Shown in pieces: positions 1 through 37,268 of a stretch of DNA of 37,268 bases. Under the pieces are notes generated by a model that was not told where the DNA came from, ran no database searches, and saw only the letters and a program-made list of their open reading frames with translations. Location: contig JAUVLC010000013.1 in NCBI GenBank assembly GCA_030595925.1, forward strand, positions 1 to 37,268, read 5' to 3'. Numbering within the stretch: the first letter of the stretch is position 1; every line of letters starts with the position of its first letter. The position numbers and the translations under genes are program-made. Source of the stretch: Clostridia bacterium (GTDB taxonomy: Bacteria; CBDUZB01; JAGLHV01).

Positions 1-112
1 AGATAACAGATAACAGATAACAGATAACAGATAACAGATAACAGATAACAGATAACAGATAACAGATAACAGATAACAGATAACAGATAACAGATAACAG
101 ATAACAGATAAC
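1..112. repeat. Heptanucleotide tandem array (AGATAAC x16)
   Basis: Sixteen uninterrupted, identical copies of the 7-mer AGATAAC fill the first 112 bases, and the array probably continues upstream of the window. Because 7 is not a multiple of 3, every + strand frame meets TAA stops, so it is non-coding. Degenerate copies of the same word recur around 10435-10475 and, inverted, near 10873. The pattern resembles the heptanucleotide short tandemly repeated repetitive (STRR) sequences known from cyanobacteria. Confidence 0.95.
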
Positions 113-270
113 AGACAAAGATAAAAACAAAAAAACAAAAGGCAAAAAGGAAAGAGAGTCCGTGGGCGAAAACTACAGTTATAAGTTTAAAAAAATTTGG
201 GATTTTTAAATTGGATGCTTTATTTCAGCAATGACACAATAATTATTTTTTTGCAGGAGGTAAATGATTT
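113..270. other. Spacer with degenerate repeat words upstream of pilC
   Basis: Between the heptamer array and pilC lies A-rich sequence containing words such as GAGAGTCC (154-161) and AACTACAGTTATAAG (171-185), which match the vocabulary of the repeat island at 10322-10945. No gene is seen. The last bases carry AGGAGG (255-260), the ribosome binding site of pilC. No convincing promoter was found. Confidence 0.6.
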
Positions 271-1500
271 ATGCCAGAATACAGTTATAAGGTAAAGACG
301 ATTTCCGGTTCTATTCGCGATGGAGTTATGTTTGCTAATGAACAAAGAATGGTTGTTGACCGTCTGCGTGGTCAAAAGCTTATTGTTTTACAAATTCAGG
401 AAATAAAAGAATCAGCATTAAAAGATATTTTAGATAAAATAAATATTTTTAAACCGAGTGTAAAATCAAAAGATATTGTGTTATTTAGCCGGCAATTATC
501 TACTCTGGTAGGTGCTGGTATTCCCATTGTTCAGGGGTTAACTATTTTGGGTGAACAAATGGAAAATCCGGCTTTTAAATCAGTGATTGTAGCGGTAAGG
601 GAAGATATTGAATCGGGATTGTCGATTACAGAGGCTTTAGCCAGACATCCAAGTGCTTTTAATGGATTATATGTTAATATGGTAAAGGCCGGGGAAACCG
701 GTGGGGTATTGGATGTAATTTTAGAAAGGCTTTCTAATTATTTGGAATCCTCGGAACAATTAAAAAGAAAAATAAAAGGAGCGATGATTTATCCCGGGGT
801 TATTTCTTTTGTTTGCGGTTTAGTGACGGTATTTTTACTTACTGTGGTAATTCCTGCTTTTAAAGAAATTTTTACCAGTTTCGGTGGGGATTTGCCTTTG
901 CCTACGCAATTGTTAATCGGGCTTAGTGAGTTTGTAAAGAAATATATTTTGGTTTTTATTGGAGGGGCGATAGGAATTTTTTTCGGTATACGGCAATATT
1001 ATAATACGAAAACAGGACACTGGAATATAGATACTATTTTATTAAAAGTTCCCGGATTTGGTAATTTGTTGCGTAAAGTTGCTATTACTAAATTTTCCAG
1101 AACATTAGGGACATTAGTGAAAAGCGGGGTACCTATTTTACAAGCCCTGGATACAGTGGCAAAGACAGCGGGAAATGTAGTTATTGAAAAAGTTATTTTA
1201 GATACACGGGATAGTATTCGGGAAGGAGAAAGAATTTCTCCTCCTTTGAAAAAAAGTAATGCCTTTCCTCCAATGGTTGTCCAGATGATTGCGGTAGGAG
1301 AGGAAACCGGAAATTTAGATACGATGTTGAGTAAAATTGCTGATTTTTACGATCAGGAAATTGATGCGGCAGTAGAAGGTTTAATGTCGTTAGTTGAGCC
1401 GGTAATTATTGTAGTAATGGGATTAGTTGTGGGAGCAATTGTTATTGCTATGTTTTTACCGATGTTTGAATTAGGAACGTTGGCGGGTAATGTAGGATAA
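271..1500 (+). CDS. pilC: Type IV pilus inner-membrane platform protein PilC
   Basis: This 409-residue protein is the PilC/GspF platform protein on which the extension and retraction ATPases act. Two T2SSF domains are visible (about residues 70-195 and 270-400), each carrying the family pattern of a helical bundle with a G-E-x-[ST]-G motif (AGETGG near 137, VGEETGN near 345). Membrane segments fall near 172-197, 224-242 and 376-401. The length is normal for PilC. AGGAGG at 255-260 sits 10 bases before the ATG. The N-terminus PEYSYKV is typical of the family. It is followed by pilA, and the partner ATPases pilB and pilT are not seen, so the locus probably begins upstream of the window. Confidence 0.95.
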   Translation: MPEYSYKVKTISGSIRDGVMFANEQRMVVDRLRGQKLIVLQIQEIKESALKDILDKINIFKPSVKSKDIVLFSRQLSTLVGAGIPIVQGLTILGEQMENPAFKSVIVAVREDIESGLSITEALARHPSAFNGLYVNMVKAGETGGVLDVILERLSNYLESSEQLKRKIKGAMIYPGVISFVCGLVTVFLLTVVIPAFKEIFTSFGGDLPLPTQLLIGLSEFVKKYILVFIGGAIGIFFGIRQYYNTKTGHWNIDTILLKVPGFGNLLRKVAITKFSRTLGTLVKSGVPILQALDTVAKTAGNVVIEKVILDTRDSIREGERISPPLKKSNAFPPMVVQMIAVGEETGNLDTMLSKIADFYDQEIDAAVEGLMSLVEPVIIVVMGLVVGAIVIAMFLPMFELGTLAGNVG

Positions 1501-1514
1501 AGAATATTTTATAA

Positions 1515-1543
1515 TTGACAAAAATTATTTTTTGTGCTATTTT
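1515..1543 (+). promoter_or_regulatory. Sigma70-type promoter of pilA
   Basis: TTGACA at 1515-1520 is followed after exactly 17 bases by TATTTT at 1538-1543. TG at 1535-1536 gives an extended -10 (TGC-TATTTT). The predicted start near 1550 leaves a leader of about 46 bases before the pilA ATG. This would let the abundant major pilin be expressed far above pilC. It is inferred from sequence only. Confidence 0.7.
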
Positions 1544-1595
1544 TATAGAAGAGAATAGTGGTTTAAAAAATAAAAGAAAGGAGGTGAAAAAAACA

Positions 1596-2045
1596 ATGTT
1601 GAGATTAAGAAAAGAAAAAAAAGGTTTCACCCTTATCGAGTTGATGATTGTAGTAGCTATTATAGGTATTTTAGCAGCTATTGCTATTCCTAAGTTTGCG
1701 GATTTAATCCGTAAGTCAAAGGAAGCGTCTACTAAAGGTTCGTTAGGTGCAATGCGGGCGGCAATAGTCATTTATTACGGGGATAATGAAGGGTGGCTAC
1801 CTGAGACGTTTGGAGATTTAATTATTGTTACTGCTGTCTCAGGTGCGAAGAAATATTTGGATGAAGTGCCCTACGTAAAATTAGGGATAGCGGGTATAGC
1901 GGATAGTACTGCTATGGATAATAATCCTGCTGGAGGACTTGGTACTACTGGTGCTAATGGATGGGGCTATCGTAGTATTGATGGAAAAGTAATTGTTGAT
2001 TCTCTTCGTACAGATACTAAGGGAAAGACTATTACTACATGGTAA
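1596..2045 (+). CDS. pilA: Type IV major pilin / GspG-like prepilin
   Basis: This prepilin has 149 residues. The leader MLRLRKEKKG (10 residues, basic) precedes the class III cleavage site G10|F11. FTLIELMIVVAIIGILAAIA follows as the hydrophobic N-terminal helix, with the conserved Glu at mature position 5 (E15). The C-terminal part is a small beta domain without cysteines and with a Gly-rich loop (near residues 110-125). I chose the ATG at 1596 rather than upstream in-frame codons because AAAGGAGGTGA at 1577-1587 is a near-perfect ribosome binding site and a leader of about 10 residues is normal. It would be processed by PilD (2708). The KSKEAS...GDNEG segment resembles GspG-like pilins, so a pseudopilin role cannot be excluded. 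Confidence 0.93.
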   Translation: MLRLRKEKKGFTLIELMIVVAIIGILAAIAIPKFADLIRKSKEASTKGSLGAMRAAIVIYYGDNEGWLPETFGDLIIVTAVSGAKKYLDEVPYVKLGIAGIADSTAMDNNPAGGLGTTGANGWGYRSIDGKVIVDSLRTDTKGKTITTW

Positions 2046-2237
2046 AATTTTTAATTTTTGTCAGAGATAAAAAAAGGTTGAGTAATTGGTTGATTGATAA
2101 GAGAAAGTGGGAAGTTCTAATTGTTATAATTTTTCAATCTTGTTAATTTGCTAATCATCAGCCTTTTTTTTTGCGGGGAAATTCAAGTTTGGAGTGGTTA
2201 ATAAGATTGGATAAAAAATAGCGAAGGACAAAAGCAG

Positions 2238-2272
2238 TTTTCCCCCTTTGAAAAAGGGGGTTAAGGGGATTT
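2238..2272 (+). repeat. 35-bp palindromic repeat, copy 1
   Basis: A hairpin with CCCCCTTT pairing AAAGGGGG across a tiny loop is followed by the asymmetric tail TTAAGGGGATTT. It differs by one base from the identical copies at 10692-10726 and 36927-36961. All copies are in the same orientation. Confidence 0.9.
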
Positions 2273-2377
2273 GGAAGTTTGAAGTTGGGATTTGGGAATT
2301 AGAACAGGGAAAATAAAGGCAAACCATGTTTTTCTCTAGACGCATAATTTTACCCTTTGGGCACGCAAAAACAAGCT

Positions 2378-2417
2378 AAAAATAAGCAACTCGCTTTGCT
2401 CAGACAAGCTTATTTTT
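2378..2417. terminator. Possible AT-rich terminator-like hairpin
   Basis: AAAAATAAGC (2378-2387) pairs with GCTTATTTTT (2408-2417) across a 20-base loop, and the T run continues to 2419. It could act as a terminator for pilA transcription or be part of a repeat. The stem is weak in GC. Confidence 0.35.
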
Positions 2418-2432
2418 TTAACGCTTATTAAA

Positions 2433-2450
2433 GGGTGAGCAAGCTCACCC
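2433..2450. repeat. GGGTGAGC/GCTCACCC palindrome
   Basis: A perfect 8-bp inverted repeat (GGGTGAGC, AA spacer, GCTCACCC) is followed by CTACGCG. It has the look of a short dispersed palindromic element. No T run follows, so it is not an obvious terminator. Confidence 0.6.
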
Positions 2451-2518
2451 CTACGCGAAAAATTTGCTAAGTCGTTCAAAACACATTTTGTTTTTATCTT
2501 AGTTTTTTATTTTTTAAC

Positions 2519-2557
2519 TTTGTGCCTCTGTGCCTTGATGCCTTTGTGCCTGTCTTT
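2519..2557. repeat. GTGCCT-rich dispersed repeat, copy 1
   Basis: Repeated GTGCCT words (GTGCCTCTGTGCCTTGATG, then CCTTTGTGCCTGTCTTT) form a unit of about 36 bp. The reverse complement, with about one indel, occurs at 10561-10595. Confidence 0.8.
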
Positions 2558-2583
2558 AGTTTTTGTTTTGAATTTATTTTTCA

Positions 2584-2617
2584 GTTTGTAGTTGCTCCAT
2601 TTATGGAGTTGTCTTTT
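2584..2617. repeat. GTTTGTAGTTGCTCCAT hairpin repeat, intact copy
   Basis: GCTCCAT pairs with ATGGAGt around a TT loop (2594-2609). The same element at 10764-10821 has 26 bases in place of the TT loop, so this copy appears to be the uninterrupted form. Confidence 0.75.
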
Positions 2618-2707
2618 AGAGTTTTGTATTTTGTCTGTTTGTCAATCTTCAATGCGGGAAATTTGGATTTATAAGTTTCAACGATTTAGTAAAAGGGGTT
2701 TTTTATA

Positions 2708-3511
2708 TTGATGATATTTGTTTTGTTTTTTATTATAATCTTTAGTGCAATGTTAGGAAGTTTCGCTAATGTTTGTATTTACCGGATACCATTGGAAAAA
2801 TCTATTGTTATGCCTTTTTCTTTTTGCCCTTTATGCAAAACCCCTATAAAATTTTATGATAATATTCCTCTTATAAGTTTCTTTCTTTTAAAAGGGAAAT
2901 GTCGATTTTGTAAAGGAAAAATTTCTTATGTTTATCCGCTGGTGGAATTAATTATGGCTGTCGGAGGAGGATGGCTTTTTTTAATTTATGGATTGAATAT
3001 AAACTTTTTTATAGGGTTTATTTTTTTATGGATTTTAACTGTTATTTCCGTAATTGATTATTATCATCAGATAATACCTGATGAGTTATCTTTTTTATTA
3101 ATTGGTTTAGGTTTAATTTTTAGTTTTTTTAATCCGTTTTTGGATAGTTTTTTAAGTTTTTTCTTTAATGGGAAACATAGTATTTTGTGGGGGAGATTGT
3201 CTTCTTCTTTTTTAGGATTTATTCTCGGGGGAGGTGTTTTGTATTTAATAGCTGTAATGGGGGAAACAATTTTTAAGCGGGAAGTTATGGGTGGAGGAGA
3301 TGTAAAACTGATCGCAGGTTTAGGATCTTTTCTGGGAATAGAAAAAATTTTTGATGTGTTGTTTTTGGCTTGTTTGGGAGGAACGGTTATAGGGGGGATG
3401 TTAAGAATTACAGGTAGAAATAAAAAATGGCAACCGATCCCTTTTGGCCCCTTTTTATGTGCAAGTGCTATTTTTTTTCTTGACAACAAATTAAATATAT
3501 GGTATCTTTAG
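2708..3511 (+). CDS. pilD: Prepilin peptidase PilD
   Basis: This polytopic membrane protein of about 267 residues removes the leader of PilA-type prepilins and N-methylates the new N-terminus. The cytoplasmic N-terminal domain keeps two CxxC pairs (CPLC near 45 and CRFC near 71), as in zinc-binding members. The A24 aspartyl protease core has both aspartates, in VIDYY (near 117) and in GGGDVKL (near 197). Several membrane helices follow. TTG 2708 lies 9 bases after AAGGGG (2693-2698). ATG 2711, one codon later, is the alternative and would be 12 bases away. It lies upstream of pilM, with the likely pilM promoter inside its 3' end. Confidence 0.93.
   Translation: MMIFVLFFIIIFSAMLGSFANVCIYRIPLEKSIVMPFSFCPLCKTPIKFYDNIPLISFFLLKGKCRFCKGKISYVYPLVELIMAVGGGWLFLIYGLNINFFIGFIFLWILTVISVIDYYHQIIPDELSFLLIGLGLIFSFFNPFLDSFLSFFFNGKHSILWGRLSSSFLGFILGGGVLYLIAVMGETIFKREVMGGGDVKLIAGLGSFLGIEKIFDVLFLACLGGTVIGGMLRITGRNKKWQPIPFGPFLCASAIFFLDNKLNIWYL
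3480..3508 (+). promoter_or_regulatory. Possible promoter of pilMNOPQ
   Basis: TTGACA (3480-3485), a 17-base spacer and TATCTT (3503-3508) lie within the last codons of pilD, 84 bases upstream of the pilM ATG. The -35 box is a perfect match and the -10 box matches at four of six positions. This is inference only. Confidence 0.45.
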
Positions 3512-3591
3512 GATGGTAATTTTGAAAAAATAAAATGATTTTGTTAATTGAAAAGAATGATCTAATTTAAGTTTTAATTGGAAGGGGAAAA

Positions 3592-4707
3592 ATGGGATTA
3601 TTTTCAAAAAGCAAAGATGTAGTAGGAATAGATATTGGTAGTTATAACATAAAGGTCGTGCAGCTGAAAAAAATAGGAGAGGAAAAGTATCAGTTATTAA
3701 AGTATGGGAGTGCTCCTATTTCTCTTGACTATAATATGGAATCATCTCCCTTCGATAGAAAACAATTAGCAATAACTGCTTTAAAGAAACTTCTTATACA
3801 ACATAAAATTTCTACTAAAAAAGTAGTAACTTCTGTTTCGGGTAATTCCGTTATCGTTCGTTATGTAAAATTTCCCAGCCTTTCTCATTCCGAATTGGAA
3901 AAAACTATTCAGTTCGAAGCGGAACCGTATATTCCTTTTGGAGTGCAGGATGTAAATATTGGTTTTCAGATTTTGGGTGAAGTAAGAGATGAAGGACAAA
4001 ATAAAATGGAAACAATATTAATTGCCGCAAAAAAAGAAATAATTCAGGATCGCACAGATATTCTTCAGGAAGTGGGACTCATCCCGGTTATTGTGGATGT
4101 AGATGCTTTTGCTTTGGAAAATGCTTTTGAATTGAGTTCTGTTACTCAGGGTGCAGGGGAAAATGTTATGTTAGTTGATATCGGAGCATTAGTTACCAAC
4201 ATAGTAATAGTTGAAAATGGGGTTTGCCGGGTAGTGAGGGATGTTCTTGTTGGAGGGGATAATTTTACTAAAGCATTACAAAAAAATTTGCAGGTAGATT
4301 ATTCGACCGGGGAAAAAATGAAGTGGGAAAACGGGTTGATAATGTTTGACGAAAAAAACATGGAAAATACTGCAGAAGATAATGAGGATAAAGCACAAAT
4401 TTCCGGAATAATCGCAAATGCGGTCAAGTCACTTATTGAAGAAATACAACGCTCTATTGATTATTATCAAACTCAATCCGAAGAAAAGATTGTTAGCCGG
4501 ATAGTTTTGAGTGGGGGAAGTGCAAAGCTGAAGAATTTGGATAAGTTTATGAGTCAGGAATTGCATATTCCTGTAGAAATACATAATCCATTTAGTAGTG
4601 AAAAAGTGAATACCAATTTATTTTCGGGGGGAGAGCTTGTTGAATATTCTCCGTCATTAGTAGTAGCTTTTGGATTGGCTTTAAGGAGGGAGAGCGATAT
4701 AAAATGA
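3592..4707 (+). CDS. pilM: Type IV pilus assembly protein PilM (actin-like ATPase)
   Basis: PilM is the cytoplasmic actin/FtsA-like ATPase of the alignment subcomplex. The 371-residue sequence shows the first phosphate loop (GIDIGSYNIKVVQL, residues 13-26), the second (LVDIGALVTNIVIVENG, near 194-210) and the adenosine motif (LSGGSAKLKN, near 303-312). GGAAGGGG ends six bases before the ATG. Its last four bases (ATGA) overlap the start of pilN, a classic translational coupling. The length is normal for the family. Confidence 0.95.
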   Translation: MGLFSKSKDVVGIDIGSYNIKVVQLKKIGEEKYQLLKYGSAPISLDYNMESSPFDRKQLAITALKKLLIQHKISTKKVVTSVSGNSVIVRYVKFPSLSHSELEKTIQFEAEPYIPFGVQDVNIGFQILGEVRDEGQNKMETILIAAKKEIIQDRTDILQEVGLIPVIVDVDAFALENAFELSSVTQGAGENVMLVDIGALVTNIVIVENGVCRVVRDVLVGGDNFTKALQKNLQVDYSTGEKMKWENGLIMFDEKNMENTAEDNEDKAQISGIIANAVKSLIEEIQRSIDYYQTQSEEKIVSRIVLSGGSAKLKNLDKFMSQELHIPVEIHNPFSSEKVNTNLFSGGELVEYSPSLVVAFGLALRRESDIK

Positions 4708-5273
4708 TAAAAATAAATCTTCTTCCTCATGAAATTAATTTGAAACCAAAAGGAACTGCATCACAGCGGGATCTTTTTCTATTCATAGGGGTGGGTATAG
4801 TTTTATTATTAGTGGGAAGTTTTTATGTGTTTCGTTTAACGAAAATTAGAAAACTTACTGCTACGCGAGATCAAATCCAGCAGGAGTTGAATCGGCTTCA
4901 AACGACAGTAGCACAGGTAGAAAAGTTAGAAAGACAAAGGGAAATGTTAAATAAAAAGTTAGGAGTAATTACTTCTTTAATAAAAAATAGATTGGTTTAT
5001 CCAAAATTTATGGAAAGTTTAAGTAGTAAATTGCCTAAAAATGTATGGATAAATAGTATAACGACTACAAGTAGTCCATCATCAATGGTTATCAATGTAA
5101 ATGGGGTTTCTTTTACTAATTTTGGAGTTGCAGATACGATAGATATGTTTGAAAAAGATGAAAAATTTGCTAAACACATAGATGAAATAAATTTAGGGGG
5201 AATTCAATCTTCCACTGTAAATAAAGATACTAAATCTTTTAGCTTTACTCTTTCCGGCGTTTATAAATATTAA
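4704..5273 (+). CDS. pilN: Type IV pilus assembly protein PilN
   Basis: PilN is a bitopic inner-membrane protein of the PilMNOP complex. Its N-terminus KINLLPHEINLKPK holds the conserved INLLP motif that docks into PilM. One membrane helix (about residues 24-44) is followed by a periplasmic coiled coil (about 48-90) and a ferredoxin-like domain. It has 189 residues, typical of PilN. It starts on the ATGA overlap with pilM and ends two bases before the ribosome binding site of pilO. Confidence 0.93.
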   Translation: MIKINLLPHEINLKPKGTASQRDLFLFIGVGIVLLLVGSFYVFRLTKIRKLTATRDQIQQELNRLQTTVAQVEKLERQREMLNKKLGVITSLIKNRLVYPKFMESLSSKLPKNVWINSITTTSSPSSMVINVNGVSFTNFGVADTIDMFEKDEKFAKHIDEINLGGIQSSTVNKDTKSFSFTLSGVYKY

Positions 5274-5284
5274 GGAGCGAACAT

Positions 5285-5833
5285 TTGGAACAAATAACTA
5301 ATCAACAAAAAGTTTTAATAGGGGTTTTGTTACTGGCTGGGTTATATGTTTTTAATTCACGTTTTTAAAAACCACAGGGGATACAACTAAAGGATTTAGA
5401 GCAGGAAGTTTCTCAAAAAGAAAGTAAATTGCAGGTGGTCAAACAACGAGCGAGCAAATTGGATCAGTTAAAATTAGATTTTGAATTTTTGAAAAAAGAA
5501 CTTTCAGCGGCAGAACAGAAATTACCGAAGAGAAAAGAAATTTCTGAATTATTAAGAAAAATAACCAGGGCAGGCCAAAAGTTTAAGATAGATTTTACTT
5601 CCATTTCTCCTCAGGCGGAAATTACTCAAACATATTTCATAAAAATTCCCATTAGTTTAAGTATCAATACTTATTATCATTCTCTAGGTTTATTCCTTGC
5701 TGAATTAGGACAATTCGAGAGGATTGTAAAAGTAAATAATTTGAATATAATAACCAAACTGCCGGCGGATGGGGATCCAACTAATATAAATGCGAATTTT
5801 CAGTTAATAACTTATATTTTTAAGCCAAATTAA
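5285..5833 (+). pseudogene. pilO: PilO interrupted by an in-frame TAA (codon 28)
   Basis: Read from TTG 5285 (AAGGAG at 5273-5278, spacing 6), the frame gives a short N-terminus and a membrane helix (VLIGVLLLAGLYVFNSRF, residues 10-27), meets TAA at 5366-5368, then continues in the same frame to 5833 with KPQGIQLKDLEQEV, a coiled coil and the PilO ferredoxin-like periplasmic domain. The total of 182 codons equals a normal PilO. The stop lies in the run TTTTTAAAAA, and a Leu codon (TTA) there would give FLKP, a plausible PilO junction. A soluble fragment could restart at TTG 5429 or GTG 5435, but it would lack the membrane anchor and has no clear ribosome binding site. The cause may be a true nonsense mutation, a consensus error or, less likely, readthrough. 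Confidence 0.85.
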
Positions 5834-5854
5834 AAAAACCAGGAGTAAAATGCA

Positions 5855-6376
5855 GTGAAAAAAAAGATTGCAGGGAATTATTTCGAAATGACAAATAATA
5901 TTTTATTTTTAATAATAGGGTTTTTGTTCTTTTTTATTTTGGGATGCGGTAAAAAGGAGAAAAAGATTTCCACTGCTTTGCCTACAACTATACCACAAAA
6001 TAAATTAGTAACCAGGGTGGTAGCGGATAAGAAAGAAAAGACCGGGATGAGATATGAATACAAAGGAGGAAAATATCGAAATCCGCTGTTATCATTAACG
6101 GTTAAAGGAGAGGCTATTGAAGGAATATCCGAGATGACTGGGGCTAATTTGTCGACATTAACTCTTAGAGGTATTATAAAAGATTCCCAAAAAGGACGTT
6201 TGGCTTTAATTGATGATGTTAGTGGGTCGAGTTATATTGTAAAAGGGAAGAAGTTGATTAATCAACGGGGAAGAAGAGTAAAAGGGGTTGTTGGTATTAT
6301 TAAAGAGAAAAGTGTAGTTCTAATGACCAGTGACAAAGGAATAAAAGAATTGAAAATGAAAGATATAACAAAATAA
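5855..6376 (+). CDS. pilP: PilP-like pilus lipoprotein
   Basis: This 173-residue protein carries a lipoprotein signal (hydrophobic stretch about 15-29, lipobox FILGC with Cys at about residue 31). A linker follows, then a small beta domain with the PilP pattern RNPLL...LTLRGIIKDSQKGRLALIDD. PilP links the PilNO inner-membrane complex to the PilQ secretin. GTG 5855 is preceded by AGGAG (5841-5845). ATG 5888 is an alternative that still keeps the lipobox but lacks a good ribosome binding site. The position between pilO and pilQ supports the call. Confidence 0.85.
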   Translation: MKKKIAGNYFEMTNNILFLIIGFLFFFILGCGKKEKKISTALPTTIPQNKLVTRVVADKKEKTGMRYEYKGGKYRNPLLSLTVKGEAIEGISEMTGANLSTLTLRGIIKDSQKGRLALIDDVSGSSYIVKGKKLINQRGRRVKGVVGIIKEKSVVLMTSDKGIKELKMKDITK

Positions 6377-6467
6377 ATAGCTGTTATTTTATTTGAGAAT
6401 TTATTGAAACTGTTGTTAGGCATAGAAAGTAATAAATGAAAAGAATATTACCGGGGGAGGAAAATAG

Positions 6468-8249
6468 ATGAGAAAAATAATATGGTTTTGTATTATAGGG
6501 ATGGTATGTGGAATATTTGTTAAGAGTAATGTACAGGGAATGGATGAGGAAGAAGAAATTTCTTATCGGCAATTAACAGGTGTAAGAGTAGAAACCATTA
6601 GTGAAGATACGACGAAACTGATTATTTCTCTTAGCGGCCCGGTAAAATATCATTGTTTTAAAATTACTAAACCTTTAAGATTGGTAATTGAAATGACTAA
6701 TACTCTTCACAATTGGTCACAAAAAGAAATTGATGATATTGGGGATTCGCTAATTAATCGGGTTCGGTCTGCGCAATTTCAAAATGAACCCGTAAAAATT
6801 AGCAGGGTAGTTTTAGATTTAAAAGATAAAGTTTCTTATAAGAGCGAACTGGATGATATAACTAATCAGCTTGTTTTAACTCTTACCCGTGAGGGTAAAA
6901 AACCCGCAAAAAAAAAGATAGCAAAGATGTCTCCGAAAAAAAATAAAGTGAAGGTGCGAAAAACTAAAAAAACGAGTAAAAAGGATGACGAGGGGTTCCC
7001 TTTAATTAGTAAACAAATAGTCTCGCTTGATTTCAATGAAGCGGAAATCAGGGATGTTCTAAGAGTTTTAGCGGTGAAGACAGGAGTAAATATAGTTTAT
7101 GGGGATGATGTTACCGGTACGGTAACAATACATTTGGATGATGTCCCCTTTGATGATGCGCTGAGTATGATTTTGAAAATAAAAGGTTTTGTGATTCAGA
7201 AAGTAAGCGAAAATATTTTTAGAGTTATTACCCCTGAAGTGTTATCGCAAGAAAGGAATAAAGCAGTAACTTTTACTAAAATATTCACTTTGAATTACGG
7301 TACGGCTGAAGAGGTAAAAAGTCAATTAACAGAGTTGAAGGGGAGTAGTGCGCAAACGATTATTAGTACTGATGCGAGAACGAATAAAGTAATTGTTACT
7401 GCAATACCGGAAGTATTAGAAAATTTTGAAAGGTTAATAAAAAATCTGGATGTAAAGCCGTCACAGGTGCTTATTGAGGCAAAAATAATGAAGGTTCGAA
7501 GGTCAGATGTAGGAGGTTTAGGGGTAGATTGGGCTTTTACCAAAACCCTTACCGAAGCTGGTGCTGACCAGACCGATGTGATAGGGCAAGCAGTATCGCC
7601 GGGAAAATCCATTATGCAGGGTGGAAGTGTAGTAGATCTTTCCGGACAACCCGTAACCCCTGCAACTGGAGAGGGAACAGGGGTTTCTTTGCCTGTGTTA
7701 GGGGGAGGAGTAGTAAGTTTTGGGTCAATAACTAATGAAATGGCTTTAAATCTATCTCTTTCTGCTTTACAGGATAAAGGTAAATCAAAGGTCTTAGCCT
7801 GTCCGAAAGTGGCTACGTTAAATAATGAAGAGGCTAGAATATTAATTGGTCAAAAGGTTCCTTTTGTTACTACTCGGGTTGATGCTTCCGGGGTTGCTAC
7901 ACAAACTACGGAATTTATTGATGTGGGGACGAGACTAGTAGTTACTCCTACTATTAATATCAATAAAATGATTACTTTAAAGATTAAACCTGAGAAAAGT
8001 ACTGTAGATGAATGGAGAGCAGCGGGTCCGGTTATTAGTACTCAGGAAGTAGAAACTACCGTTTTAATAAAAGATGGTGAAACGATTGTTATTGCCGGAT
8101 TAATTGATGATAGGGATATTACTCAGAATACCAAGGTTCCCATTTTGGGAGATATTCCTTTATTGGGTTATTTGTTTAAAAAGAAAACATGGGATAAAGA
8201 ACGAGATGAACTTTTAATTTTCTTAACTCCGCGTATTATGTATGAATAA
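6468..8249 (+). CDS. pilQ: Type IV pilus secretin PilQ
   Basis: This 593-residue secretin forms the outer-membrane pilus channel. A signal peptide (about 1-24) is followed by one AMIN domain (about 32-140) for peptidoglycan binding. A very lysine-rich linker (about 143-172) precedes an STN/N0 domain (about 185-250), a secretin_N domain (about 268-330) and the secretin core (about 336-593), which holds the diagnostic VPILGDIPLLGYLF near the C-terminus. GGGGGAGG precedes the ATG. It is the last gene of the pil operon, with a terminator following. The protein is shorter than proteobacterial PilQ because it has a single AMIN domain. Confidence 0.95.
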   Translation: MRKIIWFCIIGMVCGIFVKSNVQGMDEEEEISYRQLTGVRVETISEDTTKLIISLSGPVKYHCFKITKPLRLVIEMTNTLHNWSQKEIDDIGDSLINRVRSAQFQNEPVKISRVVLDLKDKVSYKSELDDITNQLVLTLTREGKKPAKKKIAKMSPKKNKVKVRKTKKTSKKDDEGFPLISKQIVSLDFNEAEIRDVLRVLAVKTGVNIVYGDDVTGTVTIHLDDVPFDDALSMILKIKGFVIQKVSENIFRVITPEVLSQERNKAVTFTKIFTLNYGTAEEVKSQLTELKGSSAQTIISTDARTNKVIVTAIPEVLENFERLIKNLDVKPSQVLIEAKIMKVRRSDVGGLGVDWAFTKTLTEAGADQTDVIGQAVSPGKSIMQGGSVVDLSGQPVTPATGEGTGVSLPVLGGGVVSFGSITNEMALNLSLSALQDKGKSKVLACPKVATLNNEEARILIGQKVPFVTTRVDASGVATQTTEFIDVGTRLVVTPTININKMITLKIKPEKSTVDEWRAAGPVISTQEVETTVLIKDGETIVIAGLIDDRDITQNTKVPILGDIPLLGYLFKKKTWDKERDELLIFLTPRIMYE

Positions 8250-8300
8250 AAAATGTAAAAAGACAAAGATATTGATAAAGAATAAGAAATAATAAAAAAG

Positions 8301-8348
8301 AAAAAGGCACTTTTCCTCAAAGATTGTATAAGAGGAAGTGTCTTTTTT
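8301..8348 (+). terminator. Rho-independent terminator after pilQ
   Basis: AAAAAGGCACTTTTCCTC (8301-8318) pairs with GAGGAAGTGTCTTTTTT (8332-8348), with a two-base bulge and one G.U pair, and the T run forms the tail. It separates the pil operon from the glycan genes. Confidence 0.85.
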
Positions 8349-8410
8349 AGTTTATATAATTAAAATTCATAGATAATTTTTTTTTATGATTTACGGGTGG
8401 GTATAAAAAA

Positions 8411-10321
8411 GTGATTTCAAGAGTAATATTTGCCGGAATAAGTACTGTAATTGTTTTTTCCCCTTTTGTTTTAGTGGGAGGGAGCATGTTAGTTGTTACT
8501 TGTTTTCAATTGTTGGTTTTATTTTGTTTAGGGTTCTATTTTTTTAATGTAGAAAATGATAAATTAGTGTTAAAAAGAACATTTTTGGATTGTTACATTT
8601 TTCTATATTTTATTTTTGCATGTTTTAGTTTTATTTTTTCTAAAACCCCCTATAATACAAGAAACGAATTGTTTAATTTAGCTATCTATATAGCTCTTTT
8701 TTATTTAACATTATTTTTCATAGATGAATCAAAACCACAAAAACAGTATTTACAGGTAAAAAATTTAATCAGTTTAATCATAGGCGTGGGGGTAGTAATT
8801 TCTTTTATAGGTATTGGTCAGTTTATAAAAGGTGAACCGGTGAATGTCATGATGATGAACTCTAACATTCTTGCCGGATATCTTATAATGATTATACCTC
8901 TTCTGATGAGCAGGTTGATTCTGATTTTAAAAAATCATAAATTTTTTGAATCATATCCAAATCTATCTTCTCTAAAATCGCTATTAAATAATATAAGATT
9001 CTTTTTTTCGTTCGGAAGTGAAAATTTGTTGCTTATTAGTTATTTTGTGTTTTTGGTAATAATGATTGTTTGTTTGACATTTACTTTTTCTTTGGGGGCG
9101 TGGATAGGTTTAAGCTTTGGCCTTAGTCTATTTTTATTTTTGGGATTAAAAGGAAATTTTGATAAAAAATTTTGGTATGTAATAATGGGGGGAGGACTTT
9201 TATTAATTTATTTGGTCGTTTATAAACTTGTTTATTTGGATATAGTTTTTAATCGTTTAAACTGGTGGCGTGGGGCGTGGAAAATGATATGCAATTATTC
9301 TTTTACCGGTGTAGGCTTAGGTTGTTTTGGGAGTGTTTATTTAAAATATAAAACCGGATATTTAAATTCCTTATATGCACATAATTATTTTTTGCAAATA
9401 GCTGCGGAAATAGGAGTTGCAGGATTAGTTGTTTTTTTATTTATGCTGACGAGTTTTTTTAAAAATGGAATAAAACAAATTTTAAATTATAAAAATGTTA
9501 ACAACGATAAATCTGTTCTTAGTAATGCTGAGCAAGTAAAAAAAGAGGAGATAAGCAGTCAAGGTATTTTTTTAAATATGGGAATACTTTCCGGTCTGGC
9601 AGCAATTTTAATACAGAATGTGTTTGATTATAATTTATATATCCCGGCAAATGCTATTTTGTTTTGGGTTTTGTTAGGTGTATCCTGTTCTTTACAGAAC
9701 AATTTTAATTATGGGAAAATATTTTTAAAAAATGTATCTAAATGGTGGTGGAAAATTGTTTTGATGGTGTTGGTTATTAATTTTGTGATTATAATTGGTA
9801 AACCGCTATTAGCTTCAAGATATTATGTTTTAGGAGAGTTTTTTTTGGAAGAAAAAGAATTTAAAGAGGCAGAAATATCGTTTAAAAAGGCTATAAAATT
9901 AAATCCTTTGTGGGCGTATGCATATTGGGGTTTAGCAAGAAGTTATCTTGATTATAATCAGAAAAAAAAGGCTCAGTCTTTACCTCCATTATCAGAAAAA
10001 AATGATGAAGGATATAGTAATTTTTTGCCAATATCCAAAGAAGAGATACAGCTAAAATTGGTTGAAGCAATTATTGAATTAAAGACGGCAATTAGATACG
10101 ATGAATGTAATTCTTTTTTTTATTATCAGTTAGCCTGTCTGTATCAAATGCAAGGAGAAAATAAGGAGTGTGAAAAGGCGATAAAAAAGGCAATATCCTA
10201 TCATTTCCACAAAGCTGAATATCATAAGTTTTTGGCTGATTTTTATAAAAAAGAGGGTGTGAATAATGAAGCACAAAGAGAATATTTATTGGCAGAACGA
10301 TTATTAAGGGAATATAAGTAA
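8411..10321 (+). CDS. O-antigen ligase / polymerase-like protein (Wzy_C) with C-terminal TPRs
   Basis: This 636-residue multispanning protein belongs to the Wzy_C family of O-antigen ligases, polymerases and protein O-oligosaccharyltransferases. About ten membrane helices surround the core at about 215-360, which has the WWRGAWKM...GVGLGCFG segment and the conserved His of the large periplasmic loop in AHNYFLQIAAEIGVAGL (near 322). After the last helix, periplasmic TPR-like repeats run from about 468 to 515 and 540 to 632. The start is GTG 8411 after GGGTGGG. A TATAAT-like box lies at 8355-8360 without a clear -35. It is the first gene after the pilus terminator. Ligase, polymerase or pilin glycosylase roles cannot be told apart from sequence. 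Confidence 0.85.
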   Translation: MISRVIFAGISTVIVFSPFVLVGGSMLVVTCFQLLVLFCLGFYFFNVENDKLVLKRTFLDCYIFLYFIFACFSFIFSKTPYNTRNELFNLAIYIALFYLTLFFIDESKPQKQYLQVKNLISLIIGVGVVISFIGIGQFIKGEPVNVMMMNSNILAGYLIMIIPLLMSRLILILKNHKFFESYPNLSSLKSLLNNIRFFFSFGSENLLLISYFVFLVIMIVCLTFTFSLGAWIGLSFGLSLFLFLGLKGNFDKKFWYVIMGGGLLLIYLVVYKLVYLDIVFNRLNWWRGAWKMICNYSFTGVGLGCFGSVYLKYKTGYLNSLYAHNYFLQIAAEIGVAGLVVFLFMLTSFFKNGIKQILNYKNVNNDKSVLSNAEQVKKEEISSQGIFLNMGILSGLAAILIQNVFDYNLYIPANAILFWVLLGVSCSLQNNFNYGKIFLKNVSKWWWKIVLMVLVINFVIIIGKPLLASRYYVLGEFFLEEKEFKEAEISFKKAIKLNPLWAYAYWGLARSYLDYNQKKKAQSLPPLSEKNDEGYSNFLPISKEEIQLKLVEAIIELKTAIRYDECNSFFYYQLACLYQMQGENKECEKAIKKAISYHFHKAEYHKFLADFYKKEGVNNEAQREYLLAERLLREYK

Positions 10322-10330
10322 AAACAGATA

Positions 10331-10374
10331 AAAGACAGTCCATAGACAACAGACAGAAACTACAGTTATGAGTT
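10331..10374 (+). repeat. Long inverted repeat, left arm
   Basis: AAAGACAGTCCATAGACAAC at 10331-10350 and ACTACAGTTATGAGTT at 10359-10374 are matched in reverse complement by 10908-10944. The arms are some 530 bases apart. The left arm carries a few extra bases (GACAGA) relative to the right. Confidence 0.85.
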
Positions 10375-10394
10375 ATTAGTTATAAGTTATGAAT
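10370..10394 (+). repeat. Degenerate heptads (GAGTTAT/TAGTTAT/AAGTTAT)
   Basis: Three consecutive 7-mers of the form NAGTTAT continue from the left arm, followed by GAATTA. They are the reverse complement of the AACTCAT-type heptads at 10894-10914. Confidence 0.7.
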
Positions 10395-10433
10395 TAAAGA
10401 AATAAAAAACAAAGACAATTAAGAGACAGTTAA

Positions 10434-10470
10434 AAGATAACAGATAGTCCATAGTCCATAGAGAACAGAT
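10434..10470 (+). repeat. Mixed heptad cluster (AGATAAC, AGTCCAT)
   Basis: AGATAACAGATAGTCCATAG begins a short run with AGTCCAT twice in tandem, then AGAACAGATAAA. The first word is the same 7-mer as the pure array at 1-112. Confidence 0.75.
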
Positions 10471-10560
10471 AAAAACAAAGAATAAATACTAAATCCGAAT
10501 ATCTAAATACGAAACAAATTCAAAATTCAAAATACTAAATTTAAAACGAAAGACAAAGAA

Positions 10561-10595
10561 AAAGACAGGCACAAAGGCTCAAGGCACAGAGGCAT
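10561..10595 (-). repeat. GTGCCT-rich dispersed repeat, inverted copy
   Basis: AAAGACAGGCACAAAGGC followed by TCAAGGCACAGAGGCAT is the reverse complement of the unit at 2519-2557, with about one indel. Confidence 0.85.
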
Positions 10596-10603
10596 CCGCC
10601 TTA

Positions 10604-10618
10604 TCCGCCTGAGGCGGA
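10604..10618. repeat. TCCGCCTGAGGCGGA palindrome, copy 1
   Basis: A GC-rich palindrome (TCCGCCT/AGGCGGA) is preceded by a partial copy ATCCGCCTT at 10594-10602. A second copy overlaps the stop codon of the gene ending at 13951. It stands out in this AT-rich DNA. Confidence 0.8.
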
Positions 10619-10691
10619 GCGAGACTGTCGCTTTGTTCCAGCAACTGATAGTCCACAGTCCATATACAACGGATAAAAGATAAAGACAGTT

Positions 10692-10726
10692 TTTTCCCCC
10701 TTTGAAAAAGGGGGTTAGGGGGATTT
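10692..10726 (+). repeat. 35-bp palindromic repeat, copy 2
   Basis: Identical over 35 bases to 36927-36961 and one mismatch from 2238-2272. The stem is CCCCCTTT/AAAGGGGG with tail TTAGGGGGATTT. Confidence 0.95.
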
Positions 10727-10763
10727 ATTACTATTTGTGACATAGTGTTTATGAGTGGTGGAA

Positions 10764-10821
10764 GTTTGTAGTTGCTCCATGAACTTGTACTGAGTGTAAT
10801 CGAAGTATGGAGCTGCCTTTT
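10764..10821. repeat. Hairpin repeat interrupted in its loop by a second element
   Basis: The left half GTTTGTAGTTGCTCCAT (10764-10780) and right half ATGGAGCTGCCTTTT (10807-10821) match 2584-2617. The TT loop is replaced by a 26-base segment (10781-10806) beginning GAACTTGTACTGAG and ending AATCGAAGT. Confidence 0.8.
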
Positions 10822-10890
10822 CGTATTTGTTTTTTATTTTTTGTTTTTGTCTATGGACTATCGACTGTTTTTTATCTGTTGTCTGTTGTT

Positions 10891-10916
10891 TTTAACTCAT
10901 AACTCATAACTCATAA
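10891..10916. repeat. AACTCAT heptads (x3)
   Basis: Three tandem AACTCAT units (10894-10914) run into the inverted right arm. This is the third pure 7-mer word in the window. Confidence 0.85.
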
Positions 10917-10944
10917 CTGTAGTTTTTATCTATGGACTGTCTTT
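10908..10944 (-). repeat. Long inverted repeat, right arm
   Basis: AACTCATAACTGTAGT (10908-10923) and CTATGGACTGTCTTT (10930-10944) are the reverse complement of the left arm at 10331-10374. Confidence 0.85.
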
Positions 10945-10987
10945 TGTCTTGAATTATTTTTATATTTTTATATGGAGACTATTAAAA

Positions 10988-13150
10988 ATGTCGAAGACCG
11001 ATAAATTAATTAGATGGGGTTTATGGATAGTATTGATTTTTTTACCGTGGCATAACGGAGGAAAAGAAATATCTTCTTTTAGTTTTGTGCAAGTATTTAT
11101 TTGTTTTTTATTTGTTTTATGGTTAAAACAGTTATATTTTTCCCCAAGAATAAAGATAAAAAAAACAGTTTTGGATTTTCCGTTATTTTTATTGTTAGTT
11201 AATGTTGTCCTTTCTACATTTTTCTCTTTTTATTTTCATAATAGTTTGCTTGGATTAATTAAATTTATAACTTATTTTTTAGCTTATTTTCTTTTGATTA
11301 ATGCTACTTCGCTGAAACCAATGAAATTTCTTAAAGTTTCTTACCAGAGCATTATAATTATTGGGGTAATACTATCTTTTATTGGTATATATCAATATTT
11401 TACCGGAAAAATAGTTCAGGCTACTTTTCCAAATAAAAATTTCTTAGCAGGTTACTTAGTGATAGGAATAGCAGTGGGGATGAGTAATTTATTTTTGAGA
11501 CAATCGCAATTTTGGTTCTCTTCTAATTTGTCTTTTAAAAATTATGATGAATATAAAAGAGAAAAATTAAAACCTGAAAGTTTGAAGATTTCTTTTATTA
11601 TTTATTATCTTGGAACGATTAGTTTAATGATTATTTGTTTGATTTTTACTCATTCACGGGGAGGTTTATTTTCTCTTTTCATTGTTCTTTTGTTTGTTTT
11701 TGGACTGAGATTTAAAATTTGGGGGATTATAAGTGTTTTAGTGACGGGATTGATTTTCTTTATTGTTTTTCCGGAAACATCTTTAATGAAATTGTTTAAA
11801 ATGGGAACTATAGATCCGTATGTTTATCAAAGGCCCAATATTTGGAAGTCAGCTATTGCCATAATAAAAGATAATCATTTTTTAGGTGTAGGATTAGGAA
11901 ATTTTGAACTGGGTTTCTATCGACATAATTTCCCGGTAGAAGATGTTTTTGCCCGTTATGGGAAATATACACGTTTTGCTCACAATGAAATATTACAAAT
12001 TGGTGCGGAATTGGGAATTGCGGCAGTAATTATTGTTTTATGGATGATTAATTTGTTTTTTAGAGAAGGGATAAGACTCTTAAATAAAAACGATAATATA
12101 AATGATAAATATGTTATAACTGCGATGTGTGGTATTGTAGCAATCTTGAGTCATAGTTTGGTGGATTTTAACTTGCATTTACCGGCTATGGTGTTTCCTT
12201 TATTATTATTTGCATGTACAATAGCAAATTTTAGTAGTAATTCTTTTTACAAAGTAGCGTATAGAAAGAGTATTTTTTTTGTAATCCAGGGGGTAATTTT
12301 TTGTTTAATATTCTTTATAATAATGATTTTTTTAGGTGATTTTTATTCGCAGAAGAAAAACTGGAAAAAAGCAATTTTTTATAATCCTTTAAACGCTAAT
12401 TATTACAAAAAATTAGGTGATTCTTTTTTATGTAAATATAAGAATCGGGAAGTACCGGAAAAATATTTACAGCCGGAAATTTTACGAGCGTATAAAAAAA
12501 TGGTACTACTCAATTCCCATGAATCTTATTACCACAATCAATTAGGGCGGTTTTTTTATGAAATCGATTTAAAAAAATTTTTGTCTAATGCTTTGTATGA
12601 ATATAAAAAGGCTGTTTTTTATAATCCCACAGAACCTTTTTTCCGTTTCCATTTAGCTTCTTTGTATTTCAATGAAGGAAATTATGAAAGAGCCCTTTCT
12701 GTTTGGAAGGAGGCAGTATGTATAGAGCCGAATTATATTGCTGCATATTATTGGAGGGGTATTGCTTTTTTAAAGTTAAACAAAGATAAAGAGGCGGAAG
12801 AAGAATTTTCGAAAATACTGAAATTGCGGCAGTATGTGCAAGATTTATTTAGCTCTGCCTCTAATTATGAAAAAGCACTTATTAAATTTGATTATGCTTT
12901 ACTGTATAATACAATGGGCTATCAATATTTTAAACGGGATGATTTTAAAAGAGCTCTTTTTTTCTATGAGGAAGCTATAAAAGTTAATCCGGATTTTGCA
13001 CCGGTTTATAGTAATTTAGGAGGATTATATTTTTCGCGAAAAATGTATAAAAAAGCTAAATTTATGGCAGAAAAAGCATTGCAGCTTAATCCTGACAATA
13101 AGATGTATGAAAATAATTTTAAAAAAATAAATAAAAAATATAAATGGTAG
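10988..13150 (+). CDS. O-antigen ligase / polymerase-like protein (Wzy_C) with C-terminal TPRs, paralogue 2
   Basis: This protein of about 720 residues has the same architecture as the 8411 product: membrane helices, a Wzy_C core with THSRGG and RPNIWKSA, and the loop His in FAHNEILQIGAELGIAAV (near residue 334). A long TPR region covers roughly the last 230 residues, including YNPTEPFFRFHLASLYFNEG and NPDFAPVYSNLGGLYFS. I chose ATG 10988 because GGAG (10974-10977) is well spaced. The longer frame from TTG 10949 would begin inside repeat DNA. The paralogues are separated only by the repeat island. The reaction is probably glycan polymerisation or ligation at the periplasmic face. Confidence 0.85.
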   Translation: MSKTDKLIRWGLWIVLIFLPWHNGGKEISSFSFVQVFICFLFVLWLKQLYFSPRIKIKKTVLDFPLFLLLVNVVLSTFFSFYFHNSLLGLIKFITYFLAYFLLINATSLKPMKFLKVSYQSIIIIGVILSFIGIYQYFTGKIVQATFPNKNFLAGYLVIGIAVGMSNLFLRQSQFWFSSNLSFKNYDEYKREKLKPESLKISFIIYYLGTISLMIICLIFTHSRGGLFSLFIVLLFVFGLRFKIWGIISVLVTGLIFFIVFPETSLMKLFKMGTIDPYVYQRPNIWKSAIAIIKDNHFLGVGLGNFELGFYRHNFPVEDVFARYGKYTRFAHNEILQIGAELGIAAVIIVLWMINLFFREGIRLLNKNDNINDKYVITAMCGIVAILSHSLVDFNLHLPAMVFPLLLFACTIANFSSNSFYKVAYRKSIFFVIQGVIFCLIFFIIMIFLGDFYSQKKNWKKAIFYNPLNANYYKKLGDSFLCKYKNREVPEKYLQPEILRAYKKMVLLNSHESYYHNQLGRFFYEIDLKKFLSNALYEYKKAVFYNPTEPFFRFHLASLYFNEGNYERALSVWKEAVCIEPNYIAAYYWRGIAFLKLNKDKEAEEEFSKILKLRQYVQDLFSSASNYEKALIKFDYALLYNTMGYQYFKRDDFKRALFFYEEAIKVNPDFAPVYSNLGGLYFSRKMYKKAKFMAEKALQLNPDNKMYENNFKKINKKYKW

Positions 13151-13201
13151 AAAAATAAAGGGTTGTGTGAAAATTCTGTTTTTAACCAGGGATGAAGAGA
13201 A

Positions 13202-13951
13202 ATGGTTTTTATAATTTTACCTGCCTATAATGAAGGTGCTGTTCTTTCCTTATTGTTTCAATCATTTATTAAAGTAATGGGAGGGAAAGAATATCTTATT
13301 ATTTTGGTAGATGACGGAAGCACGGATAATACTTTCCAATTAGCTGTAAAATACTCCGGGAAAATTCCTTTGGAAATTATTCAACATCAAAATACTGAAG
13401 GGTTGGGGAAGGCAATAAAGACCGGAATATTTAAGATTATTAATGGTATTAAGGATGGTGATATTGTTATTACCCTCGATGCTGATAATACTCATAATCC
13501 GGAATTAATCTTGTCGATGGAAAAAGATTTAAAAAAGGGTAGTGATATAGTAATTGCTTCGCGTTATCAAATAGGGGGAAGAGAAATCGGTTTATCTCTT
13601 CATCGATGTTTTTTGAGTAAAATAGCAAATATACTGTTTAAGATATTATTTCCATTAAAGGGAGTAAGAGATTATACCTGTGGATATCGTGCTTATAAGG
13701 GGTGGGTGCTTAAGGAAGGATATCGACTGTGGGGGGAGGATCTCATAGAAGAAAATGGTTTTACCTGTATGGCAGAACTCTTGATTAAATTGTCGCAAAT
13801 TTCTGTTAATATTAGTGAAGTTCCGCTTGTTTTGAGATATGATTTGAAAAGAAGTAAAAGTAAAATGAAAATAATAAAAACTATTTTACAATATTTTTTA
13901 TTTATTCTAAAAACTAAATTAGGGCTTACTGAAAAATGCAAATCCGCCTAA
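13202..13951 (+). CDS. Family 2 glycosyltransferase, DPM1-like
   Basis: This 249-residue cytosolic GT-A enzyme resembles dolichol-phosphate mannose synthase and the undecaprenyl-phosphate glycosyltransferases. It has PAYNEG at the N-terminus, DDGSTDNT (near 37-44) and the metal-binding DADNTHNP (near 91-98), followed by the SRYQIGG segment. No C-terminal membrane helices are seen. It probably makes a polyprenyl-phosphate-linked sugar used as donor by the membrane (GT-C-like) enzymes downstream. The last codons (CKSA-stop) lie inside a TCCGCC palindrome, so the C-terminus may have been reshaped by repeat insertion. Confidence 0.85.
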   Translation: MVFIILPAYNEGAVLSLLFQSFIKVMGGKEYLIILVDDGSTDNTFQLAVKYSGKIPLEIIQHQNTEGLGKAIKTGIFKIINGIKDGDIVITLDADNTHNPELILSMEKDLKKGSDIVIASRYQIGGREIGLSLHRCFLSKIANILFKILFPLKGVRDYTCGYRAYKGWVLKEGYRLWGEDLIEENGFTCMAELLIKLSQISVNISEVPLVLRYDLKRSKSKMKIIKTILQYFLFILKTKLGLTEKCKSA

Positions 13952-14029
13952 GGCGGAGCACTCTTTGTACAAAATCACCAAAAACTTTGTACTTTTGATT
14001 GCATATAAATTTTTCAGTAAGCTTTAATT
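13916..14029 (+). repeat. Large stem spanning the GT2 stop codon
   Basis: Bases 13917-13937 pair with 14009-14029 over 21 positions, two of them G.U in RNA (GCTTACTGAAAAAT against ATTTTTCAGTAAGC is the core). The 71-base loop holds the TCCGCC palindrome and the stop codon. No T run follows, so it is not a standard terminator, but it would fold the 3' end of the mRNA. Confidence 0.7.
13943..13957. repeat. TCCGCCTAAGGCGGA palindrome, copy 2
   Basis: A 15-base GC-rich palindrome whose central TAA (13949-13951) is the stop codon of the glycosyltransferase gene. It differs at one central base from 10604-10618. Confidence 0.85.
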
Positions 14030-14257
14030 ATGCAGATATTGAAAAAATTACACCGATTTTGTCATCTAAGTTTTAATCTGTGTAATCTGGTTTCTAATCT
14101 GTGAAATCAGGGACTGCTGGGTTTTTCAGCAGACCCTAAATTAAAACTTTATAAAAAAAATTCTTAAAAACACTTAATTTTCTTATTAGTAACTAATAAA
14201 ATAATAGTCAATGAGTTAGAATTTGTTTGTTTTATACGGCGAAAGAGAAGAAAACTT
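14030..14257. other. Spacer with repeated AATCTGTG words and a hairpin
   Basis: The spacer repeats AATCTGTG-type words (14077-14108) and a strong hairpin, AGGGACTGCTG (14109-14119) with CAGCAGACCCT (14127-14137), with one internal mismatch. No T run follows. The remainder is AT-rich with no gene or clear promoter seen. Confidence 0.6.
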
Positions 14258-16447
14258 ATGAGAGCAAAAGATATAAGATTGTTTTGTTTTATTTCTTTGT
14301 CATTAATTATTATATTTTTTTCTAAAATCTTATTTAAGCCATGTTGTTTTTTTATTCAGGATATTTTATATCAATTTCATCCCTACCGTGTTTTTGCACA
14401 GGAAAGCATAATTAAAGGGACATTACCGTTGTGGAATCCTTATATCTATTCGGGGATGCCTTTTTTAGCCAATCTGCAATCATCCTTATTTTATCCTTTT
14501 ACCATATTATTTTATCTTTTTAATTTTCCCTTAGCCTATAAAATTTTTGTAGGATTACATCTTTTTATGGGAGGGTATTTTTTTGCTTTGTTAATGAAGA
14601 GTTTATCTAATGAAAATTTTTTTACTAAACGGATATCGAGAATTGCCATACTTATTTCAGTGTCATTGTTTATGTTTAATGGATGTATGAGTACCCGCTT
14701 ACAATTTTTAAGTATTTTAGGAGTAATAATATGGATTCCTTTAATTGTGTTGTTATTTAGGAGAGGGTTAAAAGATAAAAAAATCATATTGTTTTTAGCG
14801 TTAAGTTTGAGTTATCAATTTTTTTCCGGGCATATTCAATATCTGATATATACAATATTAATTTTGCTTTTCTATGCTTTTTTTGAAATATTTATCTTTA
14901 AAAAGGGCAGGGCCGAAAACAATTTAATCAAAGTTGGATTTATTTTTATTTCCGGGGGTTTTTTAAGTATTGTCTTTTCTTTTATTCAGTTTTTCCCTTC
15001 GTTAGAATTTTTAAATCTTTCCGTGCGGGGAGGAAAGGGATTTGATTATGCTATGGCATCTATTTGGTCTTTTTCTTTTCAGCGAATAATAACTTTTATT
15101 AGGCCTTTTTTATTTGGTAATCCACTAATCGAAAAATGTTGGGGGGAAGGGCAGTTTTGGGCAACTTGCGTTTACATAGGATTATTACCCTTTTTATTTT
15201 CATTGTTTTATTTGCTTTTCAAACGAAAAGATAAGACCGTATGTTTTTTTAATTTTTGTTTAATTTCCTGCATAATTTTAGCTTTTGGTTATTATACCCC
15301 TGTTTATTATTTATTGTATCGTAATTTTTTCTTTTTTCGATGGATTCGTTATCCGGTAACCTTTATGTTTTTGTCTGTATTTTTTTTGTGTATTGTTAGT
15401 GGATTAAGTATTGATTATTTAACCGGATACGTATTAGGATTTTTTGGTAAAACAAACAATATTGCAGGGATGAAAAAAAAACAATTATGGGTAAAGGGTA
15501 TAATTTTTATTGTCATAATAATTGATTTGTTTATTTTTGGAATAGGACAAAATCCTGTTTTAAATAACTCTTTTTTCCTTTCTAAAGGGGAAAAAATTGA
15601 ATTTTTAAAAAAGGATAGAAGTTTCTTCCGTTTTTTTTTAACGCCGAATATTTCTAAAGTGAGAGATGGGGAAGGCATAACCACTTTACATGCCTGGATA
15701 AACCTGAAAGATAATCTTTATAGTAATATAAATGTGCCTTTTCATCTTTTTAATTTAAGGGGACAGGATATAAGGATAAAATACTTTGATGAATTTTTAG
15801 ATACGATTGTTTTTGCGGGTTCAATGGAAATAATTGATAAACTTTTGGATTTGGTTAATGTTAAATATTTATTTAGCCCTTTGTTTGCTCAGGACGGTTA
15901 TAAAAAAGTGAAAAATGGGAGAATAAGCATTTATCAGAATGTTGATTTTTTTCCTCGGGCGTTTTTTGTAAATAAGGTTAAATTTTTACCGGAGAAGGAA
16001 ATATTAAAATATATGAAGAGTCATAATTTTAATCCGTTGGAAGAAGTAATATTGGAACAATCTAATGTTCAAAGGACAAAAGGGCAAGAACATGTTTTTT
16101 TTAATGAGGTAGAATGCCGGAAAAAAAGTAAGGGTGAGATTGCAATTACTAAGTATGAGTCAAATAAAGTTGAAATTAAATGTGTTTTAAAAAAGTCTGC
16201 CTGGCTTGTTTTAACTGATGCCTATTATCCGGGATGGAGGGTTTATGTCAATGGAGTAAAGAATCAAATATATAGAGCAAATTATTGTTTTAGGGCGATA
16301 TATTTGTCTCAGGGGAAGTCGACAGTAAAATTTTTTTATGAAATTCCCTGTGCCTTTAGGATAGGCTTATATGTGACAATTATTTCTATAATTTTATTGT
16401 TAATTAAAATGAAAAATACGGCTTGTTTATGGTGTAAAGCAAAATAA
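14258..16447 (+). CDS. YfhO-like multispanning membrane protein
   Basis: This 729-residue protein matches the YfhO family of predicted GT-C-type membrane glycosyltransferases (Bacillus and Listeria members are linked to teichoic-acid glycosylation). An N-terminal loop DILYQFHPYR...GTLPLWNPYIYSGMPF (near 33-70) is typical. About a dozen helices follow, then a periplasmic domain ending with WLVLTDAYYPGWRVYVNG (near 652-669), a family hallmark, and one last helix. The donor would be a polyprenyl-phosphate sugar, which fits the DPM1-like gene just upstream. The substrate is unknown. Confidence 0.8.
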   Translation: MRAKDIRLFCFISLSLIIIFFSKILFKPCCFFIQDILYQFHPYRVFAQESIIKGTLPLWNPYIYSGMPFLANLQSSLFYPFTILFYLFNFPLAYKIFVGLHLFMGGYFFALLMKSLSNENFFTKRISRIAILISVSLFMFNGCMSTRLQFLSILGVIIWIPLIVLLFRRGLKDKKIILFLALSLSYQFFSGHIQYLIYTILILLFYAFFEIFIFKKGRAENNLIKVGFIFISGGFLSIVFSFIQFFPSLEFLNLSVRGGKGFDYAMASIWSFSFQRIITFIRPFLFGNPLIEKCWGEGQFWATCVYIGLLPFLFSLFYLLFKRKDKTVCFFNFCLISCIILAFGYYTPVYYLLYRNFFFFRWIRYPVTFMFLSVFFLCIVSGLSIDYLTGYVLGFFGKTNNIAGMKKKQLWVKGIIFIVIIIDLFIFGIGQNPVLNNSFFLSKGEKIEFLKKDRSFFRFFLTPNISKVRDGEGITTLHAWINLKDNLYSNINVPFHLFNLRGQDIRIKYFDEFLDTIVFAGSMEIIDKLLDLVNVKYLFSPLFAQDGYKKVKNGRISIYQNVDFFPRAFFVNKVKFLPEKEILKYMKSHNFNPLEEVILEQSNVQRTKGQEHVFFNEVECRKKSKGEIAITKYESNKVEIKCVLKKSAWLVLTDAYYPGWRVYVNGVKNQIYRANYCFRAIYLSQGKSTVKFFYEIPCAFRIGLYVTIISIILLLIKMKNTACLWCKAK

Positions 16448-16490
16448 TTTTTATGGCTTGATTAGATATTTTTATATGGAGATAGAGTAA

Positions 16491-18821
16491 ATGATGATGA
16501 AAAAAGAAGGTTGTTTTATAGTTGCTTTAAATGTTCTAATTATCTTTTTTTCGGCAAAAATTCTTTTTATGAAGCGAATTTTTTTCCTGGGTGACACAAT
16601 GTATTCCTTTCAATCCTGGTGGTCATTTAATACGGAAGGAATAAGAAAAGGAATAATTTATCTATGGAATCCATACTTATGCAATGGACAGGCATTTATT
16701 GCTAATATTCAAACTGCTTTGTTTTATCCGGCTACACTTTTATTTTATATATTCGGTTTTACTTTAGGTTGTAAAATGTTTGTTTTTTTTCACTTATTTT
16801 TTACCGGACTATTTATGTATCTTTTAGCCAGGAAATTAAAAATTACTAAAGAAAGTTCTTTCATTTGTGCTTTTATTTTTAGTTTTGGGGGATATTTTTT
16901 AGTACAAATTGAGTTTTTTAGTGCAATGGGTTCTTATATATGGTTTCCGTTGATATTTTTGTTTTTAAAAGAAAGCTTAGAAAACAAACAAAAAATATTT
17001 TTTATCGTTGTTTCAGGAATTACTTTGAGTTTTCAGTTTTTTAGCGGATACACGCAAATATTACTTTATACGGTAGTTGCTTTATTTCTATATGTTCTAT
17101 TAAAATCGGTTCAAAAAACAAGTGCCGGAAAAAAATATTTTTTAATTTTTTTTATAATCGGAATAATAGGCCTTACTATTTCTTTGGTTCATTTTCTCCC
17201 TGTTTTAGAAGGAGTATTTTATTCTTCCAGGGCAAAAGTATCTTTTAGTGATGCCGTTAATTGGACTTTACCTCCTTTATTTTTAATTAAATTTATATTA
17301 CCTTCTTTATTTGGTAAAACTTGTGCTGTATTTTTTTCCGAAAATCCTTTTGGTAATGTTTTTTGGGCAATTAGACAATATTGGCTTACTACTTTCTATA
17401 TAGGAGTGTTGCCTTTATTTTTTTCTTTAACAGCATTGATTTTTAAGCACGAAAATAAATTATGGTCATATCTTTTTTCGTTATTAATAGTTTCTTTAAT
17501 TTTTGCGTCAGGTAAAAATCCTTTCTTTTATCTTTTTTTCTTCTGTAATCCTTTAGCCCGTATTTTTACTCATTATGCTTCCTTTATATATTTATCGGTT
17601 TTTTCTTTAATTTTATTATGCGGAATAGGAATGGATTATTTTCTGTATGAGAAAAACAGATTATTTTTTTTATTTATTAAAATATGTTTTATAACTGCAT
17701 TGTGTTTTGTTTTTGTTTTTATAATTTTTGGGATGAAAGAGAAGTTTTTGTTATTTACCCCTGTTCAACAGGAATGGTTATTGAGAAATGTTTTTGTTTT
17801 TTTTATTTTTCTAACGAGCAGTTTGATTTTGTTCTTTTTGAAGGGGAAAATTTCTATTCCTTTGCTTAAAGTGTTGGTTATTACTTTTATTATAGTGGAT
17901 TTATTTATGTTTGGAATAAACATAAATCCCACTATCGGAGATTGGTTTTTCAAGGAAAAGCCTGCTAATTTAAAATTTATAAGAGAAAGAAACGATTTTT
18001 CGCGTATTTTTTTTACTCCCCAGGCACAAACGAATCGGATTATGGTGGGGGATGTTTATCAAAAAGCATATAAAAGTCTACGGGATGCCCTGCAGGCAAA
18101 TATAGGATTACCATATCATGTTTTTTATGTTTATGGTTATGATTTTATTCCTATTGCCTACTATAAAAGTCTTTTATATAAAATGAAGGGAAAAAGCCCC
18201 ATTGTTGCTGATACTAAAATGATGGATGTTTTAGGAGGACGGTATGTTTTTTCTTATCAGGATTTAAATTCTCAAAAATTAAAGTTAGTGAGGAATGATA
18301 AGGTAAAAATTTACGAAAATGAAGATTGTTTCCCCCGGGCTTTTCTTGTATCGGAAGCAAAGATTTTACATCGAAAAAAAATATTAGATTATCTGATGAG
18401 TCCTGAATTTAAACCTCGCCGGGAAGTAGTGCTGGCAAAAAATGCTATTACACAAAAAGGGGAAATAACGGATAATAAATCTGAAAGAAAATACAATCCG
18501 GAATGTCTGAATGGTGCGGATAATGTTAGGATTACGGACTATCAATCCAATAAAGTAAAAATTCAGGCTAATTTAAGACAAAACAGCTGGTTGATTTTAA
18601 CTGATACTTATTATCCCGGCTGGCAGGTTTATATAAACGGAAAAAGAGATAAAATCTATCGGGCAAATTATGCTTTACGGGCAGTATATTTAAACAAAGG
18701 AACAAATAAAATAAACTTTATTTATAAACCGGTAACTTTTAAAATAGGACTTTATTTTACTTTATTTATATTGTTTGTTCTGGCAGGTTGGGGAACTAAA
18801 TTTTGTTTTAAGCTTTATTAG
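16491..18821 (+). CDS. YfhO-like multispanning membrane protein, paralogue 2
   Basis: This 776-residue tandem paralogue of the preceding gene has the same layout: an N-terminal GDTMYSFQSWW...IYLWNPYLCNGQAF loop, many helices, and the C-terminal WLILTDTYYPGWQVYINGK motif with a Y/F-rich beta end and final helix. GGAG (16478-16481) precedes the first of three consecutive ATG codons, and the exact start among these is uncertain. The gap to the previous gene is 43 bases, so they are probably co-transcribed. The pair could add two different sugars or act as a heteromer. Confidence 0.8.
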   Translation: MMMKKEGCFIVALNVLIIFFSAKILFMKRIFFLGDTMYSFQSWWSFNTEGIRKGIIYLWNPYLCNGQAFIANIQTALFYPATLLFYIFGFTLGCKMFVFFHLFFTGLFMYLLARKLKITKESSFICAFIFSFGGYFLVQIEFFSAMGSYIWFPLIFLFLKESLENKQKIFFIVVSGITLSFQFFSGYTQILLYTVVALFLYVLLKSVQKTSAGKKYFLIFFIIGIIGLTISLVHFLPVLEGVFYSSRAKVSFSDAVNWTLPPLFLIKFILPSLFGKTCAVFFSENPFGNVFWAIRQYWLTTFYIGVLPLFFSLTALIFKHENKLWSYLFSLLIVSLIFASGKNPFFYLFFFCNPLARIFTHYASFIYLSVFSLILLCGIGMDYFLYEKNRLFFLFIKICFITALCFVFVFIIFGMKEKFLLFTPVQQEWLLRNVFVFFIFLTSSLILFFLKGKISIPLLKVLVITFIIVDLFMFGININPTIGDWFFKEKPANLKFIRERNDFSRIFFTPQAQTNRIMVGDVYQKAYKSLRDALQANIGLPYHVFYVYGYDFIPIAYYKSLLYKMKGKSPIVADTKMMDVLGGRYVFSYQDLNSQKLKLVRNDKVKIYENEDCFPRAFLVSEAKILHRKKILDYLMSPEFKPRREVVLAKNAITQKGEITDNKSERKYNPECLNGADNVRITDYQSNKVKIQANLRQNSWLILTDTYYPGWQVYINGKRDKIYRANYALRAVYLNKGTNKINFIYKPVTFKIGLYFTLFILFVLAGWGTKFCFKLY

Positions 18822-18899
18822 TTTTTATCTTGTTTTTTAATCCCTTTTTTGTTATTATCAAAAAAAGAGTAGTGAGAAAAATAACGAGAGAGGTTCGAA

Positions 18900-20066
18900 A
18901 TGATTAAAACAAAAATTCCGTTGATAAATTTAAAGGCTCAATACAAATCAATTAAAAAAGAAGTAGACATTGCCATTCAAAGGGTTGTGGATAGTACTTG
19001 TTTTATTCTTGGTCCTGAAGTGGAATCATTGGAAAAAGAAATTGCCTTGTATTGTGGTGTTAAATTTGCTGTTGGGGTAGCATCCGGTACGGATGCTTTG
19101 ATTCTTTCTTTGATGGCGTATAATATTGGTCCCGGAGATGAGGTAATAACCGTACCGTTTACTTTTGCGGCTACTGTAGAGGCAATAATTTTGCGAGGGG
19201 CAAAACCTGTTTTTGTGGATATAGATTTAAAAACTTATAATATCGATGTAAAGAAAATAGAAGAAAAAATAACTGCAAGGACAAAAGCTATAATTCCTGT
19301 ACATCTTTACGGCCAACCTGCCGAAATGAACTCAATTCTTAAAATAGCCAAAAAATATAAACTAAAAATAATCGAAGATGCTGCTCAGGCAATCGGTGCC
19401 CAATATGCGACGGGTGGAAGATATGCGATAAAGGCTCAGAGTGTAAAAAGAAAGAAAGCCGGGGCAATAGGGGATATCGGTTGTTTAAGTTTTTTCCCTT
19501 CAAAAAATCTGGGAGGATATGGTGATGGGGGAATGATTCTTACCGATGATAAAAAAACTGCTGTTAAAATTAAGATGTTGCGTCAACATGGTTCAGAAAA
19601 AAAATATAGTCATTCTATCATTGGTAGTAATAGCCGGCTGCATGCGTTACAGGCAGCTGTTTTAAGGGTTAAATTAAAATATTTAGATAAATGGCTTGAT
19701 AAACGGATTGAAATAGCAAAAATGTATAATGATTTATTGAAAGAATCAGGTGTTATTCTTCCTGAGGCAAATAAAGAGATGAAACATGTTTATAATCAAT
19801 ATACTATTCGTTTAAAAAATAGGGACAAGATTAAGCAATTATTAGAAGGAGAAGGAATTGCTACTGCAATACATTATCCCCTGCCTTTACATTTACAGAA
19901 GGCATTTAAATTTTTAGGTTATAAAAAAGGTGATTTTCCGCAAAGCGAACAAGCAGCAAAAGAAGTACTGTCATTTCCAATGTGCCCGGAGTTAAAAAAA
20001 CAGCAGGTAAAATTTATTTGTGAGATAATTAAAGAGAAAATTAATCTTTTGAAAAAGAAAAGATAG
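18900..20066 (+). CDS. DegT/DnrJ/EryC1 sugar aminotransferase
   Basis: A 388-residue PLP-dependent sugar aminotransferase (fold type I). It has ASGTDAL (61-67) for phosphate binding, IIEDAAQA with Asp160 against the pyridine nitrogen, and the Schiff-base lysine K202 in FFPSKNLGGYGDGG. An insert (about 170-189, basic) precedes GDIG. It converts a nucleotide-linked keto-sugar to an amino-sugar, and 3- versus 4-amino specificity cannot be read from the sequence. It is distinct from PseC (21749) and lies upstream of the strong promoter at 20097, so it belongs to the preceding transcript. The ATG follows GAGAGAGG. Confidence 0.88.
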   Translation: MIKTKIPLINLKAQYKSIKKEVDIAIQRVVDSTCFILGPEVESLEKEIALYCGVKFAVGVASGTDALILSLMAYNIGPGDEVITVPFTFAATVEAIILRGAKPVFVDIDLKTYNIDVKKIEEKITARTKAIIPVHLYGQPAEMNSILKIAKKYKLKIIEDAAQAIGAQYATGGRYAIKAQSVKRKKAGAIGDIGCLSFFPSKNLGGYGDGGMILTDDKKTAVKIKMLRQHGSEKKYSHSIIGSNSRLHALQAAVLRVKLKYLDKWLDKRIEIAKMYNDLLKESGVILPEANKEMKHVYNQYTIRLKNRDKIKQLLEGEGIATAIHYPLPLHLQKAFKFLGYKKGDFPQSEQAAKEVLSFPMCPELKKQQVKFICEIIKEKINLLKKKR

Positions 20067-20096
20067 GGTTCGAAGGACTATTTGTATCTTTTTTTA

Positions 20097-20125
20097 TTGA
20101 CAGAATGGAGTTTTCGGCATATAAT
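20097..20125 (+). promoter_or_regulatory. Consensus sigma70 promoter of the nonulosonate operon
   Basis: TTGACA (20097-20102), a 17-base spacer and TATAAT (20120-20125) match the housekeeping consensus at all twelve positions. Transcription would start near 20132, about 100 bases upstream of the regulator gene. Confidence 0.9.
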
Positions 20126-20127
20126 AT

Positions 20128-20145
20128 GTTTAGAATATTCTAAAC
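20128..20145. promoter_or_regulatory. Operator-like 18-bp perfect palindrome
   Basis: GTTTAGAATATTCTAAAC is a perfect inverted repeat two bases downstream of the -10 box, covering the predicted start site. A dimeric winged-helix protein bound here would block transcription. The adjacent GbsR/MarR-like gene is the obvious candidate, so negative autoregulation of the whole operon is inferred. Confidence 0.75.
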
Positions 20146-20234
20146 GATACAAATAAAGAATGTACATAAGAATTTTTTTCTTTTTGGGTTTGCTAAAGAG
20201 ATGAATATACAAAATTAAGAAAAGGACTTTATTT

Positions 20235-20735
20235 ATGAATTCTAAACTTAAGGCAGTTGAAGAAGAATTTATTGTGACAATTGGGCAATTAAGCGAGAGT
20301 TTGAGTATAAATCGCATAGTTGGCCAGCTATATGCATTGTTATTTTTAAGTCCCGGGCCTTTGTCTTTAGATGATATGGTTGATAAGTTGAAGATTAGTA
20401 AAGGTAATGCCAGTGTAAATATTCGGGAATTGGAGAGATGGAATGCGGTAAAAAAGGTATGGATTAAAGGAGAGAGAAAAAATTTTTATCAGGCAAATCT
20501 TGATGTTTTAAAAATTGTTATTAATTGTTTTAAAAATGGATTACATCAACGGATGCAAAAAACCACAGAGAGAATTGTGAAAACACAAGGAATGCTCAAT
20601 AAATCTTCAAATCTTTTTATAAATAAGGAAGAAAAAAATATTGCGGAAATATATCAGGATAGATTAAAAAGGATAAAAGAAATATCGGAAAAAACGGAAA
20701 ATTTAGTAAAAGTTTTATCAGGTTTGGTAGAATAA
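20235..20735 (+). CDS. GbsR/MarR-type winged-helix transcriptional regulator
   Basis: This 166-residue protein has a helical N-terminus (GQLSESLSINRIVGQLYALLFLS), a winged-helix DNA-binding domain (about 45-88, with DDMVDKLKISKGNASVNIRELERW as helix-turn-helix and KKVWIKGERKNFYQA as the wing) and a helical dimerisation tail. This is the GbsR branch of the MarR family. It is the first gene after a consensus promoter overlapped by a palindrome and is followed 39 bases later by pseB, so it probably controls its own operon. The effector is unknown. AAAAGGA lies about 10 bases before the ATG. Confidence 0.85.
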   Translation: MNSKLKAVEEEFIVTIGQLSESLSINRIVGQLYALLFLSPGPLSLDDMVDKLKISKGNASVNIRELERWNAVKKVWIKGERKNFYQANLDVLKIVINCFKNGLHQRMQKTTERIVKTQGMLNKSSNLFINKEEKNIAEIYQDRLKRIKEISEKTENLVKVLSGLVE

Positions 20736-20774
20736 AAGTATAAATTATCAATAGAAGGAAGGAGAAATAGTGGA

Positions 20775-21752
20775 ATGAATTGGAAAGATAAGATTATTTT
20801 GCTTACCGGAGGAACGGGTTCTTTTGGTCAGAAATTTACCGAGATAATGCTTAAAAAATACAATCCGAAACTTATAAGAATTTTTAGCCGTGATGAACTT
20901 AAACAGTATGAAATGGAGCGGAAATTTAAGTTTGATAAACGTTTAAGGTTTTTAATCGGGAATATAAGGGATAAAAATAGATTGTCCAGGGCGATGGATA
21001 ATGTGGATATAGTGGTGCATACTGCTGCTCTCAAACAGGTCCCTGTTTGTGAGTATAATCCTTTTGAAGCAATCCAGACGAATGTTATTGGGGCACAAAA
21101 TGTTATAAAGGCTGCAATAGATTGTAATGTTAGTAAAGTGATAGCATTAAGTACAGATAAAGCAGTGAATCCCATTAATTTATATGGGGCGACAAAACTG
21201 TCTATGGAAAAGATATTTGTTGCTGCTAATTCTTATGTGGGGAAAAATCAAAGAACCCAGGTAAGTTGTGTACGTTATGGTAATGTTTTAGGTAGCAGAG
21301 GTAGTGTATTGCCTTTATTTAGAAAACAGAAGTTAAAAGGTGTAATTACTATAACGGATGAAAGAATGACTCGATTTTGGATGACCCTTGAGCAAGGAGT
21401 AAAATTTGTTATCAAGTCTATTGGAATGATGCAAAAAGGGGAAATTTTTATTCCTAAAATGCCGAGTATGAAAATTGTTGATCTGGCTAAATTAATTGCG
21501 CCTAAATGCAAAATAAATATCATGGGTATAAGACCCGGAGAAAAGATACATGAGTGTCTTTTAACGGAATATGAAGCTATACATTCAGTTGAATATGAGA
21601 ATTTTTTTATAATTAAACCGGAATGGAAATTCTGGAAATTTAAGTTACCCGCTGGTGGAAAAAAATTACCGGAAGATTTTAGATATACAAGTGATAAAAA
21701 TAATTCATGGCTTAGTTGTGAAGAATTAAAAGAAATGGTACAAGATTTATGA
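20775..21752 (+). CDS. pseB: UDP-GlcNAc 4,6-dehydratase (inverting) PseB
   Basis: PseB performs the first step of pseudaminic acid synthesis, UDP-GlcNAc to UDP-2-acetamido-2,6-dideoxy-beta-L-arabino-hexos-4-ulose. The 325-residue extended SDR has the Rossmann motif TGGTGSFG (11-18), AALKQVPVCEYNP (84-96), the catalytic STDKAVNP with D128 and K129, and Y137-x3-K141, matching the catalytic pattern of Helicobacter FlaA1. GGAAGGAG precedes the ATG. It overlaps pseC by four bases (ATGA). Confidence 0.94.
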   Translation: MNWKDKIILLTGGTGSFGQKFTEIMLKKYNPKLIRIFSRDELKQYEMERKFKFDKRLRFLIGNIRDKNRLSRAMDNVDIVVHTAALKQVPVCEYNPFEAIQTNVIGAQNVIKAAIDCNVSKVIALSTDKAVNPINLYGATKLSMEKIFVAANSYVGKNQRTQVSCVRYGNVLGSRGSVLPLFRKQKLKGVITITDERMTRFWMTLEQGVKFVIKSIGMMQKGEIFIPKMPSMKIVDLAKLIAPKCKINIMGIRPGEKIHECLLTEYEAIHSVEYENFFIIKPEWKFWKFKLPAGGKKLPEDFRYTSDKNNSWLSCEELKEMVQDL

Positions 21753-22927
21753 AAAAGAAAAGTTTCATTCCTTATGGAAGACAATGGATAGATAAATATG
21801 ATATTGAGGCTGTAGTGAAAGTTTTGGAATCAGATTGGATTACACAGGGTCCAAAAGTTGAAGAATTTGAGAAAAGTTTAAGCCAGTATTGTGGTTCTAA
21901 GTTTGCAGTTGTTGTTTCAAGCGGTACAGCAGCATTACATATAGCTTGTTTAGCGGCTGGAATTAGTAAGGATGATGAAGTTATTACTTCACCGATAACA
22001 TTTCTTGCCAGTGCAAATTGTATTTTGTATTGTAGTGGAAAACCGGTTTTTGCTGATGTTCAAAAAGATACAGTTAATATTGACCCGGGAGAAATAGTAA
22101 AAAAAATTACTAAAAGGACAAAAGCGATTATTCCTGTTCATTTTGCAGGACATCCTGCTGATATGGGAAAAATCTATAAAATTGCTAATAAGTATAATTT
22201 AATGATAATTGAGGATGCCTGTCATGCATTAGGTGCCCGGTATAAATCAAATGATAAATGGATAAAAGTAGGAAAGTGTAGCCATTCCGATATGACCGTT
22301 TTTAGTTTTCATCCTGTAAAATCAATTACTGTGGGTGAAGGGGGAGCGATTTTAACAAATAGAAGGGATTTGTATGAAAAACTTTTGATGTTTCGTAACC
22401 ATGGAGTGACAAAAGAGAGTTCAAAGTTTAAATTTAAAAATTCAAATTTAAATGGAGATTGGTATTACGAGATGCAGGAATTGGGTTTTAATTACCGCAT
22501 TACTGATTTCCAGTGTGCTTTAGGAATAAGTCAGTTAAAAAAATTGGATAGATTTATCGAAAAAAGAAGAGAAATAGTCAAAATTTATAGTGAAGAACTT
22601 TCAGAAATTAAAGAAATTGAGTTGCCTGTTGAAAGAAATTATGTAAAGTCCTCTTGGCATCTTTACTACATTAGATTAAAAAATTTTTTAAAAAGAAAAA
22701 TTGTCTTTGAAAAATTGCAGAAATTAGGCATTGGTACGCAGGTACATTATATTCCCATTCATTTACAGCCATATTACAGAAAAAATTTAGGATATAAAAA
22801 AGGAAATTATCCAAATGCAGAGAGATATTATAATGCAACAATAACTATACCATTATTTTTTGGTTTGAAGAAAAACAAAATTAAAAACATTATCCAAAAA
22901 ATAAAAAAGGTTTTTAGCTATGTTTAA
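21749..22927 (+). CDS. pseC: UDP-4-amino-4,6-dideoxy-N-acetyl-beta-L-altrosamine transaminase PseC
   Basis: This 392-residue PLP aminotransferase acts on the PseB product. SSGTAAL (58-64) binds the phosphate, IIEDACHA (153-160) holds the cofactor Asp, and FHPVKSITVGEGG carries the Schiff-base K191, the wording typical of PseC rather than generic DegT proteins. It starts within pseB (ATGA) and its 3' end overlaps the next gene by 8 bases. Confidence 0.93.
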   Translation: MKKKSFIPYGRQWIDKYDIEAVVKVLESDWITQGPKVEEFEKSLSQYCGSKFAVVVSSGTAALHIACLAAGISKDDEVITSPITFLASANCILYCSGKPVFADVQKDTVNIDPGEIVKKITKRTKAIIPVHFAGHPADMGKIYKIANKYNLMIIEDACHALGARYKSNDKWIKVGKCSHSDMTVFSFHPVKSITVGEGGAILTNRRDLYEKLLMFRNHGVTKESSKFKFKNSNLNGDWYYEMQELGFNYRITDFQCALGISQLKKLDRFIEKRREIVKIYSEELSEIKEIELPVERNYVKSSWHLYYIRLKNFLKRKIVFEKLQKLGIGTQVHYIPIHLQPYYRKNLGYKKGNYPNAERYYNATITIPLFFGLKKNKIKNIIQKIKKVFSYV

Positions 22928-23924
22928 AGAAAAAGATATAAGACCAAAAGCAACTGAAAAACTAGTAGCAAAGTTAAGATTGAAGGATATAAAAACAAAT
23001 TTTTTAGATAATAGAGGGAATATTATAAATAATTATTTTTTAGAAGTCGGATGTCCTTCATGCGGAAGAAAAAACAATCCTGAAGAATTTATGAAGGAAA
23101 AATTCAGTTTTAAACGTTGTAAATGTTGTAATACACTGTATGTTTCTCCAAGACCTACGGTTTATAGATTACTTAAATATTATAAGTATTCAAAATCAAT
23201 TAAATTTTTCACAAAGGAGATTTTGGAGAAAACAATCAATGTAAGAAAAGAAAAAATTTTTAAACCCAGAGCGGAAAAGGTTATTTTTTATACTAAGAAA
23301 TTAAATACTGAGAAAGAACAACTTATAGAAATTGGAGGAGGGAATGGAATATTTCTTGAAGTTATGAAGGGGATGAGAGATGGGTTTAAAAACTTACTAA
23401 ATATCGAACCTTCAAAAGAAGGGGCAAGGTTGACGAAAAACAGAGGGTTTAATGTTATAAATGATTTTGTTGAAAACGTAGAAAAATTAAGAGCGGATTG
23501 CATTTGTGCATTTGAGCTTATTGAACACATATTTGATCCTTTAAGTTTTTGCAGTAAGGTAAACAATTTATTAAAGGAAAATGGAATTTTTATTATGACA
23601 ACCCCTAATATTGAAGGTTTTGATTTAATGCTTTTGGGTAAAGATTCCGATAATATTGCTGCCCCAAATCACCTAAATTATTTTAATCCTAAATCAATAA
23701 AGATGTTGCTAAAAAAAACTGGGTTTAAAGTGATTAATGTAGAAACACCCGGAATATTGGATGTGGATATTATTAAAAACAAGTTTAAAAGAGGGTATAA
23801 TATTAAAGATAGATTTATTTCTTTTCTACTAACCAAAGATCAGAGATTTTTGGATAATTTTCAGTGCTTTTTACAACAAAATAATTTAAGTAGTAATATG
23901 TGGATTGTAGGTAAAAAGATATGA
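22920..23924 (+). CDS. Class I SAM-dependent methyltransferase with N-terminal zinc ribbon
   Basis: A 334-residue protein. A zinc ribbon (C45-P-S-C48 and C67-K-C-C70) is followed by a Rossmann methyltransferase fold with motif I LIEIGGGNGIFLEV (near 136-149), an acidic FELIEHIFDP (near 197-206) and ENGIFIMTTPNIEG. Methyltransferases with this zinc-ribbon layout occur in sugar and nonulosonate clusters. It could O- or N-methylate the sugar or its nucleotide precursor, but the substrate is not readable. It overlaps its neighbours on both sides (8 and 4 bases). Confidence 0.8.
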   Translation: MFKEKDIRPKATEKLVAKLRLKDIKTNFLDNRGNIINNYFLEVGCPSCGRKNNPEEFMKEKFSFKRCKCCNTLYVSPRPTVYRLLKYYKYSKSIKFFTKEILEKTINVRKEKIFKPRAEKVIFYTKKLNTEKEQLIEIGGGNGIFLEVMKGMRDGFKNLLNIEPSKEGARLTKNRGFNVINDFVENVEKLRADCICAFELIEHIFDPLSFCSKVNNLLKENGIFIMTTPNIEGFDLMLLGKDSDNIAAPNHLNYFNPKSIKMLLKKTGFKVINVETPGILDVDIIKNKFKRGYNIKDRFISFLLTKDQRFLDNFQCFLQQNNLSSNMWIVGKKI

Positions 23925-24898
23925 AATTTTTAATAATTGGCTGTGGCTCAATTGGTAAACGACATATTAATAATTTAATAAAGCTTAAAGTGGGTGAAGT
24001 ATTTGTCTTTGACATAAATAAAGAAAGACTTAATGAAATAATCGTCATAGGTTCAAAAATTAGAGTTTTTAATAATTTGCAGAATGTTTGGAATGAAAGA
24101 CCGGATGTTGTGTTTATCTGTGTTCCTACCTCCTTACATATAAAATATGCAATAGAAGCAGTAAAAAAAGGGTGTCATATTTTTATAGAGAAACCCTTGT
24201 CACATAATCTTATAAATATAAATAAGCTGATAAAAATTGCAAAGAGAAAGAAACGGATTACAATGGTTGGTTGTAATATGAGGTTTTATTGGGCGATTAA
24301 GAAAATTCATGATTTACTCGAAAAGGATGTAATTGGCAGGGTAATTTCTGCAAGAATAGAGACTGGACAATATTTGCCAGACTGGCGTCCATGGGAAAAT
24401 TATTAAGAAATGTATTCGGCAAAAAGAAATTTGGGTGGTGGTGTCGTTTTGGATACTATTCATGAGATTGATTATGCAATGTGGTTTTTTGGAGAGGTTG
24501 CAAAAATTTCTTCAATATATGGTAAATTAAGTAGTCTTGAAATAAATACAGAGGATATAGCCGAGGTGTTGCTTAAATTCAAAAAAGGTGTAATTGCTAA
24601 TATTCATATGGATTATATACAAAGATGTTATTCTCGAAATTGTAAAATCATTGGAGAAGAGGGAACTATATTTTGGGATTTTAATGAAAATTGCATAAAG
24701 TTATATTCTGCAAGAATGAAAAAATGGAAAACTATTTATAAACCTAAAAATTACCAGATGAATCAAATGTATATTGATGAAATAAAATATTTTTTGGATT
24801 GTGTAAAAAAGAAACAAAACACATTTAATGATGTCTTCGATAGTCTTAAAACTTTAAAAGTAGCATTGGCTGTAAAGGGAAAGAGAATATATGGCTAA
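23921..24898 (+). pseudogene. Gfo/Idh/MocA oxidoreductase split by an in-frame TAA
   Basis: The frame from ATG 23921 encodes the NAD(P)-binding half (IIGCGSIGKRH, FIEKPLSHN) and reaches TGQYLPDWRPWENY, then TAA at 24404-24406. The same frame continues with EMYSAKRNLGGGVVLDTIHE, the normal continuation of this family, to 24898. Together 325 codons make a full-length dehydrogenase. The downstream half has an ATG at 24410, three bases past the stop, so reinitiation could give two fragments, but no good ribosome binding site is seen. It may have been an NAD-dependent sugar oxidoreductase of the nonulosonate pathway. A consensus error is possible. Confidence 0.85.
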
Positions 24899-26951
24899 AA
24901 AAATAGTTGCTATAATTCAAGCAAGGATGGGTTCTACTAGATTGCCAGGAAAGATATTTATGGATATTATGGGAAAACCGCTTTTTTGGCATTTTGTGGA
25001 ACGAATTAAAAGAGCAAAAAATGTTGACCGGATGATAATTGCTACTACCAATAAAAAAGAAGACGATGGTATTTGTGAATTTGCTATAAAAAATAATATT
25101 CCTTTTTATAGAGGGAAAGAAAAAAATGTTTTAGATAGATTCTATCAAACTGCAATAAAATACAAAGTCAAAAATATCCTTAGAGTTACCTCTGATTGTC
25201 CTTTAATTTCGCCTGAAATTGTTGATAAAATTATTTCTGAATATTTAAAAGGTGGTTATGATTATGTAACCAACACACTTTTATATACCTATCCTGATGG
25301 TTGTTCTGTGGAAGTGTTTTCATTCAAGACGATGGAAAAAGCCTGGAAAGAATGTAAAGACCTTATAGATAGAGAACATGTTACACCATATATTAAAAAT
25401 TCGGGTAAGTTTAAGATTAAAAATGTTGAAAATGAATTCCCCATCGATCCAACAGAATACAAATGGTCGGTAGATCGGAAAGAAGACTTAAAATTTGTAA
25501 GAGAAGTTTATAAACATTTATATAAAAATGAAAAAATTTTTTCATACAAAGAAATAATGAATTTATTGAAAAGGCATCCGGATCTTAAACAGATAAATTC
25601 AAGAGCAGTTATGAATGAAGGGTATTATAGGAGTTTTTTAAAATTTTCCATGGTTAAGCCTAAAAAAATAAGCATTAAAAATTCTTTAAAATTGAAAAAA
25701 AAAGCAAAAAATTTAATTCCGGGATGTAATCAAACATTTAGTAAAGGTCTTTCACAATTTATATCGGGAGTTTCTCCTTTGTTATTAGAAAAAGGAAAAG
25801 GAAGTCATATCTGGGATGTTGATGGAAAAGAATATATTGATTTTGCAATGGCTTTAGGTCCGATTATTTTGGGATATAACTACCCGGTTGTTACTGATAT
25901 AGTAAAGAAAATTTTAGAAAAAGGTACAATATTTACTTTTCCTCACAGATTAGAGATTGAACTTGCTGAATTAATGTGTCATATAATTCCTTGTGCCGAA
26001 ATGGTCCGGTTTGGTAAAAACGGTTCAGATGCAACCTCTGGAGCAGTGAGACTTGCCCGTGCATATACCGAAAGAAATAAAATTGCTTGCTGTGGCTATC
26101 ACGGCTGGCAAGACTGGTATATTGGTACGACGACCAGAAATAAGGGGGTTCCTGAGGCGGTTAGAAAATTTACTTTTAGTTTTGAATATAATAAAATAAA
26201 AAGTTTGGAAAAAATATTTAATAATAATCCGGGACAGATTGCTTGTGTGATTATGGAACCGGCAGGATTTATAGCGCCTAAGGACAATTTTTTAGAGAGA
26301 GTGAAAGAATTAACTCATAGAAATGGAGCATTATTAATTTTTGATGAAATTCTGACTGGATTTCGTTTTGCTTTGGGTGGGGCACAGGAATATTTCAACG
26401 TAATACCAGATCTTGCCTGTTTTGGAAAAGTAATGGGAAATGGCTTTCCGATTTCTGCAATTGTAGGCAAAAAAAAATTTATGAAATTATTTGAAGAGGT
26501 GTTTTATTCTTTTACCTTTGGTAGAGAGATTATATCTATTGCTGCAAGCATTGCTACTATTAAAGAATTAAAAGAAAAAAAGGTAATAGCTTATTTATGG
26601 GAACAAGGGCGGAAGCTTAAGGACGGCTATAATGTGCTTACTAAAGAATTGGATTTGTCCGGTATTACCAAATGTATAGGGTTTCCTTCCAGGACAATTA
26701 TTACTTTCAAAAATAAAAAAGGAAAAGAAGATTTAGTTCTTAAAAGCCTTTTTCAACAGGAATGTATTAGTCGGGGGATTTTATTTGCCGGGAATCATAA
26801 TATTTGTCTTGGCCATTCAAAAAAAGACATTGAGTATACTTTAAGGGTTTATAGTACGGTTTTACAAATCATAAAAGATGCAATTAAAAAAAATAAAGTC
26901 GGTAAAATGTTGAAAGGAAAACCGATTGAAGCGGTGTTTAGAAAAGCTTAG
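24891..26951 (+). CDS. Fusion: SpsF-type cytidylyltransferase + class III (HemL-like) aminotransferase
   Basis: This is a 686-residue two-domain protein. Residues 1 to about 245 are an SpsF/PseF-like nucleotidyltransferase with the CTP-binding IQARMGSTRLPGK (9-21), TSDCPLI and a late WSVDRKEDL. It would make the CMP-activated nonulosonate, and no separate NeuA/PseF gene is seen. Residues about 265-686 match glutamate-1-semialdehyde-type aminotransferases: GSDATSGAVRLARA, the DEILTGFRF aspartate and the PLP lysine K513 in CFGKVMGNGFP. Which keto substrate is aminated is unknown. The frame is uninterrupted through the linker. The start overlaps the oxidoreductase by 8 bases. Confidence 0.88.
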   Translation: MAKKIVAIIQARMGSTRLPGKIFMDIMGKPLFWHFVERIKRAKNVDRMIIATTNKKEDDGICEFAIKNNIPFYRGKEKNVLDRFYQTAIKYKVKNILRVTSDCPLISPEIVDKIISEYLKGGYDYVTNTLLYTYPDGCSVEVFSFKTMEKAWKECKDLIDREHVTPYIKNSGKFKIKNVENEFPIDPTEYKWSVDRKEDLKFVREVYKHLYKNEKIFSYKEIMNLLKRHPDLKQINSRAVMNEGYYRSFLKFSMVKPKKISIKNSLKLKKKAKNLIPGCNQTFSKGLSQFISGVSPLLLEKGKGSHIWDVDGKEYIDFAMALGPIILGYNYPVVTDIVKKILEKGTIFTFPHRLEIELAELMCHIIPCAEMVRFGKNGSDATSGAVRLARAYTERNKIACCGYHGWQDWYIGTTTRNKGVPEAVRKFTFSFEYNKIKSLEKIFNNNPGQIACVIMEPAGFIAPKDNFLERVKELTHRNGALLIFDEILTGFRFALGGAQEYFNVIPDLACFGKVMGNGFPISAIVGKKKFMKLFEEVFYSFTFGREIISIAASIATIKELKEKKVIAYLWEQGRKLKDGYNVLTKELDLSGITKCIGFPSRTIITFKNKKGKEDLVLKSLFQQECISRGILFAGNHNICLGHSKKDIEYTLRVYSTVLQIIKDAIKKNKVGKMLKGKPIEAVFRKA

Positions 26952-27004
26952 AAATACCTGTTCGGAAGTTTAAAAATCAGCTTAAATAGTGGATGAGATG
27001 CAGA

Positions 27005-28009
27005 ATGAAAGTATTAATAGTTACGGAAGGCGGTAAAAATATAGGCTTTGGGCATATAACAAGATGTGTTTCTTTATGTCAGGCGTTTGCTGAAAAGGGA
27101 ATAACAGCTGAATTTGTGATTAACGGTGACGATACTGTTGTAGATTTACTAAAAAATGAAGAATACTTATTATTTGATTGGATTAAAAATAAGAATAAAT
27201 TACTTGAAATAGCAAAAGGTGTGGAAATTATTATTGTTGATTCTTATCAGGCAGATATTTCATTTTATAACGATATATCTAAGCTGGTAAAAATACCTGT
27301 TTATATAGATGACACCAAGCGACTGGATTATCCAAAAGGAATAGTTATAAATGGTTCAATTTGTGCAGAAGAACTTGCTTATCCCGGGAAAGAAGGGACA
27401 GTCTATCTTTTGGGACATAAGTATATATCTTTACGAAAGGAATTTTGGAAAGTTTCAGAAAAATATATTAATAAAAATATCAGTAGTGTGCTGATAACTT
27501 TCGGCGGTGATGACAGAAGGGATATGACACCAAAGATTTTAAAAATTTTAAATGAAAAATATCCAGAATTTATAAAGAATGTTGTTATAGGTAAGGGATT
27601 TGATAATCTACAGGAAATAAAATATCTAAAAGATAGAAAAACTAATTTAATATATTATCCGGATGCTGAAACAACGAAGGAAATAATACTCGAATCCGAC
27701 ATTGCTATTTCTGCTGGTGGTCAGACACTATATGAGCTTGCAAGGGTTGGAGTACCAACGATAGGAATTTGTTTTGCTGAAAATCAAAGATTAAATTTAG
27801 AAGGGTGGCAGAAAAAAGGATTTATAAAATATATTGGCTGGTATGATGATGAAAAATTATTGAAGAAAATGATAGATGCAATTAATAAATTTATTCTTCA
27901 TAAGGAAAGAGTTAAAAGTAGCGAAATAGGAAGAAGGTATGTAGATGGAAAAGGTGTACACAGGGTAGTGGACAGGATTTATAAATATTATCAAAAGGGT
28001 AATAGATAA
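27005..28009 (+). CDS. pseG: UDP-2,4-diacetamido-2,4,6-trideoxy-beta-L-altropyranose hydrolase PseG
   Basis: PseG is a GT-B-fold hydrolase that releases UDP to give 6-deoxy-AltdiNAc for PseI. Starting at ATG 27005 the sequence has H17 in IGFGHITRC, equivalent to the catalytic His of Campylobacter PseG. ISAGGQTLYELARVGVPTI marks the nucleotide-binding region of the C-terminal half. It is about 334 residues. ATG 26993, four codons earlier, is the alternative, and neither start has a strong ribosome binding site. The next gene starts 3 bases later. Confidence 0.9.
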   Translation: MKVLIVTEGGKNIGFGHITRCVSLCQAFAEKGITAEFVINGDDTVVDLLKNEEYLLFDWIKNKNKLLEIAKGVEIIIVDSYQADISFYNDISKLVKIPVYIDDTKRLDYPKGIVINGSICAEELAYPGKEGTVYLLGHKYISLRKEFWKVSEKYINKNISSVLITFGGDDRRDMTPKILKILNEKYPEFIKNVVIGKGFDNLQEIKYLKDRKTNLIYYPDAETTKEIILESDIAISAGGQTLYELARVGVPTIGICFAENQRLNLEGWQKKGFIKYIGWYDDEKLLKKMIDAINKFILHKERVKSSEIGRRYVDGKGVHRVVDRIYKYYQKGNR

Positions 28010-28011
28010 AA

Positions 28012-28956
28012 ATGAAAGTAATATTTATGACTGGAGGAGGCGGGGCAGGTACTATTGCTGCGACAAGATATTTAAAACGTTTGGGTAAATACAGAGTTAT
28101 TCTGGGTGACATGAATAATTGGGCAGCAGGATTGAAATTTGCTGATAAAGCTTATATTTTGCCAGCAGGTAAAGACGAAAAATTCATAGAAGTTGTGAGA
28201 GATATTATTAAAAAAGAAAAAGTGGATATTTTTGTTCCTTTAGTTGACGAAGAAATATTAAAATCCTATATGTTAAAAGATGAGTTTCCAGATTTGGTAA
28301 TTTTACTTCCTGAGTATGATTTTGCAAGAATTGCTTTAGATAAATGGCTTTTAATCAAAAAATTTAAGAGATTTGGTTTGCCTTGTCCAAAGACTTATTT
28401 GGCTGTTAATGAATGCGAGGATTTAGGCTATCCTCTTATTGCTAAACCAAGGAGAGGTAGAGGGAGTAGAAATGTAGTCGAGATAAAGTCTAAAGAACAA
28501 ATAGAAGCGTATAAAGTCTTAACAGGTTTATCCAATAAAGAGATTTTAATCCAAGAAAAGATAGAAGGGAGAGAATTTACAGTTTCAGTAATTGTTAATA
28601 AGAATGGGGATGTATTAGCTGTTGTTCCCAAAGAAATAATTTATAAAAAAGGAATAACAGTGGCAGCTGTTACAAGGAATATCAATAATATTCAAGATGT
28701 TGGCGTTGAGATTCAAAAAAAGTTGAAACCAAATGGTCCTTTTAATATGCAACTTATTTTAAGAAATGATGGAATGCCTATTATATTTGAAATAAATCCA
28801 AGATATTCCACAACTATTGCACTTACTATGGAAGCAGGTATTAATGAGATAGACATATTAATAGAGAATAAGGCATATTTAGGAAGGCTATTAGCTTTTA
28901 GAGAAAATTTGGTTATGACTCGTTTTTACGATCAATTATACTTTGAGGAGAAATAA
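28012..28956 (+). CDS. ATP-grasp family ligase
   Basis: This 314-residue protein is a carbamoyl-phosphate-synthase-like ATP-grasp enzyme. It has an N-terminal Rossmann-like domain (TGGGGAGTIAATRYLK), the ATP-grasp core with IAKPRRGRGSRNV (near 143-155), a flexible loop, ILIQEKIEGREFTV and the metal-binding PIIFEINPRYSTT (near 257-269). Such enzymes join a carboxylate to an amine or thiol through acyl phosphate. Within this cluster it may attach an acyl or amino-acid group to an amino-sugar. That role is inferred from context only. Its start follows pseG by 3 bases and its stop precedes the next start by 1 base. Confidence 0.85.
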   Translation: MKVIFMTGGGGAGTIAATRYLKRLGKYRVILGDMNNWAAGLKFADKAYILPAGKDEKFIEVVRDIIKKEKVDIFVPLVDEEILKSYMLKDEFPDLVILLPEYDFARIALDKWLLIKKFKRFGLPCPKTYLAVNECEDLGYPLIAKPRRGRGSRNVVEIKSKEQIEAYKVLTGLSNKEILIQEKIEGREFTVSVIVNKNGDVLAVVPKEIIYKKGITVAAVTRNINNIQDVGVEIQKKLKPNGPFNMQLILRNDGMPIIFEINPRYSTTIALTMEAGINEIDILIENKAYLGRLLAFRENLVMTRFYDQLYFEEK

Positions 28957-28957
28957 G

Positions 28958-29866
28958 TTGAATATTTTGATAACAGGTGGTACAGGTTTTTTAGGTTCTA
29001 CTTTAGCAAAAAAGATATTGGATAATAATAATATTAAATTTTTAACAAGAGGACTTGAGACAAATTATTTAACAACAGAAGAAGTTAAACTGTTTAACTT
29101 TGTGAGATGCGATATTAGAGATAAAGGTTCTTTAAAGAAGGCCTTATCCTCTGATATAGATTTAGTCATCCATAGTGCAGGGATGGTTAAAATTCTACCA
29201 AGTAGGAGATGTCCTGACGATCTCATAGAAACTAATTTGAATTCAACAATAAACTTAATAGAAATAATGATTGATAAGGGTATAAAGAATTTCCTTTTTT
29301 GTTCATCTATGACAGTTTATGGAGTTGAAAATGATATTCCCATAAAAGAAGACGGTATATTAGAGCCAGTTCATTTTTATGGACTTTCAAAAAAATGGGC
29401 TGAAGAGGCTATTATAAATTATGTACGGCAAGGGAGAATAAATGTTTTAATCTTAAGGTATCCAGGTTTATATGGCTATCCTCGAAGATATGGCTATATG
29501 TATAATATAATAAAGAATTTACTAAAAAATGAAAATATAACTATTGATACTACAGGATTGAAATTTTGGGAAACCATGAATATAGAGGATGCAGTAGAAA
29601 TAACAAAAAAAATTTTGGATATATGGAAATGGAATAAAGATTATGAGATTATGAATTGTTCATATGGAGAGGAAATAGATTTTGTTGCTACAGTTTTTAG
29701 AATTAAAGAAATTGTTAATTCTAACTCCGTCATAGAAGTAAAAAAACCATTGGATTATGTTAAATTTTACTTAGATAATTCTAAATTGAAGAAATTGATT
29801 GATTTTAATTATAATTTTGAGAGAAGTTTAAAAAGATTTTTAGAAAAGTATAAAAAATGGATATAG
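28958..29866 (+). CDS. NAD-dependent epimerase/dehydratase (extended SDR)
   Basis: A 302-residue extended SDR with the Rossmann motif LITGGTGFLGS (4-14), SSMTVYG (catalytic serine region near 121-127) and YGLSKKWAE (Y-x3-K near 145-149). It is of the nucleotide-sugar epimerase/dehydratase/reductase type, and the substrate is unknown. TTG 28958 is chosen because GAGGAG (28945-28950) lies 7 bases upstream. TTG 28943 would place that motif inside the gene. It overlaps the phosphatase gene by 10 bases. Confidence 0.85.
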   Translation: MNILITGGTGFLGSTLAKKILDNNNIKFLTRGLETNYLTTEEVKLFNFVRCDIRDKGSLKKALSSDIDLVIHSAGMVKILPSRRCPDDLIETNLNSTINLIEIMIDKGIKNFLFCSSMTVYGVENDIPIKEDGILEPVHFYGLSKKWAEEAIINYVRQGRINVLILRYPGLYGYPRRYGYMYNIIKNLLKNENITIDTTGLKFWETMNIEDAVEITKKILDIWKWNKDYEIMNCSYGEEIDFVATVFRIKEIVNSNSVIEVKKPLDYVKFYLDNSKLKKLIDFNYNFERSLKRFLEKYKKWI

Positions 29867-30576
29867 AAATGAAATATGTTATAGGTGACATTCATGGTGA
29901 ATATGAAAAATTGAGTGAGTTAATAGGTTATTTGGAAAAAGATGCTACGGAATATATATTTTTAGGAGATTATATAGATAAAGGAAGAAAAATAAGAGAA
30001 ACAATTGATTTGTTAATTGAGCTTGATAAATCAAAAAAATGTACTTTTCTTATAGGTGATCATGAATATGCTTGGCTACAATATCTTAATGGGAATGAGA
30101 GGTTCTTGGATTTTCTATTAAATTATGGTGGAGTTCAAACACTGGAAAGTTACTTTGGAAGAAGGTTTACAATGGAGGAAGCAAAGCTTATGTTGACTAA
30201 TAAGAAAACTATACAAGAAATTTTAAAAATACATATAGAATTTTACTTAGATTTACAATTTTATTATGAAGTTAATAATGAATTTATTTGTGTTCATGCA
30301 GGTATAAATCCCCAAAATAAAGATATGCCATTAGAGTTTCATAATAAGGAAGAATTAGTTTTTTTAAGGAATAAATTTATACATTCAAAATTCCTTTTTC
30401 AGGGAAGAAAAATAATATTTGGACATACGGCATTTAAGGAACCATATGTTGATGCGTATAAGGTTGGCATTGATACGGGAGCGTCTTATGGCGATATAGG
30501 TTATGGAAATTTAGTTGCATTTAATATTACCATAAAAGAATTTGTTAATCATAAAGGTGAAGTCAAAAGATTGTAA
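29857..30576 (+). CDS. PPP-type metallophosphoesterase with altered motifs
   Basis: This 239-residue calcineurin-like phosphoesterase has the order of the PPP family: GDIHGE (10-15), GDYIDKG, GDHEYAW, HAGINPQ and GHTAF, followed by GIDTGASYGDIG. Two normally conserved residues differ: the arginine of GDxVDRG is lysine, and the asparagine of GNHE is aspartate. It may dephosphorylate a sugar phosphate rather than a protein, which would fit the pathway (the Pse-9-phosphate route in some organisms needs a phosphatase). The role is inferred from context. ATG 29869 is an alternative start. A 375-base gap follows. Confidence 0.83.
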   Translation: MDIEMKYVIGDIHGEYEKLSELIGYLEKDATEYIFLGDYIDKGRKIRETIDLLIELDKSKKCTFLIGDHEYAWLQYLNGNERFLDFLLNYGGVQTLESYFGRRFTMEEAKLMLTNKKTIQEILKIHIEFYLDLQFYYEVNNEFICVHAGINPQNKDMPLEFHNKEELVFLRNKFIHSKFLFQGRKIIFGHTAFKEPYVDAYKVGIDTGASYGDIGYGNLVAFNITIKEFVNHKGEVKRL

Positions 30577-30627
30577 ATGTTGAAAATAATATATGACGAG
30601 AGAAGATATGGTTTATTACAATAAACT

Positions 30628-30945
30628 ATGGCAGAAGAAAAAGTTAAGATTAGGTCGTTTGTTTATACAAGAGATAATTTTTGAGAATTTTCAGATTCTT
30701 TTTTTTGAAAATATTAAAATCTGATTTTTTAAGTATTGTAAATATTAAGATAGGTATATAATTTAAGAAAGATTTGTAGGAGTAGGGACTGTTTGCAAAT
30801 CATGTATATTTGGAAGTTATCGGAAATAATGTAATTCTAATACGATGCTTTATTGCTATTTGAGGTACAACACGATATGTCCCTAAGTTCTTAAAAAGGA
30901 AAGCTAAGAGTCTGCTATATATTTTTAAAAAATAATAATAGGAGA
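30628..30945 (+). pseudogene. Decayed hexapeptide-repeat (LbH) acyltransferase remnant
   Basis: The 375-base gap has no open frame, yet pieces of a left-handed beta-helix acetyltransferase can be read across shifting frames: MAEEKVKIRSFVYTRDNF (30628-30681, then TGA), ENFQIL in a second frame just after, FVGVGTVCKSC near 30775, and VIGNNVIL near 30817. These resemble the PglD/WbbJ/NeuD-type phrases IRS..Y..DN, GENFQI, FVGxGTV and IGNNVI. If correct, a sugar O- or N-acetyltransferase has been lost by several frameshifts and stops. The fragments were assembled by eye, so the call is tentative. Confidence 0.45.
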
Positions 30946-30951
30946 ATTCAT

Positions 30952-31629
30952 ATGAGGCAAAAAATTTTGACTGTTGTTGCTCATCCCGATGATGAAGTAT
31001 TGGGTTGTGGAGGAACTATTGCCAAACTTACAAAAGAATGTGAAATTCATACTTTAATCTTGGGAGAAGGAATTACTTCTCGTTTTGAAAATAGAGAGGA
31101 TGGGCGTAAAAGTAAAGAATTTGAGAAAATAAAAATATCTATTGATAAAGTAGCAGAAATACTTGGAATTAAAAAAACTTTTGTTTTTGACTTTCCCGAT
31201 AACATGTTTGATAGTGTGGCATTATTGGAGATAGTTAAAGTTGTTGAAAAAGTAAAAAATGAAGTTAAGCCCGATATAGTATATACCCATCACAGAAATG
31301 ATTTGAATATTGATCATAGAATAACTTATGGTGCGGTTTTAACCGCATGTCGCCCGAAAAGAAAGGAAACGGTTAAAGAGATATATTCTTTTGAAATACT
31401 CTCTTCTACAGAGTGGAATTATCCAAATACATTTAGTCCAAATCTTTTTGTAGATATCAATGAGAGTATTAAAAAAAAGATTGAGGCATTGGGGTGTTAT
31501 GATACTGAGTTAAGAGATTTTCCACATCCAAGGTCAGAGGAAACGATTAAGAGTGTTGCAAAACGATGGGGAAGTGCGGTTGGATTAAATTACGCAGAGG
31601 CATTTGAATCAGTGAGAATTATAAAATGA
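30952..31629 (+). CDS. PIG-L/LmbE family de-N-acetylase
   Basis: This 225-residue zinc-dependent deacetylase has the signature VVAHPDDEVLGCGG with zinc ligands H11 and D14 and the catalytic D13, and THHRNDLNIDHR later. In nonulosonate clusters PIG-L proteins can expose an amine for re-acylation. AGGAG (30942-30946) precedes the ATG. It overlaps the next gene by four bases (ATGA). Confidence 0.88.
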   Translation: MRQKILTVVAHPDDEVLGCGGTIAKLTKECEIHTLILGEGITSRFENREDGRKSKEFEKIKISIDKVAEILGIKKTFVFDFPDNMFDSVALLEIVKVVEKVKNEVKPDIVYTHHRNDLNIDHRITYGAVLTACRPKRKETVKEIYSFEILSSTEWNYPNTFSPNLFVDINESIKKKIEALGCYDTELRDFPHPRSEETIKSVAKRWGSAVGLNYAEAFESVRIIK

Positions 31630-32129
31630 AGGATAATATTATATTAAATAAGGTAACCGATGATGATTGTAAATATCTTTGGGTGTGGAGAAATGACCCT
31701 AAGATTCGGAATTTTTTTTTTAATACCGGGGTAATACCCTGGGAAGAACATAAAAAGTGGTTTTATTCAAAGATTAAAGATACAAATACAAAAATATATA
31801 TTGTGCAGCAAGGGGAAAATAAAGTTGGCGTTATTAGATTTGAAATAGAAAAAGATTCTGTAAAAGTAAGTGTAAATCTAAATCCTGAATTTTTTGGTAA
31901 AGGTTTAGGTTCAAAAATTATAAAACTTGGGACAGAGATATTCTTGAAAGAAACAAAAACAGAAAAGCACATAATCGCCAAAATTAAAAAAGATAATATT
32001 GCTTCACAAAAAGCATTTGAGAAAGCAGGGTACCTTTTAATTGGTAAGAGGGGAAATGTGAGAATAATAGTCTTGAGTTATTATAAAAAAACCGTTTTTA
32101 GTTGTAAGAAGGACGATTATGAAACTTAG
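31626..32129 (+). CDS. pseH: GNAT acetyltransferase, PseH-like
   Basis: A 167-residue GNAT protein that fits PseH, the enzyme that N-acetylates UDP-4-amino-4,6-dideoxy-beta-L-AltNAc at N4. The N-terminus has the PseH-like LWVWRNDPKIRNFF, and the acetyl-CoA loop is FFGKGLGSKI (near 96-105). KKDNIASQKAFEKAGY is the typical end. It begins in the ATGA of the PIG-L gene and overlaps pseI by 11 bases. Position and family agree, but specificity is inferred. Confidence 0.82.
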   Translation: MKDNIILNKVTDDDCKYLWVWRNDPKIRNFFFNTGVIPWEEHKKWFYSKIKDTNTKIYIVQQGENKVGVIRFEIEKDSVKVSVNLNPEFFGKGLGSKIIKLGTEIFLKETKTEKHIIAKIKKDNIASQKAFEKAGYLLIGKRGNVRIIVLSYYKKTVFSCKKDDYET

Positions 32130-33168
32130 AATTAGTGGTAATCGGTTTATCGGAGACAATTGTCCTGTTTTTATTATAGCAGAAATTTCTGCAAATCACG
32201 GTCAAAATTTTAATCGGGCCGTAGCATTAATAAAAAAAGCAAAAAAATCTGGTGCGGATGCAGTGAAATTTCAAACCTATACTCCAGATATTCATACTAT
32301 AGATGTTAACAATAAATATTTTAAAATAAAACACCCCGTGTGGGGAGGTCAAACCTTATACCAGTTATATGAAAAAACATATACTCCTTGGAAGTGGTTT
32401 AAGAAATTAAAAAAAGTATCTGATGATTTAAATATTATCTTTTTTTCTACTGCTTCTGACAAAACTGCTGTTGATTTATTGGAAGAACTTAAAGTTCCAA
32501 TACATAAAATTTCCTCTTTCGAGTTAGTTGATTTATCGTTGATAGAATATGCCGCGAAAACAAAGAAGCCATTAATTTTATCAACAGGTATGGCAACTCT
32601 TTCAGAAGTAAAAGAAGCAGTTAAAACAGCAAAAAATGCCGGAGCCAGAGATATAATTTTATTAAAATGTGTAAGCAGTTATCCTGCAAAAGCGGAAGAA
32701 ATGAATTTAAGAACAATTTCTGATATGAGCAAGCGGTTTAATTTGCCTGTGGGAATTTCTGATCATACTTTAGGCATAGAGGTATCAATTGCGGCTGTTT
32801 CTTTAGGAGCAGTAGTGGTTGAAAAGCATTTTACCTTATCCAGAAAGATAAAAACTCCAGACAGTTTTTTTTCAATAGAGCCCAATGAATTTAAAAATAT
32901 GGTGGATAATATAAGAAAGGTGGAAAGAGCGTTAGGGACGGTTCATTATGGATTAACGAAAGAAGAAGAAAAAAACAGGATTTTCAGAAGGTCTTTATTT
33001 ATTGTTAAAGATATTAAAAAGGGAGAGTTTATTACTGAAGAGAATGTAAAAAGTATAAGGCCTGATGCCGGATTGCCACCCAAACACTTAAAATCGATAT
33101 TGGGAAAGAAAGTTAAGAAAAATATTTTCAAAGGAACCCCATTGAAGATGGATTTAATAGAAGTTTAA
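32119..33168 (+). CDS. pseI: Pseudaminic acid synthase PseI
   Basis: PseI condenses 6-deoxy-AltdiNAc with phosphoenolpyruvate to give pseudaminic acid. The 349-residue NeuB-family TIM barrel has IIAEISANHGQ, DAVKFQTY, STGMATL and GISDHTLG. The motif TPDSFFSIEP is the PseI form, whereas NeuB/LegI usually have GPDHxASLxP, so pseudaminic-type product is favoured. A C-terminal SAF antifreeze-like domain (about 290-349, FRRSLFIVKDIKKGEFIT...RPDAGLPP) is present. Confidence 0.93.
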   Translation: MKLRISGNRFIGDNCPVFIIAEISANHGQNFNRAVALIKKAKKSGADAVKFQTYTPDIHTIDVNNKYFKIKHPVWGGQTLYQLYEKTYTPWKWFKKLKKVSDDLNIIFFSTASDKTAVDLLEELKVPIHKISSFELVDLSLIEYAAKTKKPLILSTGMATLSEVKEAVKTAKNAGARDIILLKCVSSYPAKAEEMNLRTISDMSKRFNLPVGISDHTLGIEVSIAAVSLGAVVVEKHFTLSRKIKTPDSFFSIEPNEFKNMVDNIRKVERALGTVHYGLTKEEEKNRIFRRSLFIVKDIKKGEFITEENVKSIRPDAGLPPKHLKSILGKKVKKNIFKGTPLKMDLIEV

Positions 33169-33208
33169 TCGGTTCAGAATTGAAAATTTTTTCATGGCTG
33201 AGGTGTTT

Positions 33209-33316
33209 ATGAAAAAACTATTTAAAAATATGTATTTAGAAGGCAAATATGTAGATAAAGTAGTAATGGGTATTTTGAAAGATGAATTTAAAAAGAGTTT
33301 GTCAAAATGTCTATAG
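33209..33316 (+). CDS. Small ORF upstream of and overlapping wzx
   Basis: A 35-residue frame (MKKLFKNMYLEGKYVDKVV, then a lysine-rich C-terminus) starts 6 bases after GAGG and overlaps the flippase start by 10 bases. An in-frame ATG 33194 would make it 40 residues. I do not recognise it. It may be a leader that couples translation into the flippase, or a degraded gene end. It fills most of the 138-base gap. Confidence 0.35.
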   Translation: MKKLFKNMYLEGKYVDKVVMGILKDEFKKSLSKCL

Positions 33317-34776
33317 ATAGAAAAAATATTAGAAATATTTTTATATATATGGTTCCCAAGTTTTTAAGTTATGGAATATTTTTAATTACATTGCCTATTC
33401 TGACCAGAATATTAACACCACGCGATTTTGGTATTGTAGCACTCAGTTTGATTTTTCCAACAATGGTAGTGGGCGTTTTTACGTTTGGTTTACCTGCTGC
33501 AACTCAAAGATACTATTTTGAATATCGAACAGACAAAGAAAAACTTAATTCTCTTATATTTTCTTCTCAGTTGTTTTTATATGTTTCATTAATTATTTCT
33601 ACGTTGATCATTTTCTTTTTTAAAGATTTTATATCGAAACTAACTATTGGAAATAGTAAATATGGAATGGCTATATTTATATCTTTTATCACTGCATACT
33701 TAGTCCAGATTATAAATTTTTATTTACTTTTATATCAAAATATGGAAAAAGCAACTATTCATTCAATATTTACTATTATACAAGCAATTATTATAGCAAT
33801 TACCAGTTTACTTTTGGTCTGGTATTTCAAAATGTCTTACATGGGTATGATATATGGCTCATTTATTGGGGCAATTATTGTATGCGGCTTAATGTTTTTT
33901 TATTTTAACAAAAATAAAAAATTTAGATTTAACATTAAAATATTAGCGAAAAATATAAAATATGGATTGCAAATAGTACCCAAGACCTTTACCGGTTTTA
34001 TAAATAAATTTTTTGATAAATATATGTTGAATAATATGTTATCTTTGTCAGTAGTAGGGGTATATAATATAGGTCAAAGTGTAGGAAATGCAGCTTTTGT
34101 TTTAATGGGTACTGTTTGGTCTTCCTTTCATCCTGTATGTTACAAAGAAGTTTTTGATAAAGGTAAAGACGGTGCAGTTTCTGTCGGGAAAATGTTTACG
34201 ATATTTGCCTATATTGCTTTGGTACCTGTACTTTTAATTATCCTTTTTGCTCGTGAATTGGTATATATTATTGCTCCTCCTGCTTATTACGGTTCTATTA
34301 ATGTAATAATTATTATAGTTTTAGGTATTTCCAGCCAAGTTTTTGGGAAATATTGCGGACTTCCATACGCTTATACTAAAAAAGCATATCTTATATTTTT
34401 CATTACTATTATTGGGAGTATTGTTAATGTAGTTGCTAATATTATTTTGATTCCCAGGTTTGGTTTACTGGGTGCATCAATTAGTATGGTGTGTACCTTG
34501 TTCAGTGTAAATGGAATACTTGTTTTTTTAGGGCAGAAATTGTATCGAATTAAATACCAATGGTATTTAATTTCAATTATGTATGTAAATGTTTTCGCGG
34601 CAGGTTTTTTAATGCTTTACTTGAAAATTAGTGATCATTCATGGGTTTATTTATATAGTATAAAAATTTTTTTGATAATTTGTTATGTTTTTGTAGGCAT
34701 AAAAAGTGGGGTTTTAACTAAAAATAGATTAAAATACTGTTTGGATTTGTTTAAACAACATAAAAATATTTCATAA
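33307..34776 (+). CDS. wzx: Wzx-type oligosaccharide flippase
   Basis: This 489-residue membrane protein of the MVF/polysaccharide transporter superfamily has about 12-14 helices. It opens with the family pattern MVPKFLSYGIFLITLPILTR then ILTPRDFGIVAL, and contains FLGPAxxG-like charged loops (FRFNIKILAKNIKYGLQIVP near 214-233). It would flip the undecaprenyl-linked glycan containing the nonulosonate. No strong ribosome binding site is seen, so translation is probably coupled to the small ORF upstream. A terminal-gene position next to a transferase fits an O-antigen-like pathway. Confidence 0.88.
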   Translation: MSIDRKNIRNIFIYMVPKFLSYGIFLITLPILTRILTPRDFGIVALSLIFPTMVVGVFTFGLPAATQRYYFEYRTDKEKLNSLIFSSQLFLYVSLIISTLIIFFFKDFISKLTIGNSKYGMAIFISFITAYLVQIINFYLLLYQNMEKATIHSIFTIIQAIIIAITSLLLVWYFKMSYMGMIYGSFIGAIIVCGLMFFYFNKNKKFRFNIKILAKNIKYGLQIVPKTFTGFINKFFDKYMLNNMLSLSVVGVYNIGQSVGNAAFVLMGTVWSSFHPVCYKEVFDKGKDGAVSVGKMFTIFAYIALVPVLLIILFARELVYIIAPPAYYGSINVIIIIVLGISSQVFGKYCGLPYAYTKKAYLIFFITIIGSIVNVVANIILIPRFGLLGASISMVCTLFSVNGILVFLGQKLYRIKYQWYLISIMYVNVFAAGFLMLYLKISDHSWVYLYSIKIFLIICYVFVGIKSGVLTKNRLKYCLDLFKQHKNIS

Positions 34777-34810
34777 AAAAAATTATTATGCATGGTATCG
34801 GAAGGTGAAA

Positions 34811-36883
34811 ATGAAAGGTGTAAATGTAATTTATATAGATAGACTTTCTTTTTATTCTTTGATTTCACTTATTTTATCAGGGAAGAAATATTCGCGTATT
34901 ATTTATTTTAACATTTCTTCAACCGTTAAAAAATTATTGAAAATATTTCTTTTATTTAAAGTTGTCAAAGTAATGCCGGAATTTGTAGAATTTTGTCTTG
35001 CGGATATTCTGGATGAGAAAGGCGAATCACAATTTATAAGGATAATAGAAGAGACGAAGATAATTTGCATGAAAATCGGGCAGAAAGAGTTTGTAAATAG
35101 CTTTATCATAAAGAATATGGGGAAACATTTTGATATTGATAAACTCTTGATCTATTTTGAAAAAGCGGTTTCTGTTGAGATAGAAGAACCTATTGTGTTT
35201 ATAAATATAGCTGTCTGGCATGCAAGAAATAAAATATCGGAGAAAGATACATCAATAATGTTTTTTATGGAGAATAGTTTATGGTTTAAATATTTAGCAC
35301 AATACGCCGGCAGATTTAACATAAGATTGATTAAATATCGGACAATGATAAACTCTTACTATTGGAAAAATTATCTTCTAAAATTAAGAAGAAAAATATT
35401 TCCGATGGTAAAGTCGAAATTTTTCAACTCTTTCAATAAAACAATAAAAAAGAAGATAGAACCAAAAGAAAAAATCCCTTTAATATCTACCTGGTATACG
35501 GGAAAAACTGTGACCTCCGATAGGAAGAAAAGAAGCGAATTTTTCTATCTCTTATACTCAGAGATTCCATATAATCGCATTTTAGTTCATTTTGAGAGGG
35601 ATGATATTCCGGTTACAAAAGAGATGGTGGCTGTGATGAAGAAGAATAACCTTAAATTTGTTGCCCTATCGGATAAGGTTAAAAGAACTTGTGATGTACC
35701 GGTATGGAATCCTGGCAGCAAGGCAAGGATAGAAAGAAACAAACTTGTAAAGCATCTAATTCGACACTACTTTCGAGAGATTACCAAACTGAAACTTATG
35801 CCCTTATTTTACCTCCTTAATATGTATCGTTTTATCCAAAGATATTCTTTCTGGTATGATTTTTTTAGTTCCAATGGTATAAAAATTAATATTAATCCTA
35901 ATAATTTCTCAAGATTTAATATTCCGATGAATCTTGCTCTAGAAAAAAACGGTGGAATAAGTATGTCTTATCAATGGTCGGATTTGTCATTTTCTTCTAT
36001 TGGTTTGAGTAGTTGCTCTGATGTATTGTTCTCTTTTGGACCGGCTTATAAATGGATATGGGAGAATTGCAATTCTGTCATAGATAATTTATTATACTGT
36101 GGCTATATAACGGATTATTCTTTCAGAGAGGTGAGGAGTGATTCTTTGGAATTAAGGAAACAGTTGTTAGATAAAGGTGTTAAATTTATTATTTGCTATT
36201 TTGACGAAAATTCATCGGACCATCGAATGAGTGTAATAACAAATAAAAGAACAACGGACATTTATCGGTATTTTTTAGAAAGAATAGTATCGGATGAGAC
36301 CTTGGGAATTATTTTTAAACCAAAATATGCCCGGTCGATTTATCAAATAATAGCTCCGATTAAAGATTTGATTGAGCGGGGAAAGGCAACAGGACGATGT
36401 ATATTCATGGATAAGGGAAGTTATGTAAGCGAATCATACCCTACAGTGGCTGCCCAGGCGTCAGACTTGTGCATCGGACTTTTGTTGAGCGGGACAACGG
36501 TATTAGAATCTCACCTTTCCGGGGTTCCTGCGGTATTCCTGGATTTAGAAAAATTATATTCAAACCCTGTCTATCAATGGGGAAGAAGAAAAGTCGTTTT
36601 TGACAATCTGGATGAGCTTTTTTCAATAATACAAAAATTCAGAAAAGATCCGGGAAGTGTTCCAGGTTTTGGAGATGTGTCTTCCTGGGTTAGAGACAGA
36701 GATCCTTTTAGAGATGGTAAAGCGGCAATGAGGATGGGGCAGTATATTAACTGGCTGCTTGAAAAATTCAATGAAAAAAGGACAAAAGAAGATGCTATCC
36801 AATATGCAAACCGAAGGTATACTGAAACATGGGGAAAGGAACGTATCGTTGTCCGGAAATTGGTAATGTCAAAAATTAATTGA
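34811..36883 (+). CDS. Large uncharacterised protein with GT-B-like C-terminus
   Basis: A protein of about 690 residues without membrane segments, except possibly a short N-terminal hydrophobic stretch. I do not recognise the N-terminal half (basic patch with KLRRKIFPMVKSKFF at about 195). The C-terminal third reads like the donor-binding half of GT-B glycosyltransferases: ASDLCIGLLLSGTTVLESH (near 553-571), then SGVPAVFLDLE. Being the last gene after Wzx in a Pse cluster that lacks any other visible glycosyltransferase, it is the best candidate for the nonulosonate transferase. ATG 34811 (AAGG 34802-34805) is preferred over GTG 34805, two codons earlier. Confidence 0.7.
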   Translation: MKGVNVIYIDRLSFYSLISLILSGKKYSRIIYFNISSTVKKLLKIFLLFKVVKVMPEFVEFCLADILDEKGESQFIRIIEETKIICMKIGQKEFVNSFIIKNMGKHFDIDKLLIYFEKAVSVEIEEPIVFINIAVWHARNKISEKDTSIMFFMENSLWFKYLAQYAGRFNIRLIKYRTMINSYYWKNYLLKLRRKIFPMVKSKFFNSFNKTIKKKIEPKEKIPLISTWYTGKTVTSDRKKRSEFFYLLYSEIPYNRILVHFERDDIPVTKEMVAVMKKNNLKFVALSDKVKRTCDVPVWNPGSKARIERNKLVKHLIRHYFREITKLKLMPLFYLLNMYRFIQRYSFWYDFFSSNGIKININPNNFSRFNIPMNLALEKNGGISMSYQWSDLSFSSIGLSSCSDVLFSFGPAYKWIWENCNSVIDNLLYCGYITDYSFREVRSDSLELRKQLLDKGVKFIICYFDENSSDHRMSVITNKRTTDIYRYFLERIVSDETLGIIFKPKYARSIYQIIAPIKDLIERGKATGRCIFMDKGSYVSESYPTVAAQASDLCIGLLLSGTTVLESHLSGVPAVFLDLEKLYSNPVYQWGRRKVVFDNLDELFSIIQKFRKDPGSVPGFGDVSSWVRDRDPFRDGKAAMRMGQYINWLLEKFNEKRTKEDAIQYANRRYTETWGKERIVVRKLVMSKIN

Positions 36884-36900
36884 AAAAATATGAAAAGTAA

Positions 36901-36961
36901 TTTTCCCCTTTGAAAAAGGGATAAAATTTTCCCCCTTTGAAAAAGGGGGTTAGGGGGATTT
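36901..36961 (+). repeat. 35-bp palindromic repeat, copy 3, with a partial tandem copy
   Basis: A truncated copy (TTTTCCCCTTTGAAAAAGGG, 36901-36920) is followed by a full copy at 36927-36961 identical to 10692-10726. The full copy ends 3 bases before the GTG of the DUF559 gene. Confidence 0.93.
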
Positions 36962-36964
36962 AAG

Positions 36965-37268
36965 GTGTTAAAATACAATGCGAGGTTAAAACACAATTCT
37001 CGTCAATTACGCAGGGAAATGACAGATAGTGAGAGGGCATTATGGGCACAGTTACGGGGAAAACAAATTTTGAATGTTCAATTTTATCGGCAGAAGCCCA
37101 TCGGGGGCTATATTGTAGATTTTTATGCATCTCAACCAAGGATTGTAGTAGAAGTGGATGGATCACAACACGTGGAATTGGATAAGGAGCGGAAAGATAA
37201 ACAACGAGATATATACTTGAAGAACAAGGGATTATGTGTCTTGCGTTTTAATAATCTACAAGTTTTGC
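36965..37268 (+). CDS. DUF559 endonuclease-like protein, 3' truncated by the window
   Basis: The frame from GTG 36965 stays open to the window end (101 codons). The N-terminus MLKYNARLKHNSRQLRREMT is followed by ERALWAQLRG, VQFYRQKPIGGYIVDFY (about 43-59) and IVVEVDGSQH (about 66-75). This is the DUF559 fold, related to Vsr and other PD-(D/E)XK-type nucleases, with candidate catalytic D (VDFY) and E-x-D (EVDG). The substrate is unknown. The gene directly abuts a dispersed palindromic repeat, and about 20 residues are probably missing at the 3' end. Confidence 0.88.
   Translation, partial: MLKYNARLKHNSRQLRREMTDSERALWAQLRGKQILNVQFYRQKPIGGYIVDFYASQPRIVVEVDGSQHVELDKERKDKQRDIYLKNKGLCVLRFNNLQVL

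Follow-up and report, generated by a model that had tools for sequence, protein, structure and literature searches.

A candidate nonulosonate glycosyltransferase family with a GT-B-like C-terminal domain in surface-glycan loci

Introduction

Which protein transfers pseudaminic acid (Pse) at a locus that carries genes for synthesis of the sugar and for flipping of a glycan? The question is raised by a 37,268-nucleotide stretch of DNA from a Clostridia bacterium (hereafter the window), which is a complete contig, C90, of an assembly of 193 contigs. The pseudaminic acid transferases known so far are few, and the characterised ones belong to several unrelated-looking families. The original prediction reasoned by elimination that a protein of 690 residues encoded downstream of the flippase gene is a candidate for the transferase. 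The analysis described here finds that nonulosonate loci share a genuine but so far unnamed GT-B-like family, which forms a new GT-B branch, and weighs the sugar donors that this family might use.

The gene and its pseudaminic acid cluster

The gene is an intact open reading frame that begins at ATG 34811 and ends with a stop codon at 36881-36883. The mechanically defined start of the frame is GTG 34805, two codons 5′ of the ATG. A ribosome-binding-like GGAAG lies ahead of the gene at 34800-34804, homologues start close to ATG 34811, and the antisense frame is crowded with stops. Up to E = 1 the protein had no match in Pfam, nor did its sequence match any PDB chain; searches of Pfam, PHROGs and PDB sequences with single proteins and with profiles gave nothing useful for the family, and no relatives of the protein were found in the viral contigs or plasmids that were searched. 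Its predicted solubility agrees with the family, whose members have no common hydrophobic segment.

The synthesis and flipping genes that had been noticed upstream are confirmed (Table 1), the Pse genes by NCBIfam models (PseI and PseG above cut-off, a PseH-like protein below it) and the flippase by Pfam. Further transferase-like genes of the window, upstream of the Pse cluster, code for a GT2 protein (gene at 13202), two ligases of the Wzy_C type and two YfhO proteins.

Table 1. Features of the 690-residue protein, the pseudaminic acid cluster and the contig junction. Positions are those of the window unless another sequence is named.
Feature	Coordinates	Strand	Evidence
PseB-like dehydratase (20775-21752) and PseC-like aminotransferase (21749-22927)	20775-22927	+	PF02719, PF01041
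CMP-sugar synthetase domain (PseF-like) fused to class III aminotransferase	24891-26951	+	PF02348 at 6-174, PF00202 at 296-585
PseG, UDP-sugar hydrolase	26993-28009	+	TIGR03590, 167 bits, cut-off 154
GNAT acetyltransferase, PseH-like	31626-32129	+	TIGR03585, 57.6 bits, under cut-off 93
PseI, pseudaminic acid synthase	32119-33168	+	TIGR03586, 472 bits, cut-off 340
Wzx-type flippase, immediately 5′ of the 690-residue gene	33307-34776	+	PF01943, PF13440 (Polysacc_synt)
CDS of the 690-residue GT-B-like protein	34811-36883	+	ORF, RBS-like stretch, homologue alignment
N-terminal alpha/beta region, residues 1-220 (putative boundaries)	34811-35470	+	structure model, pLDDT 55-89 for most of 1-175
Probable GT-B N-terminal half, residues 221-430, including conserved Q388-x-S390	35471-36100	+	model (387-441 low confidence), alignment, hhalign
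GT-B C-terminal nucleotide-binding half and C-terminal helices, residues 431-690	36101-36880	+	model, Foldseek, hhalign, profile matches
Asp465, invariant; C-terminal domain, end of first strand	36203-36205	+	alignment
K503-P504-K505, aligned on the R-P-H-P CMP-binding motif of TIGR04326-like relatives	36317-36325	+	alignment
Segment 553-580, CIGLLLSGTTVLESHLSGVPAVFLDLEK, conserved E566 and D578	36467-36550	+	model, alignment
Family signature D-P-F-x-D-G-x-A-x-x-R, residues 631-641; F633, D635, R641 invariant	36701-36733	+	alignment
Start of DUF559 gene, repeat at which C90 breaks; 37128-37268 identical to start of C181	36965-37268	+	sequence comparison
HMGL-like aldolase/PF01973 fusions	C181 3880-5613; L001 16151-17887; L039 15890-17662		

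Continuation of the locus beyond the contig end

The gene had been taken to close its operon. C90, however, ends 385 bases 3′ of it, within a DUF559 gene, and its last 141 bases are exactly the first 141 bases of contig C181. This overlap is unique in the genome, all other full-length copies of the DUF559 repeat having at most 94% identity. In the sister loci L001 and L002 (the latter from Brocadia), each on a single contig, the family gene is followed by the methyltransferase, GTB2, synthetase, aldolase and kinase genes that C181 carries, and in L004 and L006 by GTB3, radical SAM protein and NeuB genes. The join, drawn from the overlap and synteny rather than from a spanning read, is therefore well supported, and the locus very probably continues in C181.

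In order, C181 encodes a methyltransferase, GTB2 (a GT-B-type protein of 640 residues), a CMP-sugar synthetase, an HMGL-like aldolase/PF01973-like fusion, a PfkB kinase, a radical SAM protein, a first NeuB, another CMP-sugar synthetase, a second NeuB, a GT2 protein, a TIGR04326-like GT-B protein (GTB3) and a PseB-like protein. The apparent lack of another transferase in the cluster is thus an artefact of the contig end: C181 adds two GT-B proteins with the CMP-binding (K/R)xHP motif, a motif missing from the 690-residue protein, and elimination therefore no longer points to the latter. At this locus the 690-residue protein stands beside at least two other transferase candidates.

Joined to C181 (stretch 1-16014), the window forms one surface-glycan locus in which NeuB-type synthases and CMP-sugar synthetases each number at least three, which we read as placing several different nonulosonic acids on one glycan. 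The HMGL-like pyruvate aldolase of C181 is fused to a weak PF01973 (Maf/MptE-like) domain and lies beside a CMP-sugar synthetase; the fusion is possibly an unusual ulosonate synthase plus transferase. Other loci have a 3-dehydroquinate synthase-like gene in its place. The DUF559 genes at 36884-37268 and at the ends of C181 lie between CCCCCTTTGAAAAAGGGGG-type inverted repeats; the genome has about 13 copies of these flanked genes, and contigs break at them.

Distribution of the family and its linkage to nonulosonate synthesis

Brocadia, Ignavibacteria, Margulisbacteria and other groups have relatives of the protein, with identities of 31-54%. Six genomes of the species collection encode one (35-54% identity), and searches of four phyla enlarged the family to 22 loci, among them a distant second copy in an alphaproteobacterium. 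Its rate in these phyla is low (5/392, 9/74, 2/396 and 3/399 genomes).

A NeuB-type synthase lies at most 20 kb from the family gene in all ten close members (the window, L001, L002, L003, L004, L005 via L062, L006/L047, L037 via L054, L038 via L055, and L039), and 18 of the full set of 21 members show the same linkage, so that the homologues are not regularly found outside nonulosonate clusters, an outcome that favours the original prediction. The exceptions, L036, L045 and L046, belong to the most divergent part of the family, and two of the three are on short contigs. In one phylum the family gene and NeuB are on the same contig, 4-17 kb apart, in all eight testable genomes; a gene placed at random would lie so near NeuB 2-5% of the time in each genome, although, since the genomes are related, this does not give a strict probability. 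The flippase gene overlaps or directly adjoins the family gene in the window, L001, L002, L003, L005 and L033.

Specificity for Pse found no support: PseI was above cut-off in just three of the nine family-bearing genomes of one phylum. A Pse-specific family was rejected, as members also lie beside NeuB synthases that score under the PseI cut-off. In the tree, the PseI-linked members neither form one clade nor stand apart from other members.

Architecture and conserved residues

The full-length structure model (pLDDT 63) contains three alpha/beta units. The segment near 553-582 that had been singled out as GT-B-like is, in the model, a beta-alpha-beta unit of the C-terminal domain (strand 553-557, helix 562-569, strand 574-577). 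The N-terminal half, previously left unassigned, has no Pfam family but is not featureless, two alpha/beta units being placed before the C-terminal domain. Within residues 1-220 strands are modelled near 6-9, 29-32, 57-60, 149-154 and 171-176, with a basic linker helix at the end. Foldseek matches of the full-length model to the PDB were mostly GT-B enzymes (E 1e-5 to 1e-3, TM 0.2-0.5). A model of residues 221-690 had a lower pLDDT (60) than the full-length model and again matched GT-B enzymes, mostly over about 200-230 columns and including WaaA and TarL. Both models show strands and helices in the order expected of GT-B proteins, but at low confidence (pLDDT 60-63, TM 0.2-0.5). The alignment used for the structure models left out the loci taken from genome searches.

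G431, D465, F633, D635 and R641 are invariant among 19-20 aligned members, and Q388-x-S390, G528-R529, E566, D578 and G636 are nearly so. Of 20 aligned members from several phyla, 18-20 retain each of D465, R529, E566, D578, D635 and R641. The motif G-T-T-x-x-E566, conserved in 18 of 20 members, provides the conserved Glu expected in the C-terminal beta-alpha segment of GT-B glycosyltransferases; by likeness to GT-B enzymes such as MurG, E566 may bind ribose. Asp465 is proposed as a catalytic or donor-binding residue.

Profile comparisons place the family nearest to surface-glycan proteins. The family resembles the TIGR04326 (O_ant_LIC13510) surface carbohydrate proteins in length class, in loci and in the GT-B part, where hhalign of the family profile against the TIGR04326-like partners gave 77.8% probability over 223 columns. 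TIGR04326 proteins keep R-P-H-P and Y-Q-H-S, whereas the family has K-P-K and Y-Q-x-S, and the window protein itself does not match the TIGR04326 model. Several members match TIGR04396 (surf_polysacc), NF046086 (BFO_1060_trans) and TIGR04417 (PFTS_polysacc) weakly, within the C-terminal nucleotide-binding domain, with all scores far under cut-off; these models span 365-522 positions and leave the N-terminal region uncovered. The best members scored 12-19 bits against cut-offs of 125-250 for TIGR04326, TIGR04396 and NF046086. Direct kinship with the GTB2 family was rejected, hhalign giving only 2.3%. A GT-B-like C-terminal domain is supported by this evidence, and a full GT-B fold is likely.

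The CMP-binding motif and known transferases

The (K/R)xHP motif is conserved in CMP-sugar transferase families 29, 38, 42, 52, 80, 99 and 107 (PMC12887879). Its His is absent from all 21 aligned family members, which have K/S-P/S-K instead; the GTB2 and GTB3 partners of the same loci keep the motif. The QxxxD motif of retaining Kdo transferases is likewise absent at the matching place, where close members have F-D465-x-x-x-x-D470. D465 closes the first C-terminal strand, 40 residues before K505, and a similar distance (35-39 residues) separates Q189xxxD193 from P228 in KrkA (PMC12887879). Judged from the KrkA residue numbers, D465 may occupy a place comparable to that of the QxxxD nucleophile motif.

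KpsS1 (GT118) of Acinetobacter baumannii is a retaining Pse transferase, and GT99, GT107 and GT140 are Kdo transferases (PMC12887879). The 690-residue protein shares with them a probable GT-B class and an expected role, transfer of a ulosonate from a CMP-sugar, but has neither the QxxxD nor the HP motif and no PF05159 match (GT107/GT118, KpsC/KpsS type) up to E = 1; the sole PF05159 match in the whole genome is weak and lies on C181. The protein also has no match to PF01973, the family of the Maf flagellin nonulosonate transferases, which it resembles in role only; a weak PF01973-like domain lies instead on the C181 aldolase fusion. The NF046086 (BFO_1060) model presumably represents the GtfS family. 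GtfS of Tannerella forsythia is reported to transfer Pse5Am7Gra (PMC6120980, PMC6388019) and, as described, is like the 690-residue protein a GT-B-type protein encoded in a Pse locus with Wzx, at 445 rather than 690 residues; this likeness is one of description rather than of compared sequences.

Function of the family and alternative explanations

The 690-residue protein is best explained as a divergent GT-B-type glycosyltransferase, probably working at the inner face of the cytoplasmic membrane, where it would help to build a lipid-linked surface glycan, its presumed acceptor, that the adjacent Wzx-type flippase would then export. Among the single explanations, that of a nonulosonate transferase, perhaps one for Pse, is preferred, at about even odds. 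The numbers of CMP-sugar synthetases and GT-B proteins are 2:2 in L002 and 3:3 in the window plus C181, and because these counts are equal, one transferase per CMP-sugar, and hence the 690-residue protein for Pse, is favoured, as far as counting goes.

The missing HP motif cuts both ways, as the family may have an unusual CMP site or may use another donor and leave the nonulosonic acids to its partners. The GTB2 and GTB3 partners are equally good or better candidates for CMP-nonulosonate transfer. It is possible, if somewhat doubtful, that the protein is a GT-B glycosyltransferase of the same glycan with an ordinary NDP-sugar donor (for example a UDP-linked one) and that GTB2 and GTB3 move the nonulosonic acids: the motif lost in the family is present in these partners, GTB2 lies directly beside a CMP-sugar synthetase gene in L001, L002, L003, L004 and C181, and the best Foldseek matches are UDP-sugar enzymes, although Foldseek on a weak model is unable to separate donors. 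Against an NDP-sugar donor, L033, L042 and L044 combine the family with CMP-sugar synthesis and no HP-motif protein was detected in the stretches read, L044 being a second PseI-type locus with a distant family member and neither a GTB2 nor a GTB3 partner; moreover, a CMP-sugar synthetase gene, present near most members, overlaps the family gene in L040 and L042.

The structural matches also include UDP-GlcNAc 2-epimerases and the CDP-ribitol transferase TarL, and PseG of the same cluster is itself a GT-B-fold hydrolase, so that a GT-B-fold protein other than a glycosyltransferase (an epimerase, a hydrolase or a TarL/TagF-like phosphotransferase) might act on the nonulosonate or the glycan. This seems improbable, given that Pfam and NCBIfam returned no matches to epimerase, hydrolase or TarL/TagF families and that the closest profile relatives are surface-glycan assembly proteins. 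A scaffold, or an inactive GT-like member of a glycan assembly complex, would account for the degenerate CMP motif beside active-looking GT-B partners, but is very improbable for a protein whose putative active-site residues (D465 to R641, listed above) are so widely retained, which is unusual for a dead enzyme.

Returning to nonulosonate transfer, a more specific form of it is tentative and short of an even chance: the proteins would form a new nonulosonate transferase family whose CMP site dispenses with HP in favour of a Lys-x-Lys loop and the invariant Asp that ends the first C-terminal strand. Such a family would work alongside HP-type transferases where a locus decorates one surface glycan with several different nonulosonic acids. 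If so, the HP motif would be dispensable for CMP binding, and this widespread GT-B branch, tied to nonulosonate loci of anammox bacteria, Ignavibacteria and candidate phyla, would offer new enzymes of practical use. Should the donor be another sugar, the family would still mark a conserved step of these surface glycans.

Other features of the window

The contig starts with a tandem AGATAAC repeat (1-115). At 2708-18821, type IV pilus genes (peptidase A24, PilM, PilN, secretin) are followed by two Wzy_C/TPR ligases, the GT2 gene and two YfhO genes; next to the Pse cluster, this stretch is possibly a pilin or S-layer glycosylation set. A GFO/IDH/MocA oxidoreductase at 23921-24898 is divided into two ORFs by an in-frame TAA (24404-24406) with N- and C-terminal Pfam domains on either side, which points either to decay of the gene or to a fault in the assembly. 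The aminotransferase fused to the CMP-sugar synthetase domain at 24891-26951 is GSA aminomutase-like, and in the sister loci L002, L054 and L064 the two parts are encoded by separate, adjacent genes.
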